Shown: positions 1 through 46,007 of the stretch, in pieces
Layout: every line of letters starts with the position of its first letter
Numbering within the stretch: the stretch's first letter is position 1
Origin: Gammaproteobacteria bacterium
GTDB lineage: Bacteria > Pseudomonadota > Gammaproteobacteria > Methylococcales > Methylomonadaceae
Reading direction: 5' to 3'
Length of the DNA: 46,007 nt
Assembly (NCBI GenBank): GCA_018830325.1
Contig: JAHJSQ010000063.1
Location: 1-46,007 of the forward strand
Translations under genes and position numbers: made by a program
The notes under the pieces: generated by a model
What the model was told of the DNA's origin: nothing
Database searches by the model: none
Seen by the model: only the letters and a program-made list of their open reading frames with translations

Positions 1-314
1 AGGGTATCCTGCCGGTATTCGGCTTCCTCGTTCCCACGCTCCCGCGTGGGAATGCATACCGGGGCTTCCATGGCCACTGAGCCTCTTATCGGTATTTAGC
101 CTCGGTATGGGTTCCCACGGAGGACCGTGGGAACCAGAGCATACTGGGGCTTCCATAGCGAGAAGGGCGTCCTGGCGGTATTCGGCTTCCTCGTTCCCAC
201 GCTCCCGCGTGGGAATGCATACCGGGGCTTCCATGGCCACTGAGCCTCTTATCGGTATTTAGCCTCGGTATGGGTTCCCGCGGAGGACCGTGGGAACCAG
301 AGGGGTGCTACGCC
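1..314. repeat. Two tandem palindrome-pair repeat units
   Basis: Two direct copies of a unit of about 163 bp. Each has palindrome P1 (31-52 and 194-215; arms TTCCCACG/CGTGGGAA around a CTCC-type loop) and, about 60 bp later, palindrome P2 (112-133 and 275-296; same arms around GAGGAC). P1 and P2 resemble one palindrome in opposite orientations, as in REP/BIME pairs. The second P2 carries TTCCCGCG instead of TTCCCACG. The last unit ends 18 bp from the stop codon of the minus-strand pseudopilin gene. I see no gene here. Confidence 0.9.
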
Positions 315-1379
315 TTAGTCGCGGGTCGCTTCGGCGATGTTCATGTCAATGGTGTTGCCTTCGGTGTCGATGAAGCCCAACAGACGTGGACGGGCCAGGA
401 AGTTGGAAGCGTCCAAGTCTTCAACACCTGCACCGTCGCCTGTATTACCCTTATTTCCTTTCGCCAACAAGAACAGGCCGATGTAACGCGCATATTGATT
501 AGCCGGATTGACGTTTTTGCTGGTGTAGGTCGGCGCTTGTACCACGCCGGCCGAGGAATCGACCGTGCTTTGCGCCGCGTCGCCGCCGAAACCGACCGCC
601 AAGACCAGATTACAACGCTCGGTGCTCAAGGCATCATTGATGGAGTTGAGAACCAACGGATCGGCGATGCCCGGGGTTCTGTTGCCATCATCATCGACTT
701 CACCCCAGGTAGTCGTTATGAGTTCTCCACCTACTGTACAACCTAGGGAGGCACCACTATCTCTATCAAATGCATCTGACGCTAAGATAGAAATAAACGC
801 AGGAGCACCAGTCGCTAAATTGCCTGCTGCCAAGAAATCACCAAACTCGGTTTCCACTGCGCCGTTGCCTGACCCATCTGGCGGGTTGGTGCCTTCATTG
901 TGAGCGCGGTTAGGTTCGACAGGACCTCTGTCACCTATACCCGTACCAAAGACATGCTGAATTTCATCGAAGCCGAAGCGTTCCACGAAAAAGTCTTCCA
1001 TATAATCATCTGTGACTGTGCTGGCGCCATAAACACCTTCCAATGCCGCACGTAGATTGAGACTGCCTAAAATAGTCTGCAAACGGGCGGGAATAAAATC
1101 ATCGCCTCCGGCAGGTAAGTTCCCCGTCACCGGATCCGCCAAGTTATCCCACTGATTCGGATAAGCGCCGGTGACGGCCCGGTAGGCGCGCACGCCTTGA
1201 TCGAGCGCGCCGATGGTGTTGGCCGCGCGCGAGGATTGCGCTTTTTCGTCGGCGCCGTCGTAGGCGACCAGCGCGCCGGTGGCCAGAATCGCCAGCAAGG
1301 TGACGACCACCAGCAATTCCAACAAGGTAAAACCGCTTTGACCGGCGGCGCGGTTGGTTAAGGTTTGTGTTTTCATCAA
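315..1379 (-). CDS. Type IV pilin-like / type II secretion pseudopilin-like protein
   Basis: A 354-residue protein with a class III prepilin leader: a short basic N-terminus, then GFTLLELLVVV. Cleavage is expected after Gly16, with Phe17 at +1 and Glu21 at +5 of the mature protein. The hydrophobic helix spans about residues 17-38. The rest is a large periplasmic domain that I do not recognise, with Gly/Asp-rich loops and few Cys, longer than a normal major pilin. A prepilin peptidase, PilD at 27150-28052, is available to process it. It lies downstream of the secretin, Sel1 lipoprotein and 65-residue gene on the same strand, which suggests one pilus or secretion-related group. An AAGAGG purine tract precedes the start by about 8 bp. 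The function of the filament is unknown. Confidence 0.8.
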   Translation of the reverse strand: MMKTQTLTNRAAGQSGFTLLELLVVVTLLAILATGALVAYDGADEKAQSSRAANTIGALDQGVRAYRAVTGAYPNQWDNLADPVTGNLPAGGDDFIPARLQTILGSLNLRAALEGVYGASTVTDDYMEDFFVERFGFDEIQHVFGTGIGDRGPVEPNRAHNEGTNPPDGSGNGAVETEFGDFLAAGNLATGAPAFISILASDAFDRDSGASLGCTVGGELITTTWGEVDDDGNRTPGIADPLVLNSINDALSTERCNLVLAVGFGGDAAQSTVDSSAGVVQAPTYTSKNVNPANQYARYIGLFLLAKGNKGNTGDGAGVEDLDASNFLARPRLLGFIDTEGNTIDMNIAEATRD

Positions 1380-1499
1380 TTAAGCCTCTTTTTCAATTGT
1401 GTCGCGATACCGCAACCGCCGCGCGCGGTCTGTTGGCGTCTTGTTTTCGTTCCCCGCATCGCGGGTTTGCAAGAATTCGATGCGACTCGCTCGCACTCG

Positions 1500-2010
1500 T
1501 TTGTTATCTCGTTCCCACGCTCCTGCGTGGGAATGCATACCGGCGCTTCCGTACCGGCATGAGTTTCGCGCCGCTACTCGGCTTCGGTATGGTTCCCACG
1601 GAGGACCGTGGGAACCAGGGCGTCTTTCACCTCGTTCCCACGCTCCGGCGTGGGAATGCAGATCGGCGCTTCGGTACCGGCATGAGTTTCGTGCCTGTAT
1701 TAGGCCTGGGTATGGGTTCCCACGGAGGACCGTGGGAACCAGAGCGGTACTTGTTCACCTCGTTCCCACGCTCCAGCGTGGGAATGCAGACCGGCGCTTC
1801 CGTACCGGCATGAGTTTCGCGCCGCTACTTGGCCTCGGTATGGGTTCCCACGGAGGACCGTGGGAACCAGGGAAGCTTCACCTCGTTCCCACGCTCCGGC
1901 GTGGGAATGCATACCGGCGCTTCTGTACCGGCATGAGTTTCGCGTCGCTACTCGGCCTCGGTATGGGTTCCCACGGAGGACCGTGGGAACCAGAGCGGTA
2001 CTTGTTCCGC
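1500..2010. repeat. Array of four palindrome-pair repeat units
   Basis: Four P1-P2 units in one orientation: P1 at 1512-1533, 1635-1656, 1763-1784 and 1886-1907; P2 at 1593-1614, 1717-1738, 1845-1866 and 1968-1989. The DNA between P1 and P2 is conserved too (an ACCGGCGCTTC...GGCATGAGTTTCG segment and a CTCGGTATGG segment), so the repeat is the whole unit of about 125 bp. The bases joining units vary (GGGAAGCTTCACC, AGCGGTACTTGTTC). The last unit ends 21 bp before the 3' end of the minus-strand gene at 2011. Long open frames across it are artefacts of the repeat. No gene is seen between 1380 and 2010. Confidence 0.9.
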
Positions 2011-2208
2011 TCAGCCTTGTACCGGGCTGTCCACGACAAAGCGGTATTGCTTGCCGCAGTGTAGGATGACTTCTTTCTGCTTGCGCTTCAGGATTTTGAC
2101 CTCAACCCGAATGTCGCCGAATCCGTCATGCAGCAAGACGTCGTCGAGCAGTTCGTTCAGTTTGGCTTTGACGGGTTCGGCAAAGATGCCGGTGTTTTGT
2201 GCTGTCAT
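2011..2208 (-). CDS. Small conserved-looking hypothetical protein, 65 residues
   Basis: A soluble 65-residue protein starting MTAQNTG, with an amphipathic VKAKLNELLDDVL helix near residues 12-24 and a basic, beta-rich C-terminal half (VEVKILKRKQKEVILHC). I chose the ATG at 2208 because AGGAAGG lies just 5 bp upstream; an upstream ATG at 2277 would add 23 residues but has no such site. No signal peptide, membrane segment or known motif is seen. It lies between the Sel1-like lipoprotein and the pseudopilin on the same strand, with repeats on both sides, so a role in the same pilus/secretion group is possible but only by position. Function unknown. Confidence 0.65.
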   Translation of the reverse strand: MTAQNTGIFAEPVKAKLNELLDDVLLHDGFGDIRVEVKILKRKQKEVILHCGKQYRFVVDSPVQG

Positions 2209-2284
2209 TTTTCCTTCCTCTTGTTCTCGCTGCCGCGCGTTTCGGTCTTGCGCGGGCAGGTTTTCTATTGTCGTCATCTATGGC

Positions 2285-2400
2285 TACTCGTTCCCACGCT
2301 ACGCGTGGGAATGCAGACCGATGCTTCCATACCCTTACTAGCCTCATACCAGTACTTGGTCTCGGTATGGGTTCCCACGGAGGACCGTGGGAACCAGAGG
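2285..2400. repeat. Single palindrome-pair repeat unit
   Basis: One unit with a shortened P1 loop (2291-2311, loop CTACG) and P2 at 2372-2393. It fills the gap between the stop codon of the Sel1-like lipoprotein gene (2403) and the 65-residue gene. Its right tail GGTGCTACG resembles the tail seen at 303-312. Confidence 0.85.
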
Positions 2401-2402
2401 TG

Positions 2403-2834
2403 CTACGGCACTTGCAGCGCTAGTTTGTAGCCGCTTTGCCTGGCCTGTTGAAGCCAGTAGATCGCTTGTTCGCGCTGGTCCGGGTCGTCGCTGAGCGAAT
2501 AGATGCGGTACAGCATGTATTGTGCATGGGCGTGGCCTTGTCTCGCCGCTTTATCGAACCATTGCGCGGCTGAAAACAAATCGCGCTCTCCCCCGAGTCC
2601 CATATAATGGAGTTCGCCGACCAATGCTTGGCTGTTCGCGTCGCCCCAGCGCGCCGAGCGGTGACACCAGTCGAATGCCTTCGCGAAGTTGATGCGGCGT
2701 AATTTGTCGCCGTAACGATACGCATAGCAGTTTTCGGCCGCGATGTCGGCTTCCGAGTCCAGGCCGAAATGCGCGCAGGCGTTTAGCATCAAGCAGAGCC
2801 AAGCGATAAGAAGCGTTTTCAATCCGGATATCAT
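2403..2834 (-). CDS. Sel1/TPR-repeat lipoprotein
   Basis: A 143-residue predicted lipoprotein: hydrophobic signal LKTLLIAWLCLMLNAC with lipobox LNAC and lipidated Cys20. The mature part has SLR/Sel1-type repeats: a KAFDWCHRSARWGDANSQALVGELHYMG unit, roughly residues 52-79, followed by units containing AAQWFDKAARQGHAHAQYML and AIYWLQQARQSGY. I chose the ATG at 2834 over one 15 codons earlier because it gives a clean signal peptide and its ATGA overlaps the secretin stop codon by 4 bp, typical of translational coupling. Sel1 lipoproteins often serve as assembly or pilotin-like factors. A role in secretin assembly is an inference from position only. Confidence 0.75.
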   Translation of the reverse strand: MISGLKTLLIAWLCLMLNACAHFGLDSEADIAAENCYAYRYGDKLRRINFAKAFDWCHRSARWGDANSQALVGELHYMGLGGERDLFSAAQWFDKAARQGHAHAQYMLYRIYSLSDDPDQREQAIYWLQQARQSGYKLALQVP

Positions 2835-4684
2835 AAGTCCGACTCTCTCAATTTGGCCGGCGCGCAGTATTCGCCGCATTCGGGCAAAGCCGGTTTGCTG
2901 CGTTCCGGTAGCGGGTCCGGCTTGTAGGCCGCATCCGGCGCGTATTGATGGTATTGCCGGGTCGGGTCGTAAGTTTCCCTCGCGTCGCCTTCGTTCAGGA
3001 TGTACGGCGTGATCAGCAACACCATTTCCGACTTGCTGTCTTCGTCGACCGTCGAGCGGAAGACGTTGCCGATTATCGGTATGTCGGCCAAAAACGGTAC
3101 CTTGCGCCGGTTTCTCGAAAAGCTGTCGCGGATCAGTCCGCCGACCGCGACCGTGTAGCCGTGTTTGGCGAAGATTTCGCCCTCCAGTCGCGCGGTCGTG
3201 ATCGTGTCGACCGGCAGGTTGACGACGCCTCCGATATTATCGGTGACCGGTATCACCGCAGCGCCTTCGTTCAGCGTCGCGTTTTCCTGTCGCAATTGAA
3301 TATGGATGCTGCCGTCGCTGTTGATATGCGGGATGATCTCCAGTGTCGTGCCGATTTCTTCCAGCTCTGTTTCCGGCGTCGTCACCGTCCGCGTGGTATT
3401 CAGGTTGTCAATCGCGTCGATCGAGTAGCCGCGCACCATGATGCGTTCTTCGCCGACGAACAAGGTCGCCGGGCGGTGGTTCGAGGCGACGATCATCGGT
3501 TTGGAAACCACATTGATGCGGTTGTTACGCTCCAGCAGTTCGATGTTCGCCTTGATGTTTTCGCTGAGAAACTCGTAAATCAACGTGCCTCCGCCGGTGA
3601 ACGGCGCCGCGCCGCCCATGATGATCGGATTCAGGCTGTCGCCGCTGAACGCGGTGTCCCGGAATTCGAGGCTGAATAACGACGAGAAGTCTTCGCCGAC
3701 TTTGATGTCGATGATCTTCATTTCCAGCATCACTTGGGTTTGCGGGCGGTCCAGTTGCTCGACCAGGCTCGCGATCGATTTCAGCACCGATGTGTCGCTG
3801 GTTTTGACGATCAACAGGTTGTGTTCGGTATTGACGGTCACAAAAATGATCTTGTTTAATCCCGAGATTTGCGATAGCCGTTCGCCTTCGATTTGTTTGC
3901 CGCCGCCTGAGGACAGGGCTTCGATCTGTTCGACCGTCAAGTCGTCGGGCAATTGTTCGCTTTGCGTCAGCGACATGCCGAAGCGTCCGCCGCCCGAGCG
4001 CGAATTGCCCGAAAAACCGCGTCCGCCGCTGCCTCCGACGCGACCGCCGAAGCGGTTGGACGATCGGCCGCCGCCGAAACCGCCGCTACGACCGCCTCCA
4101 CCGAAACCGCCGCTACGACCGCCTCCGCCGAAGCCTCCCCGTCCACTGGAAGATCCGCCAAATCCGCCTCCCATCATCATGCTGTTGCCGTAAGACACTT
4201 GGACCCGGTTGCCGTACAAATCCTCGATCGCCATCGCGATCGCGATCACATTCGGATTGCGCAATTGGAACACGCGGATCGAGTCGTCTTGTCCGACGAC
4301 CAGGTCTTTGCTGTATTGTTCTTTGGTCATTAACCGGTAGGTGCCGTTGACGCCGTCGTCGCGCCGATACCATAAGCCGCTGATACGGCAGATCGCGCGT
4401 ATCGCTTCTTCGAGCGTCACTTTTTTCAAAAACACCGTCACTTCTTTGTTACCGGCTTCCGGTGTCGCGACGATGTTGACCTGAGCGTCCTCGGATAGTA
4501 CTCGGATGATGTCGGTGACTTTAGAGCCTTTGAATTCCAGTTCTTGTATCTCGAAAGGCATTGCGAAAGCGGCCATCGGCGAGAGCGTCATTAGCAGAAT
4601 GACGCCTATGTGTCCGATGTCTTTTTTAAATCTGTTCAATAACACTCTGATAAGAATCTTGCTGCCCATTTTTGTTGTGTTCAT
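2831..4684 (-). CDS. Secretin (GspD/PilQ/MshL-type outer-membrane channel) with Gly-rich insert
   Basis: A secretin family protein, 617 residues from the chosen ATG. It has an N-terminal signal segment ending near SPMAAFA, then an STN/N-domain (DIIRVLSEDAQVNIV, residues about 50-130). A very Gly/Ser/Arg/Phe-rich stretch follows (about 168-235, GGGFGG- and GGGRSGG-type repeats). A second N-domain with LIVKTSDT comes next, then the C-terminal secretin beta-barrel domain from about residue 313 (QVMLEMKIIDI) with the signature VPFLADIPIIGNVF near 526 and the end MVLLITPYIL near 560. Secretins form multimeric gates for pili or type II secretion substrates. The start could also be an ATG at 4744 or 4669; none has a strong ribosome site. 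It is the first gene of a minus-strand group with the lipoprotein and pseudopilin. No matching ATPase or platform gene is adjacent. Confidence 0.85.
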   Translation of the reverse strand: MNTTKMGSKILIRVLLNRFKKDIGHIGVILLMTLSPMAAFAMPFEIQELEFKGSKVTDIIRVLSEDAQVNIVATPEAGNKEVTVFLKKVTLEEAIRAICRISGLWYRRDDGVNGTYRLMTKEQYSKDLVVGQDDSIRVFQLRNPNVIAIAMAIEDLYGNRVQVSYGNSMMMGGGFGGSSSGRGGFGGGGRSGGFGGGGRSGGFGGGRSSNRFGGRVGGSGGRGFSGNSRSGGGRFGMSLTQSEQLPDDLTVEQIEALSSGGGKQIEGERLSQISGLNKIIFVTVNTEHNLLIVKTSDTSVLKSIASLVEQLDRPQTQVMLEMKIIDIKVGEDFSSLFSLEFRDTAFSGDSLNPIIMGGAAPFTGGGTLIYEFLSENIKANIELLERNNRINVVSKPMIVASNHRPATLFVGEERIMVRGYSIDAIDNLNTTRTVTTPETELEEIGTTLEIIPHINSDGSIHIQLRQENATLNEGAAVIPVTDNIGGVVNLPVDTITTARLEGEIFAKHGYTVAVGGLIRDSFSRNRRKVPFLADIPIIGNVFRSTVDEDSKSEMVLLITPYILNEGDARETYDPTRQYHQYAPDAAYKPDPLPERSKPALPECGEYCAPAKLRESDL

Positions 4685-4882
4685 AAAACGAGCCGCCAGG
4701 CAAATACTAACCGCATCGTGGGGCCCTCCCCCATAAGGGCGCATAGTGTAAGTCAGCGTTATCGCACTTGTCTTTAGGAATAAATCCCGAATATTTGCGC
4801 CGCTGATTCCTGGCGTTTTTGAGGATAAAGTCTCGTTATTCGGATTTACAAGAATTCGAGATTAAATTGACAGTAAGCTGGA

Positions 4883-5606
4883 AATTATCAGGGCAGTAGG
4901 TTGTATTGGGCGTCCGCCTCGTTCCCACGCTCCGGCGTGGGAATGCATACCGGCGCTTCCGTGCCGGCATGTGTTTCGTGCTTGTACTGGGCCTCGGTAT
5001 GGGTTCCCACGGAGGACCGTGGGAACCAGGGAAGCTTCACCTCGTTCCCACGCTCCGGCGTGGGAATGCAGACCGGCGCTTCCGGTGCCGGCATGAGTTT
5101 CGTATCTGTACTTGGCCTCGGTATGGGTTCCCACGGAGGACCGTGGGAACCAGGGAAGGGAATTATCAGGGCAGTAGGTTGTATTGGGCGTCCGCCTCGT
5201 TCCCACGATCCGGCGTGGGAATGCAGACCGGAGTTTCCGTGCCGGCATGTGTTTCGTGCTTGTACTTGGCCTCGGTATGGGTTCCCACGGAGGACCGTGG
5301 GAACCAGGGGTTACCTAGCTCGCCGACTTCACCTCGTTCCCACGCTCCGGCGTGGGAATGCAGACCGGCGCTTCCGATGCCGGCATGAGTTTCGTGTCTG
5401 TACTGGGCCTCGGTATGGGTTCCCACGGAGGACCGTGGGAACCAGGGAAGGGAATTATCAGGGCAGTAGGTTGTATTGGGCGTCCGTCTCGTTCCCACGC
5501 TCCGGCGTGGGAATGCATACCGGCGCTTCCGTGCCGGCATGTGTTTCGTGCTTGTACTGGGCCTCGGTATGGGTTCCCACGGAGGACCGTGGGAACCAGG
5601 GGTTAC
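4883..5606. repeat. Array of five palindrome-pair units with higher-order duplication
   Basis: P1 at 4922-4943, 5045-5066, 5200-5221, 5337-5358 and 5492-5513; P2 at 5004-5025, 5128-5149, 5282-5303, 5420-5441 and 5574-5595. The array is also built of longer direct repeats: the segment AATTATCAGGGCAGTAGG starts at 4883, 5161 and 5453 (periods 278 and 292 bp). The bases GGTTACCTAGCTCGCCGACT, which form the 3' end of the adjacent telA-like gene, recur inside the array at about 5309-5328. Two of the long units therefore look like tandem copies that captured the gene end. The gap 4685-4882 holds the upstream region of the secretin gene, without a promoter I would defend. Confidence 0.9.
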
Positions 5607-6737
5607 CTAGCTCGCCGACTTGCTCTGGGCAGAACTGAGCGTTTTGCGTAGTTCATTTTCGCATTCCTGTAGTTGAACGACCGCTTCGCTGCGCATTTTT
5701 TTGCCTTGATCGGCAATTTGCAGGCTTTCTTCGATCGTCTCGATCAAGGTGCGATTGGCTTGTTTGATCGTTTCAATATCGAATACGCCGCGTTCGATTT
5801 GTTTGCGCGTTTCGGCGTTGGCTTGCTTGAGCGTTTCGGCGTTGGCGGTTAGTAAGTCGTTGGTCAAATCGGTCGCGGCCTTAACGGTCTGCGCGGCTTG
5901 AGACGAGCGGAATATGGTCACGGCGGTCGCCAATTGTTGACGCCATAACGGCACTGTGTTGACCAGCGTCGAGCTGATCTTGCTGACTAGGCCTTTATCG
6001 TTCTCTTGCACCAGGCGGATGCTGGGTAGGCTTTGCATCGAAACCTGGCGGGTCAGGCGTAGGTCGTGAACACGGCGTTCTAGATCGTCGCGGGCCGAGC
6101 GCAGGTCGCGCAGTTGTTGCGCGGCGATGATTTCTTGTCCTGCTTCGGCTTGTTGTTGCCGCTGCGGAATGATTTCTTCATCGAGCCTGCGTAATTGTTC
6201 TTCGCCGGCGGCGATATAATCCTCGAGCGTGTGAAAGTATTCCAAATTGGCTTGATAGAGCCGGTCGAGCGATGTGATGTCGGTGAGTAGTTCGGTTTTG
6301 TGGCGCTCCAGCTTGTCGCTGATCGTATCGATTTGTTTTCGGACTTCTTCGTATTGCTGCAAAAACTTGACGACGGGTTTGGCTTTGCCGAAGAGTCTCG
6401 CCATAAAGCTCGGCTTTTTGTTCGGATCAAGATCGTCGACATCGAAGCCGCGTAGTGTCGCGACCATTTCATTGAGGTCGTTGCCGGCCGGGCCGATGTC
6501 TTTGTTTTTGACGCCATCGAGCATGCGGTCGGAAATCGATGTCAGTTGTTCTTGGGCCTTGCTGCCGAAGAACAGTATCGAATGGGTATCGTTTATGTCG
6601 ATTTCTTGTAGCAATTGTTCGACTTGTTCCCGCTTTTCCGGCGGGGCGGCTTGATAGGAAATGATGTCTGTCGACATTCCGGGGATCGGCTCGTTCGATT
6701 CTGTTGCGGTCGCTGTGGATAAAGGTTGATCAGTCAT
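5607..6737 (-). CDS. TelA/KlaA family toxic-anion resistance protein
   Basis: A 376-residue soluble, mostly helical, coiled-coil-rich protein of the TelA family. Features visible are a low-complexity N-terminus, a family-typical SILFFGSKAQEQLTSISDRML segment near residues 53-73, and DVDDLDPNKKPSFMARLFGKAKPVVKFLQQYEEV near 99-132. Long heptad-like helices up to the end follow, including the repeated LTANAETLKQANAETRKQIERG region near 295-316. TelA proteins were first linked to tellurite resistance but are widespread, usually beside XpaC-type genes; the biochemical role is not settled. Here xpaC lies 27 bp upstream in the same direction, so the two are very likely co-transcribed. The stop codon is 11 bp from the last palindrome of the repeat array. 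Confidence 0.85.
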   Translation of the reverse strand: MTDQPLSTATATESNEPIPGMSTDIISYQAAPPEKREQVEQLLQEIDINDTHSILFFGSKAQEQLTSISDRMLDGVKNKDIGPAGNDLNEMVATLRGFDVDDLDPNKKPSFMARLFGKAKPVVKFLQQYEEVRKQIDTISDKLERHKTELLTDITSLDRLYQANLEYFHTLEDYIAAGEEQLRRLDEEIIPQRQQQAEAGQEIIAAQQLRDLRSARDDLERRVHDLRLTRQVSMQSLPSIRLVQENDKGLVSKISSTLVNTVPLWRQQLATAVTIFRSSQAAQTVKAATDLTNDLLTANAETLKQANAETRKQIERGVFDIETIKQANRTLIETIEESLQIADQGKKMRSEAVVQLQECENELRKTLSSAQSKSAS

Positions 6738-6764
6738 GGAGGGTACCTGTGTTGTCAGAAAGCA

Positions 6765-7634
6765 TTACAGTATGCCTTCCCGTTTGAGTTGCGCGGTCAA
6801 TACCTCGATTTTGACATCGAGATCGAAAATGTCGTCTTCAAGCAGTTTTTGCTGTTGTTCCAGAAACGATGTTTCGATCGTTTCGAGAACATTGCGAAAG
6901 TTTTGTTCCAATTGGGCGGGTTCTAGTTGGCCGAGTTGGAGTTGACTATGCGTTTTGGCATAACCTTCGGTGACTTGCATCGCGCCGTCGAGATAGACAT
7001 TGAGAAATTTTCGGGCCCTTCGAAAATCGCGCGGATCGGCTTCGATTTGGGCGATTATGTTGTCGGCGATTTCGCAGATTCGTTCAATGCGGTTATTGAA
7101 TTCGTGATTGCGGATTTTGCTGCCGGCTTGCTCGATACGCCGAATCATGCCGTGAGATTCGGCAAGCGCTTTGCCGAGTTCTTCGCCCGAATAGCCCTGA
7201 GCGCCTTGTGTGCTTTTGGCTTTGGGGTCGAAACCGTAACTTAAAAACATGCCCAAAAACGCTCCGCTTGCGTATGCTGCCGCGACCGGTAAGGTTTGCC
7301 GTGCGCCGAGCCAGGCAAGCATGCCGGTCGTCAATGCGGTAATGATAGCGGCAAGCAATTTTAATGGATACTTCGTTGCTGAGGCCATCGGTCTTTGTCG
7401 ATGCCGCGCTTCGGCTTGAAGCCCTTTGCGCAAGCACCAGGCCGAGAATAGGTACAAGGTATAAGCCGTGGCGTTGACGAGGATCGCGATCAAATGGCCT
7501 TTGGCCAGCGCAATCACGATTGCCGGCAGTAGTGCGATCGGCAGAAAATAGAGCAACAAGCCCCTTGGCGAGTATTTTTGCAAGGCGTCCGAGGTAAAGC
7601 GCTTGGGCTTTCGAAAGTTTTGGCTTTGCGTCAT
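6765..7634 (-). CDS. XpaC-like membrane protein (5-bromo-4-chloroindolyl phosphate hydrolysis family)
   Basis: A 289-residue protein with a basic N-terminus and four likely membrane helices in the first half (residues about 26-45, 48-66, 92-108 and 114-132; LLLYFLPIALLPAIVIAL is the first). A cytoplasmic helical domain follows, with the XpaC-type motif near residues 160-200 (GMIRRIEQAGSKI, RIERICEIADNII) and a C-terminal coiled coil ending KIEVLTAQLKREGIL. XpaC is the usual genetic partner of TelA, and the pair forms part of predicted membrane stress-response modules. Its ATG overlaps the stop codon of a 43-codon gene by 4 bp (ATGA), so the three genes probably form one operon. Assignment to the family rests on architecture and on the neighbour. 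Confidence 0.75.
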   Translation of the reverse strand: MTQSQNFRKPKRFTSDALQKYSPRGLLLYFLPIALLPAIVIALAKGHLIAILVNATAYTLYLFSAWCLRKGLQAEARHRQRPMASATKYPLKLLAAIITALTTGMLAWLGARQTLPVAAAYASGAFLGMFLSYGFDPKAKSTQGAQGYSGEELGKALAESHGMIRRIEQAGSKIRNHEFNNRIERICEIADNIIAQIEADPRDFRRARKFLNVYLDGAMQVTEGYAKTHSQLQLGQLEPAQLEQNFRNVLETIETSFLEQQQKLLEDDIFDLDVKIEVLTAQLKREGIL

Positions 7635-7762
7635 TGTTTGGATTGCGAAAGCAGCAGTTGATCGAATACCGGTTCGGCTTTAAGCATCGATTGACACGTT
7701 GCCAAGCCTATTGTTGTCAACAGCAACACGAATCCGAGTAATTTTCTGAAAAAACCTGACAT
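7631..7762 (-). CDS. Small membrane peptide/lipoprotein, 43 residues, upstream of xpaC
   Basis: A 43-codon frame starting MSGFFRKLLGFVLLLTTIG. It has a basic start, a hydrophobic helix (residues about 8-22) and then LATC, a weak lipobox-like sequence with Cys23, followed by a short polar tail ending LLLSQSKQ. A GGAG ribosome site sits 9 bp before the ATG, and the TGA stop overlaps the xpaC ATG as ATGA. These two signals make it more likely to be a real gene than a chance frame. It could be a lipoprotein or simply a single-pass peptide. No family recognised. Confidence 0.6.
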   Translation of the reverse strand: MSGFFRKLLGFVLLLTTIGLATCQSMLKAEPVFDQLLLSQSKQ

Positions 7763-7964
7763 GAACGGCGACTCCGCATGGGTAAACGGCATCAGTTTAA
7801 CTTAGCCGGTAAGTTGCTGACAAACTCCTCGGTATATTAGATTTCGGCGAGTCTTTGCCAGGCTTTTGACGGTCCGCCGATTTAGCGGTTTTTCAAGCCA
7901 TAAATCTACAGTAGAATGCCGAAAAGACGAGAGGCATTACCGCCGATATCGAATTGACAAGCAA

Positions 7965-8552
7965 ATGATGCAGATATTTAAACGACCGAAAAAAATAACG
8001 CTTTGGAATTCTTATCACCCGGTAGGGGCTTGGTTACTGTTGCTTGTGTTGGCGGCATGGTCTGTGCGCGAACTCAGTGAATTGCAACAGCTGATGAAGT
8101 TCAATGCGATGATTCGACAGCCTGACACGATTGTGCTTGCCGGCGACAATTTGCCGCCCGAAGTTATTTTTGCCAAAGCCGTTGAGCTCAATAGGGAAGG
8201 GGATTTTCAACAAGCCTTGCGGCTTTATTTACAAATAGAGCCGCTTGTCGATGCCGGTTTTCGTGTCGATGTGAAATACAACATGGGCGCGATTTATTTG
8301 CAGCAGGCGGCCAAGTTATGGAATGCCAAGGGTGTTTGGGAATATGGGCAAATCAATACGTTGCTGGATTTGGCCGAGCAAGCCTTTAAACAGGTGTTGG
8401 CGGTCGAGCCTGAGCATTGGCAGGCGCGCTACAATCTTGAATTCGCTCTGCGCATTCGTCCGCCCGCCAAGGAAGAGGAAAAAGCCGACTGGCAAGGTCA
8501 TAAAAGTAGCGTGCATGCGATTATGCCGGGTATTCCGGAAGGCGGGCCTTAA
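7965..8552 (+). CDS. TPR-containing membrane protein, MxaK-like
   Basis: A protein of 195 residues from the first of two tandem ATG codons (7965 and 7968). It has a single N-terminal membrane helix (GAWLLLLVLAAWSV, about residues 20-35), then an extracytoplasmic TPR-type region (VELNREGDFQQALRLYLQIEPL near 67-90; LLDLAEQAFKQVLAVEPEHWQARYNLEFAL near 127-157). It ends in a proline-rich tail. The frame stays open 33 codons further upstream, but that part is basic and precedes the membrane helix, and no ribosome site marks an earlier start. The stop overlaps the start of the VWA gene (TAATG). The order TPR then VWA is that of mxaK-mxaL in methanol dehydrogenase clusters, but no other mxa gene is nearby, so function in methanol oxidation is not shown. 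Confidence 0.65.
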   Translation: MMQIFKRPKKITLWNSYHPVGAWLLLLVLAAWSVRELSELQQLMKFNAMIRQPDTIVLAGDNLPPEVIFAKAVELNREGDFQQALRLYLQIEPLVDAGFRVDVKYNMGAIYLQQAAKLWNAKGVWEYGQINTLLDLAEQAFKQVLAVEPEHWQARYNLEFALRIRPPAKEEEKADWQGHKSSVHAIMPGIPEGGP

Positions 8553-9472
8553 TGATGCTTAAGGATAAGCGCCTTTGGTTTTTGATGTTGCCCGCTGCCT
8601 TGTTGTTACTTGCTTTGTTTAAACCGACTATTCCACTTCGCAAGGACAGCTATAATCTGATTTTTGTCATCGATATCACGCAAAGTATGAATGCGCGCGA
8701 TTACCATGTCGACGGCATGCCGTCGGACCGTCTTTCGTTTGTTAAGGAAAGTTTGAAAGAGGTGATATCGGCCTTGCCTTGTCAATCGCATGTAGGTTTG
8801 GGTCTGTTTACCACAAAAAATAGTTTTTTGTTGTTCGAGCCGCTCGAAGTGTGCGAACACTATTCGGTCATTGAAGAAAGTCTAATGAAAATCGATTGGC
8901 GCATGGCTTGGGCTGCGGATAGTCATATCGCTAGAGGCTTATATACGAGTCTTCGCGAAGCCGCAAAAATCGCTTCGAGTCCCAGTCTGGTTTTTTTTAC
9001 CGATGGGCAGCAAACGCCCGAGTCTGTCAAAGATCCGAGATTCCTGCTTGAGCGAGGTAAGGTTAAAGGTTTGTTGGTCGGGGTCGGTAATCTATTGCCG
9101 GTTCCGATTCCTAAATACGATCAAAACAACATTCAAACCGGCTATTGGCAAGTCGATGAAGCGGATAGGCGTGTCCGCAAAGGTCAGGCTTCATCGGGAG
9201 AGTATTTGACGTCGGTTAAAGAACAGGTTCTGCAACGCTTGGCCGGAATTACAGGCCTGCACTATCATCACCTGGAAACGCCGGAGCAACTTAGTAGAGC
9301 ATTGCGGGCCGTCGATCTTCGTCAGCAGCAAGTGGTTCGCTACGAATTAAGCTGGATTTTGGCGCTCATTGCATTGATGATTTTTAGCGGCCCTTATTTC
9401 AATGTTCGGCGCCTCATTTGGGGTGGTGCCAGCCGTTATCGTCCGGGAGCTAAAAAGAAAAATCAGGGATAG
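8552..9472 (+). CDS. von Willebrand factor A domain protein, MxaL-like
   Basis: A 306-residue protein with an N-terminal membrane segment (residues about 8-23), a VWA domain and a second membrane helix near 270-287 (LSWILALIALMIFSGPYF). The metal-binding MIDAS motif is DITQSM, with Asp41, Thr43 and Ser45; the third loop is FFTDG. Distinctive blocks (LPCQSHVGLGLFTT, EVCEHY, DWRMAWAADSHIARGLY, GVGNLLPVPIPKYD) agree with my memory of MxaL-type proteins found next to MxaK. MxaL is thought to help assemble or metal-load periplasmic methanol dehydrogenase; the same architecture also resembles BatA/BatB stress proteins. It is divergent from the telA/xpaC genes, so a membrane stress role is an alternative. 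Confidence 0.7.
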   Translation: MMLKDKRLWFLMLPAALLLLALFKPTIPLRKDSYNLIFVIDITQSMNARDYHVDGMPSDRLSFVKESLKEVISALPCQSHVGLGLFTTKNSFLLFEPLEVCEHYSVIEESLMKIDWRMAWAADSHIARGLYTSLREAAKIASSPSLVFFTDGQQTPESVKDPRFLLERGKVKGLLVGVGNLLPVPIPKYDQNNIQTGYWQVDEADRRVRKGQASSGEYLTSVKEQVLQRLAGITGLHYHHLETPEQLSRALRAVDLRQQQVVRYELSWILALIALMIFSGPYFNVRRLIWGGASRYRPGAKKKNQG

Positions 9473-9599
9473 TCGGGTGACGAAAAGTTGGCGTTCTTTC
9501 TGTGTGCGAGGATGATTGTATTTTTTATCAATAGGTTATGGGGTTCTTTTTTAGTTGGCTTTGTTATTGCTTGACAATAGCAAACTGTCGGAGAATTGT

Positions 9600-9851
9600 A
9601 TGAAACCCATAATCGGATTGGTAATGATTTTGTTAAGCGCGGTCAATTTCGGCTGTACCGGTAATCATCGGGGCGAATCTGCAAGCAGTTTGCCTGATCG
9701 TGAGCAGACGGTCGGATTTTTTAGTAATATCCATACATTTATCAGGGATACCGAGCGAGGCGTTTATGATTTAATGTATGGCATTCGTGACGGAACCGAC
9801 AGCTTTATTTATGATATTCAAAAAGACTATTATGAAAACTATCAAAAATGA
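9600..9851 (+). CDS. Small putative lipoprotein, 83 residues
   Basis: A short protein starting MKPIIGLVMILLSAVNFGC: basic start, hydrophobic stretch, then Gly-Cys at residues 18-19 consistent with a lipoprotein signal, although Asn-Phe-Gly before the Cys is not a strict lipobox. The mature part is acidic and Tyr/Asp-rich (FIRDTERGVYDLMYGIRDGTDSFIYDIQKDYYENYQK). I chose the ATG at 9600 with GGAGAATT upstream rather than a start 15 codons earlier, because it begins directly before the signal. It lies 127 bp after the VWA gene and before fliW. Family not recognised. Confidence 0.65.
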   Translation: MKPIIGLVMILLSAVNFGCTGNHRGESASSLPDREQTVGFFSNIHTFIRDTERGVYDLMYGIRDGTDSFIYDIQKDYYENYQK

Positions 9852-9936
9852 AGCCGGCGGTGTTTGCGTTCGTTACCGATCAATCGATAGTGTGGTCTAT
9901 ACTTAAAGGCTATTTTAAATTCAACAGGCAATAATC

Positions 9937-10398
9937 ATGGAAATCAAATCAAAATTTCTTGGCGAACAACGCGTCGACCCCGATACTATCATCGTTTTTC
10001 CGAAAGGCATTCCCGGTTTTGAAGATCAAACCCGGTTTAAGCTTTTCCATCAGGAAGATAATCCGATTATTTTTTGGTTGCAATCCGTCGATGACGAAGA
10101 TTTGACGTTTTCCGCGGCTAATCCTGTCGACTTCAATATCAATTACAGTTTTATTTTGACTGACGAAGAGCAAGCCTTGCTTGAGCTGAGTAGTCCGGAC
10201 GAATTAGCTGTACTGATTCTATTGCACACCGACGAAAATGACGAAGAGTCGGGTAAGCCTACCATCAAAGGTTCGATCAAATCGCCGATTCTGATCAATG
10301 TCAATTCGAGAAAAGGTATTCAAAAAGTATTGGTTCAAGTCGAGCAAAGCATCACCTTAACCGAAAAAAATCATGAAATCGACTTTTCGGAAGCATAG
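9937..10398 (+). CDS. fliW: Flagellar assembly factor FliW
   Basis: A 153-residue FliW protein. Characteristic blocks are IIVFPKGIPGFEDQTRFKL (residues about 18-36), FWLQSVDDEDLTFSAANP (about 47-64) and a C-terminal part with ILINVNSRKGIQKVLVQ (about 123-139). In other bacteria FliW binds flagellin and antagonises the RNA-binding regulator CsrA, coupling flagellin synthesis to filament assembly. Here it is a single gene; no csrA and no flagellar gene is in the window. The ATG follows a weak CAGG site. Confidence 0.9.
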   Translation: MEIKSKFLGEQRVDPDTIIVFPKGIPGFEDQTRFKLFHQEDNPIIFWLQSVDDEDLTFSAANPVDFNINYSFILTDEEQALLELSSPDELAVLILLHTDENDEESGKPTIKGSIKSPILINVNSRKGIQKVLVQVEQSITLTEKNHEIDFSEA

Positions 10399-10429
10399 AT
10401 AAGGCTTTATCCTCAGCCATGAGTCTATT

Positions 10430-10485
10430 AAGAACGAGCATGAAATAAGTTAGACAACTGTTGGAAGGGGGGGCTCGATTGACAG
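10430..10485 (-). repeat. Fragment of a dispersed repeat (inverted relative to 26870-26940)
   Basis: The segment with GAACGAGCATGAAATAA and CTCGATTGACAGGTGTCGG matches, in inverted orientation and with few differences, the right part of the element at 26763-26925. Only this end is present here. Confidence 0.75.
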
Positions 10486-10558
10486 GTGTCGGTCTCAGGA
10501 CGCCGGATCTTCCGGAGTGTCTTTCCCAAGCTGGAGCTCTCATCGTTATACATAAATT

Positions 10559-10652
10559 GTAGGGTACGCTGCGCGTACCAAAGCCGTGCCCTGGCGGTTA
10601 GGTTTGCACATTAATATCGCGGGGTTACCATGGTACGCACAGCGTACCCTAC
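10559..10652. repeat. 94 bp inverted repeat, GTAGGGTACGC family
   Basis: Terminal inverted repeats of about 22 bp, beginning GTAGGGTACGCTGCGCGTAC and ending GTACGCACAGCGTACCCTAC. The same family is found at 44437-44536. No coding content. Confidence 0.85.
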
Positions 10653-10780
10653 GCGGTTCGTCTAGCGTTAGGTGATCCGCTAATGTTAAGTGACAATAAA
10701 GGGTATCGAGGTCTCATTGGCTAAGATTGCAAAAGGGTAATTTTTGACTTATGTATACCCGTCGTAGATCAAAATTCGGC

Positions 10781-10898
10781 GCCTGGGTGTCCGCTAAAGG
10801 ACGCCGTGAATACGTCCATGTAGGCAAAGCTTTTATGAACGCCATGGATGGCGTGAATGTCGATTTTGCAGGAGCGAAAATCGACCGGACACCCAGGC
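10781..10898. repeat. 118 bp MITE-like element with 13 bp perfect inverted ends
   Basis: Ends GCCTGGGTGTCCG (10781-10793) and CGGACACCCAGGC (10886-10898) are perfect inverted copies. The interior contains the GGACGCCGTGAATACGTCC core shared with repeats at 26820, 29860 and 40421. The region 10399-11164 between fliW and panD holds only repeats as far as I can see. Confidence 0.8.
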
Positions 10899-11060
10899 AC
10901 CTACTCTGGCGCTGCCGAAATTTGAAGTGCGAAAAATATATAACGATGAGAGCTGGGGCTTGGGAAAGAGCGTGATACGGGTTGGCCGTTTTTAGCTTGA
11001 TGCGTATGGTAAACGAACCCGCTTGCAAGGCTCATTGTTTGGGGGGTACAGTGTTCGCGC

Positions 11061-11137
11061 ATCAAATTTCGGTTTTTTATGCCTTCGTCCTAGCCTTCTC
11101 CCGGAGGGGAGAAGGTGCTGAAGTAGCGAAATTTGAC
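11061..11137. repeat. Nested inverted repeats downstream of panD
   Basis: Outer inverted arms TCAAATTTCG (11061-11070) and CGAAATTTGA (11128-11137) enclose a 9 bp perfect hairpin, CCTTCTCCC (11094-11102), loop GGAG, GGGAGAAGG (11107-11115). The hairpin has no T-run, so I call it a repeat and not a terminator. It is 28 bp beyond the panD stop codon. Confidence 0.65.
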
Positions 11138-11164
11138 GTGCAATAAGTCTATTTGGCGCCGAAT

Positions 11165-11545
11165 TTAAGCCGACTGAATAGGAATGATATGACTGGAGCG
11201 AGTGATTTCGTTTTTGTCATTGAAATAGAGCAAGGTAGGCTTGTAATCGGCTAGCTCTTGCTGGTCGAGGATGGCGTAGGCGCAAACGATGATGATGTCG
11301 CCTGGACAGGCTAAACGAGCCGCAGCGCCATTAACCGAAAAAATGCGCGATCCGGCCTCCGCTTTGATTGCGTAGGTTGTAAAGCGCTCGCCGTTGTTGA
11401 TGTTGTAGATTTGAATCTGCTCATACTCCCTAATGCCGGCTCGATCCAAAATGTCACTATCGATCGCGCAAGAACCTTCGTAACCTAATTCGGAGTAGGT
11501 CACGGTCGCCCTGTGTAGCTTGGCTTTAAGCATTGTAGTTTGCAT
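11165..11545 (-). CDS. panD: Aspartate 1-decarboxylase PanD
   Basis: A 126-residue PanD proenzyme. It makes beta-alanine from aspartate for pantothenate synthesis. The self-processing site is intact: YEGS with cleavage between Gly24 and Ser25, the Ser becoming the pyruvoyl cofactor. Other family blocks are [12 protein letters not shown] at the start, [32 protein letters not shown] and the C-terminal IPIQSA. Length is normal. In many gammaproteobacteria panD follows panC; here a 213 bp inverted repeat element lies in the gap, so panD may need its own promoter. Confidence 0.97.
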
Positions 11546-11610
11546 ACTATTTACAAGATAAATTCTTTTAGAAACCGGGCATTATCGCTTAATAGAGAGT
11601 GCTCTTCAAC

Positions 11611-11823
11611 TTATACTTCGCGCGGCCACATTTTCGGTTTTTTAACGCGCTCTTTTGTCCGGTAGCTACGTTACCTACATGGATGTAGGTAAGGGGCGTG
11701 AGCAGGAGCGGAAGCTTTGCGAAAACAGTTACATAGCTTGCTATGCGCCTGTTTTCGCGCCTTGCTACCGAACAAAATAGCATATTGCCATAAAAGCCGA
11801 AAACATGACCGCGCGAAGTATAA
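11611..11823. repeat. 213 bp MITE-like element between panC and panD
   Basis: Long imperfect terminal inverted repeats of about 33 bp, outer part TTATACTTCGCGCGG at 11611-11625 and its inverse ending at 11823, continuing into CATTTTCGG-type sequence. Internal smaller inverted segments (TTACCTACATGGATGTAGGTAA; TGCGAAAACAG...CTGTTTTCGC) can fold further. It fills most of the gap 11546-11849 and has no coding capacity. Confidence 0.85.
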
Positions 11824-11849
11824 AAATATCGCTTGAAGATTGCCCGCGG

Positions 11850-12707
11850 TCATAATGGCGTTTTTGAAAAATAAACATTATCGATCAGGCGGGTTTTTCC
11901 CAGTCTTGCTGCCGCAAGTATAACCAACTCCATGTCATCGGCGCCGGCCGGCATTAAACTTGACTGACGGCATACCGAAAAATACTCGGGTTGTAATCCG
12001 GCTTCCCGCAATGACAGCATAAACCTTTTTTCAAGCGCCGGGTAGTTTTGTTCGCCCGCTAATATCCGATCGCGCGCCTGGCATAATGAACGATAAAGGA
12101 CGGGGGCTGCAAGTCTTTCTTCTGCTGACAGGTAGCCGTTGCGCGAACTCATTGCCAAGCCGTCCGCTTCTCTAACCGTTTCGATGCTGCGAATTTCGAC
12201 CGGAATGTTCAGGTCTCTAACCAATGCGCGGATTATGGTCAGTTGTTGAAAATCCTTTTCGCCGAAGAATGCCAGATCCGGTTGCACGATGTTGAATAGC
12301 TTGCAAACGATAGTCGCGACGCCGTCGAAGTGGCCGACTCTTGTTTTGCCGCAATGCAAGTCCGATAACCCGGATACGGAGATCGAAGTTCTATGGTTTT
12401 CAGGATAAATTTCCGAGACCGAAGGTAAAAAAAGTAGATCGATACCGATGGTATCAAGTTTTTTAGCGTCTTCCGATTCGGTTCTGGGATAGTGGTCAAA
12501 ATCCTCGCCGACACCGAATTGCGTCGGATTGACAAAAAGGCTGACTACCACTTTATCGGCGCATTCCTTGGCTTTTTTAACCAATTGTAAATGCCCGTCA
12601 TGTAAGTTGCCCATCGTCGGCACAAAGGCCACGGAGTAGCCGGCTTTTCGCAACGGTTTTAGCGTGTCGCGCAATGCTTCGATTGTTGTGACTGTCGACA
12701 GGCTCAT
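11850..12707 (-). CDS. panC: Pantothenate synthetase PanC
   Basis: A 285-residue pantothenate-beta-alanine ligase that joins pantoate and beta-alanine using ATP. Nucleotidyl-transferase landmarks are present: FVPTMGNLHDGHLQLV (HIGH-type motif DGH, about residues 28-43), the FVNPTQFG block, GEKDFQQL, and SSRNGYLS (KMSKS-like region). It starts in a 4 bp ATGA overlap with the panB stop codon. Confidence 0.97.
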   Translation of the reverse strand: MSLSTVTTIEALRDTLKPLRKAGYSVAFVPTMGNLHDGHLQLVKKAKECADKVVVSLFVNPTQFGVGEDFDHYPRTESEDAKKLDTIGIDLLFLPSVSEIYPENHRTSISVSGLSDLHCGKTRVGHFDGVATIVCKLFNIVQPDLAFFGEKDFQQLTIIRALVRDLNIPVEIRSIETVREADGLAMSSRNGYLSAEERLAAPVLYRSLCQARDRILAGEQNYPALEKRFMLSLREAGLQPEYFSVCRQSSLMPAGADDMELVILAAARLGKTRLIDNVYFSKTPL

Positions 12708-13522
12708 TGAAAGCTGTGCTCTTCGCCCGGAAAGGCGCCTTGCTTGACGGCTTCATGAAAATTTTTTATGGCCATTTCGATACTGGACGCATCTTGCATG
12801 AAATTTTTAGAAAAACGGGGTCGCTTGGCGATGCCGATATCTAAAATATCGTAAAGTACTAGGACTTGTCCGTCGCAATCGGCTCCGGCGCCGATGCCGA
12901 TTACCGGAATCGTCAATTGCCGGGTGATTTCTTCGGCCAGGATCGCCGGGACGCATTCGAGCACCAATAATGCCGCGCCGGCTTTTTCCAGTCGGCAGGC
13001 ATCGGCGATCATTTGGTCGGCCGCGGATCGTTCGCGCCCCTGTATTTTGTAGCCGCCTAGGCGATTGATCGATTGCGGAAGCAAGCCCAAGTGCCCGCAG
13101 ACGGGGACTCCGTTCTCGGATAAGAATTCGACCAGGTCGATTTTCGGGCCTTCCAATTTGACCATTTGTACGCCGCCGGTTTGCATTAATCGAGCGGCGT
13201 TGTCGGCGGCTTGTTCCTTGCCAGCGTAGCTCATAAAAGGCATGTCGGCTATCACGAATGCCCGCTGCCGACCGCGAGCCACGCAAGCGGCATGATAGGC
13301 CATGTCTTCGATACTGACCGGAACCGTCGTCGATTGACCTTGTATGACCATGCCTAGCGAGTCGCCGACCAGAAGGATATCGATGCCTACTTTATCGAGC
13401 AGTGCGCTGAAGCTGGCATCGTAAACGGTCAGGCAGCTGATTTTTTCGCCGCGCTGCTTCATCGATTGAAGATCGGTGATCGTCAATGGTTTGCTTAGAG
13501 AAGCGGAAGAATAATTATTCAC
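12704..13522 (-). CDS. panB: Ketopantoate hydroxymethyltransferase PanB
   Basis: A 272-residue PanB, which transfers a hydroxymethyl group from methylene-tetrahydrofolate to ketoisovalerate. Visible family blocks: ISCLTVYDASFSALLD, VGDSLGMVIQG (metal-binding Asp53), DMPFMSY, VKLEGP, VCGHLGLLPQS (catalytic Glu region follows), and IGIGAGADCDGQVLV. The start is GTG at 13522, directly abutting the folK stop codon. Normal length. Confidence 0.97.
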   Translation of the reverse strand: MNNYSSASLSKPLTITDLQSMKQRGEKISCLTVYDASFSALLDKVGIDILLVGDSLGMVIQGQSTTVPVSIEDMAYHAACVARGRQRAFVIADMPFMSYAGKEQAADNAARLMQTGGVQMVKLEGPKIDLVEFLSENGVPVCGHLGLLPQSINRLGGYKIQGRERSAADQMIADACRLEKAGAALLVLECVPAILAEEITRQLTIPVIGIGAGADCDGQVLVLYDILDIGIAKRPRFSKNFMQDASSIEMAIKNFHEAVKQGAFPGEEHSFQ

Positions 13523-14023
13523 TTAGGTCAATCGATATAGGTCGTTTTTAGGGCACTTCGCGATTAAATCGGTCAGTTTGCCGAGCCCCGGAATCGACAG
13601 ATCCGGTGCGATTTCATATAAAGGATATAAAACAAAGGCGCGTTCGGCAATGCCGATATGAGGAACGGTGAGGTCGGTGACTTCAATTTGCCGGTCCCCG
13701 TAAAGCAAAAGGTCAAGATCCAGTGTTCTGGCGCCCCAGCGTTCGCCTGTTCGAATCCTCCCTTGAGACCGTTCCACGGCTTGTAATTGTCGTAGCAAGT
13801 CGATTGCCGGCAATGATGTTGTAATGGCCATCACCGCGTTGACATAATCGGGTTGATCCTGAGGGCCCATCGGTGGGTTGCGGTAAAGGCTCGAAAATCC
13901 GGTTTCCTTTATAGTCGGTAATGACGCGAGGGTTTGTCTGGCGGTCATTAGTTGTTCTGCAGGCCGGTCGAGATTGCTGCCTAGACCGATAAAGGCCGTT
14001 ACGAAGTCGTTGTTATTCATCAT
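13523..14023 (-). CDS. folK: Hydroxymethyl-dihydropterin pyrophosphokinase FolK
   Basis: A 166-residue HPPK of folate synthesis, transferring pyrophosphate from ATP to the pterin. Signature regions: FIGLGSNLDRP near the start, and RWGARTLDLDLLLYGD (the Asp pair binds Mg). Two ATG codons stand in tandem; neither has a strong ribosome site. It sits 17 bp downstream of pcnB and abuts panB, which uses a folate cofactor. The order is conserved in gammaproteobacteria. Confidence 0.95.
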   Translation of the reverse strand: MMNNNDFVTAFIGLGSNLDRPAEQLMTARQTLASLPTIKETGFSSLYRNPPMGPQDQPDYVNAVMAITTSLPAIDLLRQLQAVERSQGRIRTGERWGARTLDLDLLLYGDRQIEVTDLTVPHIGIAERAFVLYPLYEIAPDLSIPGLGKLTDLIAKCPKNDLYRLT

Positions 14024-14040
14024 TATAGAGGCTAAAAATC

Positions 14041-15435
14041 TTAGTCTTTCGCAGTATCGGCATTGCCCGGTTTATTGGGCCTTGGTCGCCTCCGCTTAAG
14101 CGGTTTGCGATTCGATTTTTGTGCCGGCTGAGTCATTTTTTTTTGTTCGGATTCGCCGGCAGCTTGAAATTGGGTCCACCATTCGCCGAGCTCAGGATCC
14201 ACGCCTTCCGTTTCAATGCGCAACAATAAAAAATCGTAAGCTGCTCTGAATCTCGGATGATTTAACAAACGATAGGGTTTTGATCCTTGTCTTCGTTCAA
14301 ATCTCGGTTGCAGGCTCCACACTTCGCGCATGGCTAAAGTAATCTGACGCGGTAACGAAATGCGCTTGACTTGTTCGGCAATCAACTCGTTAGCGGCGGC
14401 TTGAAAGGCAATATTTTCCGGAACGCCTTTTTCTATTTGCTCTTCGGCATAGGTTTTTACCGCGTCCCATAAAAACGCCGCGAATAAAAAATAAGCGGTA
14501 ACGGTCTTGCCTTCGGCGACTCGGGAATCTGAGTTTTCCAAAGCCCTGACCAGAAAGAGTCTTGGAAAGCCTTGTTCTTCGACGGACAAGCTGCGCTCGA
14601 CCGCCGGGAACAAAATTTGAAATAAACCGTAATGGCGAAGCATTTCAAAAGTTTGTAAGGCATGGCCTGATAGAAATAGCTTTATTGCCTCGTCGAATAA
14701 ACGAGCAGGAGGAATGTGATACAGTAGCTCGGCGAGGTCGGCTATCGGTTTCTCGCAGTCCGGATGCAGGGTAAAGCCGAGTTTAACGGCAAACCGGATC
14801 GCTCTCAGCATGCGTACCGGATCTTCCCGATAGCGGATTTCGGGGTCGCCGATTAGACGTAATGTCCCAGTTGTATGATCGGCCATGCCCCCGACGTAAT
14901 CGGTAACCGAAAAATCCCGAATATTGTAATAGAGCGAATTGACGGTGAAGTCGCGTCGCCAGACATCTTCTTCAATCGTACCGTAGATATTATCGCGCAC
15001 CAATCTGCCTTCATCGTTGAGCAGTAGGTCGTCGTCCGGTACTTCTCCGGCATTGCCTCGAAATGTGGCGACTTCGATGATTTCACGCCCGAAATGCACA
15101 TGCGCCAAGCGAAAGCGCCGGCCGACCAATCGGCAGTTGCGGAAAATTTTGCGCACCTGTTCGGGATGGGCATCGGTCACGACATCGAAATCCTTAGGCT
15201 CTCGGCCTAATAATAGGTCTCGAACGCAACCACCAACCAAATAGGCTTCAAAGCCGGACTTTTTGAGTCGGTATAGCACTTTCAAGGCATTCTCGCTAAT
15301 TTGCGATCTTGAGATATTGTGCTCGGAACGAGAATAAATCCTAGGTGCTTCCGGCTGTGAAACACTGTCATCTTTCGCCGGTATTAACGGGGTTCCGGTG
15401 CTCGAGGAAATGATTTTTTTAAAAAAGTTTAAAAT
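14041..15435 (-). CDS. pcnB: Poly(A) polymerase I PcnB, apparent AUU start
   Basis: PcnB adds poly(A) tails to RNA 3' ends and promotes decay. Nucleotidyltransferase core: YLVGGCVRDLLLGREPKDFDVVTDA with the catalytic Asp pair, RNCRLVGRRFRLAHVHFG, DFTVNSLYYN, and RYREDPVRMLRAIRFA; the tail is basic (KPLKRRRPRPNK). The only in-frame canonical start is TTG at 15285, but it falls inside the conserved SENALKVLYRL block. Reading on upstream gives 50 more sensible codons to ATT at 15433-15435 (MLNFFKKIISS), preceded at 8 bp by AAGGA and also by AAAGG. No ATG, GTG or TTG lies in frame before the upstream stop. The ATT gives 464 residues, matching E. coli PcnB (about 465), which is known to start at AUU. 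Confidence 0.9.
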   Translation of the reverse strand: MLNFFKKIISSSTGTPLIPAKDDSVSQPEAPRIYSRSEHNISRSQISENALKVLYRLKKSGFEAYLVGGCVRDLLLGREPKDFDVVTDAHPEQVRKIFRNCRLVGRRFRLAHVHFGREIIEVATFRGNAGEVPDDDLLLNDEGRLVRDNIYGTIEEDVWRRDFTVNSLYYNIRDFSVTDYVGGMADHTTGTLRLIGDPEIRYREDPVRMLRAIRFAVKLGFTLHPDCEKPIADLAELLYHIPPARLFDEAIKLFLSGHALQTFEMLRHYGLFQILFPAVERSLSVEEQGFPRLFLVRALENSDSRVAEGKTVTAYFLFAAFLWDAVKTYAEEQIEKGVPENIAFQAAANELIAEQVKRISLPRQITLAMREVWSLQPRFERRQGSKPYRLLNHPRFRAAYDFLLLRIETEGVDPELGEWWTQFQAAGESEQKKMTQPAQKSNRKPLKRRRPRPNKPGNADTAKD

Positions 15436-15449
15436 GGCCTTTGTCCTTG
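15433..15449 (-). promoter_or_regulatory. Ribosome binding site and AUU start of pcnB
   Basis: On the minus strand the sequence reads CCAAGGACAAAGGCCATT. AAGGA is 8 bases from ATT, an ideal spacing. This decides the start of pcnB, because no other start codon gives the conserved N-terminus. Confidence 0.75.
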
Positions 15450-15759
15450 GTAACTTATAACGAGTTAACTTTTTACGAAAACCGTCACCCTGTCGATGTG
15501 TGGTCTTATGTTTTTTATTATGAAGATTGTTTGCCGTTTCCGGGTGAAAACATCTCTATGACGCAATCATAACATTTGAAGCAATTCAAGCTCAATCCGC
15601 ACGATTCTTTTTACTTTCCCCTTTTGAATATAGTAGAATTTCGGCCAACAATAAGTTGCGTTAGTATTTTGTTGTAAAATCGGTGGCAGTACTAGGCTTG
15701 GCGCTTTTCCGAGACAAACAGTTCTTGTTCATAAAACTTAAACAGCATTGAGGTATTTC
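15436..15759. other. Divergent intergenic region upstream of pcnB
   Basis: AT-rich region between pcnB (minus) and a small membrane protein gene (plus). It contains TTGAATATAGTAGAAT and TTGTAAAAT-type stretches that could hold promoters, but I cannot assign boxes with proper spacing. No repeat or open frame of interest. Confidence 0.4.
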
Positions 15760-15939
15760 ATGTTCAAAAAGATCATCAGCGGCTTAATCGACAGGCCTTT
15801 ATTAACCAGCCTTTTTGTAACGGACTTGACGATTTTGCTGTTTCACAGACCGCCTTTTATATTTTCATTTTTAATGCTCGGAGCGTTAACCGTAATGAGT
15901 ATGTATTTCGGTCAAAAACTGGCGCTGTTCAAGGAATAA
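15760..15939 (+). CDS. Small membrane protein, 59 residues
   Basis: Starts MFKKIISGLIDRPLL at an ATG with TTGAGG six bases upstream. Two hydrophobic segments (about residues 15-32 and 33-50) suggest a small double-spanning inner-membrane protein; it ends FGQKLALFKE. Not recognised. It lies just before a hairpin with a T-run and an RDD-family gene. Confidence 0.6.
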   Translation: MFKKIISGLIDRPLLTSLFVTDLTILLFHRPPFIFSFLMLGALTVMSMYFGQKLALFKE

Positions 15940-15966
15940 CGTTATTTTCGGCGACTCAATCAATAA

Positions 15967-16003
15967 AGCCGGCTGCTCCGAGATAAGGCCGGCTGGTTTT
16001 TTT
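15967..16003 (+). terminator. Rho-independent terminator-like hairpin
   Basis: Stem AGCCGGC (15967-15973) pairs with GCCGGCT (15988-15994), with a 14-base loop and a run of seven T soon after (15997-16003). It fits termination after the 59-residue gene. However, the natural N-terminal extension of the RDD gene would read through it, so it may instead attenuate that gene. Confidence 0.55.
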
Positions 16004-16018
16004 CGCCGCATCGCGGCA

Positions 16019-16396
16019 TTGCTTTACGATGGCTTACTTCTATTGGCGGTTCTTTTTGTGGCAACTGCCGCAGGCCTTCTTTTCAATCATGGCGAAGCAT
16101 TTGCTTCGGATAATCTCTATTTTCACGCCTATTTAGTCTTGGTCAGCTATTTCTTTTTCGGCTGGTTTTGGACGCATGGCGGACAAACCTTGGGTCTTAA
16201 AGCCTGGAATCTCAAAATCCTTACCGAAGACCTTCAATCCATCACTTGGGCCCAGGCATCGATTCGATTTATTGGCGCGATACTTTCCTGGGGTGTTTTA
16301 GGGTTGGGCTTTTTTTGGGTGTTATTTGATAAAGACAGCCGGGCATGGCACGACCGCTTATCGCGAACGGCAGTATTTTTTGCCCCGAAGCCTTAG
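16019..16396 (+). CDS. RDD family membrane protein, start uncertain
   Basis: RDD-family proteins have three to four membrane helices and unknown, possibly transport-related, function. Three hydrophobic helices are visible (residues about 4-21, 37-52, 83-103), with the family features LLYDGLLL, GGQTLGLKAWNLKIL and DRLSRTAVF. The TTG at 16019 is the first usual start codon, but it begins at ALLYDG; the in-frame codons just upstream read AGFFRRIAALLYDG, the normal RDD N-terminus. No ATG, GTG or TTG exists upstream in this frame back to the previous gene. Either an unusual start is used, or the T7 run hides an indel. Confidence 0.7.
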   Translation: MLYDGLLLLAVLFVATAAGLLFNHGEAFASDNLYFHAYLVLVSYFFFGWFWTHGGQTLGLKAWNLKILTEDLQSITWAQASIRFIGAILSWGVLGLGFFWVLFDKDSRAWHDRLSRTAVFFAPKP

Positions 16397-16457
16397 GATT
16401 TCGTTAAAAAAGAAGACAGAAGACAAATGCGAAAGACAGCCCGTCCTCTTTCACCTT

Positions 16458-17525
16458 TCACCTTACCTTTCTGACCGCATAAAGTGCCAATGAAAACACT
16501 ACGGCACTCGGTAATACCGACATGAATGCCGGGTTTAAATGGTAGATCAAGCTTACATGACCGGTAATTTTATCGATAATGTTGAAGCTCATGCCGATAA
16601 TGATACCGATCATCATTCGACTACCGGTACTGACGCCGCGTCTGACGCCAATGACAAAAGGCGTTGCTACCAGCAGCATTACGAAAATTACGAATGGATT
16701 GACAACCCGTCCCCAAAATGCCAATTCGAAGGTTTCTGATTTTTGTTTATTATCCTTTAAAAAATCGATATAAAGCGCAAGGTCATACAAGGATAAGTTC
16801 TCAGGTTTAACGACGACGACATTTAATAACTTGGGATCGATCGATGATTTCCATGGGCGGCTTTCGATTTGCTCCGTCTCGACTTGTTCTGTGGAAATGC
16901 TGCTTTGCTCGATGTTTTTCAATAGCCATTGCTTGTCTTGTTGAAAAAGTGCTTTACTCGCGGTTGTTGCCGTATGCAAAAAATTCCGGTCGTCTAAGTC
17001 GTAAATATAGATTTCGCTAAGATTGCCATTATCCTTGATTTCACGGACATTGATGAATTTCGATCCTTCACGTAACCATAAGCCGTATCGGCTTTGTGCG
17101 ATGAAGTCCCTGTTTAAAGCGCTCATTTTCAGTATGCGAGCATTGCGCTCGGCAGTAGGCGCGAAAAATTCGCCCACCGCCACGGCAAAAACCGCGAGGA
17201 TAGCGCCGGCCAGCATGACCGATTTAACGATGCCGAGCACTGAAATGCCGGATGCGCGCATCGCGATCAGTTCCCGGTTATTGCCCATTGCGCCCAAGAC
17301 AAACAGGCTCCCCAATAAGGCCGAAGACGGGACTAATTCATAGAGAACTCTTGGACTGGTTAATGCTAGGTACTTAAAGATTTCTTGTAGCCCATAGCTG
17401 CCTTTGCCCAAAGATTTTAATTCGTCGGTAAAAGTAAACAGATTAAATAGCGTCAGTAGCAAGACCAGTGCGATGAACGAACCCTTCAATACTTCTTTGA
17501 CGATATAGCCGGTCAATACATTCAC
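16458..17525 (-). CDS. lptG: LPS export permease LptG
   Basis: A 355-residue YjgP/YjgQ-family membrane protein. With LptF and the LptB ATPase it extracts LPS from the inner membrane and pushes it toward the outer membrane. Helices lie near residues 15-36 and 45-80, then there is a periplasmic beta-jellyroll domain, then three C-terminal helices (VNPFVIFVMLLVATPFVIG). Family motif: GNNRELIAMRASGIS. I chose GTG at 17525 (VNVLTGYIVKEV) because it overlaps the lptF stop codon (GTGA) and matches the LptG N-terminus. Confidence 0.93.
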   Translation of the reverse strand: MNVLTGYIVKEVLKGSFIALVLLLTLFNLFTFTDELKSLGKGSYGLQEIFKYLALTSPRVLYELVPSSALLGSLFVLGAMGNNRELIAMRASGISVLGIVKSVMLAGAILAVFAVAVGEFFAPTAERNARILKMSALNRDFIAQSRYGLWLREGSKFINVREIKDNGNLSEIYIYDLDDRNFLHTATTASKALFQQDKQWLLKNIEQSSISTEQVETEQIESRPWKSSIDPKLLNVVVVKPENLSLYDLALYIDFLKDNKQKSETFELAFWGRVVNPFVIFVMLLVATPFVIGVRRGVSTGSRMMIGIIIGMSFNIIDKITGHVSLIYHLNPAFMSVLPSAVVFSLALYAVRKVR

Positions 17526-18658
17526 AATTTTACCTTTTCCTGAATTTTGATAAGCACATAACGCCAACTATAAAGTCTAACTAGTAACGCAACAGCCAGT
17601 ATTGATAAGACTAAATCGACCCAAATTCCACCGAACCATAACGGTATTTTTTCTTTGACTAGCCAGCTATGATTGATGCGAGTTAGGTTGCCGTAACTGA
17701 AATATATTAAAAATGCCACGAACATATTGCCGTAAACGCCGCCCCTCGGGGAGATTTGTGCAAGTGGTACCGCAAGAAGCGCCAAGAAAACAAGACCGGT
17801 AGGTATGCTGAGTCGCCGGTGTAATTCGGCCAACTCACTAGGGGCTTTGTTTTTCCACAATTCCTTGGTCGGCATGGCTTCTAGGTTTAGCACAACCGCA
17901 CGGTTTCTTTCTTCCAACCTGACCGCATATTCGGCGAATTCTTCTATCGTATAATTTGCTTCTCCCGGCTTGCCTAGGACTCTGCGGCCTTGCTCAAGAA
18001 TCAAGTATAGACCGCCTTCCAAGTCTTCAAAACGTCCGGTTTCGGCACCGATAATCGCGGTTTGGCCACCTTTTCGGTGCTGCACGAAAACTTGTTGCAT
18101 TATGTCATCGTCGTCAATCTGTTCGACATAAAAAACCAGGTCGCCATGCTGGTATTCGCTGAAGCGTCCTGCCGCTATGCCTCGGATATCGGCGGATTTT
18201 TCATCCTCGGCCATCATTTCCTTCGTGACGGTTTCGGCCCAAGGCCCCACATAAAACGATAAGCCGGTTGCAATTACGGCAAGCGGAAATGCCATGATAA
18301 ACACCGAGCGATAAATCGATCCGGCTCCTCCGCCGGCGGAAAACATTGCCGACATTTCTTGATCTCGATACATTCGCCCGACCACCATCAATACCGCCAT
18401 AAAAAATGCGGCCGGTAAAAAGGCAATCGAAGCCTCGATCATTTTTAAACCCAGAATATTCAGCAGCGTTTTGTTCGAAATGGCCCCTTCGATAGCCTTT
18501 TCCAGTATTCTGATAAAGCGTCGGCTGACAATGATTACGACGATAACCGACAGTACCGCCGTTAACGTTCGCGTTAAATCAGCCACGATCATGCTGTCCA
18601 GTACCGTGATTAGCGGCCTATGACGTGACTTGTATCCATTATTCCAATCAGTATTCAA
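17522..18658 (-). CDS. lptF: LPS export permease LptF, TTG start
   Basis: A 378-residue partner of LptG. Features: N-terminal helices (LTAVLSVIVVIIVSRRFIRIL), the motif MYRDQEMSAMFSAG, a periplasmic domain, and helices near the end. The TTG at 18658 has AGGAG at an 8 bp spacing; the next ATG (18592) would shorten the protein by 22 residues and has no such site, although it matches the usual LptF start MIVADLTR. I prefer TTG on the ribosome site. It overlaps lptG by 4 bp and is divergent from pepA. Confidence 0.93.
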   Translation of the reverse strand: MNTDWNNGYKSRHRPLITVLDSMIVADLTRTLTAVLSVIVVIIVSRRFIRILEKAIEGAISNKTLLNILGLKMIEASIAFLPAAFFMAVLMVVGRMYRDQEMSAMFSAGGGAGSIYRSVFIMAFPLAVIATGLSFYVGPWAETVTKEMMAEDEKSADIRGIAAGRFSEYQHGDLVFYVEQIDDDDIMQQVFVQHRKGGQTAIIGAETGRFEDLEGGLYLILEQGRRVLGKPGEANYTIEEFAEYAVRLEERNRAVVLNLEAMPTKELWKNKAPSELAELHRRLSIPTGLVFLALLAVPLAQISPRGGVYGNMFVAFLIYFSYGNLTRINHSWLVKEKIPLWFGGIWVDLVLSILAVALLVRLYSWRYVLIKIQEKVKL

Positions 18659-18734
18659 AAAAACCGCTCCTAAAAATAGCCAAACACTAGTCGAAACCGA
18701 CTCTTATGCCGATAGACAGACAAGCCATTTTCCA

Positions 18735-18763
18735 CTTTGTAGAAAAATCGCTTGCTGTATAAT
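18735..18763 (+). promoter_or_regulatory. Possible sigma-70 promoter of pepA
   Basis: A perfect TATAAT box at 18758-18763, with CTTTGT (18735-18740) 17 bp upstream as a weak -35. It points toward pepA, leaving a 5' leader of about 85 bases. The -35 match is poor. Confidence 0.4.
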
Positions 18764-18854
18764 CCATTATTAACGAAATTATGCTCGAAAGCGCTCTCAA
18801 CTGCTTGAGGCTTATTATTTACAATTATTACACCTAATCAAGACATCGCACATT

Positions 18855-20342
18855 ATGGACTATTCTATAGAAAGCCTTCCGTTAGACAAGCTGCAAACCG
18901 ACTGCATTATTGTAGGCCTTTATGAAAATCTATCGCTTACCCCGTCTGCGTCTCATATAAACCAGTGTTCGCAAAACCTGATAAGCCGATTCATCGAACG
19001 CGGCGATTGCAAAGGGAAAGTTGGTGAAACCGCTTTGATTAATTGGTTGCCGGACACTTCATTTGCGCGCGTACTGTTGGTCGGTCTTGGCAAGTCCGAT
19101 GAAATGAACGGTAAAAACTATCGCAACGCTCTAGCCGCTGCGATAAAAGCCATTCGTGATTCAGGATTGAAATCAGCCGCCTGCACATTGACTGAAATCA
19201 ATGTTGAGAAGCGCGATTTGACTTGGAAAACCCGCCAAATCGTCGAAGTCTTCGACGACGCGCTATACCAATTCAAGCATTGCAAGACTGTTATCGAAAA
19301 TGAATATAAGACCGATCGTATCAGTATTGTAGTTTCCGAAAATCAACAAGCTGATGCCCAAACCGGTTTAATACAAGGACAAGCTATTGCCGGCGGGGTT
19401 TCACTGGCTAAGCAATTAGCGGATTTGCCGGGAAATATTTGCACGCCGACTTATCTAGCCGAGCAAGCGCAAAGCATTGCCGAACGATTTGCTTCGATGA
19501 GCGTAGAAATTTTGGAAGAAGCGGATATGGAAAAACTCGGCATGGGGGCCTTGTTGTCCGTGTCTCGGGGTAGTCGTCAGCCGGCCAAATTGATCGCGCT
19601 CAATTATCATGGCGGCGAAAAACACGGGAAACCGATCGTGTTGATCGGAAAAGGCTTGACCTTCGATGCCGGCGGTATTTCCTTGAAGCCGGGGCTTGGC
19701 ATGGATGAAATGAAATACGATATGTGCGGAGGTGCGAGCGTTCTCGGGACTTTACAGGCCGCCGCGGAAATGCAGTTGCCGTTGAACATCGTAGGCTTGG
19801 TTCCCTCCTCGGAAAATTTACCGGACGGCGATGCGAATAAACCCGGCGATATTGTGACGAGTATGTCGGGCAAAACGATCGAAATTCTCAATACCGATGC
19901 GGAAGGGCGTTTGTTACTGTGCGACACACTGACGTATGCGCAAAAATTCGATCCGGAGGCGGTTATCGACCTAGCAACCCTAACCGGGGCCTGCATTGTT
20001 GCGTTAGGGCGTGTGCCGAGCGGTTTGTTCGGCAATGACGATGCGCTCTGTAGCGATCTGGTTAAAGCCGGTGAGACGGCGAGCGACAGTGTTTGGCGCT
20101 TGCCGCTTTGGGAAGAGTATCAAGAATTGCTGAAATCCAACTTCGCCGACATGGCTAATATCGGTGGTAAGGATGCCGGCACGATTACCGCAGCCTGTTT
20201 TTTATCGAAGTATGCCGAAAACTTCCGCTGGGCGCATCTCGACATCGCAGGCACGGCTTGGCGCACCGGGTTGACCAAAGGCGCGACCGGACGGCCTGTC
20301 CCTTTGTTGACGCAATTTCTGTTGGACCGATGCCGAGCCTAA
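18855..20342 (+). CDS. pepA: Leucyl aminopeptidase PepA
   Basis: A 495-residue M17-family manganese/zinc aminopeptidase that removes N-terminal residues from peptides; PepA of E. coli also binds DNA. Catalytic domain landmarks: [16 protein letters not shown] (metal-binding Lys and Asp), [13 protein letters not shown], and the signature [10 protein letters not shown] with metal ligands. Length is typical. It ends just before holC, the common gammaproteobacterial order. Confidence 0.96.
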
Positions 20343-20353
20343 CCTGTGCGTCA

Positions 20354-20782
20354 ATGCCCGATATCGGTTTTTACATCTTGGCATCCCGGTCCGAACGCGA
20401 TAGGCACTTATTCGCCTGTAAACTAACCGAAAAAGCCTATCGTAGCGGTCGGCTTTGCTACCTATTGACCGAAGATCCTCAGCAAAGTGCAATGCTTGAC
20501 GATCTCCTTTGGACATTCAGACCCGGAAGCTTTGTACCGCATCAATTATACAACGGCATGGCGCCCGATAGGGCCAATGTCGTTCTGATCGGGCATCTTG
20601 GCGTGCCCGACGATTGGCGCGATATAGTCATCAATCTGTCGACACGCATTCCGGATAATTGGATGAATAGCGAACGCATCCTCGAAATATTGGACGATAG
20701 CGAAGAAAGCAAAAGCCCTGGTCGAATACGCTATCAACAATACCGCCAAGCCGGACTCTCCGTCGTTACGCATAAAATGTAA
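20354..20782 (+). CDS. holC: DNA polymerase III chi subunit HolC
   Basis: A 142-residue chi subunit, which links the clamp loader to SSB. Typical blocks are MPDIGFYIL at the start, ACKLTEKAYRSGRLCYLLTED, LDDLLWTFRPGSFVPHQL and NVVLIGHL. I chose ATG 20354, 11 bp after the pepA stop; an ATG at 20330 inside pepA would add 8 residues. It is followed by valS, also the usual order. Confidence 0.93.
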   Translation: MPDIGFYILASRSERDRHLFACKLTEKAYRSGRLCYLLTEDPQQSAMLDDLLWTFRPGSFVPHQLYNGMAPDRANVVLIGHLGVPDDWRDIVINLSTRIPDNWMNSERILEILDDSEESKSPGRIRYQQYRQAGLSVVTHKM

Positions 20783-20847
20783 TGCACCGGGCTTCAATGT
20801 CCAAGCCAACTTCTACCGATTTTTCTAAATACTAACAACGCATAAAA

Positions 20848-23658
20848 ATGGACAAGACTTACGACCCTCATTCAATCGAACAACGCTGGTATCAGGCTTG
20901 GGAAGAAAATAATTATTTTGCGCCGCGGCAGGATGGCGAATCTTATTGCATCATGATTCCTCCGCCGAATGTCACCGGTAGCCTGCATATGGGCCATGCA
21001 TTTCAAGACACGATCATGGATGCGTTGACACGTTATCATCGAATGAAAGGTTGCAGCACGCTGTGGCAACCCGGAACGGATCATGCCGGCATCGCGACGC
21101 AAATGGTCGTCGAACGTCTGGTCGAGGCCGACGGTAAAACACGCCATGATTTCGGGCGAGAAGCCTTCATTGAGAAAATCTGGGAATGGAAAGAAGAGTC
21201 CGGCGGGACGATCATGCGCCAGTTGCGTCGAATGGGCTCGTCGCTGGATTGGTCGAGGGAGCGCTTTACGATGGACGAGGGCATGTCGGACGCCGTTCGC
21301 GAGGTATTCATTCGGCTTTATGAAGAAGGTCTGATTTATCGGGGCAAGCGCTTGGTCAATTGGGATCCGGTGCTACACACCGCCGTGTCTGATTTGGAAG
21401 TTTTATCCGAAGAGGAAAACGGATCGTTATGGCACATGCGTTATCCGCTGACCAACGGTACCGGTCATCTTGTTGTCGCGACAACACGCCCGGAAACCCT
21501 GCTTGGCGATGCCGCGGTTGCGATTCATCCGAATGACGAGCGCTATAAGCATTTGCTTGGCGAGTTTGTCGAACTGCCTTTGACCGGGCGGCGCATTCCG
21601 ATCATCGCCGACGAATACGTCGATCCTGAGTTCGGTACCGGTTGCGTCAAAATCACCCCGGCTCATGATTTTAACGATTACGAAGTCTGGTTGCGACACC
21701 GCGATCAAAGCGTCATGCAGGCATTGCCGTATGGCGGGCTGATCAATATATTCACGGTCGATGCGCAAATCAGGGATAACAAGGACGATCCGGATCAACT
21801 AATACCGCATAAATATTTCGGGCTGGACCGTTTCGACGCGCGGAAACAGGTGGTTGCCGACCTCGAAGCTCAGGGCTTGCTCGAAAAAATCGAAGACCAT
21901 AAGCTGATGGTGCCGCGCGGCGACCGCTCCGGCAGCGTGATCGAACCGTTCTTGACCGATCAATGGTATGTCAAAGTCGCGCCTTTGGCGGCGCCGGCTA
22001 TCGAAGCGGTCGAAAACGGTACGATAAAATTCGTGCCGGATAACTGGAAAAATACCTATTTCGAGTGGATGCGCAATATCCAGGATTGGTGTATTTCGCG
22101 GCAAATCTGGTGGGGACATCGAATTCCCGCCTGGTACGACGACGAAGGTAATGTCTATGTCGGCCGTTCCGAACAGGAAGTCCGCTCGGTGCATAAGCTG
22201 GACGACGACTATCCTCTACGTCAAGATGAAGACGTGCTCGACACCTGGTTTTCATCCGCGCTTTGGCCTTTTTCGACTTTAGGTTGGCCGGAGAACACGC
22301 CGGAATTGGCCAAGCATTATCCGACCAGCGTACTGGTGACCGGTTTCGATATTATTTTCTTCTGGGTCGCTCGGATGATTATGATGGGCCTGAAATTTCA
22401 AGGTCAAGTACCTTTCAAGGAAGTCTATATACACGGCTTAATACGTGATGCCGAAGGGCAGAAAATGTCCAAGTCAAAAGGCAATGTGCTCGATCCGATC
22501 GACTTGATCGACGGTATCGACCTGGAATCGTTGGTGCAAAAACGCATCTCTGGCATGATGCAGCCGCATTTAGCCAAGAAAATCGAAGCCGCGACGCGTA
22601 AACATTTTCCCGACGGTATACCTTCGTTCGGTACCGATGCGTTGCGCTTCACGTTCGCGTCATTGGCGTCGACCGGTCGTGATATTCGTTTCGATTTGGC
22701 GCGCACAGAAGGTTATCGTAATTTCTGTAATAAACTATGGAATGCCGCGCGCTTCGTGCTGATGAATACCGAAGGCCAGGATAACGGACTAGACGATGCC
22801 GATTGCGAATATAGTCTGGCGGATCGCTGGATAAGCTCCCGTTTGAATGAAGTGACCGCAACGATTCGCCGCGATATCGAGACTTATCGTTTCGACTTGA
22901 CGGCTCAAGCGATATACGAATTTACTTGGAACGAATATTGCGATTGGTATTTGGAATTGGCCAAAATATCGCTGCAATCGGGCAGCGAAGCTCAGCAACG
23001 AGGAACGCGTAAATCGTTATTGTCCGTTTTGGAGCAAATTTTGCGGTTGGCTCATCCGCTAATGCCTTTCATTACCGAGGAAATTTGGCAGCGCATCGCG
23101 CCGATGATCGGCGTTCATGAGGCGACCATCATGCTTCAGCCATATCCGGAATCCGATGCTGAGCAAATCGATAAGGCTGCCGTGCATGAAATCGATTGGA
23201 TCATGAGTTTTATTTTAGGTGTGCGCAGAATTCGCGGCGAAATGAATATTGCTCCAGGAAAACCTTTGTCGGTATTGCTGCAAAACGGCTTAGATCAGGA
23301 CCGTAATTTTGTCGAGAATAATCGAGGCTATTTGGAAAAGTTGGGGCGGTTGGAAAAAATTGAATGGCTAACTCAAGGTGATGCCGAGCCCGAGTCGGCA
23401 ATTGCCTTGGTCGGCGATATGAAAATTTTGATACCGATGGCGGGGTTGATCGACAAAGAAGCCGAATCGGTCCGATTAAACAAGGAAATTCAACGCATCA
23501 GCAAGGAATTACCGAGGATCGAAGGCAAGCTTAATAATCCGTCCTTTACCGATAAAGCACCGGCTGAGGTAGTCGATAAAGAAAAACATAAACTCATCGA
23601 GTTACGATCTACACTTAACAATTTGGAAGCACAATTGATAAAGATAAAGGCACTTTAA
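20848..23658 (+). CDS. valS: Valyl-tRNA synthetase ValS
   Basis: A 936-residue class I synthetase charging tRNA-Val. HIGH motif is HMGH in [15 protein letters not shown] (about residues 42-56); KMSKS motif is KMSKSKGN near residue 542. The CP1 editing domain lies between them ([22 protein letters not shown]). The anticodon-binding region and a C-terminal coiled coil ([19 protein letters not shown]) are complete. No oddity seen. Confidence 0.98.
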
Positions 23659-23731
23659 TAAGGGGCAAGGTTCAAGTGTCAAGGAGAAAGGGGCAAGGTG
23701 GAACTTATATCTTGAACCTTAAACTTTAAAC

Positions 23732-23780
23732 CTTGAATCTTGAATCTTGAATCTTGAATCTTGAATCTTGAATCTTGAAC
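23732..23780. repeat. Tandem 7 bp repeat CTTGAAT upstream of pilB
   Basis: Six perfect copies of CTTGAAT run from 23732 to 23773, followed by an imperfect seventh unit CTTGAAC. Degenerate related units (CTTGAACCTTAAAC) lie before it, 23711-23731. The tract ends 15 bp before the pilB ATG, and no purine-rich ribosome site lies between the tract and the ATG. A unit of seven is not a multiple of three. Confidence 0.95.
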
Positions 23781-23794
23781 CTCAAACCTCATCT

Positions 23795-25513
23795 ATGGCA
23801 ACAGATTTAATCGACCTGCCGATTGGCGGGCTACCGAAATGTTTGGTACAAGCCGGCCTGATTACCGAGGCGGATATGCAGTTGCATATGCAGGCAGCGA
23901 AGAAAGCCAAATTACCGCTAATCAGTTATTTGGTGACCAATAAATTGGTTGACAGTAAATCCGTAACAGCCAAAGCTTCCAAAGAATTCGGTATTCCGCA
24001 GCTCGATCTCGACGCGCTCGATATTCGTGCTTTGCCGGTCAATTTAGTTAGCGAAAAACTGATCAGAAAGCATCATGTTTTACCCTTGCTTAAGCGCGGA
24101 AACCGGTTGTTTTTGGCGGTTTCCGACCCCGGCAATTTTCAAGCACAGGACGAGATAAAGTTTCATACGCGCCTGAATATCGACACGATTCTGGTCGAAG
24201 AAGATAAATTGTCTAAGGCTATCGAGACGTCGCTGGAAGCTGCCGATACCACGATGACCGATTTACTGGATTCCGATCTGGATAATCTCGAAATTACCGG
24301 CGGCGATCAGGAGCCGGCCGGAGACGAGGCAGCAAGTGATGTGGACGATGCGCCTATCGTTCGCTTCGTGAATAAAATTTTGCTCGATTCGATTAAAAAA
24401 GGGGTTTCGGACATTCATCTTGAGCCTTATGAAAAAAGCTTTCGAATTCGATTTCGTGCAGACGGCATGCTGTATGAAGTGGCAAGTCCGCCTCCCAATA
24501 TCTCGGCCCGGATTATTTCTCGTATCAAGGTCATGGCTAAAATGGATATCGCCGAACGGCGTGTTCCTCAAGACGGACGGATTAAGATGGCGTTGTCGAA
24601 AAATCGGGCAATCGATTTTCGGGTCAATAGTTGTCCGACTTTGTTCGGTGAAAAAGTCGTACTGCGTATTCTCGATCCGACCAGCGCGCAAATCGGCATC
24701 GAAAAACTCGGTTTTGAACCCGTCCAACAACAACGATTTCTAGAGGCGATCAACCGGCCTTATGGTATGGTTTTGGTAACAGGGCCTACAGGTAGCGGTA
24801 AAACCGTTACCCTTTACACAGGCTTGAATCTGCTAAATAGCGTCGAACGGAATATATCGACTGCCGAGGATCCGGTTGAAATTACGGTGCCGGGTATCAA
24901 TCAGGTCAATATGAATCCAAAAGCCGGGTTGACCTTTGCCGGTGCCTTGAGGGCTTTTCTTCGGCAAGATCCGGATATCATCATGGTCGGTGAGATACGG
25001 GATTTGGAAACCGCCGAGATTGCTGTCAAGGCCGCACAAACGGGCCACTTGGTATTGTCTACGCTGCACACTAACGATGCGCCGCAAACGTTAAATCGAC
25101 TCGTGCAAATGGGCGTGCCGCCGTTTAACATAGTTTCGGCGGTACATTTGATCATGGCTCAACGTCTTGCTAGACGCTTATGCGAATATTGTAAGGTCAA
25201 ATCCGATTTACCGGATTCGGTGTTGATTTCTGCCGGTTTCAAAGAAGAAGATCTAGCTAAGATTAAAATTTTTACGGCCAATCCTGCCGGTTGCGAACAT
25301 TGCACTAGCGGTTACAAAGGACGGGTCGGCATTTATCAGGTTATGCCGATCAGCGAAAACATGCGGAAACTGATTCTGGAAGGCGGCAATACCATGCAAT
25401 TGGCCGAACAAGCCAAAGCCGAAGGCATCAACGACCTGCGCGCGTCCGGTCTTGAAAAAGTCAGTCAAGGCATCACTAGCCTGGAAGAAATCGACCGGGT
25501 CACTAAGGAGTAA
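23795..25513 (+). CDS. pilB: Type IV pilus assembly ATPase PilB
   Basis: A 572-residue GspE/PilB-family hexameric ATPase that powers pilus extension. It has an N-terminal MshEN-type domain (residues about 10-150), an acidic linker, and an ATPase core. Walker A is GPTGSGKT near residue 330; the Asp box is the TAEDP region; Walker B is DIIMVGEIRD near 395; the His box is HTNDA near 423. The tetra-Cys zinc site CEYC ... CEHC lies near 464-508. Start is ATG 23795, just after the CTTGAAT tract. It is followed two bases later by pilC. valS lies upstream and no pilA is near. Confidence 0.96.
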   Translation: MATDLIDLPIGGLPKCLVQAGLITEADMQLHMQAAKKAKLPLISYLVTNKLVDSKSVTAKASKEFGIPQLDLDALDIRALPVNLVSEKLIRKHHVLPLLKRGNRLFLAVSDPGNFQAQDEIKFHTRLNIDTILVEEDKLSKAIETSLEAADTTMTDLLDSDLDNLEITGGDQEPAGDEAASDVDDAPIVRFVNKILLDSIKKGVSDIHLEPYEKSFRIRFRADGMLYEVASPPPNISARIISRIKVMAKMDIAERRVPQDGRIKMALSKNRAIDFRVNSCPTLFGEKVVLRILDPTSAQIGIEKLGFEPVQQQRFLEAINRPYGMVLVTGPTGSGKTVTLYTGLNLLNSVERNISTAEDPVEITVPGINQVNMNPKAGLTFAGALRAFLRQDPDIIMVGEIRDLETAEIAVKAAQTGHLVLSTLHTNDAPQTLNRLVQMGVPPFNIVSAVHLIMAQRLARRLCEYCKVKSDLPDSVLISAGFKEEDLAKIKIFTANPAGCEHCTSGYKGRVGIYQVMPISENMRKLILEGGNTMQLAEQAKAEGINDLRASGLEKVSQGITSLEEIDRVTKE

Positions 25514-25515
25514 TT

Positions 25516-26736
25516 ATGTCTGAACAAGTCGAACAAATTGATTTCATCTGGGATGGCAAAGATAAAAGCGGGAAACGCACCAAGGGGGAAATCGCCGCGA
25601 AATCCGAAACGATTGCTCGGAGCGAATTGCGCAAAATGGGCGTGCGCGTCATTAGCGTCAAGAAAAAACCCAAGCCTTTGTTCGGCACGCGTGTCAAAGC
25701 CATTACGCCAGGCGATATCGCTATTTTCAGCCGGCAACTCGCGACGATGCTCGAAGCGGGGGTGCCGTTGGTACAATCGTTCGATATCATCGGGAGAGGC
25801 CATGAAAACCCCAGTATGCAAAAGATGTTGCTAGACATCAAGGCGGATATCGAAGGCGGCGATACTTTGGCCGAAGCGCTGAAAAGAAGACCGATTTATT
25901 TCGATGAACTTTTTTGTAATCTGGTCGAATCGGGCGAGCAGGCTGGGGTGCTTGAGACATTGCTCGATAAAATAGCGACCTATAAAGAAAAAACCGAATC
26001 GCTCAAGAAAAAAATCAAAAAAGCGTTGACCTATCCGATTGCAGTGCTGGTTGTCGCGTTTGTCGTCACCGCCATTTTGCTGATTTTCGTTGTGCCGGTG
26101 TTTGAAGAGTTGTTTCAGGGCTTCGGAGCCGATCTTCCCGCTTTCACGAAGATGGTTATCAATCTTTCCGAATGGATGCAGGAATGGTGGTGGATAATGG
26201 TCGGTAGTATCGTAGCGATTGTCTATACGTTTAATTATTTCCATAAACGCTCAAGACCGTTCAATCATTTTCTGGACAGAACCTTATTGAAAATACCGGT
26301 TGTCGGGTTGATCTTGAATAAATCGGCAATCGCACGCTTCTCCAGAACGTTGTCGACAATGTCCGCTGCCGGCGTCCCTTTGGTCGAAGCGCTGGAATCG
26401 GTAGCGGGGGCTTGTGGAAACATCATTTATGCCGATGCCGTGTTGAAGATGCGCGAAGATGTTGCGACCGGCCAACGCTTACAATTTGCCATGCAGCAAA
26501 CCGTTTTGTTTCCCCACATGGTCACCCAAATGGTCGCAATCGGTGAGGAATCCGGTTCGATCGATACGATGCTGAGCAAGGTTGCCGATTTTTACGAAGA
26601 AGAGGTAGACAATTTGGTAGACAATCTCAGCAGCTTGATGGAGCCGTTGATCATGTCGGTGCTGGGTGTCTTGGTCGGCGGCTTGATCGTTGCGATGTAC
26701 CTGCCGATCTTTAAAATGGGCGCGGCAGTGGGTTAG
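25516..26736 (+). CDS. pilC: Type IV pilus inner-membrane platform protein PilC
   Basis: A 406-residue GspF-family membrane protein that couples the PilB motor to pilin insertion. Two GspF domains (residues about 75-198 and 278-400) contain FSRQLATMLEAGVPLVQSFDI and FSRTLSTMSAAGVPLVEALE. Membrane helices are near 175-197, 218-240 and 380-402. Normal length. It follows pilB at 2 bp and is separated from pilD by a repeat element. Confidence 0.96.
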   Translation: MSEQVEQIDFIWDGKDKSGKRTKGEIAAKSETIARSELRKMGVRVISVKKKPKPLFGTRVKAITPGDIAIFSRQLATMLEAGVPLVQSFDIIGRGHENPSMQKMLLDIKADIEGGDTLAEALKRRPIYFDELFCNLVESGEQAGVLETLLDKIATYKEKTESLKKKIKKALTYPIAVLVVAFVVTAILLIFVVPVFEELFQGFGADLPAFTKMVINLSEWMQEWWWIMVGSIVAIVYTFNYFHKRSRPFNHFLDRTLLKIPVVGLILNKSAIARFSRTLSTMSAAGVPLVEALESVAGACGNIIYADAVLKMREDVATGQRLQFAMQQTVLFPHMVTQMVAIGEESGSIDTMLSKVADFYEEEVDNLVDNLSSLMEPLIMSVLGVLVGGLIVAMYLPIFKMGAAVG

Positions 26737-26762
26737 GGTTGGTTAGCAGTAAGGATTTCGTG

Positions 26763-26925
26763 AAAAATAACTTCCTGGAGCTATGAGTTTTGTAGCGGGT
26801 TCGGTAACTCGCTTGACAGGACGCCGTGAATACATCCGTGTAGGCTTGACGGCGGCTTTCCTTGCCGCCGACACCTGTCAATCGAGCCACCGACCCCCCT
26901 CCCAGAAGTTGTCGAAGTTATTTCA
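26763..26925. repeat. Dispersed MITE-like element between pilC and pilD
   Basis: Outer inverted ends AAATAACTTC (26765-26774) and GAAGTTATTT (26914-26923); inner inverted segment CTCGCTTGACAGG (26808-26820) and CCTGTCAATCGAG (26873-26885); core ACGCCGTGAATACATCCGTG followed by a GCGGC/GCCGC stem. The right end recurs inverted at 10430-10485. No coding content is seen in the gap 26737-27149. Confidence 0.8.
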
Positions 26926-27149
26926 TGCTCGTTCCTTACCTTTCATTAAAAATAGGGAAGTTATTTATGACCAAATCTTAAGCAGTTAGCAGTGAATGGA
27001 GAATGGAGGGCTCGGCAGTTTGAATAAAGTGTTTCATACAAGGGGGCTTGCCCGAGGTAGCTTCCGCGCTTATGGTTTTTTTCATTGCTTCGGCGTGCGG
27101 CGGTTTTAGGTGTCACGGTTAATTTAAATTCAACCAACAAAAAATACTC

Positions 27150-28052
27150 ATGCAAGGACTAGAAATATTCGCCGATTCGCCGGCTGCACTAATGGCTTTA
27201 ACCGGTGTTATCGGTCTCATGGTCGGTAGTTTCCTTAACGTCGTTATTTACCGTTTGCCGATTATGATGCAAAAAAGTTGGCGCCGCGAGTGCATCGATT
27301 ATCTACAGTCCACTGGGGATGTGCAGTGCGCGGAGCACGGTATAGGAAGTGTAGAGGCCGACTCGAAATTTAATCTAATCTTTCCATTGTCGCGTTGTCC
27401 GCACTGCGAAACTCCGATAAAGCCTTATCAAAATATTCCCGTACTCAGTTTTTTGTTGTTGAAAGGCCGTTGCGCTCAATGCAATGCGCCGATATCGAAA
27501 CGTTATCCCGTTATCGAGGGATTAACCGGTTTTTTTTCGGTTTTAATCGCCTGGCATTTCGGTTATTCGGTAGAGGCGCTATTCGCGCTCGTACTCACTT
27601 GGTCCTTGATTGCGCTGAGTGCGATCGATATTGACCATCAACTTTTGCCGGATTCGATTACGTTACCTCTACTTTGGTTGGGTTTGTTCTTAAGTCTTTT
27701 CGATATCTTCATCGATACTCATTCCTCGATTATCGGTGCTATCGCCGGTTATTTATCGCTTTGGACGGTTTATCATGGTTTCAAGCTGTTGACCGGCAAA
27801 GAGGGCATGGGATACGGCGACTTTAAGCTGTTGGCAATGTTTGGGGCATGGTTGGGTTGGCAATATATCCTGCCGATCATTTTGCTGTCATCCTTGGTCG
27901 GTGCCGTTACCGGCATCGCGATGGTTATTTTGGTAAAGCGCGACAAGAATATTCCAATTCCATTCGGCCCTTATTTGGCAGCGGCCGGGTGGATCGCTTT
28001 ACTGTGGGGCGATAAAATCAATCAGGCTTATCTCAATTTTGCCGGATTATAA
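27150..28052 (+). CDS. pilD: Prepilin peptidase PilD
   Basis: A 300-residue aspartyl membrane protease and N-methylase that cleaves the leader of type IV pilins and pseudopilins. Four Cys of the cytoplasmic zinc site: CPHC near residues 83-86 and CAQC near 108-111. Catalytic Asp positions: DIDHQLLPD (about 160) and GYGDFKLLA (about 225). About seven membrane helices. Its likely substrates include pilins encoded elsewhere and possibly the pseudopilin at 315-1379. Confidence 0.96.
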   Translation: MQGLEIFADSPAALMALTGVIGLMVGSFLNVVIYRLPIMMQKSWRRECIDYLQSTGDVQCAEHGIGSVEADSKFNLIFPLSRCPHCETPIKPYQNIPVLSFLLLKGRCAQCNAPISKRYPVIEGLTGFFSVLIAWHFGYSVEALFALVLTWSLIALSAIDIDHQLLPDSITLPLLWLGLFLSLFDIFIDTHSSIIGAIAGYLSLWTVYHGFKLLTGKEGMGYGDFKLLAMFGAWLGWQYILPIILLSSLVGAVTGIAMVILVKRDKNIPIPFGPYLAAAGWIALLWGDKINQAYLNFAGL

Positions 28053-28056
28053 AGCC

Positions 28057-28662
28057 ATGTTGAAAATCGGCCTGACCGGCGGTATCGGTTCCGGTAAAAC
28101 CACCATCGCGGATTTATTCTCCGAGCTGAACGTTCCGGTAATCGATGCCGACGATATTGCCCGCGAAGTCGTCGAACCAGGTAGTCAGGCTTTGGAACAA
28201 ATTCGTCACGCGTTCGGCGAACGGGTGATTGCTGCCGACGGCAACCTCGATAGAAGCGCAATGCGTGAATTGGTTTTTGCCGATACCGAACAAAAACGTA
28301 AACTGGAAGCGATTGTGCATCCGATGGTACGGCAAAGTATATTGAAGCGAGTGGCATCGCTTGACGCATCTTACTGCATCATTTGCATTCCCTTGTTGGT
28401 TGAAAGCGGTATGGTCAATTTAGTCGACAGAGTTTTGGTAGTCGACTGTCCTGTTGAAACCCAAATCGAGCGCGTAACAAAGAGAGATTGTCTCGACGAA
28501 AAAATTGTTCGAGCGATTATTGATTCTCAAGCCACACGCGAACAGCGAAAAGCTCTGGCCAACGATCTTATCGACAATGCCACGTCCGATTCCATGCTTG
28601 CAGAACAAGTTAAAAAACTGCACAATTTGTATCTTTACTTAAGCATACGGCAGGATTTTTAA
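28057..28662 (+). CDS. coaE: Dephospho-CoA kinase CoaE
   Basis: A 201-residue kinase for the last step of coenzyme A synthesis. P-loop GLTGGIGSGKTT (residues 5-16), then PVIDADDIAREVV and VVDCPVETQIERV. I chose ATG 28057, 4 bp after the pilD stop, since it starts directly at MLKIGLTGG. It shares the pathway with panB, panC and panD in this window. Confidence 0.95.
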   Translation: MLKIGLTGGIGSGKTTIADLFSELNVPVIDADDIAREVVEPGSQALEQIRHAFGERVIAADGNLDRSAMRELVFADTEQKRKLEAIVHPMVRQSILKRVASLDASYCIICIPLLVESGMVNLVDRVLVVDCPVETQIERVTKRDCLDEKIVRAIIDSQATREQRKALANDLIDNATSDSMLAEQVKKLHNLYLYLSIRQDF

Positions 28663-28665
28663 TCA

Positions 28666-29436
28666 GTGAATTCCCCTATAGTCTACGAATTTCCACTCAA
28701 TGAGCGAATCCGAATTTTAATACGGCTCGAGTTGCTTTTTAAACAACTGGGACATTTTTTAGAAGGGAGCACCATGGCTGATAGGCGGGCGGCAATCAAT
28801 ACCTTGCTCGATATTCTGACGATTTTTAGTCGTAACGATCTCAAGTCGGAAATTCTTAAAGAACTTGAACGTCATATCAAGGTGTTGAATCAACTGGCCG
28901 GTAGCGAGGGAGTCAATGCCGAAAAAGTCAATGAAATCCTCGACGAACTTAACCAAACCAGTCATAACCTCTACGCCGCTAGCGGAAAGATCGGTTTGAA
29001 AGTGATGGGAAACGATTTGTTTCAAAGTATCTCGCAGCGAAGCTCGATACCGGGCGGAACTTGCTCGTTCGATTTACCTGCTTTTCATTATTGGCTGGAA
29101 CAAGATGAGACTGTTCAGCAACAAGCCTTAGAGCAATGGACTAAGCCGTTTAAGGATATTCGTAAAGCGATCGATATGATTCTAGGGTTTATTAGGCAAA
29201 GTAGTACGCCGACCGAAGAAGAAGCGGAAGCAGGGTTTTATCAGTCCTCGCTTGATAAAAGTCTTCCGCTGCAATTGCTCAGAATCAGTGTTGACCGAAG
29301 CATCCCTTGTTTTGCCGAAATTAGCGGCGGCAAGCACCGTTTCACGATACGCTTCATGCGTCCTGCGCCCGACGGTTCCAGGCCCACTCAAAGCCAGGAG
29401 AACGTTCCTTTTATGTTGACCTGCTGTCAATTTTAA
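28666..29436 (+). CDS. zapD: Cell-division protein ZapD
   Basis: A 256-residue FtsZ-bundling protein. Family blocks: [19 protein letters not shown] near the start, [23 protein letters not shown], and RFTIRFM near the end. Start is GTG, 3 bp after coaE. The order pilD-coaE-zapD-yacG is widespread in gammaproteobacteria. Confidence 0.94.
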
Positions 29437-29642
29437 TGAACGGTAATGAAAAAACGTTGGTAGTTAAATGTCCGCAGTGCGGGGGCTCCGTTCCATGGAC
29501 TGCGCAGCAGCTATTTAAGCCATTTTGCAGCGAGCGCTGCAAAATGATCGATTTGGGCGAATGGGCGGCCGAGGAGAAAAGAATTCCCGGAGATCCCGCG
29601 ATCGACGACGAGTTCTACCCGGACGATACGATATTTCATTAG
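29436..29642 (+). CDS. yacG: DNA gyrase inhibitor YacG
   Basis: A 68-residue zinc-finger protein. Zinc ligands are in [12 protein letters not shown] and [15 protein letters not shown], the four-Cys YacG signature. YacG binds GyrB and inhibits gyrase. Its ATG overlaps the zapD stop (TAATG). The acidic tail ends [11 protein letters not shown]. Confidence 0.94.
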
Positions 29643-29660
29643 CCAAGAAAAAGCATTTTG

Positions 29661-29784
29661 CCCCGGAAAATGAAAGTTTAACCGCGTAGCCCGGATGGAG
29701 CGCATGCGCAATCCGGGACGTTCGAGGTCACGCAATCCCCGTATTCCGCTTACGCTGCATACGGGCTACGAACTTTCACAGTAA
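29661..29784. repeat. Repeat with GTAGCCCGG core and TGAAAGTT ends
   Basis: An inverted-repeat core of 84 bp, GTAGCCCGGATGG...CGGGCTAC (29686-29769), is bounded by TGAAAGTTT (29671) and GAACTTTCA (29770-29778). The right end GAACTTTCACAGTAA also occurs at 30142 and 40554, so different cores share the same ends. Confidence 0.75.
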
Positions 29785-29804
29785 CGTTCATGATGACCTG
29801 TCCA

Positions 29805-30156
29805 TCGCCCCGGCAAATGAAAATTCTCTGGTGGCGGAGGGGGCGATAACTCGCCCGACAGGACGCCGTGAACCCAGCACCTAAATCCAGCACCTAAATT
29901 CCATAGGTCTTTGGCAATGATTCAAAATCATGGCTTATTTAGGTGCTGGGTGAATACGTCCGTGTAGGCTCGACGGCGGCTATCAGATTGCCAGGGATGG
30001 CATGAATGTAGATTTTGCATGGAGCAAGAATCTGCCCTGCCGCCGACACCTGTCAGTCGAGTAACCGCACTCTCTCCAGAACCGGCATTTGCTCTGTCGA
30101 GCGCCGTATATCGAAAAATTAGATAAAGAGTCTAAATCTACGAACTTTCACAGTAA
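29805..30156. repeat. MITE-like element with a second element nested in it
   Basis: Left end CGGCAAATGAAAATTC near 29811-29826, right end GAACTTTCACAGTAA at 30142-30156. Core features shared with other copies: CTCGCCCGACAGGACGCCGTGAA, a GACGGCGGC/GCCGCCGAC stem and CACCTGTCAGTCGAG. The core is interrupted by a 78 bp insertion (29873-29950). Together with the preceding element it fills the yacG to zinc-ribbon gap (29643-30147). Confidence 0.75.
29873..29950. mobile_element. 78 bp miniature element nested in a repeat
   Basis: Perfect 14 bp inverted ends, CCCAGCACCTAAAT and ATTTAGGTGCTGGG. Flanked on both sides by TGAA (29869-29872 and 29951-29954); removing the element and one TGAA restores the GACGCCGTGAATACGTCC core of the host repeat. 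An extra direct copy of the left end, CCAGCACCTAAAT, follows at 29888. Confidence 0.85.
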
Positions 30157-30570
30157 ATGCCAACGACTAAAAGGTTCGGAATGGTTTGTCGAGCGGGCAG
30201 ACAAATGATCGATAAATTCCTGGAAGCGGCTTAGCGCTTCATTATTACCCTGTAAGACATGCAAGTTCGAGACTGTTCGGCGCACGCTCGGCCAATCTTG
30301 CCGTGCTAGAGAGTCATAGAGCGCGCTGTATTGGTGGCGAATCAGAAATTCCCGAAAAATTCGGGCTTCAGGCGTTTGTCGATAGCTTAAAGAGCGATTG
30401 ACGGCATGTGCTGCGATTGTCGCGTGGCCTGCCTCAAGCGTTTGTAGCGATAAGGCCAGCCATTGCTTGGCGAGTTGTTCGCAGCGCAGGGCGCGGCTCA
30501 AGTCGGCCCCGCAACGCGGGCAAAGGAGCGCGTCGCTTAGTCGCGCATTACAGCAAGGGCAGCGTTTCAT
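30148..30570 (-). CDS. Zinc-ribbon protein at the end of the Hsp70 operon
   Basis: A 140-residue protein: N-terminal zinc ribbon with CPCC (residues 4-7) and CPRC (17-20), then a helical region (LAKQWLALSLQTLEAGHATIAAHAVNRSL) resembling TPR-type helices. Function unknown. Its ATG overlaps the Hsp70 stop codon (TAATG), so it is translated with that gene. The last two codons and the stop (30148-30156) lie in the GAACTTTCACAGTAA end of the adjacent repeat, so the original C-terminus may have been different. Confidence 0.75.
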   Translation of the reverse strand: MKRCPCCNARLSDALLCPRCGADLSRALRCEQLAKQWLALSLQTLEAGHATIAAHAVNRSLSYRQTPEARIFREFLIRHQYSALYDSLARQDWPSVRRTVSNLHVLQGNNEALSRFQEFIDHLSARSTNHSEPFSRWHLL

Positions 30571-32324
30571 TACGATTCGAGATAATAAATGATGTCGTTC
30601 AATTGTTCGACAGGCTCTTGTAAGGCGCCCTCATCGCCGGCTTCGATACAGTCTGTGATAGTTTCGATCAAATTGACCATGTCTTCCTTGTCTTCATCGG
30701 AGACCGTGTCGAATAAGGCTTCGGCTTTTTTGATTAGCTGACGAGCCTCGGCGACGGCTTTGCTTTGTGAAACCGCATCGCTTGTTTCAATCTCGTCCGA
30801 GCTAGAATCCATTTGTCCGAATAGGCTATCGATGCGCCGTTTCGCGCCGGCTAGTTCTTCGGTCTCGAAGCGTGAAATCGCATTGTTGATCGTGATCGAC
30901 TTTTCGAGGCCGGTTGCTTTTTCCTTGGCAGAAACATGCAGCATCCCGTTTAAATCCAGGGCTAATGTCAGCGTGATGATATTGCCGGCCGGTACGTCCT
31001 GGAGATCTTCGACGGTAAATTCGCCGATTTCGATGTTGTTCAGCGCATCCGGGTCTTCGCCTTGATAAATTCTAACGTTGACCGATTCTTGTCCGTCTTG
31101 AAAGGTCATGAATGCCTCTGATTTTCGCGTCGGCAATACGCTGTTCTTATGGATGATCGGTACAAATTGGTAGGGATAGGGTTCGCCGTCCAAAAAACCG
31201 AGTGCGCTGGTGCCGTAGGTATAAGGCGTGACGTCGACCAAGACCGTATCGATGGCTTGGCCGGCTATCATCGCGGCTTGCGTGGCCGCCCCCATGGCCA
31301 CGCATAAATCCGGGTCGACTTCGCTGTGCGGCTCGAAGCCGAATTCTTCGAATAAGCGCTCGCGAATGCATGGTGTTCGTGTCGAGCCGCCGACCAAGAT
31401 AATTTCGTCGATGTCGGAAACCGTCAATTTCGCGCCTTTGAGTGCGATATGCAGGGCATCCATCGTCGCGTTGATGTAATCTTCGATCATGTCTTCATAA
31501 TCGCCGCGCGACAATTCCAGGGTCAGATGGATAGGTGAGCCTTCGTGTTCGAGCAGGTATTCCTCTTCGATCTGCGCAAAAGGTTCGTCGGACAATACCA
31601 GCTTGGCGTTTTCGGCCGCGCGCGTGATGCGCGCCAACGCCTTACTATGCTCGGAAATATTAATGCCGTGCTGTTCCTTGATATGGTCTTGAATATGATT
31701 GACGATTTGTTGGTCGAAGTCGTCGCCGCCGAGATGGTTGTCGCCATGGCTCGATAAGACTTCGACGACGCCGGCTTGGACATTGACGACAGAAACGTCG
31801 AAGGTGCCGCCGCCCAAATCATATACCAACATGCGTTTGGCTTCGTCTCGGCCGGCACCGTAAACCAGCGCGGCAGCGGTCGGTTCATTGATCATCCGCA
31901 CCACTTCCAGACCTGCGATTTCGCCGGCTTCGCGCGTCGCTTGGCGTTGCGCGTCCGAAAAATAAGCCGGAACGGTAATAACGGCTTTGCTTATCGATTG
32001 GCCGACATGCTTCTCGGCTATCGCTTTTAGGCGCTTCAAGATGATTGCCGAAATTTCTTGCGGAGTGTAATCAAGGCCGGCCATGATGATGTGGGTATCC
32101 TGTCCCATCAAACGCTTGATCGATTTGACGGTGCGTTCCGGGTAAATCAAGTATTGGTTGCGGGCGGTTTCGCCGACGAGTATTTCGCCGTTGTCATCAA
32201 TACCGACTACGGACGGTAATATTTTTTTGCCGTCGTCGGTAATGATATGCACCTTGCCGTTTTCGACAATGGCGACTTCGGAGTTAGTCGTTCCGAGGTC
32301 GATTCCGATAATGATTTCATTCAT
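30570..32324 (-). CDS. Hsp70-family chaperone, not housekeeping DnaK
   Basis: A 584-residue Hsp70. ATPase landmarks: GIDLGTTNS at the start, [49 protein letters not shown] and [11 protein letters not shown] substrate-binding domain follows ([24 protein letters not shown] linker region onward), with a short helical lid and an acidic tail ending IIYYLES; it lacks the EEVD/EEVK-type end of DnaK and is about 50 residues shorter. The gene follows GrpE-like and J-like genes in one operon. The HscC or DnaK2 class is the nearest guess. Confidence 0.88.
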
Positions 32325-32341
32325 AGTGTTTTTGTCTAATG

Positions 32342-32992
32342 TTAGAGTTTATTGACTTTGACTTCGGCCAGTCTCAGTATTTGGTCTTCAAATAGAAAAC
32401 CCTTGCGGAGTTCCTCGAGCACGATACCGTTTTCCAGTTTCGGGTCATGGCCGACTTCGAGCGTCTTCATCGTATGGGCATCGAAAGGCTTGCCGACGCA
32501 GTCGATCGAAAAAACATTTCGTCGCTGCAACAACTGTTCGAAGCGTTTTAGCGTGATTTCCTGGCCCTTGGCGAAACCGTTGATAAAACGTACGTCTTGT
32601 TTTTTCGAATGATTGAACAAGGCATCGACCGGGCGGTAATTTTGCAGTACTCGAAAGCCTTCGCTGAGTCGGTCGTAAATATCGATAATGTCGAGCAGCA
32701 GCGTGCGCTGAGACTCTCTTACTTGTTGCTTAAGGCGCTCGGCCGACGCGGCCAGCTCGTCCGCTAATACTTGATTATCGGTTTTGAGAGCGGACACGGC
32801 TTCGGTCAGTGTGTCGAGCGTTGCCTTGAATTGCCGGGACTCGGCTTTGACTTCGCTTTTCAAGCCGGCTAGATCGGTAAATAAAACCGTCAAATCCGGT
32901 TGATTGACCGCCGCCAAATGCGCAAAATCGGTTTGTTCCAAATAATGCTGTAAGGTATCAAGCAATTCAGTTGGAGGTGTTTCGGTGTTCAT
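32342..32992 (-). CDS. GrpE-like nucleotide exchange factor
   Basis: A 216-residue protein: coiled coil (residues about 40-105), then a GrpE-type four-helix and beta domain ending KGFLFEDQILRLAEVKVNK, which resembles the GrpE C-terminus (...GY...R.LR.A.V.V). GrpE accelerates ADP release from Hsp70. It overlaps the J-like gene by 4 bp (ATGA) and precedes the Hsp70 by 17 bp. The internal segment with FDAHTMKTLEVGHDP also fits GrpE (FDP..HEA). Confidence 0.8.
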   Translation of the reverse strand: MNTETPPTELLDTLQHYLEQTDFAHLAAVNQPDLTVLFTDLAGLKSEVKAESRQFKATLDTLTEAVSALKTDNQVLADELAASAERLKQQVRESQRTLLLDIIDIYDRLSEGFRVLQNYRPVDALFNHSKKQDVRFINGFAKGQEITLKRFEQLLQRRNVFSIDCVGKPFDAHTMKTLEVGHDPKLENGIVLEELRKGFLFEDQILRLAEVKVNKL

Positions 32993-33327
32993 GATGACTT
33001 GTTTTTAATGTCGCCCATAACGGCTTTGTCGATTGAGACGGCATTCAGTAATCTGAAGAAGTCGTCAGGATGCATGGGCTGGATTTCGGATTCTTGTTTG
33101 AAAGCGTGATCCAGCAAGGCATTGAAGCCGGTTTCCGGGAAATGAAATAATTCGAAATTAATGCGGCTGTCGCTGTCTTTGATCGTTTCATAGGCGTGTT
33201 GAATTTGCTGAAAGCGTTCTTGATCGCGATCGGGCGGGTTTTCCTTGACCAAGTTTAAATAAGCTTGCTTGATCTCGGTATCGTTGGCATGTTCGGAAAC
33301 GCAGAGAATTTGATAGGGTGTCGTCAT
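32989..33327 (-). CDS. J-domain-like co-chaperone with PPD in place of HPD
   Basis: A 112-residue protein. The first 60 residues follow the J-domain pattern (PYQILCVSEHANDTEIKQAYLNLVKE, then FQQIQHAYETIKDSDSRINFEL), but the invariant HPD tripeptide that stimulates Hsp70 ATPase reads PPD in NPPDRD (codons CCG CCC GAT). The remainder is a short unknown tail. It is coupled to the GrpE-like gene and sits 5 bp from the TPR gene. Loss of His would normally abolish ATPase stimulation, so its mode of action may differ. Confidence 0.8.
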   Translation of the reverse strand: MTTPYQILCVSEHANDTEIKQAYLNLVKENPPDRDQERFQQIQHAYETIKDSDSRINFELFHFPETGFNALLDHAFKQESEIQPMHPDDFFRLLNAVSIDKAVMGDIKNKSS

Positions 33328-33332
33328 GTCGG

Positions 33333-35849
33333 TTAGTAGGGGTCAAACGGGAAAGAAAACGGTTCGTCGTCAAGGAAAAATTCGATGATTTCATCGAAAC
33401 TTAGGTCGATATCGATACGCAAGGATTGAGCGGCTTCCAGCATCATGATCGCCACTAGAAAGCTCTGATCCATGAGTAATTCGACGAGTTTGTTCGGGTC
33501 GATTCTTCCGGCGTATTTCGTCATCACATCCATCATGAGCTGTTCCGACGATGATTTATTCATCATTTCTTCAAACTTTTTGCCGATTTTGATCATATTC
33601 CGCTTCGGCACATGATCGAACAAATCCTCGATAATTTCGGGGTCGAATCCGCTTTCGTCTTCGTCAAAACGGTCTTCGTAAAAGTCGTCTTCACTGTCGA
33701 AGCCGAATGGATTATGAAAGCCGATGGAGCGTTCAATAAAGCGTCTAATCTTGAATTCGGTCTTACTGTCTTTTTGTTCATGAGCAATTTCGATCGCGTT
33801 TTGCAATCTTAGTGTCCAGGTAATATCGAGGCGGCTCGGATCGCCCTGGCATTCCGCAACGACTCGGTAATACGACCAGATCGGTTTTTCCCAGACGCCA
33901 TCGGCCGATTTCGCGCATTGTTTTAATAAATCGAAATGTTCGATCTCTTCGAGCGTTTGGCACCAAGCTAGGAGCGCCTGTTCGCCGTAATTGAGCAATT
34001 TCATCGATTTTTTGAGCGGCGCTTTGATTTTATCGAGCGCTTTGAACAATACGTCGAGCTTTTCGAGTTGTTCGCCGTAGCGCTCGACCGATTCTGTCAA
34101 GTGCAGTAGTTCCGGTTCGGATAGTTCGTAAGCTTTGACGGCCGGCAATTGTTTTGCGATGGGGGCGTAGGGGGCATCCATCAAGTCCGACTCGATATAG
34201 CCTTGGAAGTGGGCGGTTGCAGGCCCCAGATTCATTGATTGTAGAATATCGGCTATGGATTTGAGACCGCGGTCCTTATCTTCGGCTGCCCAAATATAAA
34301 ATCCGCGAATTAAGTCCGCTTGCCTCAGTAGAGTCTTATCGATCGATAATTGTTCGGCGGCTTGGAGCTCTTTGTCGACTAGATGGAATTTTTGGGTTTT
34401 AATCAATTTGCGGGCATGCGCTAAGTGACTTGAAAACAACAAGTCTTTGGCCAACGTATTGACCGGGTCGATTTTCAACAAGTCTTGTGCGTATTTGGCG
34501 GCCTTCTTGAAGGCTTTTTTGCGCATGGCGGACTTGGCGGCGCAAACCAGCATCTCGATGTCTTTCGGAAGGTGTTCCAGTCCTTTTGCCAGCCATATCG
34601 CATGCTCTTCCGGATTCGGGTCTTCCTGTTCGAAATAATCCAATATTTTTAAATAGCTGTCTCGGTCGTTCGGGTCGTATTGCAAGCTATCCATGAGAAA
34701 TTCGACAGCCAGGCTGGGCGGAAGCTTTTGAGCCAAATGTCTGTATATCAAGGCGATTTTTTTATGGTTTTCCGGTCCTTGGGTTTTTAATGCGTCAATG
34801 TAACGCAACCAGTGACCTTCGGCTTCATCGTGGTCATTGTTTTCTTCGTGGATTAAGGCCTGAATACGCTCGCTTTCGATCGAATCTTTCGCGGCGAAGT
34901 TTTTTAGATAGTCTTTACGTCCGGAGGGGTAGCGTGCCAGCATGGCTTGGCAAAAGCGGCTCGCCGCTTCGTTTCCGACCAGTTCGCGGTAGCGGATGGT
35001 TAAATTGAATTGCGCTTTGTCGGTCAGATTGTTGCGTTGCTTGTTTATAGCGTCGAGCAATTCAAGCTGCTTATTCGATAGACCTTTGGCCTTGGCGATC
35101 AGCCGGCGTGGGCTATCTTCGAGTTGCAGTGAAGCCTCAACGAAGGCCGATCCTTGAAGCATATACGCGGTCAAAGCATTCGCCGCCGGACGATAGGGCG
35201 AGTTATCCGGAATTTTCGACAATAAGGTGCGCGCTTGATCCATCGACGCCGGAAGGGATAGTTGCGATTTCAGTAAGGACCGAAGGTCACGGAAGGCGGA
35301 ACGGAAAGGTAGCTTTTTCAGTAATTCGTCAATATGTTCGAGCCGGTTGCTCCGGTAAGCCTCGAGAGCGTCGCGAACCGTTTGCCAATGTAGCATTACA
35401 GCCGAGTCATGCGGTATATGCGCTTCAATATCGGGATATTCGCAAACCAATAAAAACCCCAACCAGACTGCAAGATCGGGATGGTTTTTATCCAGTTGTT
35501 CGGCATCGATTCGATCGATTCTTGCGAAAGCTTTCTCTGTGTTTTTAACCGACAACAGCCATAAAATATAAGCTTCTAAAGCGGCTAGGGGCGGCTCTGC
35601 CCATTCCGAATAATTTTCCCACAATACGGCGGCTTCCTTCGGCATGCCTTTTTCCGCCATATTCAATGCTCTTTGCAAATAACACTCGGCTAGCTTTCGG
35701 CGCCAATCCGGATTATCGGAGTGTTTTAGCAATTGTTTATAGATTTCGGCGGCGTTTTTATATCGCCCTGCCGAAAAGTGCGAGGAGGCGTTTTTTTCTA
35801 GACTAGCGTCGGGTGGTGCGGAAGGGACTTTTTGCGGAGCTTTCTTCAT
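33333..35849 (-). CDS. Large TPR-rich protein of the Hsp70 operon
   Basis: An 838-residue soluble helical protein with degenerate TPR-like units. Examples: HFSAGRYKNAAEIYKQLLKHSDNPDWRRKLAECYL near residues 23-57, MPKEAAVLWENYSEW, AFKKAAKYAQDLLKIDPVNTLAKDLL, and PNDRDSYLKILDYFEQEDP. The C-terminal third is less repetitive, with acidic stretches (about 715-735 and the end, LDDEPFSFPFDPY). No signal peptide or membrane segment. It is the first gene of the operon and probably an adaptor or client-binding partner of the chaperone. Family not recognised. No good promoter or ribosome site seen. Confidence 0.7.
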   Translation of the reverse strand: MKKAPQKVPSAPPDASLEKNASSHFSAGRYKNAAEIYKQLLKHSDNPDWRRKLAECYLQRALNMAEKGMPKEAAVLWENYSEWAEPPLAALEAYILWLLSVKNTEKAFARIDRIDAEQLDKNHPDLAVWLGFLLVCEYPDIEAHIPHDSAVMLHWQTVRDALEAYRSNRLEHIDELLKKLPFRSAFRDLRSLLKSQLSLPASMDQARTLLSKIPDNSPYRPAANALTAYMLQGSAFVEASLQLEDSPRRLIAKAKGLSNKQLELLDAINKQRNNLTDKAQFNLTIRYRELVGNEAASRFCQAMLARYPSGRKDYLKNFAAKDSIESERIQALIHEENNDHDEAEGHWLRYIDALKTQGPENHKKIALIYRHLAQKLPPSLAVEFLMDSLQYDPNDRDSYLKILDYFEQEDPNPEEHAIWLAKGLEHLPKDIEMLVCAAKSAMRKKAFKKAAKYAQDLLKIDPVNTLAKDLLFSSHLAHARKLIKTQKFHLVDKELQAAEQLSIDKTLLRQADLIRGFYIWAAEDKDRGLKSIADILQSMNLGPATAHFQGYIESDLMDAPYAPIAKQLPAVKAYELSEPELLHLTESVERYGEQLEKLDVLFKALDKIKAPLKKSMKLLNYGEQALLAWCQTLEEIEHFDLLKQCAKSADGVWEKPIWSYYRVVAECQGDPSRLDITWTLRLQNAIEIAHEQKDSKTEFKIRRFIERSIGFHNPFGFDSEDDFYEDRFDEDESGFDPEIIEDLFDHVPKRNMIKIGKKFEEMMNKSSSEQLMMDVMTKYAGRIDPNKLVELLMDQSFLVAIMMLEAAQSLRIDIDLSFDEIIEFFLDDEPFSFPFDPY

Positions 35850-36048
35850 GGAGTGGTTTGGCCGAAATGATAATGATCTGGGTTATGAAAATGCATTTTG
35901 GATTCTACAATATTGTTTGTCCATGAATCGATTAGTTTAATCGAACTCTAAACGCATTTTTTATAATTAACGGTTCATTATCATCCGGCCATGGTCAATA
36001 TTCAACTTGTATAAGGCGAATAATTCATGGGTGTCCGCTTTTGCGTAT

Positions 36049-36744
36049 TCAAATACCAATCGATTTCAATTCGGTATAAGCCTGTTTTAGCCAAGTTTTG
36101 ACGCGTTGCCTTTCCAGTAAGCCCAATGCATTAGGATTGTCGACGGTCTTGTTTTGAGCCGCCCAAAAACTCGAGCTGTTTGCATCGACTTTGGTCATGA
36201 CCGGTGTATGCAGGCGTTTTAAGGTCATCAATTTGGCATTTAAACCCAATGCTCGTTCTTTGATGCCTGATTGTTCCAAAATAGTAAAATCCCCATCCCG
36301 AAGTTGATTCAGAACCAAGACGTAATTTAATTTCGCATCGTATTGATCCAGAAGTTTCCCTAGCAGGTCGACGCAATCCTTTCCCGAGTCCATGACATTC
36401 CAATATTGAATGGTAACGCCCAGTTCTTCGGCCAATTCGAGCACTCCGGATTCCTCGAGCCATTTAGACAAGGGATAGTGCGTTTGCGCGGCAAGATCGA
36501 CGAGTATTTGCTGTTCCGGGTTTTCTGCCGCTGTTTCGATGATTTTATCGAGGCTTTCATAGTTGTCTACGATAGTGGGCGACGCATAGTCGGCATAAAA
36601 ACGCAGCAAAGAACCGTGTGAGCGATCGGTATCGAAACCGATGAACGGGATTTCATGGTCGATCATATACTGCGCCAGTAATCGGGCAACGACGGATTTA
36701 CCGACGCCGCCTTTTTCTCCGCCGATTAGATGTATGGTACTCAT
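36049..36744 (-). CDS. ParA/VirC1-like P-loop ATPase
   Basis: A 231-residue protein with the deviant Walker A motif GGEKGGVGKSVVARLLAQY at residues 7-25, FIGFDTDRSHGSLLRFY (Walker A' / switch I region) and ILVDLAAQTHYPL (Walker B/switch II). This class includes plasmid-partition-type and VirC1-type ATPases. I chose the ATG at 36744, with AAAGGA 6-8 bp upstream, rather than a frame extension. It lies 44 bp downstream of the transglutaminase gene and may belong to that operon. Its partner and cargo are unknown; no parB-like gene is present. Confidence 0.8.
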   Translation of the reverse strand: MSTIHLIGGEKGGVGKSVVARLLAQYMIDHEIPFIGFDTDRSHGSLLRFYADYASPTIVDNYESLDKIIETAAENPEQQILVDLAAQTHYPLSKWLEESGVLELAEELGVTIQYWNVMDSGKDCVDLLGKLLDQYDAKLNYVLVLNQLRDGDFTILEQSGIKERALGLNAKLMTLKRLHTPVMTKVDANSSSFWAAQNKTVDNPNALGLLERQRVKTWLKQAYTELKSIGI

Positions 36745-36788
36745 TGGTTTTCCTTTAAGTAAAATGAAGTGAAATAATCCGCACGTTT

Positions 36789-37712
36789 TTAACTTTCTAG
36801 CCTCAGTACGTCGACAGAAACCGACAGACTGTGTTTGCCGCCGCCGAATGCAATGCCCTTCAGCGGAGTGACATCGGCATAGTCGCGTCCCCACGCTAAG
36901 GTGATATGTTGATCGGCAGGGAGTTTGTTATTGGTGGGGTCCAATTCCAGCCAGCCGCTGCCCGGCACGAATACGGCAAACCAAGCATGCGATGCGTCGG
37001 CGCCGACCAATCTTTCGGTTCCCGGTGCCGGCAAAGTTTCGATGTAGCCGCTGATATAGCGGGCCGCCAAACCGAGCGATCTCAAACAGCCGATCGCCAG
37101 ATGCGCAAAATCTTGGCAGACGCCGCGTCGATGCCGCATGACATCGGCCAGCGGCGTTGCAATCGTCGTGAAGGACGGATCGTAAGTAAAGTCTTGATAA
37201 ATGCGCTTCATTAAGTCGGTCACCGCATCAATCAGCGAAGCTCCGGGCGCGAAAGAAGGCCGGGCATAGTCGCCTAACTCGATTCCGGATGTCACCATGG
37301 GCGAGTCGAGCGTGTATTGTCTGGCTTCGAGTAGCGCTTCATAAGAACCGTACCCTAATGTTTGTTGACTCTGTACTTGCTGGGCCGGATTGTTGGACAA
37401 TTTGTCCCTGGCGTCTTCCCAGCTTATTGGGTTGTCTTGAAAAACTTGATTGGATTCAGTCAGCACCTCAACATCGCTTACGGCAGTGACAGTCAATTGA
37501 GAGTGAGGTTTTTGAATCGCGAAGTAAGCGATTCGATTACCGAAAAAGTCGAGCCGTTCCTGAAAGTCCGAGGGCTCCGGGTTAATATCGAAACGGCTAG
37601 CTGAACATTGCTGCCTCGGAAAATCGCGCGGCTTTAATCGGGCTTCATTCTGACAGAGGCCGACCTCATGAGCGTAATGGTAAGTCGTGATGTGGGTGAT
37701 GCGATATTTCAC
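36789..37712 (-). CDS. Transglutaminase-like protein
   Basis: A 307-residue protein with the bacterial transglutaminase-like N-terminal domain (ITHITTYHYAHEVGLCQNEARLKPR) and a transglutaminase-like core. The catalytic triad is visible: Cys in GVCQDFAHLAIG (near residue 199), His in DASHAWFAVF (near 242) and Asp in LELDPTNNK (near 255). Such proteins are usually cysteine peptidases or amidases rather than true crosslinkers. Its ATG overlaps the stop of the ATP-grasp gene by 4 bp (ATGA). Confidence 0.9.
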   Translation of the reverse strand: MKYRITHITTYHYAHEVGLCQNEARLKPRDFPRQQCSASRFDINPEPSDFQERLDFFGNRIAYFAIQKPHSQLTVTAVSDVEVLTESNQVFQDNPISWEDARDKLSNNPAQQVQSQQTLGYGSYEALLEARQYTLDSPMVTSGIELGDYARPSFAPGASLIDAVTDLMKRIYQDFTYDPSFTTIATPLADVMRHRRGVCQDFAHLAIGCLRSLGLAARYISGYIETLPAPGTERLVGADASHAWFAVFVPGSGWLELDPTNNKLPADQHITLAWGRDYADVTPLKGIAFGGGKHSLSVSVDVLRLES

Positions 37713-40273
37713 AACTCATCCTCCAGTTGCGTCGGGTTCAATTGATGCGGCCCTTCGGCATGACTGAAATAGGCTTTTGCGATCATTTCCGAGGTGCGCC
37801 ACATTAATTTCGAGGTGTCCGCCAGCACTTCGTCGAGAGCCGAATAGATAACGCTGTCTTCTTTAGCTTTGCTTAACGCGGTAATGTCGATTAGGCGTAT
37901 TTTGGTAAACGCCTCGAGAACTAGCTTTTCCTCGGCACTAATGCGAACCTTGCCGCGCTCCCGAGGCAAAGCTTTGACATATTCGTAAAGTTGATTAAGC
38001 TGATAGACCAACGAACGAGGATGCGTTTGATCGAGCACCAGCAGCTCTAAAACCATCGGTAATTGTACGAACGACCGGTATCGTCTTTGATAGATGCTCA
38101 AGCTGTCGGTGGTTATCAATACTGCTTCCAATAATTGATATTGGGTGCTTTCCTCTTGTTTGATCACAACCGTGGCGCGTAGTAATGCAATTAATGACAA
38201 ACAGCGCTCGAGGCGGCGTCCGCCGTCCAGCATCAACCAACCGGCTTCGCGGGTCATACTTTCGCTGGTCAAACCGGTAAATGCGACGATCGCTGAAATC
38301 AAATCGTCTAATTTACTTTGTAGTGCACCGATCTCCAGCGGCTCATTAAAAGATCCTGCACGCCAGCAACGCCTAATATCGTCTATGCTGCGCCAAGTGT
38401 CCTGTGACCATAGATCGCGGATGCTAAAAGCAGACTGCGTAAAGGCATGAATGCTTGAAGGTATCGTACCGTGGCGCTCGGCATCTTTGATCAATGCCGT
38501 TAGTTCGGGTAAAGGATTCGTTAATAATGACGGATCGCCTTTTACAAAACCCGGGTAGGTCACCGTGACATGGGTCAATGCGCGCAATAAAGTTTTGAGG
38601 CAATCGGCATCGCTGTATTCGATGTAATCCTGAGCTTCTCGCCATTTTTGCAGCACGGTTCGAAGCAATCTCGCGGCGGATTCGATACGTTCCAGATTGC
38701 GCCCGACCCAGTACAGATTATCTGCGGCTCGGCTCGGCAAGGGCTCGTTGATCGCCTCGACGATATGATCTCGGCGCGGTTGCAGCCAGATACTGACTTG
38801 TTGATCCGGTTGGTCCGCCAGCACCCAGGTGTCTTTGCTGATGCCGCCTGCCTGGTTCGAGACGACCAAATTATCTTTGAGGGGCGAAACCCGCGTCAAG
38901 CCGCCGGGCATTGCTTGATAACCATCTTCACCGGCGACGACGAAATTACGCAGAATCGCATTGCGTGGAGCGATTTGCCCATCTACGAAAGCCGGTACTG
39001 TTGAAAAACCGACCTGTTCCTGACCGACATACAAATAAGGTTTCGCCAAAATCGCGGCGCGTAATCGACTTTTTTCCTGGGAGCTCAAGTTGGCGCCGAA
39101 TACTGCGTGAATACCGGAGGTTCGGTCGATTTGCTTAATCACCAAGCGACCGAGATTTTCCAGTACGAAATTACATTCCCTACGTTGTCCGCACCACCAA
39201 GTGGCCACCGACGGCAATAGTAATTCTTGTCCTAACAAATGGCGCGACAGTCTGGGTAAAAAAGCCAATAGAGCATTGTTTTCCAAAACGCTGCTGCCTA
39301 AGGGGTTGGCTACCGCGACATTACCGCGCCTGACCGCTTCCAATAGCCCGGCGACGCCCAAGCGCGAAATGGACTTTAATTCCAAGGGATCGCAAAATGA
39401 ATCGTCGACACGCCGTAAAATGACGTCCACTTGTTGCAGTCCTTGCACCGATTTCAGCCAAACCTTCCCATCCCGAACGGTCAAATCGTCGCCTTGAACC
39501 AGCGTGTAACCGAGCTGCGATGATAAATAGGCATGCTCGAAATATGTTTCGTTGAAGGGGCCCGGCGTCAGCACGACGATTCTCGAATCGGTCCTCGAAC
39601 TCGGCGAACGGTTTGCCAATCCGGTTCGAAGCGCGCGGAAAAAGCCGGCGAGACGATGAACCTGCGATTCGCCGAACAAATCAGGCAGTACGCGCGTCAT
39701 CACCGACCGGTTTTCTAACGCGTAGCCGGCTCCCGAAGGCGCCTGAGTACGGTCGTCCAGTACCCACATGCGTCCATCAGGCCCGCGCGCAAGGTTGGCG
39801 GAATACAAGAATAATTGTCGCTCGGTATCGGGCAAAGTGCCGACGCAGGGTCTTAGGAAACCTTCATGACCGTAAACCAATTCGACCGGTAACAAGCCTT
39901 TTTTCAGTAGGCTTTGCTCGCCGTAAATGTCTTTCAATATTAGGTTGAACAATTCGGCGCGTTGTATCAAGCCGGCCTCGATCACGGCCCATTCTTCACT
40001 GCTGATCAACAGCGGAATCGGGTCGAGCTTCCATGGTCGGCTTAGGCTTTGTGCGTCGGTATAAACGTTATAGGTTACGCCGTTTTCACGCAGTAAACGC
40101 TGGGCTTCGCGGCGGCGGTGCTCCAATTCGTCACGGCCGATTTGCTCGATCGATTTCATGAAATGTTCCCAATAAGGCAGTACCTTGCCTTTATTGGCAT
40201 ACATTTCATCGTAGCCGGTCAGTTGCGTGGCGTAGTGCTGAGCACCGATTTCTTTTGCGAGAACGCTATTCAT
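37709..40273 (-). CDS. Circularly permuted ATP-grasp / alpha-E fusion protein
   Basis: An 854-residue fusion of a circularly permuted ATP-grasp type 2 domain (residues about 80-480; DGRMWVLDDRTQAPSGAGYALENR and FCDPLELKS are typical) with an alpha-E helical domain (from about 510; LPSRAADNLYWVGRNLERIES onward). Predicted to form an amide or peptide bond using ATP, with the alpha-E part a likely partner domain. In many genomes the two domains are separate genes beside a transglutaminase, as here. Substrate unknown. It is followed by the transglutaminase gene with a 4 bp overlap. Confidence 0.88.
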   Translation of the reverse strand: MNSVLAKEIGAQHYATQLTGYDEMYANKGKVLPYWEHFMKSIEQIGRDELEHRRREAQRLLRENGVTYNVYTDAQSLSRPWKLDPIPLLISSEEWAVIEAGLIQRAELFNLILKDIYGEQSLLKKGLLPVELVYGHEGFLRPCVGTLPDTERQLFLYSANLARGPDGRMWVLDDRTQAPSGAGYALENRSVMTRVLPDLFGESQVHRLAGFFRALRTGLANRSPSSRTDSRIVVLTPGPFNETYFEHAYLSSQLGYTLVQGDDLTVRDGKVWLKSVQGLQQVDVILRRVDDSFCDPLELKSISRLGVAGLLEAVRRGNVAVANPLGSSVLENNALLAFLPRLSRHLLGQELLLPSVATWWCGQRRECNFVLENLGRLVIKQIDRTSGIHAVFGANLSSQEKSRLRAAILAKPYLYVGQEQVGFSTVPAFVDGQIAPRNAILRNFVVAGEDGYQAMPGGLTRVSPLKDNLVVSNQAGGISKDTWVLADQPDQQVSIWLQPRRDHIVEAINEPLPSRAADNLYWVGRNLERIESAARLLRTVLQKWREAQDYIEYSDADCLKTLLRALTHVTVTYPGFVKGDPSLLTNPLPELTALIKDAERHGTIPSSIHAFTQSAFSIRDLWSQDTWRSIDDIRRCWRAGSFNEPLEIGALQSKLDDLISAIVAFTGLTSESMTREAGWLMLDGGRRLERCLSLIALLRATVVIKQEESTQYQLLEAVLITTDSLSIYQRRYRSFVQLPMVLELLVLDQTHPRSLVYQLNQLYEYVKALPRERGKVRISAEEKLVLEAFTKIRLIDITALSKAKEDSVIYSALDEVLADTSKLMWRTSEMIAKAYFSHAEGPHQLNPTQLEDEL

Positions 40274-40350
40274 AGGCTAATTCGATCGAGTCGGGTCACA
40301 AAGGCTCCGTTAGGGTATCCTGGAAAAAATTATTTCACCATATCGTTCAT

Positions 40351-40568
40351 GAAGGTCTAGCCATCGTCTCGGCAAATGAAAGTTCTCTGGTGGGGAGGGT
40401 GCGGTCACTCGCCCGACAGGACGCCGTGAATACGTCCATGTAGGCTCGACGGCGGCTCCCTGCCGCCGACGCCTGTCGATCGAGCAACCGCCCCCTCTTC
40501 GGAACCGGCATTGTGTTGAATATCGAAAAACTAGATTAAGATTTCAAATCCGCGAACTTTCACAGTAA
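40351..40568. repeat. MITE-like element between DUF2126 and ATP-grasp genes
   Basis: Ends CGGCAAATGAAAGTTC (about 40370-40385) and GAACTTTCACAGTAA (40554-40568) with inverted TGAAAGTTC. Inside: CTCGCCCGACAGG, GGACGCCGTGAATACGTCC, and a GACGGCGGC/GCCGCCGAC stem. It is the uninterrupted counterpart of the element at 29805-30156. No coding content in the gap 40274-40685. Confidence 0.8.
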
Positions 40569-40685
40569 GATCATGAAGCGACATGAAAAATTACACTGTT
40601 GATCTTATAGTCTTTTTCTTCATTGTCTTCATGAGCTTCATGGTGAATATTGCTTTGTTCTTGAACGCATCCAACACTCGCCATC

Positions 40686-43600
40686 CTAATATCGCCGCCT
40701 CAAATCGAGCGTGTACGGATATTCTTTATTAGGCTCCTCGGGCGGCGGGGCCATAGGCCTTGGCGGGTTCTTATGCGGTATGAAACTGATCCCGCTATTG
40801 GACGGCAAAATGACCGGTGGTCTTTCGATCTCGCCAGGCGTATGGCCGTAATTCCAAAAACGGGTAATCCTTCTGGCCTCGGCCTCATAAGCATTGACCG
40901 GAAAAGTCTCGTAACTGCGGCCGCCCGGGTGGGCGACATAATAAGTACAGCCGCCGACCGCGCGCCCGTTCCAAGTGTCGATGATATCGAATACCAAGGG
41001 TGTATGCGGGCCGATGGTCGGATGCAACGCCGAGGGCGGTTGCCATGCCCGGTAGCGGATTCCGGCAACGAATTCATCCTTGCGTCCGGTATTTCTGAGT
41101 GGCACATGTCGTCCGTTACAGGCCAACACATAACGCGAATCGGTCAATCCGGTCACCTTTACTTGCAATCGTTCGACCGAAGAATCGACGAAGCGTGCCG
41201 TGCCGGTATTGCTGACTTCCTCGCCTAGAACATGCCAGGGTTCAATCGCAAAACGCAATTCCAGATCGACGCCATCGACGATTGTGTTGCCGTAATGTGG
41301 AAAACGGAATTCGAAGAAGGGGTCGAACCAGTCCAATTGAAACGGGTAGCCGGCGCGTTGCAAATCGTCGACGACTTGGCGCATGTCTTCTCTGACATAA
41401 TGCGGCAATAAAAAACGGTCGTGAAGTTCGGTGCCCCAGCGAACCAATTTATGCCGGTAAGGCTCGCGCCAAAACCAAGCGACCAGAGAGCGCAGCAATA
41501 AAGCTTGAACCAGCGCCATGCGCTCATGCGGCGGCATTTCGAAGGCGCGCAGTTCCAATATGCCGAGACGTCCGGAAGCGCTGTCCGGCGAATACAGTTT
41601 ATCGATACAAAACTCGCTTCGGTGTGTGTTGCCGGTAATATCGGTCAGCAAATGCCGCAGCAAGCGATCGATCAACCATGGCGAAGGCGCTTCGCCTTCA
41701 GGGATTTGTTGAAACGCGATCTCCAGTTCATAAAGTTTTTCATCACGGCCTTCGTCGACACGCGGCGCTTGGCTGGTCGGACCGATGAACATACCGGAGA
41801 ATAGATACGACAGCCCTGGATGATGCTGCCAATATGTGATCAGGCTGCGCAATATGTCGGGACGGCGCAGCAAAGGACTGTCGGCCGGCGTTTCGCCGCC
41901 GATCGTGATGTGATTGCCGCCGCCGGTGCCGGTATGGCGGCCGTCCAGCATGAATTTTTCGGTGCCCAAGCGGACTTGGCGCGCCTGATCGTACAGAATA
42001 TGCGTATTGTCGGCCAATTGCTTCCAGCTTCGGGATGGATGGATATTGACTTCGATAACGCCGGGGTCGGGCGTGACCATCAAGCGTTCGATGCGGTAAT
42101 CGCGCGGGGGCTCATAGCCCTCGAGTACGACAGGAATCGACAATTGGTCGGCGGTCGCTTCGATTGCCGCGATCAATTCCAGGTAATGCTCGAGCATCGT
42201 CAAAGGCGGCAGAAATACATGGACCCGTCCTTCGCGAGCTTCGACACAAATCGCGGTATGCGGCACTTCTATGAGATCGATGTCCTTGTCGTCGGCAGGC
42301 GGGCTTTGTTCGTGAATTTCCGGATGGATAGCGCCGATTTGTTCAAAATGGCTATAGCGCTGTGCGACTTCGCCGTAATAATCGCCCAATTCCGGGAGCG
42401 TCTCAAACAAACTGCGCTCATGGGTAATTTCGCGTTTTTCCGGCGCGATCCACGGCAAGCTATCGAGAGGCATGCGCAGACCCATTGGCGAATTACCCGG
42501 AATCAAAAACAACTGACCGCGTTTGAATGGCCATGGACCGCTTTGCCAGGATTGTTTGCTCCAACTCCATTTAACCGGTAGCGCGAAGCCGGCCGGTTGA
42601 TTCAAGCCGGTATCCAATAATTTAGCCAACGTTTTGCGTTCGGCCGGATCTTTTAAGCGATACTGCAACGGGTCGATATTAACCGGCAGCATCTCTTCTT
42701 GCCAAAGGTGATAAAAAACGTCTTCGTAGGCCGCGGAAATGTGTTTGCGCGTCAAACCCAAACGGCCGGTCAGGTGTTCGACGAATTGCCTGGCCTGGTC
42801 GGGCCCATGTCCGTAATCAATTTTGATATCGGCCAGTAATTCGGGGTTGCGCCAAATCGGCGTGCCGTCCTTGCGCCAAAAAATACCGTATTGCCAACGC
42901 GGCAAGGGTTCACCCGGATACCATTTGCCCTGGCCGTAATGCAACATCGCACCCGGCGCGAACACGTCGCGCAAACGCTTGGTCAAGGCCTGGGCGCGCT
43001 CGCGTTTATGCGGGCCGTCCGCACGAGTATTCCATTCGGCGCCTTCCATGTCGTCGATCGACACGAAGGTCGGCTCGCCGCCCATCGTCAAGCGCACGTC
43101 GTCTTGCTGCAATTGCGCGTCGACTTGTTGGCCGAGCGCATCGATAAAAGACCATTGCTCGTCGGTATAAGGCTTCGTGACACGCGGGTCTTCGTGTAGG
43201 CGCGTGACCGTATTGCTGAATTCGAATTCGACTTCGCACTTGTCGGTCGCGCCGGTGACCGGTGCCGCGCTGACTGGGTCGGGCGTGCAAGCTAGCGGAA
43301 TATGTCCTTCGCCGGCCAATAAGCCGGAGGTCGGGTCGAGGCCGATCCAACCCGCACCGGGAATATATACCTCGGCCCAGGCATGCAGATCGGTAAAATC
43401 GTGCTCGGGACCTGACGGGCCGTCGAGCGATTTCATGTCGGCGGTCAATTGCACCAGATAGCCGGAGACGAAGCGCGCGGCGAGTCCTAGATGCCTTAGA
43501 ATCTGCACCAATAGCCAACCCGAATCGCGGCACGAACCGTTGCGTTTTTCGAGCGTTTGTTCGGGCGTTTGAATGCCGGGTTCCATGCGAATGTTATAGC

Positions 43601-44069
43601 TGACATCCTTGAAGACCTGGCGATTTAAATCGACCAAAAAATCGTTGATGTTACGCGGCGTCAAATCAAAATCGGCCACCCATTGGGTTAATAAAGGGCC
43701 GTCTTCGGTCACTTCCAAAAAAGGTGTTAGTTCCCGGGCTAATTGTTTGTCGTATTGAAAAGGAAATTTTTGCGCATATTCCTCGACAAAAAAATCGAAT
43801 GGGTTGATTACCGTCATGTCGGCAATCACTTCCACTTCGACTTTGAGAGACCGCGTTTTTTTCGGAAACACGACCCTGGCCAAAATATTTCCGAACGGGT
43901 CCTGCTGCCAATTTATGAAATGATCTTCGGGTTCGATACGCAACGAATAACCCTTGATGGGAGTTCTCGAATGTACCGCCGGTCTCAGGCGAAACACATG
44001 GGGCGACAACGAGACGGCGCGGTCGAAGAGGTAGGTAGTTTTGTGACTGATGGCCACGCGAATTGTCAT
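40686..44069 (-). CDS. Large transglutaminase/DUF2126 protein
   Basis: An 1127-residue protein. N-terminal beta domain, then a transglutaminase-like core with Cys in NGSCRDSGWLL (near residue 186), His in DLHAWAEVYIPG (near 230) and Asp in GLDPTSG (near 242). The remainder, from about residue 300, is the DUF2126 region (LTMGGEPTFVSIDDM, RHTGTGGGNHITIGG), which has an amidoligase/ATP-grasp-linked distribution. I chose ATG 44069, with AGGA 8 bp upstream, over a start 50 codons earlier, since the protein then begins MTIRVAISHKTTYLF like its relatives. Together with the ATP-grasp/alpha-E and transglutaminase genes it forms the predicted peptide-modifying set. Confidence 0.9.
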   Translation of the reverse strand: MTIRVAISHKTTYLFDRAVSLSPHVFRLRPAVHSRTPIKGYSLRIEPEDHFINWQQDPFGNILARVVFPKKTRSLKVEVEVIADMTVINPFDFFVEEYAQKFPFQYDKQLARELTPFLEVTEDGPLLTQWVADFDLTPRNINDFLVDLNRQVFKDVSYNIRMEPGIQTPEQTLEKRNGSCRDSGWLLVQILRHLGLAARFVSGYLVQLTADMKSLDGPSGPEHDFTDLHAWAEVYIPGAGWIGLDPTSGLLAGEGHIPLACTPDPVSAAPVTGATDKCEVEFEFSNTVTRLHEDPRVTKPYTDEQWSFIDALGQQVDAQLQQDDVRLTMGGEPTFVSIDDMEGAEWNTRADGPHKRERAQALTKRLRDVFAPGAMLHYGQGKWYPGEPLPRWQYGIFWRKDGTPIWRNPELLADIKIDYGHGPDQARQFVEHLTGRLGLTRKHISAAYEDVFYHLWQEEMLPVNIDPLQYRLKDPAERKTLAKLLDTGLNQPAGFALPVKWSWSKQSWQSGPWPFKRGQLFLIPGNSPMGLRMPLDSLPWIAPEKREITHERSLFETLPELGDYYGEVAQRYSHFEQIGAIHPEIHEQSPPADDKDIDLIEVPHTAICVEAREGRVHVFLPPLTMLEHYLELIAAIEATADQLSIPVVLEGYEPPRDYRIERLMVTPDPGVIEVNIHPSRSWKQLADNTHILYDQARQVRLGTEKFMLDGRHTGTGGGNHITIGGETPADSPLLRRPDILRSLITYWQHHPGLSYLFSGMFIGPTSQAPRVDEGRDEKLYELEIAFQQIPEGEAPSPWLIDRLLRHLLTDITGNTHRSEFCIDKLYSPDSASGRLGILELRAFEMPPHERMALVQALLLRSLVAWFWREPYRHKLVRWGTELHDRFLLPHYVREDMRQVVDDLQRAGYPFQLDWFDPFFEFRFPHYGNTIVDGVDLELRFAIEPWHVLGEEVSNTGTARFVDSSVERLQVKVTGLTDSRYVLACNGRHVPLRNTGRKDEFVAGIRYRAWQPPSALHPTIGPHTPLVFDIIDTWNGRAVGGCTYYVAHPGGRSYETFPVNAYEAEARRITRFWNYGHTPGEIERPPVILPSNSGISFIPHKNPPRPMAPPPEEPNKEYPYTLDLRRRY

Positions 44070-44436
44070 GATATTTATCCTATTAAAGCCTATTCGATTG
44101 AGTCGATTTCCGGGTAAAGCGAAAAACGAAACGAGCAGCGGTGAATACTTTTCGGGCGTATGATGTAAGGAACGGGTAATGCGCTGAAAGGTTTGCCCTG
44201 TTTTGGTGCCTTCGCACAAAGATGGGGCGAGTTAATGGCTTTCGGATTAGCGCGATATCATAATGCTTTTGATATCCCCGTTTATTTTCGATCATTTTGG
44301 CAAGCGATAAATCATCGTACAACTGCTGTATCAACAGAGATGCAATTTCCACGCCTGAACCGGCATAAATTGATTCGGTGTGCAATTTCTAAAATAGTTG
44401 AAGTGAATACTACACCAATCACGAAACGTAAAGACT

Positions 44437-44536
44437 GTAGGGTACGCTGTGCGTACCACAGTAGCCCCGCCCGTAGTTCAACGTGCCCTCATGTGCCGCC
44501 CTTGTGCCGACATTAGGTACGCGCAGCGTACCCTAC
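44437..44536. repeat. 100 bp inverted repeat, GTAGGGTACGC family
   Basis: Inverted ends GTAGGGTACGCTGTGCGTAC and GTACGCGCAGCGTACCCTAC. Second copy of the family at 10559-10652. A related half palindrome, GGTGCGC..GCGCACC, follows at 44609-44625. Confidence 0.85.
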
Positions 44537-44764
44537 AATTTACTTTGGATTTATAAGTGCTTCCTGGAGTGGTGGGTATTTTCAACTATTACCGAATACA
44601 TAGTGTAGGGTGCGCATCGCGCACCTGGGTCGGGACCTCTCGTCGGTTTCGGCACCTTATTGCTCACTCAATAGGTGATTCAAGAAATTTATGTAAGTGA
44701 GTGACTACTTTTGTGTATTTCCTGATTTTCGTGGACTGACTACCGAATTTAGGATAAACAATGA

Positions 44765-44942
44765 AACTAGCGGAGTAACTATTCAGCGCATGCGGTAGGT
44801 TGATGTCAGGCATTGATTTCTAAGGACGCGTGAATACATCCCTGTAAGCTCTGACTGCAACGTCCTGTTGCAGACAGCCTTATAAATCAATCCCTGACAC
44901 CTTCTCATACATGACTTATGCTGAATAATTACTTAGCGGATA
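44765..44942. repeat. Nested inverted repeat upstream of the response regulator gene
   Basis: Inner inverted arms TGTCAGGCATTGATTTCTA... at 44804 and its inverse ending at 44899 (about 22 bp, 3 mismatches). Outer arms with GTAACTATTCAGC near 44776 and GCTGAATAATTAC near 44919. Core ACGCGTGAATACATCC is a degenerate form of the repeat core at 26820. The rest of 44070-44957 shows nothing I recognise. Confidence 0.7.
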
Positions 44943-44957
44943 ACTTTCTTAGCGCTT

Positions 44958-45818
44958 ATGAAAATTCTCATTATTGACGAAGACCCGACCGAATTTCTAT
45001 TGACACAGCATATGTTGTCGGCAAAATTTCCGGAGGCTGATTTCATTGGAGTCAGTGATCGCCTGAAATATCAAGAAATTATGAATCAATCGAATCAACC
45101 GGATTTCGATCTAGTGATTACCGAATATAAGCTCGGTTGGACAGACGGATTGCAGTTATTTTCCGAAATCAATCGACGATTTCCTTGTGTTCCTGTTTAC
45201 ATGCTAACCGCTTTCGGGAACGAAAACGTCGCGGCCGATGCCATTAAAAAAGGCATGACAGACTACATTGTAAAAAGTAACCGCGCCTCGCTTGCCGATG
45301 CAATTGCAGAATATATACGGAGAATCGCCGACAAAAAAGGATGTCAAACATCGGAATCGGACATTTTATACTGCGAAAAATGGGATCTTGCCATTTCGAG
45401 GTTGACTTCCGATTATGCCTATTCGATGCGGATTTTGCCCGGCGGCAAACCAGTCTTCGAATGGGTGACCGAACCGTTTAAAAAATTCTTGAGCGAATAC
45501 GGTCCGACTGCAAACGCATCGAAAACCCGTCAGCGCAATTACGAGTTGACCATCCATCCTGAAGATAACGCAATCGTCCAAAGCCGCAACGAGAAGCTGT
45601 TGGCCGGCGACGAAATTACCTCGGAATATCGAGTGATCACAAAACAAGGCGATATCCGATATTTCAGCGATCACGCATTGCCGATCCGGGATTGGCGCAT
45701 TGGCCAGGTGGTGCGAATTTATGGCGCGATACAGGACATTACATGGCGGCGCAACGCCGAGGATAAAATGCGCTTGATGCAACGCGGTAAATGTCAACGT
45801 AGTTGTCGCATGAGTTGA
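44958..45818 (+). CDS. Response regulator-PAS protein, 3' end apparently truncated
   Basis: A 286-residue protein: receiver domain (about residues 1-115) followed by a PAS fold (about 135-268; LTIHPEDNAIVQ, SEYRVITKQGDIRYFSDHALPI, IYGAIQDITWRRNAED). The acidic pocket IDEDP is intact, with Thr84 and Lys106 in place, but the phosphoacceptor Asp is Glu56 in VITEYKLGWTDG. The protein stops soon after the PAS domain; the last residues (GKCQRSCRMS) look unlike a natural end, and the usual following kinase or GGDEF output domain is absent. The stop is 4 bp from the transposase gene end, consistent with IS insertion. Confidence 0.8.
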   Translation: MKILIIDEDPTEFLLTQHMLSAKFPEADFIGVSDRLKYQEIMNQSNQPDFDLVITEYKLGWTDGLQLFSEINRRFPCVPVYMLTAFGNENVAADAIKKGMTDYIVKSNRASLADAIAEYIRRIADKKGCQTSESDILYCEKWDLAISRLTSDYAYSMRILPGGKPVFEWVTEPFKKFLSEYGPTANASKTRQRNYELTIHPEDNAIVQSRNEKLLAGDEITSEYRVITKQGDIRYFSDHALPIRDWRIGQVVRIYGAIQDITWRRNAEDKMRLMQRGKCQRSCRMS

Positions 45819-46007
45819 AAATTAATGAACGCTAATGTCGGTATTTTTTACCGCATTATCGATCGATTTATCGGGATTTAAACAGACTTCTGCCTGCCAA
45901 TCCCAGTTTCGGGTATCACGACTCCAGCGCTCCGGTTTTTTGGCCTTAGCGGCCTCGTAAACAGCTTGACGTTGTTTCAAAATCGCCCGGTCTTCGCCCG
46001 TATGACG
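45793..46007 (-). mobile_element. Partial IS3-family-like insertion sequence, left edge
   Basis: The transposase end at 45822 lies just inside a possible element end beginning TGTCAACGTAGTTGTCGC at about 45793. IS3 ends usually start with TG. The other end is outside the window, so the boundary is a proposal. Confidence 0.5.
45822..46007 (-). CDS. IS3-type transposase C-terminal fragment (partial, runs off the window)
   Basis: 61 residues of an open frame entering from the right edge, ending at TAA 45822-45824. The sequence KQRQAVYEAAKAKKPERWSR followed by TRNW and VCLNPDK resembles the C-terminal end of IS3-family OrfB proteins (ERWSGKTRNW...VYLNP). Only the end is in the window. It is convergent with the truncated response regulator gene. 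Confidence 0.75.
   Translation of the reverse strand, partial: RHTGEDRAILKQRQAVYEAAKAKKPERWSRDTRNWDWQAEVCLNPDKSIDNAVKNTDISVH

Follow-up and report, generated by a model that had tools for sequence, protein, structure and literature searches.

Three kinds of Hsp70 are distinguished in prokaryotes in a 2021 review, namely DnaK, HscA and HscC (Mayer 2021, PMC8215388). According to a 2026 review of J proteins, ATPase stimulation is lost when the histidine or aspartate of the HPD motif is changed, as in QPD or HPN, and proteins that combine a clear J-domain with a non-conservative replacement of HPD are classed as type IV; these are presumably non-functional, with Pam16 as an example, and the role of J proteins with a broken HPD is called open (Mayer 2026, PMC13254874). 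Here we describe an operon that, to judge from its sequence, probably encodes a dedicated, self-contained auxiliary Hsp70 machine beside DnaK, with its own GrpE, J, TPR and zinc-ribbon proteins.

The operon lies on the minus strand of the window, that is, the whole stretch of 46,007 nucleotides that was analysed (contig JAHJSQ010000063.1 of the gammaproteobacterial assembly GCA_018830325.1). ORF calling yields, from gene 1 to gene 5, a TPR protein of 838 aa (33333..35849), a J-domain-like protein of 112 aa (32989..33327), a GrpE-type nucleotide exchange factor of 216 aa (32342..32992), an Hsp70 of 584 aa (30570..32324) and a zinc-ribbon protein of 140 aa (30148..30570). Genes 1 and 2 are 5 bp apart and genes 3 and 4 are 17 bp apart; genes 2 and 3 overlap by 4 bp and genes 4 and 5 by 1 bp. 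These coordinates agree with the preliminary description of five same-strand genes that overlap or lie at most 17 bp apart. Pfam matches exceed the cut-off for HSP70 (507 bits), GrpE (75 bits, E=6e-21) and DnaJ (49 bits), and stay below it for TPR in the 838-aa protein and for zinc ribbons in the 140-aa protein. A promoter and terminator scan gives 11 promoter-like sites versus 8.2 expected and is uninformative. The preliminary description also spoke of a full chaperone set: an Hsp70, a GrpE-type factor and a J-like protein are indeed present, but the phrase has to be qualified because HPD is missing from the J-like protein. This loss had been overlooked in that description, as had a helical domain in the zinc-ribbon protein.

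The conservation of the unit was assessed on 110 fetched loci. These comprise 64 order-level loci (from the 99 other genomes of the order, TPR match at E ≤ 1e-10), 9 class-level loci (a tenth, L135, was dropped for its weak 45-bit TPR match), 17 loci from the 21 J matches that score at least 59 bits outside the own genome, and 20 hand-picked named loci. Since L144 repeats L062 and L146 repeats L273, 108 loci are distinct. A gene-neighbourhood check, as proposed in the preliminary description, finds the five genes travelling together: all five keep the same order and strand in 87 of the 110 loci (85/108 distinct), and 9 of the 23 loci that miss the complete set touch contig ends. The TPR gene comes first in all 87 complete loci, and in the locus maps the J gene is accompanied by its own Hsp70 gene in 99/110 (97/108 distinct). 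The remaining four J matches lie on short loci; L232, L235 and L239 agree with this order as far as the sequence reaches, and L244 contains TPR-J only. In some loci (L136, L264, L268, L269, L272) TPR and J genes occur with no GrpE or Hsp70 gene detected next to them, and this pair may therefore function independently of the Hsp70; in L131 the TPR gene stands alone.

Five-gene loci range from proteobacteria to one planctomycete, a phylum spread that holds among the matches listed and is no census (the contig profile scan gave at least 592 matches, 80 of which were kept). A search with the window TPR protein found no plasmid-borne copies. The flanks vary between five-gene loci. Four flank clusters span at least three genera. 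The broadest of them, with 31 ORFs under 12 genera labels, resembles on visual inspection PAS/GGDEF-kind signalling proteins, and the other three, judged by appearance rather than by profile, are an ABC ATPase, a likely antisense-frame set and a SulP-like transporter. At this threshold of three genera, the flanks contain no convincing other recurrent neighbour, and no candidate client gene adjoining the operon appeared in the flank survey. Titles and abstract beginnings among the matches listed in the literature search contain no description of the five-gene unit.

The objection that the operon Hsp70 might be the only DnaK of the genome fails, since the genome carries another, canonical DnaK (887 bits on Pfam HSP70), to which the operon protein is 39% identical. 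Together with the conservation of the five genes across phyla, this separate DnaK fits the specialised chaperone machine suggested earlier. The operon Hsp70 also misses the DnaK equivalog cut-offs (547.9 and 556.5 bits vs 822.55 for TIGR02350 and 648 bits for NF001413). A DnaK over the equivalog cut-off was found in 13 of the 14 named carriers searched, with a partial 584-bit match in G952. In the tree, which samples few other bacterial Hsp70 paralogs, the operon Hsp70 clade is clearly set off by a long branch from the DnaK and HscA sequences included; the family is not confined to one side of any branch, in that a Chloroflexi member groups beside DnaKs, and it is united in 7% of 200 bootstrap trees.

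For the residue census, an N-terminal GxDxGTT followed by at least 480 residues was required and other sequences were dropped, leaving 87 family Hsp70s (without the 17 phylum loci, and with one repeated-contig pair, L062 and L144). The catalytic residues D8, G10, K70, E171, T199 and D201 are kept in 87/87, and the J-docking residues R167 (85/87), Q378 (86/87) and P419 (87/87) are nearly as constant; L391 is kept in 87/87. The acidic J-contact E206 is mostly lost (Glu in 4/87, mostly Asn or Ser). The GrpE-signature loop 290-295 is present, with H295 in 83/87; in the alignment, E. coli HscA and HscC have full or partial gaps there. The substrate cleft and the lid latch show changes specific to the lineage: I401 of the cleft is replaced by Thr in 76/87, D540 by Arg in 61/87 and R467 by Ala in 76/87. 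The missing DnaK-type tail, already reported from the window, proves to be a family trait, as 85/87 proteins end by E. coli DnaK residue 605 with no residues beyond it, vs a median of 37 in 55 canonical DnaKs (54 from the contig scan, taken from the rest after the family, plus the own DnaK; mostly Firmicutes). A YYLES-like C-terminus, IYYLES in the window (30573..30590, minus strand), occurs in 79/87 family Hsp70s and in 0/55 canonical DnaKs. The changes in the cleft and the loss of both lid latch and tail suggest that few kinds of client are served. A deletion in the NBD near residues 76-101, where on average 2 of 25 positions are filled, as in HscC, is found in 54/55 canonical DnaKs as well and is therefore not diagnostic. 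Among solved structures, the profiles match Hsp70 chains, mostly designed or generic TPR chains and generic J-domain chains, and none specific to the family.

The J-like protein has a recognisable J-domain despite its replaced HPD, scoring 49.4 bits on Pfam DnaJ (E=5e-13) against a cut-off of 27.8. Its PPD, counted in the translation as codons 31-33 (33229..33237, minus strand), aligns with the HPD motif of E. coli DnaJ and the HPE motif of DjlB/DjlC. The histidine is found in none of the 107 distinct J proteins, with Pro in 97 and Ser in 10, and the third motif residue is D or E in 100/107; on the Hsp70 side, the residues contacted by the second and third motif positions are retained in the residue census. 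The operon J protein is best read as type-IV-like, and from the effect of QPD- and HPN-type changes (PMC13254874) it follows that a PPD protein may not stimulate at all. Other J-domain matches in the genome are a 387-aa frame beside dnaK and a 325-aa frame.

As to the remaining partners, the GrpE-like protein keeps G122 (101/103) and R186 (103/103) and carries a signature of family-specific residues, for example Glu at the position of E. coli GrpE M189 (95/103). The TPR protein is predicted by AlphaFold2 to form a long helical solenoid of 49 helices (mean pLDDT 84, pTM 0.48). Foldseek returns 164 matches below 0.001 for this model, and the 50 listed all have TM of at most 0.24, which points to generic solenoids; a role as scaffold or client adaptor is proposed. 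In the zinc-ribbon protein, C4, C7, C17 and C20 are invariant in 13 aligned sequences, and the AlphaFold2 model adds a TPR-like helical domain of five helices (mean pLDDT 91), for which Foldseek gives weak matches to TPR folds and none under E=0.001. Three loci (L087, L138, L139) encode a fusion of this protein with a PD-(D/E)XK_3 domain.

In the proposed cycle, a client would be held by the TPR protein, possibly together with the zinc-ribbon protein, and delivered to the Hsp70. The J protein would engage the Hsp70 at its customary docking site, by way of the conserved contacts that the second and third HPD residues make, and might trigger ATP hydrolysis weakly, or only with client and TPR scaffold bound; the dedicated GrpE would then reset the cycle. 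A bolder proposal, which we put forward with considerable doubt, is that of a further Hsp70 class beside DnaK, HscA and HscC, with a J switch independent of the HPD histidine and a TPR protein gripping the YYLES-like end, like eukaryotic EEVD-TPR. The operon offers a widespread natural set in which an HPD-less J protein is nearly always encoded alongside one Hsp70, plus an exchange factor and likely adaptors. J-domain function without the histidine thereby becomes directly testable with cognate partners, and the set may provide a bacterial example of TPR-Hsp70 coupling.

Alternatively, the J protein could be a non-stimulating recruiter or brake that resembles Pam16 or competes with functional J proteins, and hydrolysis would depend on the genome's putative HPD-bearing J proteins or else on client plus TPR scaffold alone. 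The loss of the histidine in 107/107 distinct J proteins, the 387-aa and 325-aa frames and the presumed non-functionality of type IV proteins, for which Pam16 is cited (Mayer 2026, PMC13254874), make this a possibility of some substance, although the retained J-docking residues R167, Q378 and P419 speak against it, and D/E at the third motif residue is hard to explain by tethering alone; on balance we think it is probably not the case. It is unlikely that the Hsp70 is simply a redundant extra copy of DnaK, retained for dosage or stress and lacking any special adaptor: two or more DnaKs do occur in 6.4% of DnaK-bearing bacterial genomes (PMC11019930), but this Hsp70 is separated from DnaK by a long branch, shares only 39% identity with that of its own genome, has an altered cleft and latch, and shows fixed co-inheritance with four dedicated genes.

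The same co-inherited set could be viewed as a conflict or defence module, in which the Hsp70 would serve as threshold switch in the manner of the GAP1-N2 GTPase systems, near which Hsp70, GrpE, DnaJ or TPR are reported (Kaur 2020, PMC7159879). The patchy distribution and the PD-(D/E)XK_3 fusions would suit this, but the flank-cluster survey, made without a GAP1-N2 profile, reveals no recurrent effector or GTPase family across genera, and the TPR protein has no FNIII match. PADLOC yielded a single weak match, WYL on the GrpE-like protein (E=0.007), and a defence system was rejected on this result; the module as a whole seems quite improbable. Replacement of HscA in iron-sulphur cluster assembly has the least to recommend it. 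The genome is without an HscA over cut-off, and the operon Hsp70 reaches 428 bits on the HscA model; yet HscA over cut-off is missing from 61/61 genomes searched in the bacterial family (the E. coli control passes), including genomes without a TPR match, e.g. G024, G028 and G094, and HscB over cut-off is missing from the genome, and the replacement was rejected on these grounds. In addition, the operon has a GrpE, on which HscA is thought not to depend (Mayer 2021, PMC8215388), and 0/4 recurrent flank clusters resemble an isc gene.

Compared with known systems, the auxiliary machine shares with DnaK-DnaJ-GrpE all catalytic residues checked, the GrpE-signature loop, a cognate GrpE and most J-docking residues. 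It differs in a J protein that, at 112 aa and without HPD, has no room for DnaJ's further domains, in a tailless Hsp70 with changed cleft (I401T) and lid latch, in its extra TPR and zinc-ribbon partners, and in its coexistence with DnaK. Like HscA-HscB, it contains a specialised second Hsp70, but this protein scores 427.9 bits vs the TIGR01991 cut-off of 708.55, keeps the GrpE loop and has its own GrpE, and no isc gene adjoins the operon in the window stretch examined. The similar chaperone-domain set in one neighbourhood recalls GAP1-N2 GTPase systems (PMC7159879), whereas the Pfam search of the operon proteins and the survey of recurrent flank clusters showed no GTPase or FNIII component. 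In Myxococcus, MxDnaK2 is likewise a second DnaK with a GrpE-like protein, MXAN_6672, encoded directly upstream (PMC11019930); that operon, compared by description only, is bicistronic, and the text of the source contains no TPR or zinc term.

The E. coli HscC-DjlB/DjlC system is also an extra specialised Hsp70 with dedicated non-HPD J proteins, in its case HPE; the short J protein loop is the same in the operon J protein and DjlB/DjlC, and the Sel1-repeat genes nearby are a further likeness, as is the NBD deletion, which covers residues 77-101 in this comparison. However, HscC, which has no GrpE signature, presumably works without GrpE (Mayer 2021, PMC8215388), whereas the operon Hsp70 has the loop and a GrpE-type gene, and DjlB/DjlC retain the histidine and measure 475 and 483 aa by coordinates, in contrast to 112 aa and PPD. 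Finally, the operon J protein resembles the type IV proteins Pam16 and DnaJB13 in its clear J-domain and non-conservative HPD replacement; unlike them, J proteins of the operon type are mostly encoded in the neighbourhood of their own Hsp70 gene and have Pro or Ser throughout at the position of the histidine.

The five genes lie on the minus strand as ORFs that overlap or are separated by gaps of at most 17 bp, as the preliminary description had reported. In order of transcription they encode the TPR protein (35849-33333; Pfam TPR matches below the cut-off), the J-like protein (33327-32989; Pfam DnaJ over the cut-off), the GrpE-like protein (32992-32342; Pfam GrpE over the cut-off), the Hsp70 (32324-30570; Pfam HSP70 over the cut-off) and the zinc-ribbon protein (30570-30148; Pfam zinc-ribbon matches below the cut-off). 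The claim that these genes form a dedicated chaperone operon has been borne out on two points: the genome has a separate DnaK on another contig (887 bits against Pfam HSP70), and the five-gene order is kept in 85 of 108 distinct loci.

The latter count is based on profile mapping of gene content in 110 fetched loci. All five genes occur in order on one strand in 59 of the 64 loci of the same bacterial order, 6 of the 9 elsewhere in the class, 12 of the 17 phylum loci located via the J protein, and 10 of the 20 named loci, two of which duplicate contigs already counted. Among the 23 incomplete loci, nine are flagged as touching a contig or locus end. Without such a flag, L136, L264, L268, L269 and L272 contain only the TPR and J genes, L131 contains the TPR gene alone, and L092 and L093 have no adjoining Hsp70. 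In L267, whose contig stops about 1.6 kb upstream, the TPR gene is not detected; the zinc-ribbon protein of L151 and L153 is seen in the sequence but scores under the cut; and in L155, L163, L189 and L202 one or more parts are undetected. L092 and L093 belong to two genomes of one genus and encode a short TPR protein with J and GrpE; the genome of L092 has a lone family-type Hsp70 elsewhere (L256), which lacks the conserved YYLES C-terminus. The TPR gene also adjoins the J gene, with no GrpE or Hsp70 detected, in L268, L269, L272 and the short locus L244, and in the three long loci of this set the J motif is further decayed to SK[T/A].

A gene for a ParA/TraL-like ATPase (36049-36744, ORF to 36894) precedes the TPR gene, also on the minus strand. 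Its product scores 54 bits against the conjugal-transfer TraL model, whose cut-off is 360, and among 60 loci of the order it is found only in L037-L040, from the same genus. At 36789-44219 (minus strand), genes for a transglutaminase-like protein, a circularly permuted ATP-grasp plus alpha-E protein and a 1177-aa ORF, whose start is transglutaminase-like by eye, apparently form one operon. ZapD and YacG (27150-29642, plus strand) are transcribed towards the five genes; the ORFs before them look by eye like a prepilin peptidase and CoaE. Since the ParA-like, transglutaminase, ZapD, YacG, CoaE and PilD neighbours were found only in the window's genus (L037-L040) and the flanks show no further gene family with convincing recurrence, we take the unit to be five genes. 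Elsewhere in the genome, at 5019-7608 of contig C29 (loci L004 and L006), there are two further adjoining Hsp70-like genes with frames of 668 and 953 aa; a search of 61 family genomes gave matches in frames of about 914-979 aa in many of them.

Within the order, the window TPR protein has matches in 102 of 301 genomes, 100 of them at an E-value of 1e-10 or better; it was not found on plasmids. Of 369 class genomes, 30 match the TPR profile at 0.001 and 11 exceed 190 bits, two of these 11 being the window's own genome and another from its genus. The J profile reaches at least 59 bits in 21 of 299 phylum genomes, the own genome included; the remaining matches listed score at most 56.3 bits, mostly in DnaJ-sized frames. 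Named carriers of the unit include a Bathymodiolus methanotroph symbiont, Magnetococcales, Thiomargarita and Paracraurococcus, and the unit is also present in a beta-proteobacterial MAG and a planctomycete MAG (L152). In the Crenothrix locus the TPR gene is split over two frames and the contig end is reached in Hsp70. Among the matches listed, J, GrpE and Hsp70 relatives are also encoded by additional Planctomycetes, an Acidobacteria MAG and Viridilinea, with more divergent ones in two cyanobacteria. DnaK is over the cut-off in 13 of the 14 named carrier genomes searched; the remaining one has a partial 584-bit match.

The most surprising part of the unit, absent from the preliminary description, is the missing histidine of the HPD motif. 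Position 1 is never His in the 109 J proteins from the mapped loci; in the 107 distinct ones it is Pro (97) or Ser (10), and D or E occupies position 3 in 100. PPD (51) and PPE (40) are the most frequent motifs; the count leaves out the L189 protein (PAH), whose score was below the cut. The family J loop is six residues shorter than that of DnaJ and equals in length that of E. coli DjlB and DjlC, which, however, keep HPE, and the family profile scores DnaJ and DjlB nearly equally (41 and 40 bits).

To examine the Hsp70, 87 family members were aligned with 55 canonical DnaKs and with DnaK, HscA and HscC of E. coli. The ATPase residues checked are invariant in the family. The residues that dock HPD positions 2 and 3 are kept (P419 in 87/87, R167 in 85/87, Q378 in 86/87), and so is L391, which contacts the HPD histidine through its backbone (contacts as given by Mayer 2021, PMC8215388). 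The acidic J contact E206 is retained in just 4 of 87. The GrpE loop is present; HscA and HscC of E. coli have gaps over all or part of it. The substrate cleft is altered (L399 to Tyr/Phe in 79/87, I401 to Thr in 76/87, E402 to Ser in 65/87), and the lid latch pair, R467-D540, is mostly lost (R467 to Ala in 76/87, D540 to Arg in 61/87). The absence of a DnaK-type tail, noted in the preliminary description, is a family trait: 85 of 87 members stop where residue 605 of E. coli DnaK aligns, a point past which the canonical DnaKs extend by a median of 37 residues. A YYLES-like C-terminal pattern is found in 79 of 87 members and in none of the 55 DnaKs; some of the other eight seem to be truncated where their contigs stop.

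The 71-row tree unites 37 family Hsp70s from Proteobacteria, Planctomycetes and Acidobacteria in one clade (99/98), which the two cyanobacterial Hsp70s join at weaker support (93/72). The Chloroflexi member is placed next to the DnaKs, though not firmly (87/56), so that the whole family label is united in only 7% of bootstrap trees. A branch of length 1.2 (100/100) sets the sampled DnaKs and HscA apart, and the DnaK of the window's genome groups with that of E. coli. We propose that the family may be a further class of bacterial Hsp70; this is kept as a proposal because the bacterial paralogs covered by the tree are DnaK, HscA and HscC, the last two as long branches.

The family GrpE keeps G122 (101/103) and R186 (103/103) and has fixed residues of its own, such as Glu at M189 (95/103), which would fit a dedicated Hsp70-GrpE pair. 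In the Hsp70, E264 is Arg in 80 of 87 members; judged from the sequences, this Arg264 and Glu189 of GrpE (E. coli numbering) may form a charge pair of a private interface. The model of the TPR protein (mean pLDDT 84, pTM 0.48) is a long, 49-helix solenoid that resembles solenoid scaffolds in general. In its model (pLDDT 91) the zinc-ribbon protein has a short ribbon and, after it, five helices; the protein matches TPR domains weakly, and is fused to PD-(D/E)XK_3 (PF13366) in three loci (L087:13042-13995, L138:11380-12021 and L139:2901-3560).

Since the J protein barely exceeds its J-domain and the Hsp70 is tailless, the TPR and zinc-ribbon proteins would select the client. Docking of the J protein on Hsp70 should persist, because the residues contacted by motif positions 2 and 3 remain; the histidine contact with the interdomain linker is gone, and ATPase stimulation would therefore be weak, differently wired, or dependent on client and scaffold. 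The cognate GrpE would then reset the cycle. We consider this picture as a whole probable. That the J protein gives no stimulation at all, a reading that agrees with it in most other respects, seems less likely. Mayer (2026; PMC13254874) reports that changes such as HPN or QPD abolish stimulation and that HPE seems the sole tolerated change; the paper also mentions that a designed J-domain analogue without HPD did stimulate, and calls the role of J proteins with such changes open.

Two other roles were considered and rejected for the Hsp70. It is not a substitute for HscA, HscA over the cut-off being absent in all 61 family genomes searched, with or without the five genes; nor is it a plain DnaK duplicate, with only 39% identity to the genome's own DnaK. 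Neither the flanking genes nor PADLOC gave a result that would mark the unit as a defence system.

Among the papers listed by the literature searches, none describes the five-gene unit with a J protein, GrpE, Hsp70, TPR and zinc-ribbon protein. Related arrangements are known: Myxococcus has DnaK paralogs with a private GrpE (PMC11019930), and GTPase conflict systems include Hsp70-GrpE-DnaJ/TPR sets (PMC7159879).
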